Positions 1-64,000 of a stretch of DNA of 64,000 bases are shown here, piece after piece. Source of the DNA: Plumapathes pennacea. Its lineage: Eukaryota > Cnidaria > Anthozoa > Antipatharia > Myriopathidae. The notes beneath the pieces are model-generated. The model was not told the DNA's origin, did no database searches, and was given only the letters and a program-made list of their open reading frames with translations. The stretch is from the NCBI GenBank assembly GCA_964036295.1, contig OZ038469.1, positions 13,573,591-13,637,590 on the forward strand, written 5' to 3'. Positions within the stretch are counted from its first letter, which is position 1; each line of letters begins with the position of its first letter. The position numbers were made by a program, and so were the translations under genes.

Positions 1-687
1 CTGGTTCTGCCGGAAAAAGGCCAAATACAATCCACTGACCCAAAACAGAACCTCGACATGATAGAAGCAGGTGCAAAGGACAAACTCTGTCCGGTCTTGA
101 ATACGCAAACGAGAACAAGGAAGGTGCCAATCCCTATGTTAAAGAACAACTTTCTGAGCGCGGGCGATGCGCTTTTGCCGGGTAGGAGTACTTCGACCGC
201 GGATGCTCCGGGAACTCGCCCACGTCTTGCAGCAACTGTGTCTTGGGCTGAAGGATTGGAGCAAAGAAGGCGAGCTCAATCTTTGGTCGTTCCTGCACGT
301 AGCGTTGCCCATGACGAGAAGCAAGTCCAATCAAACTCAAGGCCAAGCCAATACTCGCGGAACACGCCTTTACCAAATCGAAGTAATGCAGACAATGATA
401 ATAGCGATGCTGTGCTACGTTTTAGACCTGATGCCTTCGCTCAGACGATCACCAAACGTCCGATATTACGACATCGGGCGCTAAGTGACTCAGCAGCTTT
501 TCAAACCGGAGGACTGGTTGCTAGTCCAGCAAGGGGAGATCTAAGACTGAGCCCAAGACCACCAAATAGATTGTCTACAGTCAGCCCAAGGAGAGAACGA
601 ACGGCTTCAAACGCAACGGACACCTTTGTTACGAGAGAAGATCGCCATGTTCCAGTTGTGAAATTTTCAGATTACTCACAAGCGTAA
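1..687 (+). CDS. Partial uncharacterised basic protein (5' end beyond the window)
   Basis: An open frame runs from the first base to a TAA at 685-687 with no stop, giving 228 visible residues. The first Met is at base 58, but the frame stays open upstream of it, so the start probably lies outside the window or in an earlier exon. I do not recognise the protein. It is rich in Arg, Ser, Pro and Asn, with no membrane segment or signal peptide visible, and looks disordered. Ser/Arg clusters such as RHRALSDS and SPRRERTAS resemble basophilic kinase sites. It lacks the C-terminal tryptophan motif of the neighbouring small genes, so membership of that family is not shown. A non-coding open stretch is possible. 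Confidence 0.4.
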   Translation: MVLPEKGQIQSTDPKQNLDMIEAGAKDKLCPVLNTQTRTRKVPIPMLKNNFLSAGDALLPGRSTSTADAPGTRPRLAATVSWAEGLEQRRRAQSLVVPARSVAHDEKQVQSNSRPSQYSRNTPLPNRSNADNDNSDAVLRFRPDAFAQTITKRPILRHRALSDSAAFQTGGLVASPARGDLRLSPRPPNRLSTVSPRRERTASNATDTFVTREDRHVPVVKFSDYSQA

Positions 688-2920
688 AAAGTGCATTTTA
701 AGGAAGCTTTAATTTAAGCTAAGCAAGTGGGAGAAAATAATCAGTGCAGCGTTCAGATGGACCGGGTCGGATGTCGATTGGAACCGGCTTTATATTAATT
801 ATATATTGTACCGTCCATCAGTAACCCATGCCAAGGACGTCAATCCAGTGGCCAGGAAACACACAGGAATAACGCAAACATTGTTCGGTGACCTTCCCTG
901 AATTTCTGGGTATGAGTCTCTACATGTAAGATCTGCATTTTGAAGAAAAACGAAAAAATTCTGTGAAGCAGTTCTTTCGGAATTTGGGTTAAAGCTGGTG
1001 CGCTTATATGTAAACTGTTCTATTCGGGCAGAAAGCGCGTGATATATCGGCCACAATAGCAGCTAAACGGAGTCCGTGACCCAATTTTTTTAGTAATATA
1101 AATTCGAATCTGGTACACAGAAGAAGTCTTTGTAGCGAATTTAAGGAAAGTCTGTGGAGTAGAAATTGCGCGATCGCATTACCTTAAACCCCTCCCTGCC
1201 TTCAATGCTGGTTTAGAGTGGCCTATGCACAAGGAGCCAACATTGAACGCAGGGGGAGGGGGGCATTGAGGGACTTACAGTACCCATATGGGTCCAGTAA
1301 AGGTTATATAAGTAAGTGAGGATTGTCTGTATGTAAAGACAAAGTGTTCAGTGTTTTGGTTCACTCGATTGCACGTTAAGCCGATGTACTCTATCATGAT
1401 TCATTTGGGTCATTTTTAGCCAGGTGGTTCGGACTTTGTGGTTGTGAGTTGTCCGTTTCCATAAGAACCGCCAATAACGCAAAGGTGGCCCATAACTTTA
1501 CTTAAAGTATTTGTAGAGATGCATTCAAGTCATATTGTCGAAGAATCGAAATAGAGTTGTAGCTTGTACCAATGTAGCTTAAATTGACGTGATGACCTCT
1601 TAGAGTTCAGTCGTTAATATGCTCAACCACCGGAACTTTAAAAAAAGTCCTTGTACTTGTACAAACAACTAGTTATCCTTTCGTTTTCTTCGGTGTTCAG
1701 CATTAAAGACTTGATCTGTATTTTCAGATGTCGGCCAGCCAGTAAGCGACCACCTAACCAAACAAGCGACTGGTTTTTCAGTCAAGTTACTGTTCGTGAA
1801 ACCTCTCGTAAGCGACCCCGACCTTCGAGGCTTACTGTTTGAGTTTTTCTATTATTTTTTAACTCCGGTAAGCGGCCAACCTGTAGTGCACTAACAAAGA
1901 GCAATAAGGCACTCGTAACTTTAACGACATTACTATCGACATTTGCATCATTTGTAGTGCAAACAAGAGCGCTTGTCACTAGAAATATATGTCAGCAAGT
2001 TGCTACCAAACATTAAAGAAGCCTTCGTATTGCTTTCGATGATGAGTTATTATCGACTAAACTTCCTAATGCGACCGGGCCCTAACTAAAAGGAGTAATT
2101 TGTATGTTGGAAATGTTTGCAAATGCAGCTATTTGCAAAATGCAAATAGTTTCTATGTTGGTGGTTTCATGCGGAATAATTGGACCGCACTAGCAAATAA
2201 GGACCCCCCTCTAGGGATTTACTCTGTGCCAAATATACTACTGACGGGGGGTGGAATAGTGTAGCTGTTCGTCAAAGGATGATAAAAGAAATAATTATTC
2301 GGGAAGATTAGTAAACAATGGATCACATATGTCTATTTAGTGATATATGGTGACATGTTTGTCTTACATGCCGTTTGTCACGAACAACGATCGCTTCAAA
2401 GATCGCTTCAGCCGCGAAAATAACTCCCTCGTTGCATCCATGGTCGAAAACATCAGCAACCTGCGAGAACAATGGCTTAGGTGCCAGAGAGTCCGTGCAG
2501 TCACAAAGTAACAGAAACAAAACAACGCTTGACCCCGTGTAAACAAACGTGGGTCATGGATCATGTCCAATTTACTGAATAGGTATCTTGAAATCGTTGC
2601 AATTTGTAAAATTCCTAATCGGTGTTGAATTTCAGCGTCTAGCTGACAGCTGCGTGAAGTCCTCCCACTCCTGATCGAAAGGATTGACGGATCGAGAGCG
2701 TTTTACATCATAAGTGGCGTTTATAGTTTGTTCATTGTGGATCCATCACTTCGCCTTGACTGCCTCCGGTTTTCAGTTTTGTGTATTCACTGGTATATTT
2801 GATGAGTAGTTGACAAGCTCTTCAAGAAGAAAAAACAAAGGAAGGCTGTGGGAGGCTCGATTAGCAAGTTTACACCTATGCTGTGAGCTATAAAAACAGT
2901 CGCTGTGATAACTCTACATC
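688..2920. other. Intergenic, no gene seen
   Basis: No convincing coding frame on either strand. It holds a small foldback at about 1190-1262 (CCCTCCCTG-type arms read back as CAGGGGGAGGG) and a copy of a dispersed repeat near 1740-1890. The rest is unremarkable AT-rich sequence. Confidence 0.5.
1740..1890. repeat. Dispersed repeat copy 1
   Basis: This stretch matches 32715-33090 in order: a 'gcgaccacct' segment, 'tggtttttcagtca', 'gtgaaacctctcgtaagcga', then 'taactccggtaagcg'. The two copies differ by substitutions, and the second carries an extra G-rich insertion. The repeat type is not recognised; no terminal inverted repeats are obvious. Confidence 0.6.
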
Positions 2921-3475
2921 ATGTCCAAAGACGACTCCGAGGATGATGAAAGGAACGGTATTTCTAAACGACGACTTTCACAAATGAATCAGGTTAAAGA
3001 GCATGACGATTCAACAGCAGTGGAAGCCGATGAGCGTGACCAAAGAGCGGATCAAAGTTTCACTGAGCTTGCTCGGAGCTCGACCCGTCTTCCAGAAATA
3101 CGACAGAGCCGTTTGCCACTTTCTATGACTGAGATATTACACAGCTCACCGAGGGACTATAAAACTACCTTGCCGCAGATTCCTTTAGGGAAAGTTCAAC
3201 TTATAAGCAACTCGAACGGCGGCAAGGAAAGCCGGTCGAAAGCAAGCGAGAGACGACGAAGGCGAGAAAAAAAGGCGCTTTTACCACGTATAAGGTGTGC
3301 GTCCCCTACTGTGGTCAACAAACCGAACGATTACACGGCAAAACAAGTTTCGTGGAAAAAGAAGCTTCATCGGCGGCCGAAAAACCGACTAGTAACCTCC
3401 GAAGGACGGGACAATGCTACACCAGACTTTAGACTTCCTGCCTTAAAAGAGATTCGACATATCCATCCTACTTAA
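2921..3475 (+). CDS. Small basic protein of the W-[KR]xxLH[KR]R motif family
   Basis: Single open frame of 184 residues; ATG at 2921 with an in-frame TAA just upstream (about 2909), so the frame starts here. The N-terminal 45 residues are acidic and hydrophilic. Residues 55-60 (TRLPEI) and 84-88 (LPQIP) are short Leu-Pro motifs like those in the neighbours. Residues 107-118 are a very basic stretch (SKASERRRRREK), a possible nuclear localisation signal. Residues 145-152 read WKKKLHRR, matching the C-terminal motif of five other frames between 8.8 and 17.7 kb. No signal peptide, membrane helix or known enzyme motif. Function unknown; a disordered nuclear or cytoplasmic regulator is only a guess. 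Confidence 0.65.
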   Translation: MSKDDSEDDERNGISKRRLSQMNQVKEHDDSTAVEADERDQRADQSFTELARSSTRLPEIRQSRLPLSMTEILHSSPRDYKTTLPQIPLGKVQLISNSNGGKESRSKASERRRRREKKALLPRIRCASPTVVNKPNDYTAKQVSWKKKLHRRPKNRLVTSEGRDNATPDFRLPALKEIRHIHPT

Positions 3476-4645
3476 AGGCTTCTTTCGCGTCGAACCTTTT
3501 GATGGATATTCAGGATATGGCCTCTGCTGAAAATTAGGCCTCAAAGGCACTGTTACTGCACACAGTGATGCCGAGCTACAAACAAAGCTTTGAGTCAAAA
3601 TTTACTTCTGTGATGAGGGTCACATGAAACCGCAGGTAAATCATATTTCGAAGTGCATGCTGCAAAGGGATCGGGTTGTTCTTGTTTGGGTTTCCATATA
3701 CTTCTAATTATTTTTTTATCCATTTCTCCTTTTAATCCGCAACAGTATTATGTTCAATGCAATTAACTGATTTCATTGATTTTCCGGCCAAGCGTGCAGT
3801 TTTGATCAAAATCCTTCATAATGTTTATTGTTCACCTGCTTTATATTCCAACTATTTTGTTGCTAATGTGTCCAGAAAGAAAGCCTTATTGACAGGTTTA
3901 CATTCGCATTTGATCAGCTTCTCAATCCCTTTAATTAAAAAATTGTGGCAGCCAAACTTGTTTCCATGTCAATTATGGAGAAAAGTAAACAAACGTGGCC
4001 TTTTCTTTTCCACCGTTTTATTATTCCAAATAGAATTAGTCATTGAATACGTACAGGGGCTCAGAATATGTGACATTTCTTTAGTATAATTTCTTGGTCA
4101 TTTACGAGTCGCATTGCTACAAATCAAGTGAGTTTGTACGTAAATAGTTGTCTCTTGTACAACTGAAAATTAATTTCAGTCAAGTGTTAACCGCCGTCCA
4201 TGCACGCATTGATTGTTAAACAAAGGTTTCACCACTTGAATGGACATATATAAATGATGTGTAAGTAAATGATATTTTATTGTTCGCAAATTAAAAGCTT
4301 GAAATATATCCTCTATACGTGAATTCCTGATGGGCTAAACGAGTTTGACTTTGTTCTAGAACTCTATGGGCCTATTTTTTAGACAAAGTCTATTTTAGAC
4401 CTGGTTTATTGCTAAATTGAAGTTCAGACGGACTCCGTAAATCAGGATTAGCCAAATATTAAATTGCATTTTTAGAACATGGATAGGCGTCAGTTTATAA
4501 AGACCACGTTTGGCCGTGGTCTGATAAGCATGGCTATCGCTGAAACATTGTTTAGACCAGGACGTTCTTAAGCGAGGTCCAAACCTTGTTTAAAAAATCG
4601 GCCCTATATGTCAACGAAGGGGACAGTAATTAAGTTTAATCATGT
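3476..4645. other. Intergenic, one MITE, no gene seen
   Basis: The only structured element is the foldback at 4368-4604. An open frame of 110 residues at 3757-4089 has AT-driven composition and no recognisable motif, and I do not accept it as a gene. Confidence 0.5.
4368..4604. mobile_element. MITE-like foldback with imperfect terminal inverted repeats
   Basis: The left end (gggcctattttttagacaaa) pairs with the right end, whose reverse complement is gggccgattttttaaacaag. The match continues imperfectly inward: TTTAGACCTGGTTT on the left against a reversed TTTAGACCAGGA on the right. 'TAT' flanks both ends, consistent with a TA target duplication. There is no coding capacity, so it would be non-autonomous. 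A perfect small hairpin (agaccacg / cgtggtct) sits at 4500-4521. Confidence 0.6.
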
Positions 4646-5287
4646 TATCTAAAACTAGTGGGAGTGGTCATTGATCAAGATCTAACCTTCTCGCAACATA
4701 TCTCAACCTCAAGCAAGAAAGCAAGTATGCGGGTGGGGGTACTAATGCGACTACGAAAGCTCATCCCAGTCGAAGCAAAGCTACAGATTTTCAAAACGGC
4801 AATCCTTCCATATTTAACATACTGTGGGTTCTCATGGCATTTTTGCAAGAAGTCAGATAGCAACAAACTTGAACGCATCAACGAACGCGGCCTCAGAGCT
4901 GTATACTGCGATTGGAAATCGCCCAACAGTGAACTTTTAATAAGAGCAAAATTAACCACATTGTCTAACAGACGCTTACAGGACATCGCTATCTTTATGT
5001 ATAAGGCAAAACACAACCTGCTACCACAGAATGTCCTGGAATTATTCTGCCGCTCGTGTGACAACAACAACCTAAGAAACAGTGACTTCTTTCTCCCCAG
5101 AGTAAACACAACCACTCATGGAAAACACTCACTGAGATATTTTGGACCCTATTTATGGACGAAACTAAAAAGCAGCACCAGAAATTCTACCTCACTTTCA
5201 TCGTTTAAGAACATAATAAGGAAAATAGACCTATCTGTACTTATTAACTCTGACTCATGCGTGGACTGCAAATTATGTCATAATTAA
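4646..5287 (+). pseudogene. C-terminal reverse transcriptase fragment of the LINE
   Basis: About 213 residues remain open with no internal stop, ending at TAA 5285-5287. Only the region after the polymerase active site is present. The Met-like first residue of this frame is a GTG inside the truncation and not a true start. The unbroken frame suggests fairly recent insertion or low divergence compared with the copy at 14.3 kb. Confidence 0.75.
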
Positions 5288-5340
5288 GCATGCTAAAGGC
5301 CTAAAAGCCTACCTATATGCACTAGATTTACATCGATATG

Positions 5341-5580
5341 TAAATAGTTTTAGCAATGATAAGTTAACAACTTTTATCATAAAAATAGTAGTAAGTTTTA
5401 ATAATAACAGTATTAGCAGTGTTAGAACAATATTTTTAATAAGTATAGTTCAATCTAGATTTGATTTAGATGAGTTAACAACTTTTATCACAATAAAAAT
5501 AGTAACAGTAGTGTTAAAACAACATTTTTAATTAGTATAGTTCAATCCTAATTTAATCCATATATTTTCTTAAAAGTGTC
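5341..5580. repeat. Tandem duplication inside the LINE 3' UTR
   Basis: Two ordered copies of about 115-125 bp. Each contains gagttaacaacttttatca (first copy g-a-t-a-agttaac...), a run of 'aaaaatagta', 'aacaatatttttaat' and 'agtatagttcaatc'. The copies sit at about 5355-5460 and 5470-5560. This may be a family feature of the LINE or a local slippage event. Confidence 0.6.
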
Positions 5581-6136
5581 CCCGATTAGTATATCACACG
5601 TGATACGCTAGAAGATTTGACACTTAAATAAAGTTCATGATGATGATGATGATGATTATCAAATCTGCCTACCGTTCCTGACTGTTTACTGAAAAAGGCA
5701 GATCACTTGATTCCTTCAAGACTCGGACTACCCAGACAAGAATAAAAGCTAAACATTATGGTAAAAACGGTCTTCAGATTTTTGTTGAGCGGATTTATTG
5801 CTTTTGGGGATGTCGATGAATTGTACTGGAAGTGCTGAAAGTTCACCCTAAATGGACTTAAATACAACTGATTTGTTTAGATAAAGTAAAATACTTTAGT
5901 CGTAGTCATAAGTTCATTTTCGGTTACATGAACAATAATCGTTAGCTGCAGTAAAAACATCGATTTTTATCAGCGTTAAGAAAATGTGAGCATTCAAATG
6001 GGATTTCCACGCAATCCACCAGCTGACAAACGTTACGAATATGAGTACGGATAAAAGGGTTTTGGTTTGCATAGAGGAACATATGCATGCTGTTGGCCTG
6101 TGCTTAGGGTTAGAGTTTCAAATTCAACCAAAATGC

Positions 6137-6410
6137 ATTGGCCTTGGTCCAACTAGAATGACGCAAACTGAATAGACACTTGAGCTGGTAATTGATAGGA
6201 ATCTGGCCTTTGAATTTGAAAATATGTTTTAATCTTGGAGAAAACGCCATTGAAAGTCGGAGACAGTTAGAGCTACAGTCTCAAACTTAATAAACAAAAT
6301 GCCTTGGTCTCTGGGTCCAACTAGAACGCAAAAATAGGCACTTTGAGCTGGTAATTGGTAGAAATTTGGCCTTTCAATTTGAAAATATGTTTTAGTCTTA
6401 GAGAAAACGC
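6137..6410. repeat. Local tandem duplication, ~165 bp offset
   Basis: The block 'tccaactagaa ... gagctggtaattg ... tggcctttgaatttgaaaat atgttttaatctt ggagaaaacgc' at about 6148-6249 recurs with point changes at about 6313-6410. Element type unknown. Confidence 0.65.
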
Positions 6411-7030
6411 AGAAACGTATTAAACTAAGTACTATGTATTATCTGCTCTTTCTCTGGACCACAATACATTAAAAATGGATTAACTTTTTATTTCATGGGC
6501 TATAGCTTGGAGACTAGTAGTGTTGTACCACTCCCGAATAAAATATCACGTGCCTCAAGTATTCTTCAATTTGTCTTGGCAGGAGCTCAAATTGTACTAT
6601 TGCTTACAACGAAAATAGATTTCCGCTCTCTTGTTTAAGTAGGTATGTATTACGTAGGGCATTGGATAAACAGTATCCTTGTTATAGATGTGTCCACATC
6701 AACAGTTAATCTGTACAGATGAAAAATGTGTTTATTGTCCCGGGGGGGACATTTTCGTGTCTTAAACAGGCTTATTTTCCGAAGATTTTCTTCTCTTCCC
6801 CTCCCCCCTCAACCACATTTTTGCTCTCGCCATTTTCGCGCGATTTCTTCGTATGCTCCAGTGGAAACGCGTGCAACGCAGGCTAACTTATCTAAACTTA
6901 GTCTTGAACAGGGTATCAAATTAAAGCACTTTGACTTAGACAGGGTAGCAAAATTTCCATTTTTGTGTCTTGGATAGGGTCAGGGTTTTATAGAGTCAGC
7001 GGAACCCCCAACCCAAATTCCTATTGAGTA

Positions 7031-7053
7031 CCCCCCCCCCCCCCCGGGGGGGG
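7031..7053. repeat. Poly-C / poly-G homopolymer junction
   Basis: Fifteen C followed by eight G. The true length may differ because of sequencing or assembly error in homopolymers. Confidence 0.8.
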
Positions 7054-7333
7054 TTATTGTATGGAGTTCAATATTTAGTACTTCACAACATTGAATGTGA
7101 CAGCGTGTAATTGTTCACACTCCTAACGCTGAATTCGTAAACTGAGAGTAATCATAGTAAAAGGTAGTAATCTCTCAAAGGGTCTCCTACCTATTGCGTT
7201 AAGTTCCGCATTATTTTTGGCACTCTGCTTGTGTGGGATTTCGTACCCTATTTTAAAACCAACACCAGTTTATTTTGAAAATGTGTTATTTCTCACAGGT
7301 TAAGTACATGCTAATTGCCTGGCTCGGGTTCCC

Positions 7334-7405
7334 AATAGCTCAGTTGTAATGAGCCTTCCCCAAAAGGGTTAGAATTTCATAAAGTTCAAGTAATTAAATA
7401 AATAC
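7334..7405 (+). mobile_element. Possible tRNA-derived SINE remnant
   Basis: AATAGCTCAGTTGTAATGAGC resembles the tRNA D-arm/A-box. About 45 bases on, GTTCAAGTAATTAAATAAAT resembles a decayed B-box followed by an AT tail. A complete cloverleaf cannot be folded by eye, so this is not a tRNA gene. Weak call. Confidence 0.25.
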
Positions 7406-8826
7406 AAGCAGATGTTAGCTACTATAAGGTATGTGGCCTCCGTATAGATGTCGGGTGACGAAAAATAAACAAAGGCGAGCTAATCTACTGTCCCGTTTTT
7501 AAAGGAATCTTGATATAAAACATTGCATGTTAGTGATGTTTAAAGCGTGTAGGCAGACGGTATAGTAATTCAATCTCACCATTGAGTATTATCTGCTTTT
7601 TTTAGCCTTCCAAACATTAGTTTTGGTATAATCAATTTAGGTTAATGTTTTGACTTCATGGCACTTTTGCCAACGCGTTGTAAAATTCAACAGCTCAGCA
7701 AAATTTGATACCGATGAAAGCAAGTGATTAAATCAGCTTGGAGGGGTTTTGAGGTTTGCTTATTTCGGTAAACGAGACATTTTGGCTTGGACTTTGAAAA
7801 GTGTACAAAACCGCCACAGATTCACCATCATAAATTTCACGTGGCTTCTACTGTAGAGGTTTACCCGGACTAGTTATGCAAGGGAAACAGCAATAGTAAA
7901 GACTAATAACCACAAGGGCAAGAATTATAGTCATTTTATGTAGCTACCCTAAAACAATCAAAATTATCTATTTAAGCCATTTAACTGTTCTCCTGAACTC
8001 ACAGGAAATTAGCTTATAATATGCATGGATCTGCTAAGACCAGAGCGAAAAGTGACACTGGCCACACTTCCAATTTGTTAAAATTCGGTTAGGCTAAATA
8101 GCGCAGGATACTTCGAAAATTGCCCCCAATATTCGAAAACAATCCAATACAAAAATAACTGCACAACTTTGAGAGGTTTGTAATACGTTTAGTGGCATTA
8201 ATGAGTCGAATACAATGTAAATTAGCTGAAAAGAATAGTTTTTGCTCATATGCATTGTTCGAAAATGAAGTTCAACGTTTGAAACAGGCCTTAACTTTCC
8301 AGTTGTGCGTACAATGGACACAATAGACTTACGTACTTTACTATGCAAATTACAATGTGTGTACTTTACGTTTTGGGGGGTAAATGGTTTCGCTGTTAAC
8401 GTGAACTCTAATCCCGGTTAATCTGAGTCCATTAGTCCACCTAAGTGCAGTGCACACTAAAATCCAATGCAAGGGTTTATTTTACGTTATAGACAAAGCT
8501 TTTCGGTTCTCGACATTGTTTGGAGTTCTTTCATTTGCCTGTTGGATTTGTTTGTTTGTTTGTCACACACTGTGTAGCGAAGCGGAGCTTTATTGACTGC
8601 ATCAATAGTGATAAACATGCGTTGACAAGGGTCAGGACCTGACTAATTCAGCCTCCCAGAGAAGACGTACGTCGTTTATCTATATTTTGTTTCAAATACT
8701 CTTGCACACATAAAGAAACTTGTGTAAGATTATTGAACAGGACAAATGAGGGCGATATGAAGCATATTTATCGTGATAAGTGCCCTTAGCACGGAGGTTG
8801 TGGATTAGCAAATCAAAGCTTTAAAG

Positions 8827-9507
8827 ATGTCGTATCAACTTGAAGTCCCATCTGATTCACGAGAATCTGCATTACCAGAACGACGCAATCTTGAGGAAAC
8901 TATGACACCACAAAGACGAGAGTTTTTGAAGCTCTTTTTACGAGAATCAAAGCTAAGGAGGGAGGTCGAAACGACGAACGACGATGAAGTGGAAAGGAGC
9001 CGTTTAAGATCGTATAGACGAATGGAGCAAGAGCTTGCGCAAAGGCGAAGGTTCTTTTTTCAGAACACTTCAAAAACGTTGGCACTACCAAAAGTTGCCT
9101 TACCACGTGCCTGCCATATACCTGACAGACGAGGTGTTGAAGAAAGGTGTCAAAGTACGATACCACCCATCCAGAGAAAGAACTCAAAGTATCAGCAGAT
9201 TAGCACTGATGGAAATTCTCGAAGAACGAGCTCCGATCCACTTCCATTATGGGAAATGGCGGTTAGTCGTCGCATCTCAAATGCGACCTTGGCCAGTCTA
9301 CCCTCTGGACACGGTCGTAGTGGATATAATCCTTGTAACCCCGTAAGGAATCGCAGAAAGTTGGAGCGAAGTCAATCGGAAAGACTGTTTCTCCATAATG
9401 CTGAAAGAGCGAAGCGGTTTTCTTCGAATGGAATCATACACGAAAAAGAGCACCATGACTGGAAGATAGCTTTACACAGAAGAATTCCCCTTGATAGATA
9501 TTTATAG
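8827..9507 (+). CDS. Small basic protein of the W-[KR]xxLH[KR]R motif family
   Basis: Single open frame of 226 residues; ATG at 8827 with an in-frame TAG about 20 bases upstream. Residues 28-80 are Arg/Glu-rich and probably helical. Leu-Pro motifs occur at 86-94 (ALPKVALPR). Ser/Arg clusters follow at 132-136 (RRTSS) and 148-151 (RRIS), close to LWEM at 141-144, which resembles LWKM before RRHS in the 16885-17718 protein. The C-terminus carries the family motif WKIALHRR (212-219), only seven residues from the end. There is no signal peptide or membrane segment. A polyadenylation signal lies 65 bases after the stop. Function unknown. Confidence 0.7.
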   Translation: MSYQLEVPSDSRESALPERRNLEETMTPQRREFLKLFLRESKLRREVETTNDDEVERSRLRSYRRMEQELAQRRRFFFQNTSKTLALPKVALPRACHIPDRRGVEERCQSTIPPIQRKNSKYQQISTDGNSRRTSSDPLPLWEMAVSRRISNATLASLPSGHGRSGYNPCNPVRNRRKLERSQSERLFLHNAERAKRFSSNGIIHEKEHHDWKIALHRRIPLDRYL

Positions 9508-9571
9508 TTGTGTGTGATTTATGACATGCAACAGGTTCACTGAAATCAGTTCTAATCTTTCCCCAAACTGT

Positions 9572-9577
9572 AATAAA
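9572..9577 (+). terminator. Polyadenylation signal AATAAA for the 8827-9507 gene
   Basis: AATAAA lies 65 bases downstream of the stop codon, a normal spacing for an animal mRNA end. It supports a short 3' UTR for this gene. Confidence 0.5.
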
Positions 9578-9774
9578 TGGCACTCAAAAATACTTAAAAA
9601 TATGTGGTGTAAGGGCGTGTATTCCATATGGCATCACAGCAATTTGGGTCGAAGGCAATCGCGGAAAGGCTTATTGTCCAAATTAGATATATCCACTGAC
9701 TGAACATGGTACTTTTAGATCTTTATCCATTCTTTAAGACCAGCACACCTGGTATACTGAAGTGTGCACGGATT

Positions 9775-9794
9775 GGGGGGGGGGGGGGGGGGGG
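9775..9794. repeat. Poly-G tract
   Basis: Twenty consecutive G. The length is uncertain in any assembly. Confidence 0.8.
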
Positions 9795-10621
9795 AGGGTG
9801 TAGTTGTCATGAGAAAGATTGCACTAAGCCTCGTTCTGATACACAAGAGACAACGCAGTCATCTCTGAAATGGCTAACGGTGTGACGCATGTCAGCTCAC
9901 CCAGCAAATGGCAGATTGAAATGTTGCAATAGCAATTATCTACATGTCTATCACGGAAGCTGCTTCTCGGACACAATCCTCGATTTTTTTCTGAACACTT
10001 GGGGCACACTCACTGCTAGTTCTCGATCCACAAGCCTTTGAGTAACATTAACCGACTGAGGTTGCTGAAGGAAAACTCGTTTCTCGCTCCCGGTTGGACT
10101 CTTAACAAATGTCTAGACTCGTAGAACCCGTAATCCCGAATCGTAAGGTAGAGCAAATGAGCATCACTCTAGGGAAATAAGAAGGATAAACAATTAATTT
10201 TGTTCCTTGACTTGATTTCCGAAATGAATGGCACCGTTAGTCAGCTAGAAAATAATTAGCCTCACAAAATTCATGTCTCAGTCACGTCAAATAGGACAGT
10301 ATCTCAGAGTAGGGACTGTTTGCTGCCTTTTGTATAATATTCTTGTAACACGATGCTTTTTAATTCCTTTCTGACGTCACAATGATATGTAGTCTTTCAC
10401 TGGTGGAGCTTTAGACAAAACCTTCTAGAACATTGACCACTCGGTCAGTTTGCTTGTAAGGGTCGACAGTTGACAGGGTTCATCATTTCAGATCTGCCTC
10501 GGCAACTACTTTTGACTGAAGCGACCGAGACTAGTGAAGCATCGACTCGGTTCCACTAAGAACAAACTTGCGAGCACTATTTAATAGTCTTCTCCTTCCT
10601 TCTGTGCTCTGGCGGCCCAAG
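9795..10621. other. Intergenic, nothing recognised
   Basis: No repeat pair, RNA-like fold or credible gene. Just before the next gene is a pyrimidine-rich stretch (about 10583-10607) that could be a splice acceptor or promoter-proximal tract. Confidence 0.4.
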
Positions 10622-10909
10622 ATGACTAAGATAAAACAAGGAATGAAGGCAGAAAAAGGTGAACCTCGACCCGCGCGGACCGCGGGATTCTCGAGACAGT
10701 TTATGCGGCTAATTCGAGATGCACTGATACGGGGACAGCGGGTGGCATTTGTGCCCCTCGAAGAAACATCTACTAGCTTTGAAGGAAACACAACAAGTGC
10801 TGAACCAACACAACATTATGAGCTCACTCAAACGAGTGCTTCGCGGCAGGGAGAGGAACAGACGACATGGCGGATAGCAAAACATAGGCGCGAGTTTCAT
10901 GGCATTTAG
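10622..10909 (+). CDS. Short protein of the W-[KR]xxLH[KR]R motif family
   Basis: From ATG 10622 the frame gives 95 residues. The frame is open further upstream but only from non-ATG codons, so 10622 is the most likely start unless an upstream exon joins. Residues 21-44 (from AGFSRQF to VAFVP) are a basic, helix-prone segment. The end reads WRIAKHRR (83-90) followed by five residues, closely parallel to WKIALHRR in the 8827-9507 protein. It is the shortest member and lacks the Leu-Pro-Asp and RRHS modules, so it may be a minimal form or the last exon of a longer gene. Function unknown. Confidence 0.55.
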   Translation: MTKIKQGMKAEKGEPRPARTAGFSRQFMRLIRDALIRGQRVAFVPLEETSTSFEGNTTSAEPTQHYELTQTSASRQGEEQTTWRIAKHRREFHGI

Positions 10910-12567
10910 ACTCTGAGCACAAGACAAGTCATTATGTAACTGTACAGTACAAAGGTAAACGGCATCACAAACAACCGATTCATCATGGCTGAAGACAAGG
11001 AACGCATCGTTTATCTAAAGAAAAAAACTGCACCTTTCGTCTTCTGTTTTCAATGGTTTATTTTGTCTCCACCGAAATGGATGCACTTAATAAGGTTGTT
11101 TACTTAAACAAAATGATGAATTTCAACAATCAGGATTCACCGGGCGTCAGTTTCAAAAGATCCTGACTGAACAAGATGTGATCTCATCGAAGTTAGAGAG
11201 CCCCTATTTTCTTGATGTCTTCTAAAGTTTAAATCTCAAAAGTACTGAGAAAGTACTTTGTTAGTTAGTTTGGTCGTTTAATGTATGCGTCTATTTGGAT
11301 AAATGTGTACAATTTTATTTCTATAGGTTGTGCAACTTTGAAAAGAAGCACTATCCCTTTTAATCTTCATTGTTTGTTGTGGTGTGAGCTCCGGTGCAGT
11401 CCCAACGTTCTAATTAACTCAGTCTAGATCCATTTGCCATGCTCCAGCAAAGTACTGTAGTTCCAATTCATGCATAATATAAAATGAATTTATACTCTGA
11501 CATTAGCCTAACGCCATTCGAGTTAATAATGGCCCCCGCAGTGGAGGTACTTACGGTACAGATCCCTTGCGTCCCCTCATGGAACAACAAGTTCGTTTAC
11601 GATGCCCAGAAAAGTACTTTTTTAGACTAGAGAGTAATCAGGATGGATGCGGGTGGCTAAATATTTCTTTGCTATTGGTCTGTATTTGTACAAACTTAAG
11701 CAGAAGTAGTTAAACCAGATGCAACGATAAATGTTTACAGTTTGAGGCAGCTCAAATGACTATTTTAACATTCAGTAGAGGCATTCTATTGGGGTCATTC
11801 AAAAGAAACATCGGGTATTTTGCACACTTTTGCCCATATTTATGCCCATATTTATGCCCATATTTGCTATTTGCCCATTTTTCGTGGCACAATAATATGA
11901 AACAAAGGAGTTTTAGGTTCCTTTTTTTTTGGATTGATACGCGATGGACTATGCCTTGTTAAGTTACACGCTCTTTATTTTTCAAACACTGAATATGCCC
12001 TTTGCAGCTTGAGGTCGCATTATTCAAAATTTACCACGTGACTGAAACATATCCGGGTTTTTGAGTGACAGAAAATCCGAAGAAATACAAAATGATTTTT
12101 CAGTCACGTGCTGAATTTTGCGTTGTGTGACCTCGTGCCGCAAAGAAACCATTGTTATCTCCTAAAAATTACTCATTTCACATATATTTACAAATTACCT
12201 CACTGTTTATTTTTATTATTATCCAGGAATTAAGACACTATAAATAACTATTTTAACACTAGTGCCTGGGCACCGGCCAAAAAAAGAACGCCTGCACACT
12301 GGGAATCGTTGTCCACTTTAGTGCCCGAGCACATTGTCTCGACCCTGTGTGCCCGTACCCGAAAAGAACTGGCGTACACATTAGTGCCCGGCGAGAATCG
12401 TACTCGGGCGCCGTTCTCGGACACCAAGTGTGAACGCGGCCAGACTGAACAACGACGGCTTTTTCGAAGTTTGATATAAACTCCGTTTGCGCTTGAGAAG
12501 TTTTCAATGTCGATATTATTGTCCTTTAAGTCACAAGTGGAACCGACCGGGGTCTAAGCCATGACTT
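10910..12567. other. Intergenic, one MITE
   Basis: No supported gene. There is a triple 'tatgcccatattt' direct repeat at about 11831-11865 and a foldback element at 12011-12134. Confidence 0.45.
12011..12134. mobile_element. MITE-like foldback
   Basis: The left arm contains gaggtcgca and caaaatt, followed by ccacgtgactgaaa. The right arm reads back as gaggtcaca and caaaatt, followed by gcacgtgactgaaa. The arms are roughly 35-40 bp with a few mismatches, and the centre does not code. CACGTG sits in both arms. Confidence 0.55.
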
Positions 12568-13140
12568 TCATATGAAGAGCGGTTGACTTCTCTTGTGCAG
12601 TTGTATTCTCCAGCGATATGCACGACGGCGCGTGCTAGGACGTTGTACATCCCGCCTGGGAGACATTCTCTTACAACTGTTGACACGGAAACCTTTCAAG
12701 GTAGATAAATCGACTGCGATGCTATGTCTTCTTGGTCTTGAAAGCTTTAAGAATCTTCTTTCTTCCTTTACCGGGTCGAGGGGAAAGCTGTTCACTTTAC
12801 GACACGGTGTTTTTTCTTGTATGATGGACATGCTGGAAGTAAGGTGACTTTGTTTGTTTGAGTGTACCGCAGACGGCCCGTTGCCAACAAGAGATCCGTT
12901 GTCTGATATCTCTGGCAACTTCACTACATTTTCCAGCTTAATGTCTGGGAGTGATGCTTTTCGACTTTTTTCATAGTTTTTGTCCACCACGAGGTCATTA
13001 CTGGTTGGGTTGGTAGGTACAACTGGATTATACTCCTTGACAGACAATTCCTCCGATGACTTAGAATATATTTCTGCCTGCAGCGACAGTTTCATTAGTT
13101 CTCGTCTTGTCATCCTGAAATGTTCACTTTCCGTATACAT
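12568..13140 (-). CDS. Small basic protein with SLPDI, RRHS and W-RxxLHKR motifs
   Basis: From ATG at 13140 the frame gives 190 residues, ending at TGA 12570-12568. The frame is open for 91 more codons upstream, but that part has only a TTG start and overlaps a duplicated non-coding block, so I place the start at 13140. Three modules are visible. Residues 60-67 read RKASLPDI, followed by LPEI at 75-78. Residues 137-140 read RRHS. Residues 177-184 read WRIQLHKR, six residues from the end. RKAS and RRHS fit the basophilic kinase consensus R-R-x-S. The protein is hydrophilic and probably disordered. It is the clearest full-architecture member together with the 16885-17718 gene. Confidence 0.65.
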   Translation of the reverse strand: MYTESEHFRMTRRELMKLSLQAEIYSKSSEELSVKEYNPVVPTNPTSNDLVVDKNYEKSRKASLPDIKLENVVKLPEISDNGSLVGNGPSAVHSNKQSHLTSSMSIIQEKTPCRKVNSFPLDPVKEERRFLKLSRPRRHSIAVDLSTLKGFRVNSCKRMSPRRDVQRPSTRRRAYRWRIQLHKRSQPLFI

Positions 13141-13284
13141 GAACACAGCAACTTTTTTTTTATCTGAGACACTTAAAGGATTTTTGTCGCAAGTTATTGC
13201 TTGAACGGCGCTATGTCTTTTGTTAAAAGCTCCTTGTGATTCACTACGTGACCCAGCAAACCAGGCAGGTGCTAAACGTTGACA

Positions 13285-13900
13285 ACCATTGGCCAAAGGC
13301 TTAAGCCATACAATTAGTCGAGTTACCGTAAAATTGCTTTTAAACACGAACAACTTGTATTTCTGTAGTTGAAGAGTGTTGCCTGTTTTGAGGTCACTGT
13401 TTGACTGGGTCAATGTGGCTGTTTGTTGTTGTTGTGTTTTGTTGTTGTTCTACAAGCAATATGTCTTTTTGGTCTTTTCCATGTTTGCAACTTACTGGTT
13501 CGTGCACCAACGAAGCATATATCCGGATGACTCGAAGAAAAGATTAGCATCTTTTGTTTCACTATAAAGCCACAGTGAAAAAGCTTAAATGCCAGCCATA
13601 GGCCAATGGATTTTAAGCCATACAATATTAGTCAAGTCACCGTAAAAATGCTTTTAGACACGTACGGAATGTATTTATGGTTTGTAGGGTGTGTTTTTGA
13701 GGTCACTGCTTTACTGGATCAGAGTGTGGCTGTTTGTTGTTGTTGTTGTTGTTGTTTTTACAAGCAATACTTCTTTTGATCTTTTCCATGTTTTGAACTA
13801 ACTGTTTCGTGTACTAACCATATGTATATATCCGAATGATGATGAACAAGGATTAGCTCCTTTTGATGTCACAGTTAAAAAGCTTGAATACCATGAGCTC
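13285..13900. repeat. Tandem duplication (~300 bp unit) upstream of the minus-strand gene
   Basis: The block at about 13285-13590 recurs at about 13600-13900 with an offset of 296-311 bp. Shared landmarks in order are 'aagccatacaa', 'accgtaaaa', 'gaggtcactg', a (GTT)n microsatellite, 'acaagcaata', 'ggtcttttccatg' (gatcttttccatg in copy 2) and 'aaaaagctt'. The copies have diverged. The first copy lies over the putative promoter or 5' UTR of the 12568-13140 gene. Confidence 0.75.
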
Positions 13901-14179
13901 CAAAAATCTTTGTCGACTTTTAATGATATTTACCAACACTATAGTATAAAGTACGTTTGACGTGCTCTACCGCACAAAACCGTTGCGAAAAAGACTACAG
14001 CAAGACATCATTAACACTGACTCATCCGTTAATGACGGCAAAGTGATATCATCGCTTGATATATATTTAGGAAACAGTCCTTCTCCCTTAGTCTGTTTTT
14101 TGTTTGTTTGTTTGTTTGTTTCTTTTAGCCTGCGATGTCATAAAAGCCATACGCATTTCATGAGAACTTTGCTTTTTAT

Positions 14180-14280
14180 AGCTTGCTTAGATAAAACCTG
14201 ATTAAACTATCAGTTCTCACCACAACACTTATACATTTCCTTCTTAGAGGCTGGGAGAATCTGCATTTTGATCTTGAGAT
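14180..14280 (+). mobile_element. Truncated copy of the TTAA-flanked MITE family
   Basis: It matches the right half of the intact 27817-28027 element in order: 'actaaactat'-like, 'ttctcac', 'catacatt', 'gctgggagaa', 'ctgcattttga'. The copy breaks off at 'cttgag', so the right terminal repeat is lost. Confidence 0.6.
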
Positions 14281-14318
14281 CTGGTCCTAAAACTGTAGCA
14301 GAAACCAATTCGTATAAT

Positions 14319-14622
14319 CTTAGAGGCTCATCCACTAAGGTATATTTGCCACGCCCAAACACAGAATTTATGAAAAAAAGCTTTAGTTATAATGGTGCCA
14401 CAACGTAGAACAAGCTTCCTATTGGCTTACACAAGGCCACATCCCTAGAATCATTTAGAAGCAAACTTAAGGCCATCAACCTTTTGGATGCCTTAAGGGT
14501 GGGAGGGATTTTATCATTAAATTTAAACTTCCATGTAGTATATTTTTTTAACACGGCTTCTATGTAAATCAACTATGGTTGTTAGAATTTTTCGTATAAA
14601 TAAATAAACATCATCATCATCC
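14319..14622 (+). mobile_element. Decayed LINE 3' end
   Basis: Read in one frame, 14319-14520 encodes the usual C-terminal end of a CR1/L2/Jockey-like reverse transcriptase. The reading is LRGSSTKVYLPRPNTEF, then FSYNGATT, a stop, NKLP, then LHKATSLESFRSKLK. The stop (TAG) falls where the family normally has Trp, so one G-to-A change broke the frame. An AT-rich tail with ATAAATAAA and a CATCAT run ends near 14622. It comes from a different LINE copy or subfamily than that at 4.6 kb. Confidence 0.75.
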
Positions 14623-14868
14623 CCGAACAGAAAACTAAGCGATCTAAAGGAATTGTGCATCTTTTGGCTATCAACACTGAAAATGCGTGTATACCTCCAT
14701 TCTAATTTGATTTCAAACAGTTTATTCATTTTAGTGTATCATTAGAGATATATAATTCGTTTGTATTGTGTTGAAGAGCAAATTACATAACCAAGACAAA
14801 GTTAAGCTTGAAAAAACATGTACACATTATACTAACTATACATTGCTTTGCGAAGGACGTTCTGTAAA

Positions 14869-14871
<3 letters not shown>

Positions 14872-14924
<53 letters not shown>
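14872..14924. repeat. (TA)n microsatellite
   Basis: About 26 uninterrupted TA units. It is able to extrude as a cruciform and is length-unstable. Confidence 0.95.
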
Positions 14925-14928
<4 letters not shown>

Positions 14929-15390
14929 TTTAAATACATATACCGTGAAGAGTGTTAAGTCCCGCAAAACTGGCATTTCGCTACACATAATATATATTCA
15001 GTCAACCTGGTAACAAAAATAACTTATAAACTTTTGCACTGTTGAATGAAAGCTAAGGACGTGACTCAGTAGTCAAAGCTGTGGTAGCATACATTCCAAT
15101 TTATAAAATTAATGTCCTCGTTGTTGACATGAGTTTCTCTTTTTGGCAAGTCAAGGCAGATAATGTAGCACGACAGTATGAAAAATGAAACTGAACTCAC
15201 AAGTAACTATCATCTGTGCATGCATTATATGCATCAAGTAAGTTTCAACATTGAATGTCGAAAATGAAAGGGCCAGCCTCGCCCTTCAACGAGTAGTTAC
15301 TTAGTGTTACTTAGACCCGGAAAACGCTCCATGAAGTAACTTTGACTTAGTTTGTTCCATGAGCTGGAGTTGCTGAAAAAAGGTCTGCTG
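14925..15390. other. Intergenic, nothing recognised
   Basis: No gene, foldback or repeat partner noticed here. Confidence 0.35.
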
Positions 15391-15924
15391 TCATCTTTTG
15401 GTAGCAGCATGACACTTTGCAGCCTCTGAATGTCCATGCCTTGAGCTCTCGAGTAAGACAATCCTTCGCTTAAACAGCTTTACCCTCCAGCTGTTGACTT
15501 TCGCTACCCTTGTTGGCTTCCCCACTGATCCTTCATGGCATTGGTTTCCAGCCACGCTATGCCTTCGGCTCTGGCGCCTGCTTATTGGTATCCGCCGGGA
15601 AGCCACTGCGGAATTGACCTTTCTGCGATAAACTATATGTATGTCTGCCGAGTTGACGGAAACTCTTGAGTTTGTTGCATGCCGATCCACCAACTCCGCA
15701 GGATGGTGATCACTGCTCGTGTTCGTTGTTGGTGTTATTTTGTTTGCTTGTAGGATGCTGGACGTCAGCTGTAGACGTTGATTGACCATTGGCAATTTAA
15801 CTTTGTTGTCTCTATTTATGTTCAGTTTATAAAACCTTGACATTATTCCTCCGACTTGACCACTCTCTGATGAGCTAAGGCTGGAGGTTTTGTCGTATTC
15901 CATAAGAGGTGACAGTCTCTCCAT
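15391..15924 (-). CDS. Small basic protein with RRHS and W-RxxLFKR motifs
   Basis: Single frame of 177 residues from ATG at 15924 to TGA 15393-15391. The N-terminal 75 residues are Ser/Thr/Asn-rich. A strongly basic centre follows (100-122), ending in RRQSRRHSVAG, which matches PRRHSIAVD in the 12568-13140 protein and PRRHSFSSG in the 16885-17718 protein. The family motif is WRVKLFKR (146-153), with Phe replacing His, then a longer tail (24 residues) than in the other members. There is no SLPDI motif; KLPMV at 43-47 sits in a comparable place. No signal peptide or membrane helix. Function unknown. Confidence 0.6.
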   Translation of the reverse strand: MERLSPLMEYDKTSSLSSSESGQVGGIMSRFYKLNINRDNKVKLPMVNQRLQLTSSILQANKITPTTNTSSDHHPAELVDRHATNSRVSVNSADIHIVYRRKVNSAVASRRIPISRRQSRRHSVAGNQCHEGSVGKPTRVAKVNSWRVKLFKRRIVLLESSRHGHSEAAKCHAATKR

Positions 15925-16884
15925 GACTGCTCTATTTTAGGACTTGAGCTACAAGCAACGTTTGCTCACTTCATGTACCCAACAATAGACCATTTGTTCT
16001 GTGTGGACAATTGAGTCTTGCTCTCAACATCCCATTTTATTTCCCAATGGACAGGATGCTGTTGAAAAGTACGACGTTTGCTAATTTACACTCAATTTTA
16101 ACTAAACAAGCTTAGTGTATGTGCCCCAAGGGATTGACCTCATCACAGAGTCGAGTCACGTTCTTCAATCCAGTGCTGGATCTGTTTAAAAACCATTTTT
16201 AACTTCTGTTCATACGATATCCGTCAAAACCGCGCTGTGCCAGGGTTTGTAAACATTTAACCGTTCCAAGAACGCTGAACATTACGCAACAAGCATGACC
16301 GACTGGCACTTCTGTACTTACTTTGAAATTATGGCCATTTCCTTATATTCTGATGGAAAACAAACATGGCATATATCTTGTAAATAGCATTTTAATAAAA
16401 TGTTTACTGTACAAAAAGATTTACAAAGTGAGTGCTGTTATCTTTATCATTATAATATGCTATACATCCTTACCCAAAATACTAAGAAAACTCTTTCCAT
16501 GCACTTAATTTACAAATTACCACTTACAACAATCAGTTCCAGTTTTTCGTGGCAAACGTTGCGTAGTTTGGTTAAAAGAAAACCTACAATATCAGCTTTG
16601 TGGGACTCTGCACGGAATAACGTCAAAACTATGCTGTTATATGCCTTAGTTTGTGTCAGACATACATGGTGAGTATAAGAGTCGGCAGCTTCGGACCTTT
16701 CAATTCCAAGATTGATCAATTTCGATTTTCTCTTTTCATTTTATCACTAGAGATATATCATATGGTAAGGAGAATTTGATAATTTGTATTCTGAGCTTGG
16801 GAGTAAAAAGGTTAGGGTTTTCGCTTCCTTGAGCATATTTTATAATTAATGATTTTGGTCAGATAAACATGTCGTGAAAGCCTC
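15925..16884. other. Intergenic, one decayed MITE
   Basis: No supported gene. Small AT-rich frames near 16323-16719 lack any motif. A decayed MITE copy lies at 16720-16830. Confidence 0.4.
16720..16830 (+). mobile_element. Decayed, internally deleted copy of the TTAA MITE
   Basis: It shares 'tatcatatggtaaggagaa' and the right end 'cttgggagtaaaaaggtta' with the intact copy at 27817-28027, but the middle is missing. The left terminal repeat is not recognisable. Confidence 0.55.
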
Positions 16885-17718
16885 TTAATGTGTTTTTGTG
16901 TGAAGTTTTGGCAGTTTAATCAGAGCCCTTTTGGTTTTGATAGTGTTGTCGACGGACTTCTCGGTCCCAAAGTCATCAAAATTTCTTTTATGAATCATTG
17001 TTTTCCATTTGGCTGAGGTGTTTTCCCAGGCAATGCTATCCATCTGACAGCTGTGTCGTCTTCTTCTGTTTAAATTTTTCGTACATCCAGAAGAAAAACT
17101 GTGCCTTCGTGGTTTAAGCCATGGCCCAGAGTGCATCTTCCAAAGATCAACTGGTTTGGTTCTTTCACAACAAGGAATAGTTGTTTCGACCAAACTTTTT
17201 CTCCTTCCCTTGCGAGAACATGTGCTGAGTGTTGCCGATGCATTATCTTCTCTGACGTCTTCCTCGATAACGGGCAGGTCCTTTAAGGTATAAATTGAAC
17301 TATCAGAGCCCGAGTGTGCGATTATCGCTGGCACGTTCAGCTGGTCCAAATTTGCTACGTCAGGAAGTGAAGCTCTTCGGGACCTTGCACCTTTCAAGTT
17401 AATAGGAGCAAGATGTGTGTGACTTCTTATTACAGGTGTGCTCTCGACTGGGCGCGGAAGTACTTCCTTCGTCTCCGACAGAGGTTTCAGTTTGCGAGGG
17501 TGAATACTTCGTTTCTTGTCTTCTAAGTTTAGGTCGAACAGTTCTTCCATCACTTTCCTGTATTCACGACTCTCTTCGTTAAGGCTCATTGCTCGATCAT
17601 TGCTCAGTCCAAAAGTTTGAAACTCTAACATGGTATCTTCAAAATCTTTGTGGTAGTGTCCAGTCAGCAGATCGGCCTCCAGTTTCTCAAGTTCGAAAAC
17701 ACTCCTGAGTCTTGCCAT
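16885..17718 (-). CDS. Largest family member with SLPDV, two RRHS and W-KxxIHKR motifs
   Basis: 277 residues from ATG at 17718 to TAA 16887-16885. The N-terminal 65 residues are acidic and helix-prone. Residues 114-121 read RRASLPDV, with NVPAI at 128-132 in the spacing seen in the 12568-13140 protein. A Ser/Thr-rich acidic stretch follows, then LWKM (192-195), KPRRHS (202-207) and a second RRHS (220-223). The family motif is WKTMIHKR (238-245), followed by a 32-residue basic tail ending in IKLPKLH. A strong splice acceptor lies five bases before the ATG, so the mRNA probably has an upstream non-coding exon. Function unknown. Confidence 0.7.
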   Translation of the reverse strand: MARLRSVFELEKLEADLLTGHYHKDFEDTMLEFQTFGLSNDRAMSLNEESREYRKVMEELFDLNLEDKKRSIHPRKLKPLSETKEVLPRPVESTPVIRSHTHLAPINLKGARSRRASLPDVANLDQLNVPAIIAHSGSDSSIYTLKDLPVIEEDVREDNASATLSTCSRKGRRKSLVETTIPCCERTKPVDLWKMHSGPWLKPRRHSFSSGCTKNLNRRRRHSCQMDSIAWENTSAKWKTMIHKRNFDDFGTEKSVDNTIKTKRALIKLPKLHTKTH

Positions 17719-17723
17719 CCTTG

Positions 17724-17745
17724 CTGTGAATTAAAAGAAATAAAA
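17724..17745 (-). promoter_or_regulatory. Probable 3' splice site just before the ATG
   Basis: On the minus strand a long pyrimidine-rich tract runs into ATTCACAG, then CAAGG and the ATG of the 16885-17718 gene. The fit to an acceptor is strong by eye. It implies a 5' UTR intron, with the first exon at higher coordinates not identified. Confidence 0.55.
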
Positions 17746-20700
17746 CTAAGCCGTGTTTGTATAAAACATCAACTAATTAGCAACTCAGTCACGTACGGTA
17801 AATACGCGTGTACGAAGTCTTTTCGCGGGCATGTAGAAATGACAGCTAGTTAATTATGCCAATTTGAACGGGCTGTCACTCGAAATAATAGAAAAAAGCA
17901 CACTCATTGTCAAATTTAAGCAACTGAGATTAAACTTCAGTTAACAAGCAAGCCTGTTAGCTTTCTTTTCATACAAACAATTAATCGCGAATTTTTTTCA
18001 CTTACTGTGTAGTTGTACGAGTATGTCAAAAAATTACTCTTACTAAATTTAGTTCGGCATTTAAGAGAACCTCTGGTAGCAGTTGGTTGATTCAGTTGAC
18101 TTAGGTTAGACTGGAAACGTCATAGAAGTTTTGCAGTATGCTGCCCTTTACGCAACTTTATATATTTTGAAGTTTTACTGACCGTTCATCAGGAAGGTCG
18201 CCTTTTCGCTAAGTAAAAACGAAATCCAGTCTTCGTGACACCAGCCACGATTTGTTTGTTTTGTTGTTCTTGTTTTTCTTGTTGTTGTGTAGACTCTGGT
18301 CACTAAGTAACAAAGCCCTTGGGTTTAGCTGTCATGTAGCTATAGTCACATTTCATAATGTCCTAATCCCTGGCTTCCTTTATCCAACTGTCTCTGATTT
18401 TTGGTTTTCACTTTGGGATTATTCTTATTCGTTTAGATTAACAAAGAATAATTAGTGGTGTTAACTACACTAGAAAGTGATTGTGCAGTTAGCAAGATTT
18501 TGTGATCAGGATGCAAAATTTGAGGACTAAGGCCAAACGGTACTGCCAAATCCAACCAAGTTTGCGAAATTACTGAACTTGCGTACGCAAGGAAACCATT
18601 CAAATGCAATAACAAAAAGCTGACCCAATTATCTTGCATTGACCTACATGGATAGATCTGCTTTCCGGCAGTCAACAAAAGATAAGATAGCAGACCTTTA
18701 TAAATGACTTCAGTGAACTTTAAATAATTTGCTTATAACTCTGAAGCATAAACACGAGCACGGCTAGCTGTCAGGAATTATACCCTGTACTCACCTTGCG
18801 GTACAGCTTTGCAGCAGAGTGAACGGCAATCTGAAAGTTAGGTTGTTATAAGACGAGGCCAGGAGAGTGGTCTTGTCGCTTTCTAAAGCCGCGTAATGAA
18901 CTGGTCCGCCAACAAGAGCACTCAAACAACTGTGTACAAATGTGTACTAAAGCTTGATGCTTTGTAGTAGCTTTTTATTCATCTAGAACACAATGCATCT
19001 TCATTAATTGCAGTTTCATCCTCGTCCCCATTAATAGCCCTTAGGTTCTGGAAATGATCCACTGTTGTACTCAGTTGTCGATGCCTAAAACGGAGTTTCG
19101 GTTTGACATCCGAGGCAAACGCATCGGACACTTCTGGACGTTATGCAAGAAAAGCAGTAACTGTAAGTAATTATTTTAGTATTGGCTCGAATTTTGGAGG
19201 GGGGAGTGGTAATTTAGCTTATTATGCAATTGTTCATTTTGTTTGGTTGATTTTATCCTCTTTGTCACTGTGAAAACAATTTTCGAAAACATTCCACCCC
19301 TTTGAAGGATGATGTTACTGATTTTTTGGCATAAAACTTCCGGCCAAACTGATTGATCATTTTCTTCGTGTAATCCATGTGCTTTCTATTTGGGGCGCGA
19401 AGACTTCTGACATGTGTAATAAACACATCCGGATTTGACCACTTTTGTGAACAATTTGCATACTATTCATTCGTTTGACAAAAATAGATGACCACATGGA
19501 CAAGTGAGTATGATTGGTCAAACCCCAAGAGAGCGAGCTAATGGCACCTATTAACTATTCTTGGTGTGTTTTGACGTCCTGGTGACCATGTTGGATGAAC
19601 TTTAACAAAAGGTTGCTCATAGTTATAGTTTCTGTCAAGTAGATTGGGTTGCATGCATCGTGAAAACTGCATGAGAAATAATTTGTCTCATATTCTGTTA
19701 AACTGTTCCGTTGTATAAGACGCTTAGACTTACAATATACAAGGTTGCTTAGTAACATGAATAATCGAGGCAGCGTTTGTCTTTTGTTAGAGAAAAAAAT
19801 AAATCATGCGTTTATATATAGTTCTTTGAAGGTTGTTCTGCCTAAATCGTACCAACGGGAAGGACAGCCGCGCAAGACTGAAAACGAGTTTAGACCCGAT
19901 CGCCTCACGACCGAGAATCGGACGATGTCGGTAAATCCAAGATGGCTGTCTTCTGTGTATTTTATCGAATGATGAAATGAACAAGCCTTATCGAGTTAAG
20001 TGAAATAACATCGCTTCCTTTCATCATAGTTCAGACGATTATAATACATATTGAACCTCGTGGCGAACTAAACTGTAGAAAATGTGACGTGTCCTTCCCG
20101 CTAAAGATACTAAAGGCAAGGCGCAGAAAAAAGGCGCGAAGGACTGGGGCAAAAAACTCTCCCCAGTCCTTGTGCGAGCCGCGGGAAGCCACTCGTTGGC
20201 AACGTGGTTTCCCCGCTACGCCACTCTCGTGTTCTCCCCGCGCGTTTGGATGAGGCTATATTACACTGGAACGCGTTGTGTATTTCTTAAATAATTAATA
20301 ATGAAATTATACGCAAGTAGCATCATTTTGTAATACTGAATACATGCATACAAAAAGTGACGATTATGACGGTAATGAAAATGTGATAATAGGCATGACG
20401 ATGATGACGATGATGATGATTATTGTTATTCTTTGCAAGTGCGTTCTCGTTTGCTCCAATAAACACCTCAAGCGTTGTAAATACCTTTCTTTTTTAATTT
20501 TACCCTTCTGCATCTTGCTTTTTTTGTTTGTTTGTCAAAGACAAAGCAAGCGCCGGGTACTCTATTTTTCACACAGACAACTGGTAAGGCTAATAATAAC
20601 ATGCATACAATAATTTCTGCATTCTGATTGGCTGAGCGCACGTCAATTTATCCCAAACAGTGAAAAAATGTGTAATTAACAGTGCAGAGACTTGAAATTG

Positions 20701-20883
20701 AAAATTGCCGATAACTGGCGTGCGTATTCGCGGCAAAGCCAAACAAAACAGAAAGCGTTTTCATTCCTCAGGACGATTCCGATTCTGTTTCGAGAAAACA
20801 AAGTTCTTGAGACACTTGTGAATTGTAACGAAATTGAAAAAAGATTGCTCGACGAAAATTATTGTATGCATGTTATTAACAAG
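17746..20883. other. Long intergenic stretch, no gene supported
   Basis: No coding frame here has a motif. A GC-richer segment at about 20080-20260 contains a perfect 11 bp hairpin (aaggactgggg / ccccagtcctt, 20137-20169). A GATGAC-type imperfect microsatellite lies near 20395-20420. A sequence beginning 'ctgcattctgattggctgag' at about 20618 may mark one end of a larger dispersed repeat that includes the palindrome at 20884-21041. Confidence 0.4.
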
Positions 20884-21041
20884 TAATCACATGATTTCTC
20901 ATGCAATTTTGAATAAATAAGCACTCGTAAAGTTTTCAAAGACCACAAATTGCACTCGCGCGGCGCTCGTGCAATTTTGTGGTCTTTGAAAATTTACTCG
21001 TGCTCATTTATTCCAAATTGCACTCAAAATCATGCGATTAC
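20884..21041. mobile_element. Long palindromic foldback (MITE-like)
   Basis: Almost the whole element is one palindrome. The left arm reads taatc-catgattt, then gcaattt-gaataaat, gcactcgtaaa, ttttcaaagaccacaaattg. The right arm reads the same back from 21041. Arms are about 75 bp with few mismatches around a short CG-rich centre (ctcgcgcggcgctcg). The element cannot code. Confidence 0.75.
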
Positions 21042-21115
21042 CTATACTAATTACCACAACCACGATAAGTTAAAGAAATGCACGGTAAATATACATAAGT
21101 AATACCTTTGTACTG

Positions 21116-21790
21116 TCAACTTGTCTTGTCCAAATCTGAACAATACCTACTCAACAACACTTCGATGGCCCTCTCGCTATCCTGTCTGTTAAAAGCACGA
21201 GGTTTTTTTTCGACTGAGACCGGAACACTGTAAGATATATTCTGCACTTTCGAGGAACGCTTGATCAGCTCGCGTTCGCTCTGTTCATGTTGTGCTTGTT
21301 TGCTCTTCCTCTTGGAAATGCTGACTTTCTTGGGCAGTCGAACCATAGAGCTGCAGTTGTTGTCAATTTTCGGCAGACCAGTCATCCAGTTATGAAACTC
21401 TGACTCAGTAGGGATTGACCTTCTCAATATTTTTGGCACGTTTGCTTGAGTGCACGTTATCTCTGGGAAAGTGTCGCGCCGTTTTTCAATCCGGTAGGAC
21501 TTGAGGAGTTTTTGCCTTTCTTTATCGTCGCCATATTCGGCGATGCCTCTTTGTCGACGCAGAGCTTCCATCTGCATTTGCCAAGGTTCCCTGGCATGCC
21601 TTTGTCGTTCTCTTCTCAGCTGCGACAGGTCTCTTTTAACGTTGTTTCTTTCCAGTGAATGACTTATGGCGGCTTGTAGTCGTTCTCGCTCTAGCTCTGT
21701 AGTGATAGTCTTCAACTGTTTTGAGCCCTCATGGCATATGGTCAAGATCTTGTCGTATATAGACTGCTGATTCTTTCGTGACTCTGTCAT
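21116..21790 (-). CDS. Basic coiled-coil-like protein with an RRDTFPEI motif
   Basis: 224 residues from ATG at 21790 to TGA 21118-21116. Residues 25-100 are rich in Glu, Arg, Gln and Leu and look like a charged coiled coil. Residues 104-111 read RRDTFPEI followed by NVPKI (117-121). This matches RRASLPDV...NVPAI (16885-17718) and RKASLPDI...KLPEI (12568-13140) in order and spacing. Further basic clusters (SKRKSK, 159-164) could act as nuclear localisation signals. The tryptophan motif is absent; W135 in NWMTGLPK is at best a remote version. A fair splice acceptor (cccacag) lies just upstream of the ATG. Function unknown; distant membership is inferred. Confidence 0.6.
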   Translation of the reverse strand: MTESRKNQQSIYDKILTICHEGSKQLKTITTELERERLQAAISHSLERNNVKRDLSQLRRERQRHAREPWQMQMEALRRQRGIAEYGDDKERQKLLKSYRIEKRRDTFPEITCTQANVPKILRRSIPTESEFHNWMTGLPKIDNNCSSMVRLPKKVSISKRKSKQAQHEQSERELIKRSSKVQNISYSVPVSVEKKPRAFNRQDSERAIEVLLSRYCSDLDKTS

Positions 21791-22959
21791 ACTGTCCTGT
21801 GGGATTTGAGCAGGATGGCTACTGTCGGTAGGAGAAAGGATACGGACTCCGTGCTCACTAAACCAAGCAGCTTCTGCTAAGCACTTTCACAACCGAGGGA
21901 CAATTATGCAGTGCGTGAGCCCATCTTCTCGCTCGCCTTTTTATGGCTAACTGCGCATATCCTTTGTGATAACGGTCAATTTTAATAACATTTAATAACA
22001 TTTCATTTATTTCTTTACTGGACGTATGAGTTCCTTTGTCTTCTAACACCATCATGAAGAAGCCCATGGTCGTTATATTGCTCAATCAAAGTTAAAAGAA
22101 AGCATCTGTAGGAAAAGTTCCCGAGCAAAATCCGTACGGATTTTGGTACATGTTTAAGTTTCTTGTAAATCGTGATCTCATAAATCATTAATTTTACAAA
22201 GCTTTCGGCGCCAAGTTTGTTAATTTAAGGAGGTACTTTGCAGTAATTACCCCGTTGCTCAATCATCAGCTTTTGTTCACTGACAGTCGTCACGAATGTT
22301 CATGGCCTCGTCGACACTGGACATAAATGTTGAGTTTCAGTATGAAGTCCAATGTATGACAGCGTAAGACCGTAATTTTCCCCACCAGTAACACCATAAC
22401 ATTATTGCGGTGCTTTCCTGTTTTGTTATTAATCTTCCTATTATTCTCGATATCGTCAATGCATCATTCACATTCTCCAAACAAGCAATCTTTAAATGAA
22501 AAGGAAATTCATCAAGAAGCATTGGCTAACAATCCAACTCTGTTTGAATTGACTGGCAAACTAGAATCAGATCCATTCAGAAACTAATTTCCGTTGAGGC
22601 ATGTAGGCATTTTTTTAATTACTTTCACATCAATCAATAAGTAGCGCATCTTGAAACAAAATGACAATAGAAACCTGAACAATACGTCACTACGTATAAT
22701 TCAAATCGTTTATGACTAAAAACTACTCTTAGTTATGTGGTTCGACTTCCTGTCACAGCCTTCACACACACAAGCTTTAAAAACTGCCTGAAAATGACAC
22801 GGAGACAATGGAGAAAATGGCCTTTTGGGTTATGTTTTGGGCCGTCAGCCTTTTTGGGGGGCCTAGTTCTAGCCTATTGGGCCTTAAGGGTCTCAACATT
22901 TGGCTTCATTCGAACCTACCCAAAACGAACATACATGAGAAGCCCCTCCCCCATTAGGT
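21791..22959. other. Intergenic, nothing recognised
   Basis: No supported gene. A perfect 18 bp palindrome (aaaatccgtacggatttt) lies at about 22126-22143. Confidence 0.4.
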
Positions 22960-24455
22960 TTTCGCTCTTCACGAAAAACCACTAAAAATGCAAATAAAAT
23001 CCACTGCAATACCACTGAGAAACCACTCAAAATCCACAGAAAACACGCTGAAAAACCACTGAAAATCCAAGAGAAGTCCACTGAAAAACCACTGAAAACC
23101 CACTGAAAATCCACTGAAAATCCACTGAAAACCCATTGAAAATACACTAAAAAACTACTAAAAATCCACTAAAAGTCTACTGAAGAACCACTGAAAATCC
23201 ATTGAAAAACTACTGAAAATGCACTGAAAACCTACTGAAAATCCATTCAAAACCCACTGAAAATCAACTAAAAAAACTACTGAAAAACCACTGAAAATCC
23301 ACTTAAAGACCGCTGAAAATTCACTGGAAAATTACTGAGAATCCACTGAAAATCCACTGAATATCCACTGAATATCCACTGAAAATCCACTGGAAAACCA
23401 CTGAGAATCCGCTGAAAATCAGCTGAAAATCAGCTGAAAATGCACTGAAAAGTCACTGAAAAACCACCTAAAATCCACTGAAAAACCACTGAAAATCCAC
23501 TGAAAATCCACTGAAAACTACTGAAAATTCACTGAAAAACCACTGAAAATCCACTGAAAATCTACTGTAAATCCACTGAAACTCCACTGAAAAACCACTG
23601 AAAATCCATTGAAAAACCATTGAAAATCCGCTGAAAAACCACTGAAAATCCACTGAAAGTCCACTTAAAAACCATTGAAAAACCACTGAAAAATTACTGA
23701 AAAACTACTGAAAAACCACTGAAAATCCACTGAGAATCCACTGGATAACCACTGAAAGTCTACTGAAATCCACTGAAAACACATAGAAAATCCACTGAAA
23801 AACTACTGAAAATCCACTGAAAAACCACTTTAAATCCACTGCGAAACTACTGAAAATTCACTGAAAAACCTTTGAAAATCTACTGAACATCCACTGAAAA
23901 ACTAATGAAAATCCACTGGAAATCCACTGAAAATCCACTAAAACTCCGGTAAAAAACCACTGAAAAACCACTGAAAAAAAAAACACTAAAAATTCACTTT
24001 AAGACCACCGAATATCCACTGGAAATCCACTGGAAAACCACTGAGAATCCACTGAAAATCCATTGAAAAAACTACTGAAAATCCACTGAAAATCCACCTA
24101 AAATCCACTGCGAAACCACTGAAAAACCACTGAAAATTCATTGAAAATCCACTTGAAATCCACTGAAAAACTACTGAAAAACCACTGAAAATCCACTGAA
24201 AATCCACTGGAAAACCACTGGAAACCCACTGAAAAACCACTGAAAATCTGCCGAAAAACCACTGAAAGTCCACTGAAAAGCTACTGAAAGTCCACTTTAA
24301 AACCACTGAATAACCACTGAAAATCTACTGAAAAACCACTAAAATTCCACTGAAAAAACAACTGAAAATCCACTGAAAAATTACTGAAAATCCACTAAAA
24401 AACACTGAAAATCTATTAAAAAACAACTGAAACTCTGCTTAAAATCCACTGAAAA
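22960..24455. repeat. Minisatellite, ~11-12 bp unit (CCACTGAAAAT / CCACTGAAAAAC)
   Basis: About 1.5 kb of imperfect tandem copies of a CCACTGAAAA-based unit, alternating between 11 and 12 bases. Because stops are rare in this unit, the minus strand shows apparent open frames of 72-106 residues made of FSGF/SVDF/QWIF repeats. These are composition artefacts. The repeat borders unique DNA near 24455. Confidence 0.95.
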
Positions 24456-25277
24456 ATAGTCCACAGTTGTCCTCGAGCAAAGCGAGGGTAATAATCACGA
24501 CGCTAATGCAGCAAAATCGCCCTATATGAAGACTCCAAGCGGGTCGCAATCTCGAAATTAGCTTGTTCGTGTGTCTGTTTGTCTGTTTGTCTGTCAGTCT
24601 GGCGTACGACCTCGTCCCAGGGCCATCCGCGTTAAGCAATGACAAAGGATCGATCACGTTGTCCCGCTGTAGTTTTACTGATACTCTGAATAAGATTGAA
24701 CCAAGCAACAATATCGTAAATTAATTTGAAAGCTGAAAAACTTGAAACACAAAAGTTTCGTGAAACTCGTCTTCAAAAGAGAAGGGAACAAGCACGGGCA
24801 AGGCGGAATCCGTCTCGACAAAAGACGACAATCCTGTTATGACCGAAAGCATCATGAACAGAAGCGTGCTGAAGAAACGACTCCGCAAAAGAAGCAGCGC
24901 TTGAAAGCAAATTGGGAGCTTCAGACGCCGTTTTGATCAGATACTTATTCAGAAAGGACAAGCAACAAAGGTCAGTCAGTGGAAATCAAACAATCACCGT
25001 GACAAATATATTCTATCCCGTATCTTGTAACTCGATCATTTCAAGAATGTAATAAAATCTGTATGCTGATCATTTTCCCTCGAAGTGTTGTTTTAATACG
25101 CTTCTGTCGCCAGTTTCGACACCGTATTCGCTCAGAGCAATCGGAACTTGGAGCCTTGAATGATTTAGTCAGATGTCTTATTTTTTTCTTTCAAGACTAA
25201 CTGTAACAAATGCTGTAATCTGACGCGCGGTGATTGCAGCGAGAATCGTTCACAAGCCCTGTGAAGTATGACTAGGT
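24456..25277. other. Unassigned; one short basic frame of doubtful status
   Basis: A TGTTTGTC microsatellite lies at 24570-24600. A frame at 24742-24936 (no ATG start) gives a Lys/Arg/Gln-rich stretch ending KKQRLKANWELQTPF. It resembles the charged N-terminal regions of some DNA-transposon proteins but is too short to call. Confidence 0.3.
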
Positions 25278-25815
25278 CTGAAACCCGTGCATAATTTAAA
25301 GTAAACCGTTCAAGTTTTGCTTTGATTCTGGGAGAAACATGCTGTTTTGAGCGGGTTTACATACAAAACAATTCGAGCTCATTAAATGTGCATGCCTGAG
25401 TCTGGTGCATGGAGTCCAGAGTAAAAAAAAAATCGCACAGGAAGCCTATTTAATTGTACTGCCTCTGAATTCAAAAGTGGAAAATCAGTGTTCCTTTTTT
25501 TCCCGTACTACGGCGGCCGACCAAAATTTTAGTATTAAATTTTGAAAACGTGCTTGGCAGACTGTATGAATTAATTTGACGTGCCGACCGTGGGAAATAC
25601 ATGTACTTCGTCACGCAATCGACTCTTTTTTTTCAACGCAAAAGTATAACACACACCATTCTTTTTCTCCTTCCTTTGCGTATAGCACTTGACTTCGAAG
25701 AAAAGATTGAGTCAACATTTTGGTAAAACAAAGGCTGCTCTTGTTGAGCAGTACCAAAGTAGAAGTCTAATCAATGGCAGAGCGAGGGGTATCTGCGATT
25801 ATCGTATTTCTAGTT
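25278..25815 (+). repeat. Left arm of a ~0.54 kb inverted repeat pair
   Basis: Its reverse complement matches 31513-32053 throughout. Shared landmarks include the Gln-codon-like 'gattctgggagaaac', 'aaaacaattcgagc', 'gaagcctatttaattgtact', 'gaattaatttgacgtgccga', 'ctttgcgt' and 'atctgcgattatcgtatttc'. No ORF of note. The match stops sharply at both ends. Family unknown. Confidence 0.85.
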
Positions 25816-26898
25816 TTAACTATGTTTGGTGCCGCAACATGTTGTTTCAGTCTTTTTTAATAGTTTAAAAAATACACTTTTTTACGCATTTATCTAGGGT
25901 GTCCGCTTAATAGTTTTTTGGCTATAAAGTCATTACAGAGAAATAAAAGAAAAAATATTGATTTCTACGGCAATGTACGAAAGTCTTATTTACAAACGAT
26001 AATCACGGTATATGCACAGAATGATGGTGGCTACATTCGCAAGCAAATGACATAGCACACACCTTATTACATGAAATTTTCGCGATAATATAATTTCATG
26101 ACTGTGAAATAATCGCGAAACTGGAACAAATTTACTCAAAATTAAAGTGACCTAGAATGTAATTTTTTTTAACTTAAAGAGTCGCGAAAAGTTCATGTAA
26201 TAAGGTAGTTATTTTCCGTCAACTGCAGTTAATTAATATTTAAGGTAAGATGCACTGACTGAGTGAACTCTCTGCAGTATATGAGTCTGCTGTATTATTT
26301 GTTGAGTTTCACTGTTTTTTTTTTACTTGACTGTATCCTTACCTGACAAGGTTTGATCTACTAAACGGAAGCAATATATCTTTATTTGATATTGACGATG
26401 TGGTTGAGTCAAGAAAATGATTGCATATTTTGGTTAATTTATTTTTAACTTTCTCAAAAGTATAGCCAGCTGCTGACAAGATTGATTAGTCTAAGTGTAC
26501 ACTCATAAATGCTCAAACGACAACTATACATGTCTCGAGATTATACCCCCGTTGTTTTACACATGCTAAACAAATTTAGTTAAATTAGGCAAATTAAGTT
26601 AGTACATAAGGTAGTTTAAGATTGACGTGTACTGCAGCTCGCAAGAAGTCACATGACTCAACATACACGTTCCGTATGCTAAAGGAAGCAGATTCTAAGA
26701 TAATTGGAGCTTATTGCTACGATATTTGACCTAATACCCAAGGAATGCTTTCTGGTGTTGAAAACATAACAGAAATACGGCAGACTTGTCGTGTGACGTC
26801 TTGCGGTTTAAGGTTTGCGGGCTGCAGGCTGCGGAATACGGCAATTTTACACTCTCTACTGTGAAGTCGGAAACATGTCGAGGAACACAATGCTTTGT
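25816..26898. other. Intergenic, one MITE
   Basis: No supported gene apart from the foldback at 26061-26206. This stretch would include the 3' UTR of the minus-strand gene ending at 26899. Confidence 0.4.
26061..26206. mobile_element. MITE with 25 bp terminal inverted repeats
   Basis: The left end accttattacatgaaatttt plus cgcga pairs with the right end, which reads back as accttattacatgaactttt plus cgcga (one mismatch). Length is 146 bp and it does not code. A second internal palindrome (catgaaatt / aatttcatg) lies in the left half. Confidence 0.75.
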
Positions 26899-29800
26899 CT
26901 ACTGCAAACATCCACTTCTCACAAATCTGAGTCCTTTGACTGGGAGCCTGAGACCCACTTGGAAACAAGCCTGCAACCTGTTATTCTGGAATCCAAGGTC
27001 GGAGATTATGTAGCACACTTCACATCCAGCGACTTTAACATTTGTGCACCTCGTTTGATCGAACGCTGTAAAAATAAACCGCGTTTAAATATACTTTGAC
27101 GCAAATAGTAGGTTTATTCAGTCTGGTCACGTGATCCAAAACCCACCACGTGACTGAAGCTGACATTGCCTCGAGCTGGCACCGCGGAGATACGTTATTG
27201 ACGTCACTTCCGTTGGTCAGCGTTCGTCGCCATGACTATCTAACTTCTCATAATTCGAGGTAAAATCTCGTTTTTTCTTGTGCACAACTTATGTTATAGA
27301 AAATGCATTGAACGTATAGTTGAGTATCTAGTAATGCGTTTCTTGGCTAGGTCTTGAGGTTTCACGAGCGTTGCATTTAAGTACGAAATCTGCACTTGAA
27401 TCCACGGTTTTATGCAATAACCGCTGACTCAAAATCAAGGTAAGCGCACGGCCGAAAAACGGCGTATTTCCGCGGTATCCATCAAACTTTATGACTGCCA
27501 GAAATGGAAAGCGCATCCGAAATTTTACCTGCGATACTAGCTTCCATAATGTTTACCAAATAGGCCCTATGACTATATCCTGCTTTGTCCAAGTGAAGTG
27601 TCAACTCAAATTTGTGCCCGATTGAAGATTGCATTTAACCTCCTGTTAGCAAAACCCTCACAAAGAATGATAACAAAGGAAGACAAAAAAAAAATTAATA
27701 AGATTGTACAAAGAAAGAAACATAAAAGTGTCTAACCTCCAATTTCTCGTGACTCAACCGTTCTCCCGCCAAGTACAACTTCCAGCTGTATTGCCTACGT
27801 AAACAAACGCACAATATTAACCCTTTCACTCCCAAGAGTGACCAACTTAAATTTTCTCCTTCAGTTTCTCATCAGAAATAATATCATATAGTAAGGAGAA
27901 CTTGGCTTTTGATACCTTGCTCAGATGAAAGCTGACTAAACTATTAATTCTCACTACATTACTCATACATTTTATTCTCGAAAGGTTGGGAGAACCTGCA
28001 TTTTGAACTTGGGAGTGAAAGGGTTAAGCTTTAATCGTCGTAGTTAATATCGCCTGAGAAGTGGACGAAGTAATTTTAATTTATTGGCTAGAAAAGAAGA
28101 AAGATGAATAGCAATACTTACGTTCCTCCCTGGAATATTCCTGAGGTTGATGGCGACTGTTGATTAACCCAAAATATTTTTTTGTGATTCAAACAGTCAT
28201 ATTAGATAGTATTAGGCCTGTTTCAAACGTGGTGCCACTGCCGCGCCGAATTCAATACAAATTTTCTCAAACAATAGATTTTGCTTAATTGCATTGAGTT
28301 CGGCACGGCATTGGCGCGACGTTTGAAACGGGCCGCACAAAGTAGCTCAAGGCATAACCATATGGGACACTAAAAAAATGATTTTTTTTCACCATCACTC
28401 TCTGTTCGACAACGAAGCGGCTCAAGTTTTGAAGCTTAACCCTCCCCCTCCCCCATACAATTTTGCATAAAGAGGATGTACTTTGAGCACACTGATTCAA
28501 CAATGTATGGGGGAGGGGAGTGGAAACGGTCAGAGTGTCGTAATTTTCAAATAAAAGGCTAAGTGTCCCAACACTTAGCCTTTAATGTAATAATGATTTA
28601 TGTATATTTAGAGACTGACCCGCCTCGATTAGTTTATGCTACCTGCAGGTCAGTCCAAAGTTATGTATTTAATTAAGAAATATAATAAAATAAAAGTGTG
28701 TACACTTTTGACCAAGATTGTAGCCATCAATAAAATAACATGCAAATTGCACACTGGTCTTGTCAAAAGCCCCGTAATTTATCCGGATCCGAGAAATTTA
28801 TCCAGAACTATTCGGATTCGGGAAAGCCTTTACACTAGCTTTTGTTAATCCGGAGACAAAAACGAATCCGGAATCGAAAATGGAAACTTTGTATCCGAAA
28901 TAATTTTCATTTGTAAACGGGGCCTAAAATAACAAAGTGGGCAAATGTTTGGCTTTTGATACCTGTAAATCTTATGTTCTTGAATGGAAACGTAATAATT
29001 TTCCTGCATATGCATCTTCTTCTTCTACAGCGGCAGTCAGCTTGACGCACAAGCCTTTCGAACTGTACGGGCGGCCCTTCAAAGTCGCCATCATCATCGC
29101 CATTGAACAGGCCCTGTTGCTGTTGTACCTGAGCCATCGGTCGAGCCGCAAAAGCCATCGGTTGACCTATCGCCGCCTGAGCCACTGGTTGAGCCGCTGG
29201 TTGAGCTATCGCTGCCTGAGCCATCGGTTGAACCATCGCCTGATCCACTGGTTGAGCCATCGCTTGATCCACTGGTTGAACTATCGCAGCCTGAACCATC
29301 GGTCGAGCCATCACAGCCATCGGTTGAGCCATCGCCGCCTGAGCCACTGGTTGAGCCATCGTCTGATCCACTGGTTGAGCCATTGGTTGAGCCATCGCCG
29401 CCTGAGCCATCGGTTGAACCATCGCCTGATCCACTGGTTGAGCCATCGCTTGATCCACTGGTTGAACTATCGCAGCCTGAACCATCGGTCGAGCCATCAC
29501 AGCCATCGGTTGAGCCATCGCCGCCTGAGCCACTGGTTGGGCCATCGTCTGATCCACTGGTTGAGCCATTGGTTGAGCCATCGCCGCCTGAGCCATAGGT
29601 TGAACCATCGCCGCCTGAACCACTGGTTGAGCCATCGTCTGATCCACTGGTTGAGCCATCGCCGCCTGAGCCATAGGTTGAGCCATCGCCTGATCCACTG
29701 GTTGAGCCATCACCGCCTGAGCCATAGGTTGAGCCATCGCCTGAGCCACTGGTTGAGCCATCGCTGCCTGAGCCATCGGTTGAACCATCGCCTGAGCCAC

Positions 29801-30582
29801 TGGTTGAGCCATTGCTGCCTGAGCCATCGGCTGCATTTGCTGCTGTTGTTGAGGCTGCGGCCTGAATTGCCGTGGAACTACTCCAAAATAGGCAAACTAG
29901 GTTAGTACTTTATTTTACTCATTGCAAAGCCATGATTGTAAATTTACGCGTTTTATTTTTGGGTAAAGAAATCCAAGATGGCCGACGATGAATTCGGAAT
30001 AAATTACAAAATCTTAGTTAAAAGCGTCTTTATGCTTGCCTCTTCTCGGTTCGAACGCCATTTCTCTCAGTAATTGTGATTGAGCTTTTTTTAGAAGTGA
30101 CGAGAGCTCTTGAACCGGTCAGAATTGTTCGCGTCTACAGATCGCTCACTTTTACCATTTCTATTTCGCTTGTGCTCTTGTCACTTTTTGTGCCCGTGTT
30201 TCTCTGGACGGAGTACGATTGAAGTTGTTAACTAAAGGTTCCATTAAAACAATGGTGCAGCATGCAAAAATGACATGTTTTTGTATGAAACAATTTGTTA
30301 CTTACCGAAAAATTACTTACCACTCAAGGCAGGGTCCTCCCACTTGCTCGCACCAACTAGTCAATTAAAAATAATGTGAAATAATTCAAGTTTTATTAAC
30401 AAAACTGATAAATTTCTACATTACAGTGTTCTTACAAATTGTTGTGCACTAGAACAAAGATTTATTTACATGTAGCTGTTACCTTCATTCAGTTTATCAC
30501 GCGGTTCTGGAAGCATGCTTCCACTAACCAGAGCTATGACCGACAGCAGGGCGAGAATCATCTGCAGTTGCGTTTTGTCCAT
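26899..30582 (-). CDS. Gene A: secreted Gln/Ala/Met/Pro-repeat protein with C-terminal Cys-rich (DUF4773-like) domain, six exons
   Basis: Assembled by eye: exons 30582-30483, 30356-30321, 29877-28963, 28156-28122, 27785-27737, 27065-26899, giving 433 residues. All introns are GT-AG and the phases agree (1,1,1,0,1). Exon 1 is a signal peptide (MDKTQLQMILALLSVIALV, then SGS). Exon 2 adds a linker with SKWEDP. Exon 3 holds Q5, about 55 short MAQPV/MAQPM-type repeats, an acidic DDDGD patch, then DCRCRRRRCIC. Exons 4-6 finish a beta-rich, Cys-rich domain ending GLRFVRSGCLQ. Nine Cys occur after residue 326. The pattern C-x-C, GR...SRE, LGFQNNRLQACF resembles DUF4773 from memory; unverified. A matrix or mucus-like secreted protein is a guess. 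The paralogue is gene B at 33472-35998. Confidence 0.8.
27817..28027. mobile_element. Intact TTAA-flanked MITE in intron 4 of gene A
   Basis: The ends form a perfect 20 bp inverted repeat: 28008-28027 reads cttgggagtgaaagggttaa and 27817-27836 is its exact reverse complement. Both outermost tetramers are TTAA, as expected for piggyBac-type target duplication. The element is 211 bp with no coding capacity. Broken copies occur at 14180-14280 and 16720-16830. Confidence 0.85.
28215..28334. mobile_element. 120 bp foldback in intron 3 of gene A
   Basis: The left arm (ggcctgtttcaaacgt, then gccactgccgcgccgaattc) and the right arm reversed (ggcccgtttcaaacgt, then gccaatgccgtgccgaactc) match over about 42 bp. 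The centre is AT-rich. Confidence 0.75.
28554..28583. repeat. Perfect 13 bp hairpin in intron 3 of gene A
   Basis: AAAGGCTAAGTGT and ACACTTAGCCTTT are perfect inverted repeats around a four-base loop. It follows another small foldback at about 28441-28520 built of CCCTCCCCCATACA / TGTATGGGGGAGGG arms. Confidence 0.7.
29095..29830 (-). repeat. Coding tandem repeat of gene A (MAQPV/MAQPM units, with a 186 bp higher-order copy)
   Basis: Short units of mostly 15, 18 or 24 bases encode A/V-Q-P-M/V-A/D-Q-A. A longer block of 186 bases (62 codons) is duplicated almost perfectly: about 29224-29409 and 29410-29595 share the same order of VDQTM, MAVMARPM, AAIVQPVDQ. All changes keep the frame, which argues that the protein is made. 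The opposite strand is also open across this region because of the repeat composition. Confidence 0.9.
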
Positions 30583-30670
30583 GATCCTTCCCGTATGTCT
30601 CAACTCTTCCGTGAATAAATTGAACAAGGTGATCTCTGACTGAAGAAGGGCGCTGTGTCTTTCCCTGGGC

Positions 30671-30750
30671 TTGCCCTTTTATTGATTTCATTCTGCTGAA
30701 AATATGAGGGGAATGTTGAAGAAGTGTTACGTATTGGACAATAAATTTGC
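30671..30750 (-). promoter_or_regulatory. Core promoter of gene A (TATA-like and CCAAT-like elements)
   Basis: On the minus strand CAATAAAAGGGCAA (30684-30671) lies about 90 bases before the ATG, and TTGTCCAATA lies about 55 bases further upstream. The same two elements with the same order occur ahead of gene B (36085-36163) and in two decayed copies, so they are likely functional core promoter parts. The AATAAAAG serving as a TATA box is an inference. Confidence 0.5.
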
Positions 30751-31109
30751 CTCAGAGCTAAAACAACGCTGAGACGAACTAACATCGGTAAACTCGTACG
30801 ACCATTGAAGTACTTACGAAAGAAACAGAACTTGTTTCTGCAAGATCGATCCTGATAGATTTGACCACGACGCACAAAAGAAAGTTTTGCTAATCGGTTT
30901 TTCCTTTTTCATGGATTTTCCTTTCTTTGAGTAGACTAACAATAATACATTACTTAATTAACAGAAAGTACCGAGTTGTACAAACTTGTAAATGTTTAAA
31001 GTTTGATTAAGCTATAAATACTCAACAGTAGATTCATGAAATCTGACCAATTTGAATTTACGTACTAAATAATTGCTTTTACATTTTACTAACTATTATA
31101 ATTTTATCC

Positions 31110-31440
31110 TTAACACAAAATATCTGTTACCTTTATGGGGATATGTTTCGCAGCTCTGGAAGGATACTGTACTTTCACGAGTAACAGCAAGGCAGGAATC
31201 AGCTGTCTCAACCAGCTCTCGTGAATAAGTTGAGCAAGCATTTCACAGGCCTGTCCTTTTATTGGGTCCATATGCTGGAAATATGCCAGGAATGTTGAAG
31301 AAGCGTTGCGTGTTGGACAATATATTTGACTGCATGAGACTTGTGTGTCTCTTATCCGAGGCTTGTAACGTCCGTTCGGTGAAATCACGCGACCATCGAA
31401 GTACTTATAGAAGCAGCTTACTGAAACTCTCCTCATCACA
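31110..31440 (-). pseudogene. Decayed third copy of promoter plus exon 1 of the A/B family
   Basis: The minus strand repeats the A/B promoter elements (CCAATAAAAGGACAGGCC and TTGTCCAACA). It then shows a remnant of exon 1: TTGCTCAACTTATTCACG, an 'attcctgccttgctgttactc' stretch parallel to the signal peptide core, and 'aaaggtaacag' at the former donor. The ATG and the codons around it are deleted. No matching exon 2-6 set was found nearby. Confidence 0.65.
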
Positions 31441-31512
31441 AGAGAACTGACACTATATAATATAGATAAATATATTGATTATTGCCTGGGTGTTCCTATA
31501 TTTGAGTGTACT

Positions 31513-32053
31513 AACTAGAAATACGATAATCGCAGATACCCCCTCACTCTGCCATTGATGGGACTTTTACTTTGGTAACTCCCAACAAGAGTAGCCTTTG
31601 TTTTACCGAAATGTTGACTCAATCTTTTCTTCGAACTCAAGTGCTACACGCAAAGGAAGGAGAAAAGAACGGTGTGTGTTATACTTTTGCGTTGAAAACA
31701 GAATTGATTGCGTGACGAAGTACGTATTTCCCACGGTCGGCACGTCAAATTAATTCATACAGTCTGCCAAGCACGTTCTCAAAATTTAATACTCAAAGTT
31801 TGAAGTTGGTCGGCCGTCGTAGTACGGGAAAAAAGAAGCACTGATTTTCCAATTTTGAATTCATAGGCAGTACAATTAAATAGGCTTCCTGTGCGATTTG
31901 TTTTTACTCTGGATTGCATGCACCAGACTCAGGCATGCATATTTAATAGGCTCGAATTGTTTTGTATGTGAACCCACTCAAAACAGCAAGATTTCTCCCA
32001 GAATCAAAGCAAAACTTGAACAGTTTACTTCAAATTATACACGGGCTTCATAT
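31513..32053 (-). repeat. Right arm of the ~0.54 kb inverted repeat pair
   Basis: Reverse-complement partner of 25278-25815, with substitutions and small indels. The two arms enclose about 5.7 kb containing all of gene A and the decayed third promoter copy. Confidence 0.85.
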
Positions 32054-32420
32054 TTCCTCGCCAAACTTTGTTTATTGTCTATTAATGAACCATCCAATAT
32101 TTTTCGCTGGGAGATTACTGACATATACACAAACCACAAACATTACAAGAAAGAGTGTTTATTGAAACTGGAAAATATTTAGTCCTTTTCCTGAGAAGCG
32201 ATACAGTGCTGGTGTGCCACAAAAAGGTAAAAATGTCAAGACAACTCCGAGTCATATTGAAACAAAGCAACTGGACCAGAGTATTGTACAAATTAGCATA
32301 AATACAATCATGTTTTATTTATAACCAGCAGAGATGTAGCTAAAAGCGGTGAATCAGCTGATTACAAATCGACGCAACGGAAATGACCAGGGGAAATTTA
32401 GCAGAACAATTAATACTAGA

Positions 32421-32593
32421 ACATTTGCATGATGACGTAATTTGACTACAACTACCAGAATGCTTTGAGGCAAGCTATTGTCTTCAATATTTATTTCTTT
32501 TGTGCGGAATTGTTCGTGCAAGACGCAAACCTACTTTACAAAAACTGCAACGAAGTGCATTCTGGTAGTCAAGTGACGTCATCATGCAAATGT
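32421..32593. mobile_element. MITE with ~40 bp inverted ends
   Basis: The left end acatttgcatgatgacgt, then ttgacta-accagaatgc, pairs with the right end, which reads back as acatttgcatgatgacgt, then ttgactaccagaatgc. The centre is non-coding. Confidence 0.7.
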
Positions 32594-32714
32594 CCTAATA
32601 GAACACTCAAAAATATCTTGACATTAGAGCTGAAGGAATGCAAACGGCCTAAAAGATTTCAACGGTTGTGTTCTACTACAACTTTGGGTAATACAGTGGA
32701 ACCCTTTTGAGAGA

Positions 32715-33090
32715 ACACCTCTTGCAAGTGACCACCTACCTTAATTGAACAATAAACTAAAAAGATACCGATTGGTTTTTCAGTCAATTTACCATTTAGT
32801 GAAACCTCTCGTAAGCGACCACGACGACCTTTAGAGTCTTGCCGTTTAAGTTTTTCTCCTGGGGGATGGGGAGGGGAAAGGGGTACTCCTCAAAATTTTG
32901 GGTGGGTTGGGTGAAAATCGATACCCTTACTTCAGACTAAAATGCTGAAAATGATACTTTTGGGGGGGGCATATACCTATATGACTGATAAATAGGAGTA
33001 CCCCTCCTGCCCACCACAGGGGGGAGGCGGGGGGGGGGCTCTGTTGTTTTTAACTCCGGTAAGCGACCACCTGAGCACCCAAAGAGCGAT
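32715..33090. repeat. Dispersed repeat copy 2 with a G-rich insertion
   Basis: It matches 1740-1890 at both ends ('gaccacct', 'tggtttttcagtca', 'gtgaaacctctcgtaagcga'; then 'taactccggtaagcgacc'). A G-rich foldback segment of about 180 bp is inserted between about 32862 and 33045. Confidence 0.6.
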
Positions 33091-33471
33091 TTTCTAAAAA
33101 GACTAAAACTAGTAACATCCTTGTAGAAACAGACAAACGCACTTGTGTAATTCACATATAAAGTCTGACGTGCAACAAGACCCAGGGTTGATTTCTCACA
33201 ATTCAAGTTGTTATCCAGTCAAAAGAGTAAATGACACTGGTTGTGGTTCAAAACTGGATATCACTTAGGCCTTTTATGGGGAGAAGTCCTCTTAGTAATC
33301 TGAAGTACTTGTAGCAGTGACGTACTTCGTATTTATAACTGACGACCCAGCGCGCCTTTGAACCCTGTTTTCCTGTATTATTTTCCTACCCAAAAGCAAG
33401 TTACATCATTTAATCTTAAACAAATCAAGTTACTTAGGGAAGCCCAAAGAGTGTCACACATTATGCTTGGT

Positions 33472-35549
33472 CTACTGCAAACATCCACTTCTCACAAATC
33501 TGTTTCCTTTGACTGGGATCCTGAGACCCACTTCAAAGCAGGCCTGCATCCTGTTATTCTGGAATCCCATGTCGGATATTCTGTAGCACAGGCGTCCAGC
33601 TCGACCAACACGTACCCTTGTACACCTTGTTAGGTTTCCAGCTGTAAAGAGAAAAAAATACCCACACTGTAAATAAACTATATTTTTCAGCAGAACAGAA
33701 TAACATGGCAGTGGCAATATTATTCGAAAGATTGTGCTGCCAACCCCCTCCCCGCTCTCCCCCGGGAGGAGGGTACTCCCTACTTCAGACCAAAATTTGC
33801 GATTTTAGACCCTATTTCGAACCAAAGTGTGCGATTTTCAACCGTTTTCCGAACAAAATTTGCAAACTTCCGACCCTATTTCAGACCAAATATCAGAATC
33901 TCCTACCCTGTAATCATATTGGTTCATCGCCCTTAGAACATTCAGATACCCAGTTCGGACTTGCCGATAATTGGTGAATGGTTTTTAACCTCTTGACGAA
34001 TACCATTGCAAAGAACCAATTTATGGCAAGGAAAAGAAGAAAATCGTAGTACAAACAAAGAAAAATAAAAGTGTCTAACCTGGAAGCTCTCGTGAAACAA
34101 TCATTCTCCCGCCGACTGTTAATGTCAGCTGCATTGACTAAATAAAGGAGAAAAGCAAGTTATCTTGAGAAATGATCGAATGCCTTATCATTGTTTGGGC
34201 AAAGAAGGATTTCAAACGAGTAGCAATACTTACGTTCCTTTCTGGAATTTTCCTGATATCGATGACGACTGTTGATTAACCCAAAATAATTGTTTGTGAT
34301 TAAAATAGTCAAAACAATCATTAGAGGAGTTGTACAGTAGCTGAAGGCATAAATGCAAATAATGGGATAGCATGAAAATTTCACGTTGTTCACAAACAGC
34401 ACAAAAAAGGACAAATTAATTGGCTTTTTATACCTAACACCCTCAGGTTTATGATTGGAAAAGTAACTCTTTTCACGCATCTGCATCTTGTTCTTCTACA
34501 GCGGCAGTCACGTTGAAACCCGAGCCTTTCGAAACGCACTGGCTGCTCATCACCATCGTCACCGCCGCCACCAACAACACCGACACCGCCAACAACACCA
34601 ACAACACGGCCGCCGCCAACAACACCAACAACACGGCGACCGCCAGCAACACCAACAACACGACCACCGCCAGGCCGCATCCCTTGCAGCAACTGCCTTT
34701 GCTGGGCCATCGGTTGAGCCATCATAGGCTGAACCATCGCCTGAGCCAGTGCTTGAGCCATTGGCTGAGCCACCGCGGCCATTGGCTGAGCCACCGCGGC
34801 CACTGGCTGAGCCATCGCGGCCGGCTGAGCCACCAGCTGCTGAAGTAGCTGACCGTTCGCTTGAGCCATCGGCTGGGCCATCGGTTGCTGATCTACCGGT
34901 AGGACAGCCGCTGGCATAGCCGGTGCAACCGCTGCTCCTGCTGCAGCGGCCGGTTGCATTTGCTCAGGAGCTGGCAGAAACGTCTGTTGAGCCTGCGCCT
35001 GTGCCGGTACCATCGCCTGAACTGGCGGCTGAACTTGCGGCTGAATCTGTGGTTGTTGAGCTTGCGGCTGGAGCAGAGCTTGAAGCGGTTGCTGGACCAT
35101 TGCCGCCTGAACCTGCCGCCGTCGCCGTAAAACTACACCAAAATGGGCACATAAGGTCAGCAGCTATTGTCAAAACTACATGCACCTCGGGTATAAGTGC
35201 AGGTTTGGTTATATGGGAGAAGCTTTGGCTCACAGGCCATTTAATGGGAGATGAACGCTCCAGATAATGGGCTCCTGGTCATACGTATTTGATTCTATAC
35301 ATTTCACTTTTTTGAGGGGGTGGGGGTGGGGGTGGATAATACCAGTTCACACATAGGAATCAAAGAGAAGAACGCATTGCGAAAGCAGAAAACATCTAAG
35401 ATGACCGGCGAAGAACTCGAAGTAAATTACTAATTCCTAATTGTTGGTCATTCTTCTCAGTTAATTTGATTGTGATTGAGCTCACTGTCAACGCTTATGT
35501 TCACGCAAACGACCAGCCTTATGAAATTGACGAGAGATTTTTAGGTTTC

Positions 35550-35593
<44 letters not shown>

Positions 35594-35998
35594 GTAATAA
35601 TAATAATATACGATTTTTTGCAGATATCCCCTCGCCGAAGTAGCCAGGCGTAATCGTTACTTTTGACTTCTCGTCACTTTCTGTGCGATGATACACCAAA
35701 ACTGCTTGCTTTTGCGTAAAACAATTTGTTACTCACCGGCAACTCCATCACCAGTGTCCTCCCATTTGCTCGAATCATCGACTATTCATTTAAAGATAAC
35801 GCGAATTAATTAGGATTTTTACAAAAACTAATAATTTTTTTATCAAAATGTTTTTTTTTACAATTTGTCGTGCACCAAAACAAAGATGTCTCCGTCACCT
35901 TCATTCAGTTCACCACGCGGCTCTGGAAGCATGCTTCCACTAGCCAGGGTTGCAACCGACAGCAGGACAAGAATCATCTGCACTTTCATTTTGTCCAT
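33472..35998 (-). CDS. Gene B: secreted paralogue of gene A, six exons
   Basis: Assembled by eye: exons 35998-35899, 35781-35737, 35132-34434, 34268-34234, 34128-34080, 33641-33472, giving 365 residues. Exons 1, 4 and 5 have exactly the lengths of gene A (100, 35, 49) and all phases match. The signal peptide contains VQMILVLLSVATLASG; SMLPEPR follows as in A. Exon 2 again carries SKWED. Exon 3 differs: Gln/Pro/Ala-rich with AQPMAQ units, then about 40 residues of GGGRVVGVV repeats and a GGDDGDEQP patch before DCRCRRTRCRC (257-267). The C-terminal domain (LTLTVGGRMIVSREL, then ISDMGFQNNRMQACFEVGLR) resembles DUF4773 from memory and is better conserved with A than the repeats are. No broken exon seen. 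Confidence 0.8.
35551..35608. repeat. (AAT)n microsatellite upstream of exon 3 of gene B, within intron 2
   Basis: About 19 AAT units with one interruption, on the plus strand. Confidence 0.95.
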
Positions 35999-36084
35999 GC
36001 TCCTTCCCATATGTCTCAACCCTTTCATGAATACATTGAGCAAGAAGAGATCTGAAGGAAGAAGGGCGCTGTGCTTTACATGGG

Positions 36085-36163
36085 CTTGCCCTTTTATTGG
36101 TTTCATTCTATTTGAAACACGACAGGAATTTTGAAGAAGCACCACGTATTGGACAATATATTT
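36085..36163 (-). promoter_or_regulatory. Core promoter of gene B
   Basis: The minus strand has CCAATAAAAGGGCAAGCC about 90 bases before the ATG and TATATTGTCCAATACG further upstream, parallel to gene A. The region 36085-36290 is alignable to 30671-30860, so the paralogues share their proximal promoter. Confidence 0.5.
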
Positions 36164-36299
36164 GACTCAGAGCTAAGTCAGTGCTGAGACAGCTAACATC
36201 GGTAAACTCATACGACCATTGAAGTACTTACAACAGAACTTGTTTCTACAACATCCTGATAGCTTTAACCACGACGTACAGAAAAAAGAAACAGATTCC

Positions 36300-37527
36300 A
36301 AACGGGAATGGCTGGAATTCTTGCAGCATCACGGAGCTTAGGACAAGCTAAAACAATACACCGTGAATTTCAAATTACATCGGTCAATGATTTGGAAATC
36401 CTGGTATATCCTTCCTATCCATAGAACTGTTGTTGAAAAGAAAAAAAAGATTAGGATATATTTCCCTCCTTAGGCACAGCTGAAACACTTAACTCTCCCC
36501 GTATATATTCTCCTTCCCGAAGTTTTGCTCTCCAGCATCATTTTGTTTGGATATTCCTTTGTTTGAGTTGACCAGCCATAGATGTATTACTTTTAAAAAT
36601 ATAAAAAAAAAAACTACTTGTTAATCAGAATATCCGCGGAGACCCGATGTGTACAAACATGTAGATAACGTAAGTCTAGCAATTTTAAGTTGATTCTTAA
36701 TAGTTACGTTTACCCATAATAGAAAGAAGCGTCTTGAATTAAATGTCCACAGGTGTTGTATGATGCACATGTTTCTTGGTCTCTCGCGTGCCCCATACTG
36801 TTCAAATTGAGGTTCCTATGGACTACAGACAGATAGAGGTATGTAGCGCTCTCACTAAGTATGCACTTCTCACTAGGGTCGCTTGATATCAAAATGTGAT
36901 ATTATATTAATATGGAATTAGAACGTGCCTGCAGCTCGTAAAACTTTTACATTATGAATGAAAGCTTAGTTTTTGTTGTAGTAGATCTGTCAGTTATTGA
37001 AATTTTACGCGTGCCAAAGGAATGTTTCGAACAATGTGTTTTGTTTAAGGTCCTGCTTACAAGGAGGTAGGGTAACCTTAGCAACCAAAGCACTTGGTTA
37101 AATAGGCGGAGTTTAGGAGCAAACTGATACTGGTTCACTATACCCCTAGGCACTTTCCGGGTCAATTTACGAGATTTTCTTCATTGTTTCGGGATTTAAA
37201 CATTCTTTGTCCATCTCCTAATACTCGTTTCAGCGTCGGTGACTGAGATAGTTCAGCTCTACAACTTCATTCAGGCACAAGTTTGCAGAGCTGCAATGTG
37301 ACGTATTGGTTCAAATCCGCCTGGACTTTAACATCCCCTAAATCAAATCCCAGTCAGATTTAATATCCATTCTTGTACACTTTGAAAACTCTTATTGGTT
37401 ATTTTTCCGTATTTGTTCAGCTCTGCTCCCGTTCGCTGTTCCTGTTTTCTCGCACGATCTCTGGAGGTGTGTGATAAATGAAATAAAGTACCGTATAGCA
37501 AATGATTATCGTAATGATAAAAATAAC

Positions 37528-37626
<99 letters not shown>

Positions 37627-38220
37627 TAGGTTATTATACCTTAACACTTGAGGGTTAGCCAGAAATTTAGTTGCGTTCTCGGTGGTTTGCACGTCCCCGT
37701 GCTTCTTTTTATATAGAGACGGAACCGCCCCAGACATAGTCATCCAAGCCACGGGTGAAAAGCCAGGTTTTTCACTGCCTTGAGTTTATAGGAATTAATC
37801 TACTCCCTCGGCGTCAAAGGCGATCGTTCTGGCCACCAAAACCACCATGACTCTCTAAGGTTGGGTTGCATCAACACCTGGTATTAAATGGAAGGATAAA
37901 TGCAGATAAAATAACATAAAAAACAGAACATAATATTAATTAAGTATTGTAAATTGTTGTGTTATCAGACAGACACCTCGCATGTGTAATTTGTTTTCCA
38001 AACAGTCAATTTCCAAATTAGTTTATAAATCGCACTTTAACGAATACATGAAAAAAAAAAAAAAAAAACGATCTGCATTCTGCAGTCCAATACCTTTACA
38101 ACGATATATAGTACGTGTATGTACTTTAAATACCTTTTCTTTCCAAGAGGCACGCGCCAACCTTTATCGAGACTTTAACCTGACGTGCAAGGACATCTCC
38201 AACTCTGGTGTACCTTTTTT
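36300..38220. other. Intergenic, one microsatellite, nothing else recognised
   Basis: No supported gene. A B-box-like 'ggttcaaatcc' at 37309-37319 stands 60 bases after 'tagttcagctc', too far for a tRNA. A poly-A run lies at 38051-38068. Confidence 0.4.
37526..37627. repeat. (AAT)n microsatellite
   Basis: About 33 AAT units. Read on the minus strand in one frame it gives a poly-isoleucine run that should not be taken for protein. Confidence 0.95.
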
Positions 38221-38420
38221 TACTGTACTTTCCTTTTATCAATGTATATTTTGTTGAAAATATGACGGGAATGTGATAAAAGCTCAGCATATTGGGTCTT
38301 TGTCTAAGGCACTACATTCTCAACAGATCTTACAGAGCTGAAACAACCAACATCGTTAAAAATCAAGGGCAACCGCGAAGTGTTTATGGAAGCCAGTAAA
38401 GTTGTTTCTACAGTTTCTGG
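38221..38420 (-). pseudogene. Decayed fourth copy of the A/B promoter region
   Basis: In plus-strand order it shares 'ccttttat', 'gttgaaaatatgacgggaatgt' (A: gctgaaaatatgaggggaatgt), 'attggg', 'agctgaaacaaccaacatcg', and 'gttgtttctacag' with the regions upstream of genes A and B. It is more diverged than the copy at 31.1 kb, and no exon 1 is readable. Confidence 0.5.
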
Positions 38421-38699
38421 TGGTGTTTATCATGACTAACAAAACAATCAAACAAAGTAAATAAACTAAGCTAAACTAAAACTAAGTGTTCGTAGATATG
38501 TCCTTGCTCTGCATAAAAGAGTATCGTAAGTTGTGGAAGAAAAGCACAGACACAATATATTTGAAGAACTCATCATTTTCTGTGACAGAGTCTTGGGCAC
38601 AGCTGGAGAACTTTACACTATATATCTTAGCTACAGCGTTTTTCGTAAAGATCCAAAACATTTTTGGTAACCCTTCGTCGCCTCCTAAGTGAGCATCTT

Positions 38700-38819
38700 A
38701 GGACAGTCATTTTTTCTTTCGAGTTCGGTGTTCGTCAAAATGGTCAGCGTGTCATGCACGTGCAGCTTCCGGCCTGGGCAAAGTACAACCGGCGCTTCTT
38801 TTTCCTCATTCACAGACAA
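38700..38819 (+). pseudogene. LYST-like BEACH-domain exon fragment
   Basis: The frame reads [15 protein letters not shown], then [19 protein letters not shown], and ends at a GTGAGC donor (38820). BEACH domains have F-x-x-G-x-R-Q-x-G...V...LP-x-W-A...F...H-R-x-A-L, and the LYST (lysosomal trafficking regulator) version fits best from memory. The segment upstream is not open in a sensible way, and the conserved NPPPWA-type Pro-Pro is reduced to Pro-Ala. A second possible exon in matching phase begins at 39048 after a strong tttttttttacag acceptor, but its 69 residues are not BEACH-like. I read this as a duplicated exon relic and not a working gene. Confidence 0.5.
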
Positions 38820-39047
38820 GTGAGCTTTACGCGGTTGAACAGTGGTGCGGGCACAAGCCCTCAGTCTCATCGTCGCCAGCCAGTACAAAATGGCGCCCGT
38901 GGCACCGTTCAACCGTATGGAATGACACAGCGGCTTTACTTTGTCCATTAGATACCGTAGAAATACGTTCTTAAAATCACTTCCGTTAGTCACCGTTTGT
39001 CGCCTTTAATATGTATCCGTCTTTATTTTTTTAATTTTTTTTTACAG

Positions 39048-39257
39048 GCTATATCATTAGACACCAAACGCCATCTTTTCAAACTAAGATTTTCCACGTG
39101 GTTGGTACGTAGGCTTACCAGCCTCAGGAGCCCCATCACTGAACTACACTCAAGGACTGCACGTGCCGCCAAATATCTACAGTACGTTAGCAACGACAGA
39201 GTCCACACTCTCGGCCACAACTCCACACTACTGACCGTGTATCAAGCTAAAGCCTGA
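39048..39257 (+). other. Possible exon after a strong splice acceptor, unrecognised
   Basis: A run of T ends in ACAG at 39047. The following frame stays open for 69 residues (AISLDTKRHLFKLRF at the start) to a TGA at 39255-39257. It can join in phase 0 with the BEACH-like fragment ending at 38819. No homology recognised. Confidence 0.3.
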
Positions 39258-39469
39258 CATCTGACATTTGTACAAATGAAAACTGTCTGTCTGTGGGCAG
39301 CAGCCTTGTACTGGGGCCTTATAGGAGGTTCGCCCAGCTGGAACTATTTTCATATTTCAACAGTCATAAATACTCGTCAATTGAATAAAGAAGAATCTTT
39401 TTCGGGGCATGCAGTATGGAGAGGCAGATATTCCAAGGAAGAAAATAAAGTATATCAATTGAGTTAGAT

Positions 39470-39725
39470 TGTAATCGGGAGTGGTAATCAAGAGTGCTAA
39501 CTGACACTCCCGATTCTCAATCACAATTACCTCTCCCGATTATCACTCGCGATTATCACTCCAAATTACCACTCCCAATTACAATTCCTGATTACCACTT
39601 CCCATACCGCTCCGGATTGCCACTCTCGATTGCCACTCTCGATTGACGCTCCCGATTGCCACTCTCGATTGACGTTCCCGATTACCACTCTCGATTACAA
39701 GTCCCAAATGCTACTCCGGGAGTAG
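39470..39725. repeat. Minisatellite, ~15 bp unit (CGATTACCACTCCC)
   Basis: About 15 imperfect copies of a 'gattaccactcccgatt' unit, with an inverted partial copy (atcgggagtggtaat) at the left edge. It sits 115 bp before the large satellite. Confidence 0.9.
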
Positions 39726-39841
39726 TAATTATGAGTTATAATTATGTTACAGACTTGACTGAAAGGCTCTTTTCTTCGAAATATCTAGCAAATCCCTAGA
39801 TTAAACATCAACAAATATATATTAAAACCGTCTTTATTCTC

Positions 39842-40512
39842 CACGCGTTTCCTGAAAGTTCCATGCAATTCTCAGATGGTCGAAAAATGACCGTATTTTG
39901 AAAAATACGAAAGCTGTAGCCCAGGCTTTCTTCTCTAAAATACCAGATTTTGGCCAAAAATTAAACCTCATGAAACTTTTAGGAAACATTCCTAGGAATA
40001 TAAGAAGACTTTTTCCAATACATTTCCTTTATCTATCTTCATCCCTTGGCGAGATATAGCACCTTAATTTTGGCTCCTTTGCTCGAAAGGTGTCAAGGTT
40101 TAATTAGTGCATGATTTCCTCTAATTTCACAACGCGCACACTAAAAGTTTACAAAAACTATGCAAACTTCGTCGGCAAAGTCCCACGAACCATTCCTGAA
40201 AGTTTCATGCGATTCTCAGATGGTCGAAAAATGACCAGATATTGACAAAATACTAAGGCTATAGCACAGGGTTTTTTGTCAAAAATTAGAAACTCTTGAA
40301 ACTTCAGGAAACCTTCCTTGGACTATAAGAAGACTTTATGCAATACATTTGCTTTATCTATCTTCCTCCGTTGCCGAGATATAGCAGCTATACTCGAAGG
40401 TGTGATGAATTAATTAGTGCATGATTTGCTGTAATTTGCCTTAATTTCTCACGACGCGCGCGCTAAAAGTTTACAAAAACTATGCAAACTTCGTCGGCAT
40501 AGTCCCACGAAC
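39842..40512. repeat. Diverged edge monomers of the satellite
   Basis: Two copies that keep the order of motifs but carry many substitutions and indels. In the second the 'gccgattttggcc' segment is missing (ttttttgtcaaaaatt). Edge decay of this kind is usual where unequal exchange rarely reaches. Confidence 0.8.
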
Positions 40513-43500
40513 GTTTCCTGAAAGTTTCATGCGATTCTGAGATGGTCGAAAAATCTTGGAATTTTGACAAAATACTAAGGCTATAGCACAGGGTTTTTTT
40601 GCCGATTTTGGCCAAAAATTGAAAACTCTTGAAACTTTCAGGAAACCTTCCTTGGATTATAAGAAGACTTTTTGCAAGACATTTGCTTTATCTATCTTCG
40701 TCCGTTGCCGAGATATAGCAGCTATACTGGAAAGGTGTGATGAATTAATTAGTGCATGATTTGCTGTAATTTGCCTTAATTTCTCACGACGCGCGCGCTA
40801 AAAGTTTAAAAAAAACTATGCAAACTTCGTCGGCATAGTCCCACGAACGTTTCCTGAAAGTTTCATGCGATTCTGAGATGGTCGAAAAATCTTGGAATTT
40901 TGACAAAATACTAAGGCTATAGCACAGGGTTTTTGGCCGATTTTGGCCAAAAATTGAAAACTCTTGAAACTTTCAGGAAACCTTCCTTGGACTATAAGAA
41001 GACTTTTTGCAATACATTTGCTTTATCTATCTTCGTCCGTTGCAGAGATATAGCAGCTATACTCGAAAGGTGTGATGAATTAATTAGTGCATGATTTAAC
41101 GTAATTTGCCTTAATTTCTCACGACGCGCGCGCTAAAAGTTTACAAAAACTATGCAAACTTCGTCGGCATAGTCCCACAAACGTTTCCTGAAAGTTTCAT
41201 GCGATTCTGAGATGGTCGAAAAATCTTGGAATTTTGACAAAATACTAAGGCTATAGCACAGGGTTTTTGGCCGATTTTGGCCAAAAATTGAAAACTCTTG
41301 AAACTTTCAGGAAACCTTCCTTGGACTATAAGAAGACTTTTTGCAATACATTTGCTTTATCTATCTTTGTCCGTTGCAGAGATATAGCAGCTATACTCGA
41401 AAGGTGTGATGAATTAATTAGTGCATGATTTGCTGTAATTTGCCTTAATTTCTCACGACGCGCGCGCTAAAAGTTTACAAAAACTATGCAAACTTCGTCG
41501 GCATAGTCCCACGAACGTTTCCTGAAAGTTTCATGCGATTCTGAGATGGTCGAAAAATCTTGGAATTTTGACAAAATACTAGGGCTATAGCACAGGGTTT
41601 TTTGCCGATTTTGGCCAAAAATTGAAAACTCTTGAAACTTTCAGGAAACCTCCCTTGGACTATAAGAAGACTTTTTGCAAGGTATTTGCTTTATCTATCT
41701 TCGTCCGTTGCCGAGATATAGCAGCTATACTCGAAAGGTGTGATGAATTAATTAGTGCATGATTTGCTGTATTTTGCCTTAATTTCTCACGACGCGCGCG
41801 CTAAAAGTTTACAAAAACTATACAAACTTCGTCGGCATAGTCCCACGAACGTTTCCTGAAAGTTTCATGCAATTCTGAGATGGTCGAAAAATCTTGGAAT
41901 TTTGACAAAATACTAAGGCTATAGCACAGGGTTTTTTGCCGATTTTGGCCAAAAATTGAAAACTCTTGAAACTTTCAGGAAACCTTCCTTGGACTATAAG
42001 AAGACTTTTTGCAAGATATTTGCTTTATCTATCTTCGTCCGTTGCCGAGATATAGCAGCTATACTCGAAAGGTGTGATGAATTAATTAGTGCATGATTTG
42101 CTGTATTTTGCCTTAATTTCTCACGACGCGCGCGCTAAAAGTTTACAAAAACTATGCAAACTTCGTCGGCATAGTCCCACAAACGTTTCCTGAAAGTTTC
42201 ATGCGATTCTGAGATGGTCGAAAAATCTTGGAATTTTGACAAAATACTAAGGCTATAGCACAGGGTTTTTGGCCGATTTTGGCCAAAAATTGAAAACTCT
42301 TGAAACTTTCAGGAAACCTTCCTTGGACTATAAGAAGACTTTTTGCAATACATTTGCTTTATCTATCTTCGTCCGTTGCAGAGATATAGCAGCTAAACTC
42401 GAAAGGTGTGATGAATTAATTAGTGCATGATTTGCTGTAATTTGCCTTAATTTCTCACGACGCGCGCGCTAAAAGTTTACAAAAACTATGCAAACTTCGT
42501 CGGCATAGTCCCACGAACGTTTCCTGAAAGTTTCATGCGATTCTGAGATGGTCGAAAAATCTTGGAATTTTGACAAAATACTAAGGCTATAGCACAGGGT
42601 TTTTTGCCGATTTTGGCCAAAAATTGAAAACTCTTGAAACTTTCAGGAAAGCTTCCTTGGCCTATAAGAAGACTTTTGCAATACATTTGCTTTATCTATC
42701 TTCGTCCGTTGCAGAGATATAGCAGCTAAACTCGAAAGGTGTGATGAATTAATTAGTGCATGACTTGCTGTAATTTGCCTTAATTTCTCACGACGCGCGC
42801 GCTAAAAGTTTACAAAAACTATGCAAACTTCGTCGGCATAGTCACACGAACGTTTCCTGAAAGTTTCATGCGATTCTGAGATGGTCGAAAAATCTTGGAA
42901 TTTTGACAAAATACTAAGGCTATAGCACAGGGTTTTTTGCCGATTTTGGCCAAAAATTGAAAACTCTTGAAACTTTCAGGAAAGCTTCCTTGGACTATAA
43001 GAAGACTTTTTGCAAGACATTTGCTTTATCTATCTTCGTCCGTTGCCGAGATATACCAGCTAAACTCGAAAGGTGTGATGAATTAATTAGTGCATGATTT
43101 GCTGTATTTTGCCTTAATTTCTCACGACGCGCGCGCTAAAAGTTTACAAAAACTATGCAAACTTCGTCGGCATAGTCACACAAACGTTTCCTGAAAGTTT
43201 CATGCGATTCTGAGATGGTCGAAAAATCTTGGAACTTTGACAAAATACTAAGGCTATAGCACAGGGTTTTTTGCCGATTTTGGCCAAAAATTGAAAACTC
43301 TTGAAACTTTCAGGAAACCTTCCTTGGACTATAAGAAAACTTTTTGCAAGATATTTGCTTTATCTATCTTCGTCCGTTGCAGAGATATAGCAGCTATACT
43401 CGAAAGGTGTGATGAATTAATTAGTGCATGATTTGCTGTAATTTGCCTTAATTTCTCACGACGCGCGCGCTAAAAGTATACAAAAACTATGCAAACTTCG

Positions 43501-46491
43501 TCGGCATAGTCCCACAAACGTTTCCTGAAAGTTTCATGCGATTCTGAGATGGTCGAAAAATCTTGGAATTTTGACAAAATACTAAGGCTATAGCACAGGG
43601 TTTTTGGCCGATTTTGGCCAAAAATTGAAAACTCTTGAAACTTTCAGGAAACCTTCCTTGGACTATAAGAAGACTTTTTGCAATACATTTGCTTTATCTA
43701 TCTTCGTCCGTTGCAGAGATAAAGCAGCTATACTCGAAAGGTGTGATGAATTAATTAGTGCATGATTTGCTGTAATTTGCCTTAATTTCTCACGACGCGC
43801 GCGCTAAAAGTTTACAAAAACTATGCATACTTCGTCGGCATAGTCCCACGAACGTTTCCTGAAAGTTTCATGCGATTCTGGGATGGTCGAAAAATCTTGG
43901 AATTTTGACAAAATACTAAGGCTATAGCACAGGGTTTTTTGCCGATTTTGGCCAAAAATTGAAAACTCTTGAAACTTTCAGGAAACCTTCCTTGGACTAT
44001 AAGAAGACTTTTGCAATACATTTGCTTTATCTATCTTCGTCCGTTGCAGAGATATAGCAGCTAAACTCGAAAGGTGTGATGAATTAATTAGTGCATGATT
44101 TGCTGTAATTTGCCTTAATTTCTCACGACGCGCGCGCTAAAAGTTTACAAAAACTATGCAAACTTCGTCGGCATAGTCCCACGAACGTTTCCTGAAAGTT
44201 TCATGCGATTCTGAGATGGTCGAAAAATCTTGGAATTTTGACAAAATACTAAGGCTATAGCACAGGGTTTTTTGCCGATTTTGGCCAAAAATTGAAAACT
44301 CTTGAAACTTTCAGGAAACCTTCCTTGGACTATAAGAAGACTTTTTGCAAGATATTTGCTTTATCTATCTTCGTCCGTTGCCGAGATATAGCAGCTATAC
44401 TCGAAAGGTGTGATGAATTAATTAGTGCATGATTTGCTGTAATTAGCCTTAATTTCTCACGACGCGCGCGCTAAAAGTTTACAAAAACTATGCAAACTTC
44501 GTCGGCATAGTCCCACAAACGTTTCCTGAAAGTTTCATGCGATTCTGAGATGGTCGAAAAATCTTGGAATTTTGACAAAATACTAAGGCTATAGCACAGG
44601 GTTTTTGGCCGATTTTGGCCAAAAATTGAAAACTCTTGAAACTTTCAGGAAACCTTCCTTGGACTATAAGAAGACTTTTTGCAATACATTTGCTTTATCT
44701 ATCTTCGTCCGTTGCAGAGATAAAGCAGCTATACTCGAAAGGTGTGATGAATTAATTAGTGCATGATTTGCTGTAATTTGCCTTAATTTCTCACGACGCG
44801 CGCGCTAAAAGTTTACAAAAACTATGCAAACTTCGTCGGCATAGTCCCACGAACGTTTCCTGAAAGTTTCATGCGATTCTGAGATGGTCGAAAAATCTTG
44901 GAATTTTGACAAAATACTAAGGCTATAGCACAGGGTTTTTTGCCGATTTTGGCCAAAGATTGAAAACTCTTGAAACTTTCAGGAAACCTTCCTTGGACTA
45001 TAAGAAGACTTTTTGCAAGATATTTGCTTTATCTATCTTCGTCCGTTGCCGAGATATACCAGCTAAACTCGAAAGGTGTGATGAATTAATTAGTGCATGA
45101 TTTGCTGTATTTTGCCTTAATTTCTCACGACGCGCGCGCTAAAAGTTTACAAAAACTATGCAAACTTCGTCGGCATAGTCACACAAACGTTTCCTGAAAG
45201 TTTCATGCGATTCTGAGATGGTCGAAAAATCTTGGAACTTTGACAAAATACTAAGGCTATAGCACAGGGTTTTTTGCCGATTTTGGCCAAAAATTGAAAA
45301 CTCTTGAAACTTTCAGGAAACCTTCCTTGGACTATAAGAAAACTTTTTGCAAGATATTTGCTTTATCTATCTTCGTCCGTTGCAGAGATATAGCAGCTAT
45401 ACTCGAAAGGTGTGATGAATTAATTAGTGCATGATTTGCTGTAATTTGCCTTAATTTCTCACGAAGCGCGCGCTAAAAGTTTACAAAAACTATGCAAACT
45501 TCGTCGGCATAGTCCCACGAACGTTTCCTGAAAGTTTCATGCGATTCTGAGATGGTCGAAAAATCTTGGAATTTTGACAAAATACTAAGGCTATAGCACA
45601 GGGTTTTTTGCCGATTTTGGCCAAAAATTGAAAACTCTTGAAACTTTCAGGAAACCTTCCTTGGACTATAAGAAGACTTTTTGCAAGATATTTGCTTTAT
45701 CTATCTTCGTCCGTTGCCGAGATATAGCAGCTATACTCGAAAGGTGTGATGAATTAATTAGTGCATGATTTGCTGTAATTTGCCTTAATTTCTCACGACG
45801 CGCGCGCTAAAAGTTTACAAAAACTATGCAAACTTCGTCGGCATAGTCCCACAAACGTTTCCTGAAAGTTTCATGCGATTCTGAGATGGTCGAAAAATCT
45901 TGGAATTTTGACAAAATACTAAGGCTATAGCACAGGGTTTTTTGCCGATTTTGGCCAAAAATTGAAAACTCTTGAAACTTTCAGGAAACCTTCCTTGGAC
46001 TATAAGAAGACTTTTTGCAAGATATTTTCTTTATCTATCTTCGTCCGTTGCTGAGATATAGCAGCTATACTCGAAAGGTGTGATGAATTAATTAGTGCAT
46101 GATTTGCTGTATTTTGCCTTAATTTCTCACGACGCGCGCGCTAAAAGTATACAAAAACTATGCAAACTTCGTCGGCATAGTCCCACAAACGTTTCCTGAA
46201 AGTTTCATGCGATTCTGAGCTGGTCGAAAAATCTTGGAATTTTGACAAAATACTAAGGCTATAGCACAGGGTTTTTGGCCGATTTTGGCCAAAAATTGAA
46301 AACTCTTGAAACTTTCAGGAAACCTTCCTTGGACTATAAGAAGACTTTTTGCAATACATTTGCTTTATCTATCTTCGTCCGTTGCAGAGATAAAGCAGCT
46401 ATACTCGAAAGGTGTGATGAATTAATTAGTGCATGATTTGCTGTAATTTGCCTTAATTTCTCACGACGCGCGCGCTAAAAGTTTACAAAAA

Positions 46492-48493
46492 CTATGCATA
46501 CTTCGTCGGCATAGTCCCACGAACGTTTCCTGAAAGTTTCATGCGATTCTGGGATGGTCGAAAAATCTTGGAATTTTGACAAAATACTAAGGCTATAGCA
46601 CAGGGTTTTTTGCCGATTTTGGCCAAAAATTGAAAACTCTTGAAACTTTCAGGAAACCTTCCTTGGACTATAAGAAGACTTTTGCAATACATTTGCTTTA
46701 TCTATCTTCGTCCGTTGCAGAGATATAGCAGCTAAACTCGAAAGGTGTGATGAATTAATTAGTGCATGATTTGCTGTAATTTGCCTTAATTTCTCACGAC
46801 GCGCGCGCTAAAAGTTTACAAAAACTATGCAAACTTCGTCGGCATAGTCCCACGAACGTTTCCTGAAAGTTTCATGCGATTCTGAGATGGTCGAAAAATC
46901 TTGGAATTTTGACAAAATACTAAGGCTATAGCACAGGGTTTTTTGCCGATTTTGGCCAAAAATTGAAAACTCTTGAAACTTTCAGGAAAGCTTCCTTGGA
47001 CTATAAGAAGACTTTTTGCAAGACATTTGCTTTATCTATCTTCGTCCGTTGCCGAGATATACCAGCTAAACTCGAAAGGTGTGATGAATTAATTAGTGCA
47101 TGATTTGCTGTAATTTGCCTTAATTTCTCACGACGCGCGCGCTAAATGTTTACAAAAACTATGCAAACTTCGTCGGCATAGTCCCACGAACGTTTCCTGA
47201 AAGTTTCATGCGATTCTGAGATGGTCGAAAAATCTTGGAATTTTGACAAAATACTAAGGCTATAGCACAGGGTTTTTGGCCGATTTTGGCCAAAAATTGA
47301 AAACTCTTGAAACTTTCAGGAAAGCTTCCTTGGATTATAAGAAGACTTTTTGCAATACATTTGCTTTATCTATCTTCGTCCGTTGCAGAGATATAGCAGC
47401 TATACTCGAAAGGTGTGATGAATTAATTAGTGCATGATTTGCTGTAATTTGCCTTAATTTCTCACGACGCGCGCGCTAAAAGTTTACAAAAACTATGCAT
47501 ACTTCGTCGGCATAGTCCCACGAACGTTTCCTGAAAGTTTCATGCGATTCTGGGATGGTCGAAAAATCTTGGAATTTTGACAAAATACTAAGGCTATAGC
47601 ACAGGGTTTTTTGCCGATTTTGGCCAAAAATTGAAAACTCTTGAAACTTTCAGGAAACCTTCCTTGGACTATAAGAAGACTTTTGCAATACATTTGCTTT
47701 ATCTATCTTCGTCCGTTGCAGAGATATAGCAGCTAAACTCGAAAGGTGTGATGAATTAATTAGTGCATGATTTGCTGTAATTTGCCTTAATTTCTCACGA
47801 CGCGCGCGCTAAAAGTTTACAAAAACTATGCAAACTTCGTCGGCATAGTCCCACGAACGTTTCCTGAAAGTTTCATGCGATTCTGAGATGGTCGAAAAAT
47901 CTTGGAATTTTGACAAAATACTAAGGCTATAGCACAGGGTTTTTTGCCGATTTTGGCCAAAAATTGAAAACTCTTGAAACTTTCAGGAAAGCTTCCTTGG
48001 ACTATAAGAAGACTTTTTGCAAGACATTTGCTTTATCTATCTTCGTCCGTTGCCGAGATATACCAGCTAAACTCGAAAGGTGTGATGAATTAATTAGTGC
48101 ATGATTTGCTGTAATTTGCCTTAATTTCTCACGACGCGCGCGCTAAATGTTTACAAAAACTATGCAAACTTCGTCGGCATAGTCCCACGAACGTTTCCTG
48201 AAAGTTTCATGCGATTCTGAGATGGTCGAAAAATCTTGGAATTTTGACAAAATACTAAGGCTATAGCACAGGGTTTTTGGCCGATTTTGGCCAAAAATTG
48301 AAAACTCTTGAAACTTTCAGGAAAGCTTCCTTGGATTATAAGAAGACTTTTTGCAATACATTTGCTTTATCTATCTTCGTCCGTTGCAGAGATATAGCAG
48401 CTATACTCGAAAGGTGTGATGAATTAATTAGTGCATGATTTGCTGTAATTTGCCTTAATTTCTCACGACGCGCGCGCTAAAAGTTTACAAAAA
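46492..48493. repeat. Three-monomer higher-order repeat, two copies (~1001 bp)
   Basis: The diagnostic variants 'ctatgcatacttcg', 'ctgggatggtcg' and 'ctaaatgtttac' recur in the same order in 46492-47492 and 47493-48493. Confidence 0.75.
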
Positions 48494-51400
48494 CTATGCA
48501 AACTTCGTCGGCATAGTCCCACAAACGTTTCCTGAAAGTTTCATGCGATTCTGAGATGGTCGAAAAATCTTGGAATTTTGACAAAATACTAAGGCTATAG
48601 CACAGGGTTTTTTGCCGATTTTGGCCAAAAATTGAAAACTCTTGAAACTTTCAGGAAACCTTCCTTGGACTATAAGAAGACTTTTTGCAAGATATTTTCT
48701 TTATCTATCTTCGTCCGTTGCTGAGATATAGCAGCTATACTCGAAAGGTGTGATGAATTAATTAGTGCATGATTTGCTGTATTTTGCCTTAATTTCTCAC
48801 GACGCGCGCGCTAAAAGTTTACAAAAACTATGCAAACTTCGTCGGCATAGTCCCACAAACGTTTCCTGAAAGTTTCATGCGATTCTGAGATGGTCGAAAA
48901 ATCTTGGAATTTTGACAAAATACTAAGGCTATAGCACAGGGTTTTTGGCCGATTTTGGCCAAAAATTGAAAACTCTTGAAACTTTCAGGAAACCTTCCTT
49001 GGACTATAAGAAGACTTTTTTGCAATACATTTGCTTTATCTATCTTCGTCCGTTGCAGAGATATAGCAGCTATACTCGAAAGGTGTGATGAATTAATTAG
49101 TGCATGATTTGCTGTAATTTGCCTTAATTTCTCACGACGCGCGCGCTAAAAGTTTACAAAAACTATGCAAACTTCGTCGGCATAGTCCCACGAACGTTTC
49201 CTGAAAGTTTCATGCGATTCTGGGATGGTCGAAAAATCTTGGAATTTTGACAAAATACTAAGGCTATAGCACAGGGTTTTTTGCCGATTTTGGCCAAAAA
49301 TTGAAAACTCTTGAAACTTTCAGGAAACCTTCCTTGGACTATAAGAAGACTTTTGCAATACATTTGCTTTATCTATCTTCGTCCGTTGCAGAGATATAGC
49401 AGCTAAACTCGAAAGGTGTGATGAATTAATTAGTGCATGATTTGCTGTAATTTGCCTTAATTTCTCACGACGCGCGCGCTAAAAGTTTACAAAAACTATG
49501 CAAACTTCGTCGGCATAGTCCCACGAACGTTTCCTGAAAGTTTCATGCGATTCTGAGATGGTCGAAAAATCTTGGAATTTTGACAAAATACTAAGGCTAT
49601 AGCACAGGGTTTTTGGCCGATTTTGGCCAAAAATTGAAAACTCTTGAAACTTTCAGGAAACCTTCCTTCGACTATAAGAAGACTTTTTGCAAGATATTTG
49701 CTTTATCTATTTTCGTCCGTTGCCGAGATATAGCAGCTATACTCGAAAGGTGTGATGAATTAATTAGTGCATGATTTGCTGTATTTTGCCTTAATTTCTC
49801 ACGACGCGCGCGCTAAAAGTTTACAAAAACTATGCAAACTTCGTCGGCATAGTCCCACAAACGTTTCCTGAAAGTTTCATGCGATTCTGAGATGGTCGAA
49901 AAATCTTGGAATTTTGACAAAATACTAAGGCTATAGCACAGGGTTTTTGGCCGATTTTGGCCAAAAATTGAAAACTCTTGAAACTTTCAGGAAACCTTCC
50001 TTGGACTATAAGAAGACTTTTTGCAAGATATTTGCTTTATCTATTTTCGTCCGTTGCCGAGATATAGCAGCTATACTCGAAAGGTGTGATGAATTAATTA
50101 GTGCATGATTTGCTGTATTTTGCCTTAATTTCTCACGACGCGCGCGCTAAAAGTTTACAAAAACTATGCAAACTTCGTCGGCATAGTCCCACGAACGTTT
50201 CCTGAAAGTTTCATGCGATTCTGAGATGGTCGAAAAATCTTGGAATTTTGACAAAATACTAAGGCTATAGCACAGGGTTTTTTGCCGATTTTGGCCAAAA
50301 ATTGAAAACTCTTGAAACTTTCAGGAAACCTTCCTTGGACTATAAGAAGACTTTTTGCAAGATATTTGCTTTATCTATTTTCGTCCGTTGCCGAGATATA
50401 GCAGCTATACTCGAAAGGTGTGATGAATTAATTAGTGCATGATTTGCTGTATTTTGCCTTAATTTCTCACGACGCGCGCGCTAAAAGTTTACAAAAACTA
50501 TGCAAACTTCGTCGGCATAGTCCCACAAACGTTTCCTGAAAGTTTCATGCGATTCTGAGATGGTCGAAAAATCTTGGAATTTTGACAAAATACTAAGGCT
50601 ATAGCACAGGGTTTTTGGCCGATTTTGGCCAAAAATTGAAAACTCTTGAAACTTTCAGGAAACCTTCCTTGGACTATAAGAAGACTTTTTGCAAGATATT
50701 TGCTTTATCTATTTTCGTCCGTTGCAGAGATATAGCAGCTATACTCGAAAGGTGTGATGAATTAATTAGTGCATGATTTGCTGTATTTTGCCTTAATTTC
50801 TCACGACGCGCGCGCTAAAAGTTTACAAAAACTATGCAAACTTCGTCGGCATAGTCCCACAAACGTTTCCTGAAAGTTTCATGCGATTCTGAGATGGTCG
50901 AAAAATCTTGGAATTTTGACAAAATACTAAGGCTATAGCACAGGGTTTTTGGCCGATTTTGGCCAAAAATTGAAAACTCTTGAAACTTTCAGGAAACCTT
51001 CCTTGGACTATAAGAAGACTTTTGCAATACATTTGCTTTATCTATCTTCGTCCGTTGCAGAGATATAGCAGCTAAACTCGAAAGGTGTGATGAATTATTT
51101 AGTGCATGATTTGCTGTAATTTGCCTTAATTTCTCACGACGCGCGCGCTAAAAGTTTACAAATACTATGCAAACTTCGTCGGCATAGTCCCACGAACGTT
51201 TCCTGAAAGTTTCATGCGATTCTGAGATGGTCGAAAAATCTTGGAATTTTGACAAAATACTAAGGCTATAGCACAGGGTTTTTTGCCGATTTTGGCCAAA
51301 GATTGAAAACTCTTGAAACTTTCAGGAAACCTTCCTTGGACTATAAGAAGACTTTTTGCAAGACATTTGCTTTATCTATCTTCGTCCGTTGCCGAGATAT

Positions 51401-51498
51401 ACCAGCTATACTCGAAAGGTGTGATGAATTAATTAGTGCATGATTTGCTGTAATTTGCCTTAATTTCTCACGACGCGCGCGCTAAAAGTTTACAAAAA

Positions 51499-54400
51499 CT
51501 ATGCAAACTTCGTCGGCATAGTCCCACGAACGTTTCCTGAAAGTTTCATGCGATTCTGAGATGGTCGAAAAATCTTGGAATTTTGACAAAATACTAAGGC
51601 TATAGCACAGGGTTTTTGGCCGATTTTGGCCAAAAATTGAAAACTCTTGAAACTTTCAGGAAACCTTCCTTGGACTATAAGAAGACTTTTTTGCAATACA
51701 TTTGCTTTATCTATCTTCGTCCGTTGCAGAGATATAGCAGCTATACTCGAAAGGTGTGATGAATTAATTAGTGCATGATTTGCTGTAATTTGCCTTAATT
51801 TCTCACGACGCGCGCGCTAAAAGTTTACAAAAACTATGCAAACTTCGTCGGCATAGTCCCACGAACGTTTCCTGAAAGTTTCATGCGATTCTGGGATGGT
51901 CGAAAAATCTTGGAATTTTGACAAAATACTAAGGCTATAGCACAGGGTTTTTTGCCGATTTTGGCCAAAAATTGAAAACTCTTGAAACTTTCAGGAAACC
52001 TTCCTTGGACTATAAGAAGACTTTTGCAATACATTTGCTTTATCTATCTTCGTCCGTTGCAGAGATATAGCAGCTAAACTCGAAAGGTGTGATGAATTAA
52101 TTAGTGCATGATTTGCTGTAATTTGCCTTAATTTCTCACGACGCGCGCGCTAAAAGTTTACAAAAACTATGCAAACTTCGTCGGCATAGTCCCACGAACG
52201 TTTCCTGAAAGTTTCATGCGATTCTGAGATGGTCGAAAAATCTTGGAATTTTGACAAAATACTAAGGCTATAGCACAGGGTTTTTTGCCGATTTTGGCCA
52301 AAGATTGAAAACTCTTGAAACTTTCAGGAAACCTTCCTTGGACTATAAGAAGACTTTTTGCAAGATATTTGCTTTATCTATCTTCGTCCGTTGCCGAGAT
52401 ATACCAGCTATACTCGAAAGGTGTGATGAATTAATTAGTGCATGATTTGCTGTAATTTGCCTTAATTTCTCACGACGCGCGCGCTAAAAGTTTACAAAAA
52501 CTATGCAAACTTCGTCGGCATAGTCCCACGAACGTTTCCTGAAAGTTTCATGCGATTCTGAGATGGTCGAAAAATCTTGGAATTTTGACAAAATACTAAG
52601 GCTATAGCACAGGGTTTTTGGCCGATTTTGGCCAAAAATTGAAAACTCTTGAAACTTTCAGGAAACCTTCCTTGGACTATAAGAAGACTTTTTGCAAGAT
52701 ATTTGCTTTATCTATTTTCGTCCGTTGCCGAGATATAGCAGCTATACTCGAAAGGTGTGATGAATTAATTAGTGCATGATTTGCTGTATTTTGCCTTAAT
52801 TTCTCACGACGCGCGCGCTAAAAGTTTACAAAAACTATGCAAACTTCGTCGGCATAGTCCCACGAACGTTTCCTGAAAGTTTCATGCGATTCTGAGATGG
52901 TCGAAAAATCTTGGAATTTTGACAAAATACTAAGGCTATAGCACAGGGTTTTTGGCCGATTTTGGCCAAAAATTGAAAACTCTTGAAACTTTCAGGAAAC
53001 CTTCCTTGGACTATAAGAAGACTTTTTTGCAATACATTTGCTTTATCTATCTTCGTCCGTTGCAGAGATATAGCAGCTATACTCGAAAGGTGTGATGAAT
53101 TAATTAGTGCATGATTTGCTGTAATTTGCCTTAATTTCTCACGACGCGCGCGCTAAAAGTTTACAAAAACTATGCAAACTTCGTCGGCATAGTCCCACGA
53201 ACGTTTCCTGAAAGTTTCATGCGATTCTGGGATGGTCGAAAAATCTTGGAATTTTGACAAAATACTAAGGCTATAGCACAGGGTTTTTTGCCGATTTTGG
53301 CCAAAAATTGAAAACTCTTGAAACTTTCAGGAAACCTTCCTTGGACTATAAGAAGACTTTTGCAATACATTTGCTTTATCTATCTTCGTCCGTTGCAGAG
53401 ATATAGCAGCTAAACTCGAAAGGTGTGATGAATTAATTAGTGCATGATTTGCTGTAATTTGCCTTAATTTCTCACGACGCGCGCGCTAAAAGTTTACAAA
53501 AACTATGCAAACTTCGTCGGCATAGTCCCACGAACGTTTCCTGAAAGTTTCATGCGATTCTGAGATGGTCGAAAAATCTTGGAATTTTGACAAAATACTA
53601 AGGCTATAGCACAGGGTTTTTTGCCGATTTTGGCCAAAGATTGAAAACTCTTGAAACTTTCAGGAAACCTTCCTTGGACTATAAGAAGACTTTTTGCAAG
53701 ATATTTGCTTTATCTATCTTCGTCCGTTGCCGAGATATACCAGCTATACTCGAAAGGTGTGATGAATTAATTAGTGCATGATTTGCTGTAATTTGCCTTA
53801 ATTTCTCACGACGCGCGCGCTAAAAGTTTACAAAAACTATGCAAACTTCGTCGGCATAGTCCCACGAACGTTTCCTGAAAGTTTCATGCGATTCTGAGAT
53901 GGTCGAAAAATCTTGGAATTTTGACAAAATACTAAGGCTATAGCACAGGGTTTTTGGCCGATTTTGGCCAAAAATTGAAAACTCTTGAAACTTTCAGGAA
54001 ACCTTCCTTGGACTATAAGAAGACTTTTTGCAAGATATTTGCTTTATCTATTTTCGTCCGTTGCCGAGATATAGCAGCTATACTCGAAAGGTGTGATGAA
54101 TTAATTAGTGCATGATTTGCTGTATTTTGCCTTAATTTCTCACGACGCGCGCGCTAAAAGTTTACAAAAACTATGCAAACTTCGTCGGCATAGTCCCACA
54201 AACGTTTCCTGAAAGTTTCATGCGATTCTGAGATGGTCGAAAAATCTTGGAATTTTGACAAAATACTAAGGCTATAGCACAGGGTTTTTGGCCGATTTTG
54301 GCCAAAAATTGAAAACTCTTGAAACTTTCAGGAAACCTTCCTTGGACTATAAGAAGACTTTTTGCAAGATATTTGCTTTATCTATTTTCGTCCGTTGCCG

Positions 54401-56842
54401 AGATATAGCAGCTATACTCGAAAGGTGTGATGAATTAATTAGTGCATGATTTGCTGTATTTTGCCTTAATTTCTCACGACGCGCGCGCTAAAAGTTTACA
54501 AAAACTATGCAAACTTCGTCGGCATAGTCCCACGAACGTTTCCTGAAAGTTTCATGCGATTCTGAGATGGTCGAAAAATCTTGGAATTTTGACAAAATAC
54601 TAAGGCTATAGCACAGGGTTTTTGGCCGATTTTGGCCAAAGATTGAAAACTCTTGAAACTTTCAGGAAACCTTCCTTGGACTATAAGAAGACTTTTTGCA
54701 AGATATTTGCTTTATCTATCTTCGTCCGTTGCCGAGATATACCAGCTATACTCGAAAGGTGTGATGAATTAATTAGTGCATGATTTGCTGTAATTTGCCT
54801 TAATTTCTCACGACGCGCGCGCTAAAAGTTTACAAAAACTATGCAAACTTCGTCGGCATAGTCCCACGAACGTTTCCTGAAAGTTTCATGCGATTCTGAG
54901 ATGGTCGAAAAATCTTGGAATTTTGACAAAATACTAAGGCTATAGCACAGGGTTTTTGGCCGATTTTGGCCAAAAATTGAAAACTCTTGAAACTTTCAGG
55001 AAACCTTCCTTGGACTATAAGAAGACTTTTTTGCAATACATTTGCTTTATCTATCTTCGTCCGTTGCAGAGATATAGCAGCTATACTCGAAAGGTGTGAT
55101 GAATTAATTAGTGCATGATTTGCTGTAATTTGCCTTAATTTCTCACGACGCGCGCGCTAAAAGTTTACAAAAACTATGCAAACTTCGTCGGCATAGTCCC
55201 ACGAACGTTTCCTGAAAGTTTCATGCGATTCTGGGATGGTCGAAAAATCTTGGAATTTTGACAAAATACTAAGGCTATAGCACAGGGTTTTTTGCCGATT
55301 TTGGCCAAAAATTGAAAACTCTTGAAACTTTCAGGAAACCTTCCTTGGACTATAAGAAGACTTTTGCAATACATTTGCTTTATCTATCTTCGTCCGTTGC
55401 AGAGATATAGCAGCTAAACTCGAAAGGTGTGATGAATTAATTAGTGCATGATTTGCTGTAATTTGCCTTAATTTCTCACGACGCGCGCGCTAAAAGTTTA
55501 CAAAAACTATGCAAACTTCGTCGGCATAGTCCCACGAACGTTTCCTGAAAGTTTCATGCGATTCTGAGATGGTCGAAAAATCTTGGAATTTTGACAAAAT
55601 ACTAAGGCTATAGCACAGGGTTTTTTGCCGATTTTGGCCAAAGATTGAAAACTCTTGAAACTTTCAGGAAACCTTCCTTGGACTATAAGAAGACTTTTTG
55701 CAAGATATTTGCTTTATCTATCTTCGTCCGTTGCCGAGATATACCAGCTATACTCGAAAGGTGTGATGAATTAATTAGTGCATGATTTGCTGTAATTTGC
55801 CTTAATTTCTCACGACGCGCGCGCTAAAAGTTTACAAAAACTATGCAAACTTCGTCGGCATAGTCCCACGAACGTTTCCTGAAAGTTTCATGCGATTCTG
55901 AGATGGTCGAAAAATCTTGGAATTTTGACAAAATACTAAGGCTATAGCACAGGGTTTTTGGCCGATTTTGGCCAAAAATTGAAAACTCTTGAAACTTTCA
56001 GGAAACCTTCCTTGGACTATAAGAAGACTTTTTGCAAGATATTTGCTTTATCTATTTTCGTCCGTTGCCGAGATATAGCAGCTATACTCGAAAGGTGTGA
56101 TGAATTAATTAGTGCATGATTTGCTGTATTTTGCCTTAATTTCTCACGACGCGCGCGCTAAAAGTTTACAAAAACTATGCAAACTTCGTCGGCATAGTCC
56201 CACAAACGTTTCCTGAAAGTTTCATGCGATTCTGAGATGGTCGAAAAATCTTGGAATTTTGACAAAATACTAAGGCTATAGCACAGGGTTTTTGGCCGAT
56301 TTTGGCCAAAAATTGAAAACTCTTGAAACTTTCAGGAAACCTTCCTTGGACTATAAGAAGACTTTTTGCAAGATATTTGCTTTATCTATTTTCGTCCGTT
56401 GCCGAGATATAGCAGCTATACTCGAAAGGTGTGATGAATTAATTAGTGCATGATTTGCTGTATTTTGCCTTAATTTCTCACGACGCGCGCGCTAAAAGTT
56501 TACAAAAACTATGCAAACTTCGTCGGCATAGTCCCACGAACGTTTCCTGAAAGTTTCATGCGATTCTGAGATGGTCGAAAAATCTTGGAATTTTGACAAA
56601 ATACTAAGGCTATAGCACAGGGTTTTTGGCCGATTTTGGCCAAAGATTGAAAACTCTTGAAACTTTCAGGAAACCTTCCTTGGACTATAAGAAGACTTTT
56701 TGCAAGATATTTGCTTTATCTATCTTCGTCCGTTGCCGAGATATACCAGCTATACTCGAAAGGTGTGATGAATTAATTAGTGCATGATTTGCTGTAATTT
56801 GCCTTAATTTCTCACGACGCGCGCGCTAAAAGTTTACAAAAA
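51499..56842. repeat. Four- and six-monomer higher-order repeats
   Basis: A monomer with 'gacttttttgcaatac' followed by one with 'ctgggatggtcg' and the short 'gacttttgcaatac' starts blocks at 51499, 52835 and 54839. Spacings are 1336 (4 monomers) and 2004 (6 monomers). Blocks 52835-54838 and 54839-56842 carry the same sequence of variants. Confidence 0.75.
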
Positions 56843-59800
56843 CTATGCAAACTTCGTCGGCATAGTCCCACGAACGTTTCCTGAAAGTTTCATGCGATTC
56901 TGAGATGGTCGAAAAATCTTGGAATTTTGACAAAATACTAAGGCTATAGCACAGGGTTTTTGGCCGATTTTGGCCAAAAATTGAAAACTCTTGAAACTTT
57001 CAGGAAACCTTCCTTGGACTATAAGAAGACTTTTTGCAAGATATTTGCTTTATCTATTTTCGTCCGTTGCCGAGATATAGCAGCTATACTCGAAAGGTGT
57101 GATGAATTAATTAGTGCATGATTTGCTGTATTTTGCCTTAATTTCTCACGACGCGCGCGCTAAAAGTTTACAAAAACTATGCAAACTTCGTCGGCATAGT
57201 CCCACAAACGTTTCCTGAAAGTTTCATGCGATTCTGAGATGGTCGAAAAATCTTGGAATTTTGACAAAATACTAAGGCTATAGCACAGGGTTTTTGGCCG
57301 ATTTTGGCCAAAAATTGAAAACTCTTGAAACTTTCAGGAAACCTTCCTTGGACTATAAGAAGACTTTTTGCAAGATATTTGCTTTATCTATTTTCGTCCG
57401 TTGCCGAGATATAGCAGCTATACTCGAAAGGTGTGATGAATTAATTAGTGCATGATTTGCTGTATTTTGCCTTAATTTCTCACGACGCGCGCGCTAAAAG
57501 TTTACAAAAACTATGCAAACTTCGTCGGCATAGTCCCACGAACGTTTCCTGAAAGTTTCATGCGATTCTGAGATGGTCGAAAAATCTTGGAATTTTGACA
57601 AAATACTAAGGCTATAGCACAGGGTTTTTGGCCGATTTTGGCCAAAAATTGAAAACTCTTGAAACTTTCAGGAAACCTTCCTTGGACTATAAGAAGACTT
57701 TTTGCAAGATATTTGCTTTATCTATTTTCGTCCGTTGCCGAGATATAGCAGCTATACTCGAAAGGTGTGATGAATTAATTAGTGCATGATTTGCTGTATT
57801 TTGCCTTAATTTCTCACGACGCGCGCGCTAAAAGTTTACAAAAACTATGCAAACTTCGTCGGCATAGTCCCACAAACGTTTCCTGAAAGTTTCATGCGAT
57901 TCTGAGATGGTCGAAAAATCTTGGAATTTTGACAAAATACTAAGGCTATAGCACAGGGTTTTTGGCCGATTTTGGCCAAAAATTGAAAACTCTTGAAACT
58001 TTCAGGAAACCTTCCTTGGACTATAAGAAGACTTTTTGCAAGATATTTGCTTTATCTATTTTCGTCCGTTGCCGAGATATAGCAGCTATACTCGAAAGGT
58101 GTGATGAATTAATTAGTGCATGATTTGCTGTATTTTGCCTTAATTTCTCACGACGCGCGCGCTAAAAGTTTACAAAAACTATGCAAACTTCGTCGGCATA
58201 GTCCCACAAACGTTTCCTGAAAGTTTCATGCGATTCTGAGATGGTCGAAAAATCTTGGAATTTTGACAAAATACTAAGGCTATAGCACAGGGTTTTTGGC
58301 CGATTTTGGCCAAAAATTGAAAACTCTTGAAACTTTCAGGAAACCTTCCTTGGACTATAAGAAGACTTTTGCAATACATTTGCTTTATCTATCTTCGTCC
58401 GTTGCAGAGATATAGCAGCTAAACTCGAAAGGTGTGATGAATTATTTAGTGCATGATTTGCTGTAATTTGCCTTAATTTCTCACGACGCGCGCGCTAAAA
58501 GTTTACAAATACTATGCAAACTTCGTCGGCATAGTCCCACGAACGTTTCCTGAAAGTTTCATGCGATTCTGAGATGGTCGAAAAATCTTGGAATTTTGAC
58601 AAAATACTAAGGCTATAGCACAGGGTTTTTTGCCGATTTTGGCCAAAGATTGAAAACTCTTGAAACTTTCAGGAAACCTTCCTTGGACTATAAGAAGACT
58701 TTTTGCAAGACATTTGCTTTATCTATCTTCGTCCGTTGCCGAGATATACCAGCTATACTCGAAAGGTGTGATGAATTAATTAGTGCATGATTTGCTGTAA
58801 TTTGCCTTAATTTCTCACGACGCGCGCGCTAAAAGTTTACAAATACTATGCAAACTTCGTCGGCATAGTCCCACGAACGTTTCCTGAAAGTTTCATGCGA
58901 TTCTGAGATGGTCGAAAAATCTTGGAATTTTGACAAAATACTAAGGCTATAGCACAGGGTTTTTTGCCGATTTTGGCCAAAGATTGAAAACTCTTGAAAC
59001 TTTCAGGAAACCTTCCTTGGACTATAAGAAGACTTTTTGCAAGACGTTTGCTTTATCTATTTTCGTCCGTTGCCGAGATATAGCAGCTATACTCGAAAGG
59101 TGTGATGAATTAATTAGTGCATGATTTACTGTAATTTGCCTTAATTTCTCACAACGCGCGCGCTAAAAGTTTACAAAAACTATGCAAACTTCGTCGGCAT
59201 AGACCCACGAACGTTTCCTGAAAGTTTCATGCGATTCTGAGATGGTCGAAAAATCTTGGAATTTTGACAAATACTAAGGCTATAGTACAGGGTTTTTTGC
59301 CGATTTTGGCCAAAAATTGAAAACTCTTGAAACTTTCAGGAAACCTTCCTTGGACTATAAGAAGACTTTTTGCAATAAATTGGCTTTATCTATCTTCGTC
59401 CGTTGCAGAGATATAGCAGCTATACTCGAAAGGTGTGATGAATTAATTAGTGCATGATTTGCTGTAATTTGCCTTAATTTCTCACGACGCGCGCGCTAAA
59501 AGTTTACAAAAACTATGCAAACTTCGTCGGCATAGTCCCACAAACGTTTCCTGAAAGTTTCATGCGATTCTGAGATGGTCGAAAAATCTTGGAATTTTGA
59601 CAAAATACTAAGGCTATAGCACAGGGTTTTTGGCCGATTTTGGCCAAAAATTGAAAACTCTTGAAACTTTCAGGAAACCTTCCTTGGACTATAAGAAGAC
59701 TTTTGCAATACATTTGCTTTATCTATCTTCGTCCGTTGCAGAGATATAGCAGCTAAACTCGAAAGGTGTGATGAATTAATTAGTGCATGATTTGCTGTAA

Positions 59801-61119
59801 TTTGCCTTAATTTCTCACGACGCGCGCGCTAAAAGTTTACAAATACTATGCAAACTTCGTCGGCATAGTCCCACGAACGTTTCCTGAAAGTTTCATGCGA
59901 TTCTGAGATGGTCGAAAAATCTTGGAATTTTGACAAAATACTAAGGCTATAGCACAGGGTTTTTTGCCGATTTTGGCCAAAGATTGAAAACTCTTGAAAC
60001 TTTCAGGAAACCTTCCTTGGACTATAAGAAGACTTTTTGCAAGACATTTGCTTTATCTATCTTCGTCCGTTGCCGAGATATACCAGCTATACTCGAAAGG
60101 TGTGATGAATTAATTAGTGCATGATTTGCTGTAATTTGCCTTAATTTCTCACGACGCGCGCGCTAAATGTTTACAAAAAGTATGCAAACTTCGTCGGCAT
60201 AGTCCCACGAACGTTTCCTGAAAGTTTCATGCGATTCTGAGATGGTCGAAAAATCTTGGAATTTTGACAAAATACTAAGGCTATAGCACAGGGTTTTTTG
60301 CCGATTTTGGCCAAAAATTGAAAACTCTTGAAACTTTCAGGAAACCTTCCTTGGACTATAAGAAGACTTTTTGCAAGATATTTGCTTTATCTATCTTCGT
60401 CCGTTGCCGAGATATAGCAGCTATACTCGAAAGGTGTGATGAATTAATTAATGCATGATTTGCTGTATTTTGCCTTAATTTCTCACGACGCGCGCGCTAA
60501 AAGTTTACAAAAACTATGCAAACTTCGTCGGCATAGTCCCACAAACGTTTCCTGAAAGTTTCATGCGATTCTGAGATGGTCGAAAAATCTTGGAATTTTG
60601 ACAAAATACTAAGGCTATAGCACAGGGTTTTTGGCCGATTTTGGCCAAAAATTGAAAACTCTTGAAACTTTCAGGAAAGCTTCCTTGGACTATAAGAAGA
60701 CTTTTGCAAGATATTTGCTTTATCTATCTTCGTCCGTTGCAGAGATATAGCAGCTAAACTCGAAAGGTGTGATGAATTAATTAGTGCATGATTTGCTGTA
60801 ATTTGCCTTAATTTCTCACGACGCGCGCACTAAAAGTTTACAAAAACTATGCAAACTTCGTCGGCATAGTCCCACGAACGTTTCCTGAAAGTTTCATGCG
60901 ATTCTGAGATGGTCGAAAAATCTTGGAATTTTGACAAAATACTAAGGCTATAGCACAGGGTTTTTTGCCGATTTTGGCCAAAGATTGAAAACTCTTGAAA
61001 CTTTCAGGAAACCTTCCTTGGACTATAAGAAGACTTTTTGCAAGACATTTGCTTTATCTATCTTCGTCCGTTGCCGAGATATACCAGCTATACTCGAAAG
61101 GTGTGATGAATTAATTAGT

Positions 61120-64000
61120 GCATGATTTACTGTAATTTGCCTTAATTTCTCACAACGCGCGCGCTAAAAGTTTACAAAAACTATGCAAACTTCGTCGGCA
61201 TAGACCCACGAACGTTTCCTGAAAGTTTCATGCGATTCTGAGATGGTCGAAAAATCTTGGAATTTTGACAAATACTAAGGCTATAGTACAGGGTTTTTTG
61301 CCGATTTTGGCCAAAGATTGAAAACTCTTGAAACTTTCAGGAAACCTTCCTTGGACTATAAGAAGACTTTTTGCAATACATTTGCTTTATCTATCTTCGT
61401 CCGTTGCAGAGATATAGCAGCTATACTCGAAAGGTGTGATGAATTAATTAGTGCATGATTTGCTGTAATTTGCCTTAATTTCTCACGACGCGCGCGCTAA
61501 AAGTTTACAAAAACTATGCAAACTTCGTCGGCATAGTCCCACGAACGTTTCCTGAAAGTTTCATGCGATTCTGAGATGGTCGAAAAATCTTGGAATTTTG
61601 ACAAAATACTAAGGCTATAGCACAGGGTTTTTTGCCGATTTTGGCCAAAAATTGAAAACTCTTGAAACTTTCAGGAAAGCTTCCTTGGACTATAAGAAGA
61701 CTTTTTGCAATACATTTGCTTTATCTATCTTCGTCCGTTGCAGAGATATAGCAGCTACACTCGAAAGGTGTGATGAATTAATTAGTGCATGATTTGCTGT
61801 AATTTGCCTTAATTTCTCACGACGCGCGCGCTAAAAGTTTACAGAAACTATGCAAACTTCGTCGGCATAGTCCCACAAACGTTTCCTGAAAGTTTCATGC
61901 GATTCTGAGATGGTCGAAAAATCTTGGAATTTTGACAAAATACTAAGGCTATAGCACAGGGTTTTTTGCCGATTTTGGCCAAAGATTGAAAACTCTTGAA
62001 ACTTTCAGGAAACCTTCCTTGGACTATAAGAAGACTTTTTGCAAGACATTTGCTTTATCTATCTTCGTCCGTTGCCGAGATATACCAGCTATACTCGAAA
62101 GGTGTGATGAATTAATTAGTGCATGATTTACTGTAATTTGCCTTAATTTCTCACAACGCGCGCGCTAAAAGTTTACAAAAAGTATGCAAACTTCGTCGGC
62201 ATAGACCCACGAACGTTTCCTGAAAGTTTCATGCGATTCTGAGATGGTCGAAAAATCTTGGAATTTTGACAAATACTAAGGCTATAGTACAGGGTTTTTT
62301 GCCGATTTTGGCCAAAAATTGAAAACTCTTGAAACTTTCAGGAAACCTTCCTTGGACTATAAGAAGACTTTTTGCAATACATTTGCTTTATCTATCTTCG
62401 TCCGTTGCAGAGATATAGCAGCTATACTCGAAAGGTGTGATGAATTAATTAGTGCATGATTTGCTGTAATTTGCCTTAATTTCTCACGACGCGCGCGCTA
62501 AAAGTTTACAAAAACTATGCAAACTTCGTCGGCATAGTCCCACGAACGTTTCCTGAAAGTTTCATGCGATTCTGAGATGGTCGAAAAATCTTGGAATTTT
62601 GACAAAATACTAAGGCTATAGCACAGGGTTTTTTGCCGATTTTGGCCAAAAATTGAAAACTCTTGAAACTTTCAGGAAAGCTTCCTTGGACTATAAGAAG
62701 ACTTTTTGCAATACATTTGCTTTATCTATCTTCGTCCGTTGCAGAGATATAGCAGCTACACTCGAAAGGTGTGATGAATTAATTAGTGCATGATTTGCTG
62801 TAATTTGCCTTAATTTCTCACGACGCGCGCGCTAAAAGTTTACAGAAACTATGCAAACTTCGTCGGCATAGTCCCACAAACGTTTCCTGAAAGTTTCATG
62901 CGATTCTGAGATGGTCGAAAAATCTTGGAATTTTTAACAAAATACTAAGGCTATAGCACAGGGTTTTTTGCCGATTTTGGCCAAAGATTGAAAACTCTTG
63001 AAACTTTCAGGAAACCTTCCTTGGACTATAAGAAGACTTTTTGCAAGACATTTGCTTTATCTATCTTCGTCCGTTGCCGAGATATACCAGCTATACTCGA
63101 AAGGTGTGATGAATTAATTAGTGCATGATTTACTGTAATTTGCCTTAATTTCTCACAACGCGCGCGCTAAAAGTTTACAAAAACTATGCAAACTTCGTCG
63201 GCATAGACCCACGAACGTTTCCTGAAAGTTTCATGCGATTCTGAGATGGTCGAAAAATCTTGGAATTTTGACAAATACTAAGGCTATAGTACAGGGTTTT
63301 TTGCCGATTTTGGCCAAAAATTGAAAACTCTTGAAACTTTCAGGAAACCTTCCTTGGACTATAAGAAGACTTTTTGCAATACATTTGCTTTATCTATCTT
63401 CGTCCGTTGCAGAGATATAGCAGCTATACTCGAAAGGTGTGATGAATTAATTAGTGCATGATTTGCTGTAATTTGCCTTAATTTCTCACGACGCGCGCGC
63501 TAAAAGTTTACAAAAACTATGCAAACTTCGTCGGCATAGTCCCACGAACGTTTCCTGAAAGTTTCATGCGATTCTGAGATGGTCGAAAAATCTTGGAATT
63601 TTGACAAAATACTAAGGCTATAGCACAGGGTTTTTTGCCGATTTTGGCCAAAAATTGAAAACTCTTGAAACTTTCAGGAAACCTTCCTTGGACTATAAGA
63701 AGACTTTTTGCAATACATTTGCTTTATCTATCTTCGTCCGTTGCAGAGATATAGCAGCTACACTCGAAAGGTGTGATGAATTAATTAGTGCATGATTTGC
63801 TGTAATTTGCCTTAATTTCTCACGACGCGCGCGCTAAAAGTTTACAAAAACTATGCAAACTTCGTCGGCATAGTCCCACAAACGTTTCCTGAAAGTTTCA
63901 TGCGATTCTGAGATGGTCGAAAAATCTTGGAATTTTGACAAAATACTAAGGCTATAGCACAGGGTTTTTTGTCAAAAATTGAAAACTCTTGAAACTTAGT
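61120..64000. repeat. Three-monomer higher-order repeat at the right side (~1000 bp)
   Basis: The variant set 'gatttactgtaattt', 'cacaacgcg', 'atagacccacg', 'gacaaatac', 'tatagtacagg' occurs near 61130, 62129 and 63131, three monomers apart. It also occurs once near 59128. Confidence 0.75.

Follow-up and report, generated by a model that had tools for sequence, protein, structure and literature searches.

Proteins with the Pfam domain DUF4773 are known from secretory or body-fluid contexts in octopus, locust and oyster. As far as the available parts of the respective papers go, octopus skin mucus contains a DUF4773 protein (PMC11431876), a DUF4773 gene supplies one of the most abundant transcripts in the pleuropodia of the locust, a secreting embryonic organ (PMC6966819), and a DUF4773 gene is listed as marker of a haemocyte cluster in the oyster (PMC12064177); these parts assign no function to them. 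These cases share the named domain with the genes described below and are likened to them by domain name alone; a literature search with the identifier PF15998 returned no paper. Within a window of 64,000 nucleotides from the black coral Plumapathes pennacea (contig OZ038469.1, positions 13,573,591 to 13,637,590), the neighbouring genes A and B are, as judged from their sequence, tandem DUF4773 genes. Both are real and represent variants of a known family, not a new kind of system. Among the matches listed, they are not mentioned in titles and abstract beginnings on black coral skeleton and antipathin, genomes and transcriptomes, on skeleton amino acids or on coral mucus proteomes.

Gene models and family assignment

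Script assembly yields six exons for each of the two genes, both on the minus strand, accompanied by similar upstream regions and a third, broken 5' end:

30583..30884, minus strand: gene A upstream region with the box CAATAAAAGG, resembling the region upstream of B
30483..30582, minus strand: gene A exon 1 (100 bp), start codon, signal-like peptide, LPEPR segment
30321..30356, minus strand: gene A exon 2 (36 bp), SKWED linker
28963..29877, minus strand: gene A exon 3 (915 bp), encoding the Q/A/M/P repeat arm, an acidic patch and, with CxC-x4-CxC, the beginning of DUF4773
28122..28156, minus strand: gene A exon 4 (35 bp)
27737..27794, minus strand: gene A exon 5 (58 bp)
26899..27065, minus strand: gene A exon 6 (167 bp with stop), C-terminal half of DUF4773
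31080..31490, minus strand: relic T between A and B, third copy of promoter and exon 1
35999..36288, minus strand: upstream region of gene B, containing the CAATAAAAGG box found upstream of A
35899..35998, minus strand: gene B exon 1 (100 bp), start codon, signal-like peptide
35737..35781, minus strand: gene B exon 2 (45 bp), SKWED linker
34434..35132, minus strand: gene B exon 3 (699 bp), encoding a candidate cleavage site RRRR, the Q/A/V/G/P arm, an acidic patch and the beginning of DUF4773
34234..34268, minus strand: gene B exon 4 (35 bp)
34080..34137, minus strand: gene B exon 5 (58 bp)
33472..33641, minus strand: gene B exon 6 (170 bp with stop), C-terminal half of DUF4773

All ten introns of A and B together are bounded by GT-AG, and the phases 1,1,1,0,1 recur identically in both genes, in agreement with an earlier note on this DNA which had proposed two six-exon paralogues with junctions in matching phase. 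The equal lengths it gave for exons 1, 4 and 5 are likewise found (100, 35 and 58 bp). The frames are closed as it claimed, but the products comprise 436 aa (A) and 368 aa (B) instead of 433 and 365 residues; of its two small exons, that of 35 bp stands, while that of 49 bp has to give way to an exon 2 of 36 (A) or 45 (B) bp. Exon 1 is identical between A and B in 86 of 100 bases, and its peptide has genome matches in A and B only. Over 171 aligned codons, with the repeat arm left out, a dN/dS of 0.61 is obtained (bootstrap 95% 0.39-0.98), and selection on the pair, as estimated from this alignment, is purifying but mild.

The resemblance of the two genes includes their upstream DNA. A blastn comparison of positions 30265-30884 with 35697-36288 gives 77.5% over 627 columns, a match which spans exons 1 and 2 and intron 1 besides upstream DNA, and across the roughly 300 bp upstream 247 identities are counted in 313 columns. 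For relic T, blastn aligns 30668-30752 with 31248-31331 at 81%. According to a three-way alignment, it still has the exon-1 donor and the CAATAAAAGG box, but a portion of the signal-peptide region is gone, as is the start codon. The earlier description of two intact paralogues misses this broken third 5' end as well as the DUF4773 relatives on contig C10 treated below.

For DUF4773 (PF15998), the curated Pfam gathering cut-off amounts to 27 bits. Both whole proteins exceed it (A 32.7, B 41.1 bits), the isolated domains reach 37.2 (A) and 45.3 (B) bits, and the match, built from residues of exons 3-6, extends from position 2 of the 118 in the profile to 112 in A and to 111 in B, which bears out the earlier suggestion of DUF4773 for the C-terminal domain. 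Up to E 1, the other Pfam match is DUF445, below cut-off and on the repeat of A, and a chitin-binding family is not found for A or B. NCBIfam gives no match for A as a whole or for the B domain, and the B domain retrieves no solved structure by sequence up to E 1. The Pfam model matches 0 of 14 control genomes, and 12 pattern matches in viral contigs comprise no relative.

Some observations would fit gene models that are partly wrong, or genes that are unexpressed remnants. Several reading frames, on both strands, run open through the repeat exon, hence its openness proves little. At the DNA level, exons 2 (29/36 bases identical between A and B), 4 (28/35) and 5 (40/58) are conserved no better than the intron edges. 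A canonical AATAAA is absent up to 450 bp past the stop of either gene, the first one following after 455 bp in A and after 976 bp in B, where ATTAAA occurs at 57 bp; moreover, the broken third 5' end lies alongside. Still, such a reading is highly improbable, as both frames are closed with GT-AG at 10/10 introns, DUF4773 is rebuilt across exons to a score above the Pfam cut-off, exon lengths and phases recur in two other domains, and dN/dS is below 1. The domain score, the exon repeats on C10 and the dN/dS of 0.61 also justify the earlier view that the two closed frames are more than a product of chance.

DUF4773 relatives in the same genome

Two further DUF4773 domains are located on contig C10 of this genome:

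G000:C10:6295095-6299152: gene C
contig C10, 6299464-6301219: domain D

These domains score 90 and 68 bits, whereas A and B score lower (33 and 41 bits when rounded). Exons of 35 and 58 bp with the same phase steps are present in four out of four domains (A, B, C and D), all of which come from one genome, the entry phase of D being that of its open frame; this repetition is independent of the assembly and affords the strongest support for the models of A and B. The C10 locus also resembles A and B in having two CxC pairs at the domain start. Domain D may belong to gene C as a further domain or represent a gene of its own. A CxC motif is seen at the end of D, which may be the start of a third domain; the neighbouring 10-kb pieces gave E 2.5 or worse (L021, L022) or no match up to E 5 (L023).

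In terms of charge, the C10 domains are acidic (pI 4.22 and 4.87), whereas those of A (pI 10.25, 20 basic versus 7 acidic residues) and B (pI 11.51, 24 versus 6) are basic (basic minus acidic residues +13 and +18, respectively) and are joined to a long Q/A/M/P arm. This arm is N-terminal in A and B, while gene C carries C-terminal repeats of the KENSKKVVD type instead. The C10 domains contain 10 and 11 cysteines. Two that C and D have, the second cysteine in the CxCC motif and the one encoded by the 35-bp exon, are lacking in A and B. Hence, the complete cysteine set of C and D, with CxCC as well as VC[VI]N, is not found in A and B, although their profile score still exceeds the cut-off. The two missing cysteines suggest that one disulfide was lost in A and B relative to C and D; the cysteines of A add up to nine, an odd number.

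Of three DUF4773 places obtained in the genome search, two were set aside. One on C7 (L012) stays below cut-off with 22.5 bits, contains three internal stops and in one frame appears helicase-like by eye, and one on C12 (L013) also remains below cut-off (21.8 bits, one internal stop, E 0.56 with the four-domain profile) and is unlikely to be a DUF4773 domain. With the same profile, two structure entries of telomerase p45 appeared at E 0.6 and 0.66, which are taken as chance.

As observations on the mitochondrial contig, rns adjoins cob, the nad5 intron contains nad1 and nad3 only, and the cox1 intron holds a LAGLIDADG frame (48 bits, cut-off 23.1). The contig points to a black coral, probably of the Myriopathidae: the nad5 intron content speaks against a stony coral, and rns beside cob instead of cox2 against a sea anemone, while gene order would also fit zoantharians. 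In contrast, two Myriopathes specimens are without an embedded endonuclease gene, according to the available part of the report (PMC12129002).

Protein layout and possible roles

The proposed layout of signal-like N-terminus, SKWED linker, Q/A/M/P arm and Cys-rich domain is recognisable. Its first element is a putative signal peptide, read by eye from a hydrophobic stretch that follows the initial charged residues and from small residues preceding SMLPEPR. From residue 46 up to the domain, the arm of A consists of 26% A, 23% Q and 13% M, that of B of 19% Q and 19% A. Behind the acidic segment, B but not A exhibits RRRR, a possible furin-type cleavage site. Each protein contains one Tyr and no His after the signal peptide. 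With 4 (A) and 1 (B) Ser/Thr in the arm and 0 (A) and 1 (B) N-glycosylation motifs, A and B are not mucins themselves.

The best explanation, to which a probability of roughly 0.5 is assigned, is that A and B are secreted proteins of epithelial mucus or matrix whose cationic domain binds polyanions. The signal peptide would direct export from an epithelial secretory cell, and the short acidic N-terminal part including SKWED would shield the cationic end or be clipped off, for which RRRR after the acidic part is a candidate furin-type site in B. The Q/A/M/P arm would serve as a flexible, probably disordered spacer, and the strongly basic, disulfide-stabilised DUF4773 domain would, judging by its charge, bind polyanions, for instance the acidic glycans of mucins or the surfaces of microbes, within mucus or a surface matrix. 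Points against this explanation are the restriction of RRRR to B, the odd cysteine count of A and the scarcity of glycosylation motifs and Ser/Thr. More tentatively, a black-coral branch of DUF4773 might have turned into a charge-reversed polyanion-binding module which has given up a disulfide, acquired a strongly basic surface and was fused to the Q/A/M/P spacer, resulting in a two-ended adhesive or mucus cross-linker. The ancestor would then have been of the acidic, ten-cysteine domain type, with the spacer expanding by repeats.

A basic domain is also what secreted defence proteins would offer, with the Arg- and Cys-rich part being antimicrobial and the acidic N-terminal part acting as a neutralising propeptide. 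The surplus of basic over acidic residues (+13 and +18), RRRR behind the acidic segment of B and the mild constraint (dN/dS 0.61) agree with this idea, but RRRR is absent from A, no antimicrobial family is found (Pfam for A and B, NCBIfam for A as a whole and the B domain), and a long low-complexity arm such as the Q/A/M/P segment is unusual in small antimicrobial peptides. Overall, this role is considered unlikely, even though the oyster haemocyte marker, as far as described in the available text, makes an immune role equally compatible (PMC12064177).

Since the host is a black coral, its skeleton would be chitin with scleroprotein and not mineral. The earlier note had named extracellular matrix, mucus or skeletal-type proteins; a matrix or mucus role is plausible in view of octopus and locust, within the limits of the texts available, while a skeletal type is less likely. 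Black coral endoskeletons are chitinous (PMC10216261), and the skeleton is described, in the source parts available, as chitin plus halogenated scleroprotein with DOPA-type catechols, a chemistry from which we would expect Tyr-rich proteins. As matrix proteins of such a skeleton, A and B might fill the space between chitin fibres with the arm and be anchored by the cationic domain. With one Tyr and no His per mature protein, however, they cannot be rich in DOPA or halogenated tyrosine residues, and a chitin-binding family was not encountered in Pfam up to E 1. In general terms, it speaks for this role that skeletal matrices commonly contain secreted proteins of low complexity; nonetheless, the role is quite unlikely, and function as bulk skeletal protein is disfavoured by the Tyr and His content.

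In a cnidarian, a signal-like peptide, a short pro-segment and a basic Cys-rich end would also suit components of stinging-cell capsules or of glue, as the capsule content is polyanionic and such an end could pair with this filling. Pfam reveals neither a minicollagen nor another capsule domain in A or B, however, and this role is regarded as very unlikely.

The comparison with C10 is of use beyond the two genes. DUF4773 is listed in Pfam as a domain of unknown function and is without a significant sequence match among solved structures. Variants of opposite charge, a missing Cys pair and kept exon lengths within one genome provide handles on cysteine pairing, ligands and secretion sites of the family. 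Furthermore, A and B illustrate that, when a gene containing an exon of 35 bp is assembled by hand, distant relatives with the same exon lengths can lend support to the model.

Gene models and family membership of A and B

A and B are real genes, which the earlier note had correctly spotted apart from small length errors. Both carry DUF4773 (Pfam PF15998, a domain of unknown function), as do relatives on another contig of the same genome:

26899-30582, minus strand: gene A, six exons
33472-35998, minus strand: gene B, six exons
contig C10, 6295095-6301219 (genome G000, in L014): assembled DUF4773 locus with gene C and a further domain, D

In a scripted assembly on the minus strand, the two six-exon genes claimed for 26899-35998 both came together with closed frames: all introns (10/10) run from GT to AG, the phases after exons 1-5 are 1, 1, 1, 0 and 1 in either gene, and exon 6 closes precisely with the stop codon. 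The proteins comprise 436 (A) and 368 (B) residues, three more in each case than the 433 and 365 originally given. Likewise, equal lengths of exons 1, 4 and 5 were recovered (100, 35 and 58 bp in both genes), while the proposed 49-bp exon was not, exon 2 of A measuring 36 bp and that of B 45 bp. At the DNA level, exon 1 (86/100 identities) and exon 6 (138/160 aligned) are well conserved between A and B; conservation of exons 2, 4 and 5 (29/36, 28/35 and 40/58) does not rise above that of the intron edges. For 171 aligned codons, excluding the repeat arm (the Q/A/M/P-rich exon-3 segment preceding the domain), a dN/dS of 0.61 was obtained for A versus B, with bootstrap limits of 0.39-0.98 and 1.9% of 2000 resamples reaching 1. 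That the repeat exon can be read through is little proof in itself, as several frames on either strand are open across the repeat. Within 450 bp 3' of either stop codon no AATAAA is present, and an ATTAAA is located 57 bp after the stop of B.

The guess that both genes belong to DUF4773 held in a Pfam search of the rebuilt C-termini, in which A and B scored 32.7 and 41.1 bits (domains alone 37.2 and 45.3) against a cut-off of 27 bits. In the 24 contigs (290 Mb) of the genome to which the window belongs (at C8:13573591-13637590), a search for the family gave three places, one of them, on C10, above the cut-off; the two remaining places scored below it and were set aside after inspection of their sequence. 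A search with the C10 domain (C) located the second one (D) ~2 kb beyond the first, the two scoring 89.7 and 67.6 bits, respectively. Gene C encodes 256 residues with KENSKKVVD-type repeats at the C-terminus. The last exon of D closes with a further CxC-type motif, as though a third domain came next. In all four domains (4/4, one genome), a 35-bp exon is followed by a 58-bp exon with identical phase steps, the entry phase of D being taken from its open frame. As these exon lengths are kept to the base in domains sharing only 20% (C) and 28% (D) identity with that of B, the gene models are strongly supported. The B domain matched the genome in five places only, all of them exons of A and B, and the B exon-1 peptide matched at A and B only.

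Upstream regions and duplication

At their 5' ends, across exons 1 and 2, intron 1 and the DNA upstream, A and B are 77.5% similar over 627 columns; the ~300 bp preceding the start codons show 247 identities in 313 columns and include a CAATAAAAGG box common to both genes. Further copies were found around gene A:

31080-31490, between A and B: relic T, a third, broken A/B-type 5' end (by alignment)
25279-25815 and 31513-32050: inverted pair of ~540 bp with 91% identity, flanking gene A and relic T

Relic T has kept the CAATAAAAGG box and the exon-1 donor, while a stretch including the start codon is missing. This third 5' end implies more than one duplication in the cluster. Any lasting role of relic T as an upstream promoter for A is speculative. 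The inverted pair perhaps represents copies of a mobile element.

Other features of the window and the mitochondrial contig

2912-3475, 8809-9507 and 10538-10909, plus strand: intronless-looking open frames with a shared motif
12568-13449, 15391-15936 and 16885-17730, minus strand: intronless-looking open frames with the same motif
21116-21886, minus strand: seventh open frame, lacking the motif
22973-24455: ~134 copies of an 11-bp minisatellite unit, strand-skewed in composition
40127-63971, nearly to the window end: satellite array of a 334-bp unit, ~71 copies, 97% matches

All six motif frames, in two orientations, carry W[KR]xxx[HF][KR]R towards the C-terminal end; this pattern gave six matches in 1-40000 and none in each of 20 base shuffles, a control which is not independent as the motif was derived from the six frames themselves. 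They yielded no Pfam match up to E 0.1 and possibly constitute an undescribed clustered family. In four copies of the 334-bp satellite, an open frame of 105 residues recurs unchanged or nearly so, and the long open frames across the 11-bp minisatellite look like repeat artefacts.

All thirteen protein genes usual for an animal mitochondrion are present on contig C24 (17,711 bp), read under code 4; they were named by eye from their translations, with cox1 identified by family search. In transcription order, the genes read nad5 (5' part), nad1, nad3, nad5 (3' part), a tRNA with anticodon tca, nad2, rns, cob, tRNA-Met, rnl, cox3, cox1, nad4L, cox2, nad4, nad6, atp8 and atp6. In sea anemones, rns neighbours cox2; in the black coral Chrysopathes formosa its neighbour is cob (PMC6890759), as on C24. 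The contig points to a black coral, most likely a member of the Myriopathidae, and gene order by itself would also be compatible with a zoantharian. The cox1 intron contains an additional frame:

L009 5186-5938, minus strand: LAGLIDADG endonuclease frame (by family search)

In contrast, the mitogenomes of Myriopathes ulex and Myriopathes cf. ulex, also of 17,711 bp, are described without an endonuclease gene (PMC12129002).

Protein anatomy and possible function

Both proteins begin with an apparent signal peptide, judged by eye, and an acidic segment containing SKWED, which in B is followed by RRRR at residues 51-54. Between residue 46 and the domain, the arm of A consists of 26% Ala, 23% Gln, 13% Met and 12.5% Pro, that of B of 19% Gln, 19% Ala, 14% Val, 11% Gly and 11% Pro; the A arm is built of DNA repeats of several periods, including a 186-bp unit at 88% matches. 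An acidic patch (GDDDGD/GDDGDE) separates arm and domain. The domains of A (20 basic vs 7 acidic residues, pI 10.25) and B (24 vs 6, pI 11.51) are strongly basic, whereas those of C (5 vs 13, pI 4.22) and D (9 vs 13, pI 4.87) are acidic. Domain cysteines number 9 in A, 8 in B, 10 in C and 11 in D. Unlike A and B, both C10 domains have CxCC complete with its second cysteine, as well as a cysteine encoded by the 35-bp exon (VC[VI]N). Their joint absence from A and B suggests that these two cysteines may form one disulfide, in a comparison of four domains without outgroup that leaves the direction of change unpolarised.

Judged from sequence, A and B are best explained as secreted epithelial proteins that would bind polyanions via the basic domain. 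Following secretion from the epithelium, the arm would serve as a flexible spacer and the DUF4773 domain would grip polyanions of mucus, matrix or microbes. Published reports offer thin evidence that fits secretion and is no proof of function: one of the most abundant upregulated transcripts of a secreting organ in the locust embryo belongs to DUF4773 (9112 RPKM, ~601-fold over legs; PMC6966819), octopus skin mucus contains a DUF4773 protein (PMC11431876), and one DUF4773 gene is among the haemocyte cluster markers of an oyster (PMC12064177). The architecture had also been taken as skeletal-type. A bulk role in the black coral skeleton is, however, doubtful, as mature A and B each contain one Tyr and no His, whereas for black coral PMC7344944 describes a scleroprotein that contains halogen, together with chitin and DOPA-type compounds. 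Rivals to the preferred reading, a secreted epithelial polyanion binder, are an immune role, a place among stinging-cell components and a skeletal role. The accessible portions of the non-subscription literature on DUF4773, black corals, skeleton and coral mucus make no mention of the two genes. The pair represents a variant within a known, functionally dark domain family, notable for the reversed charge of its domain and for its exon conservation.
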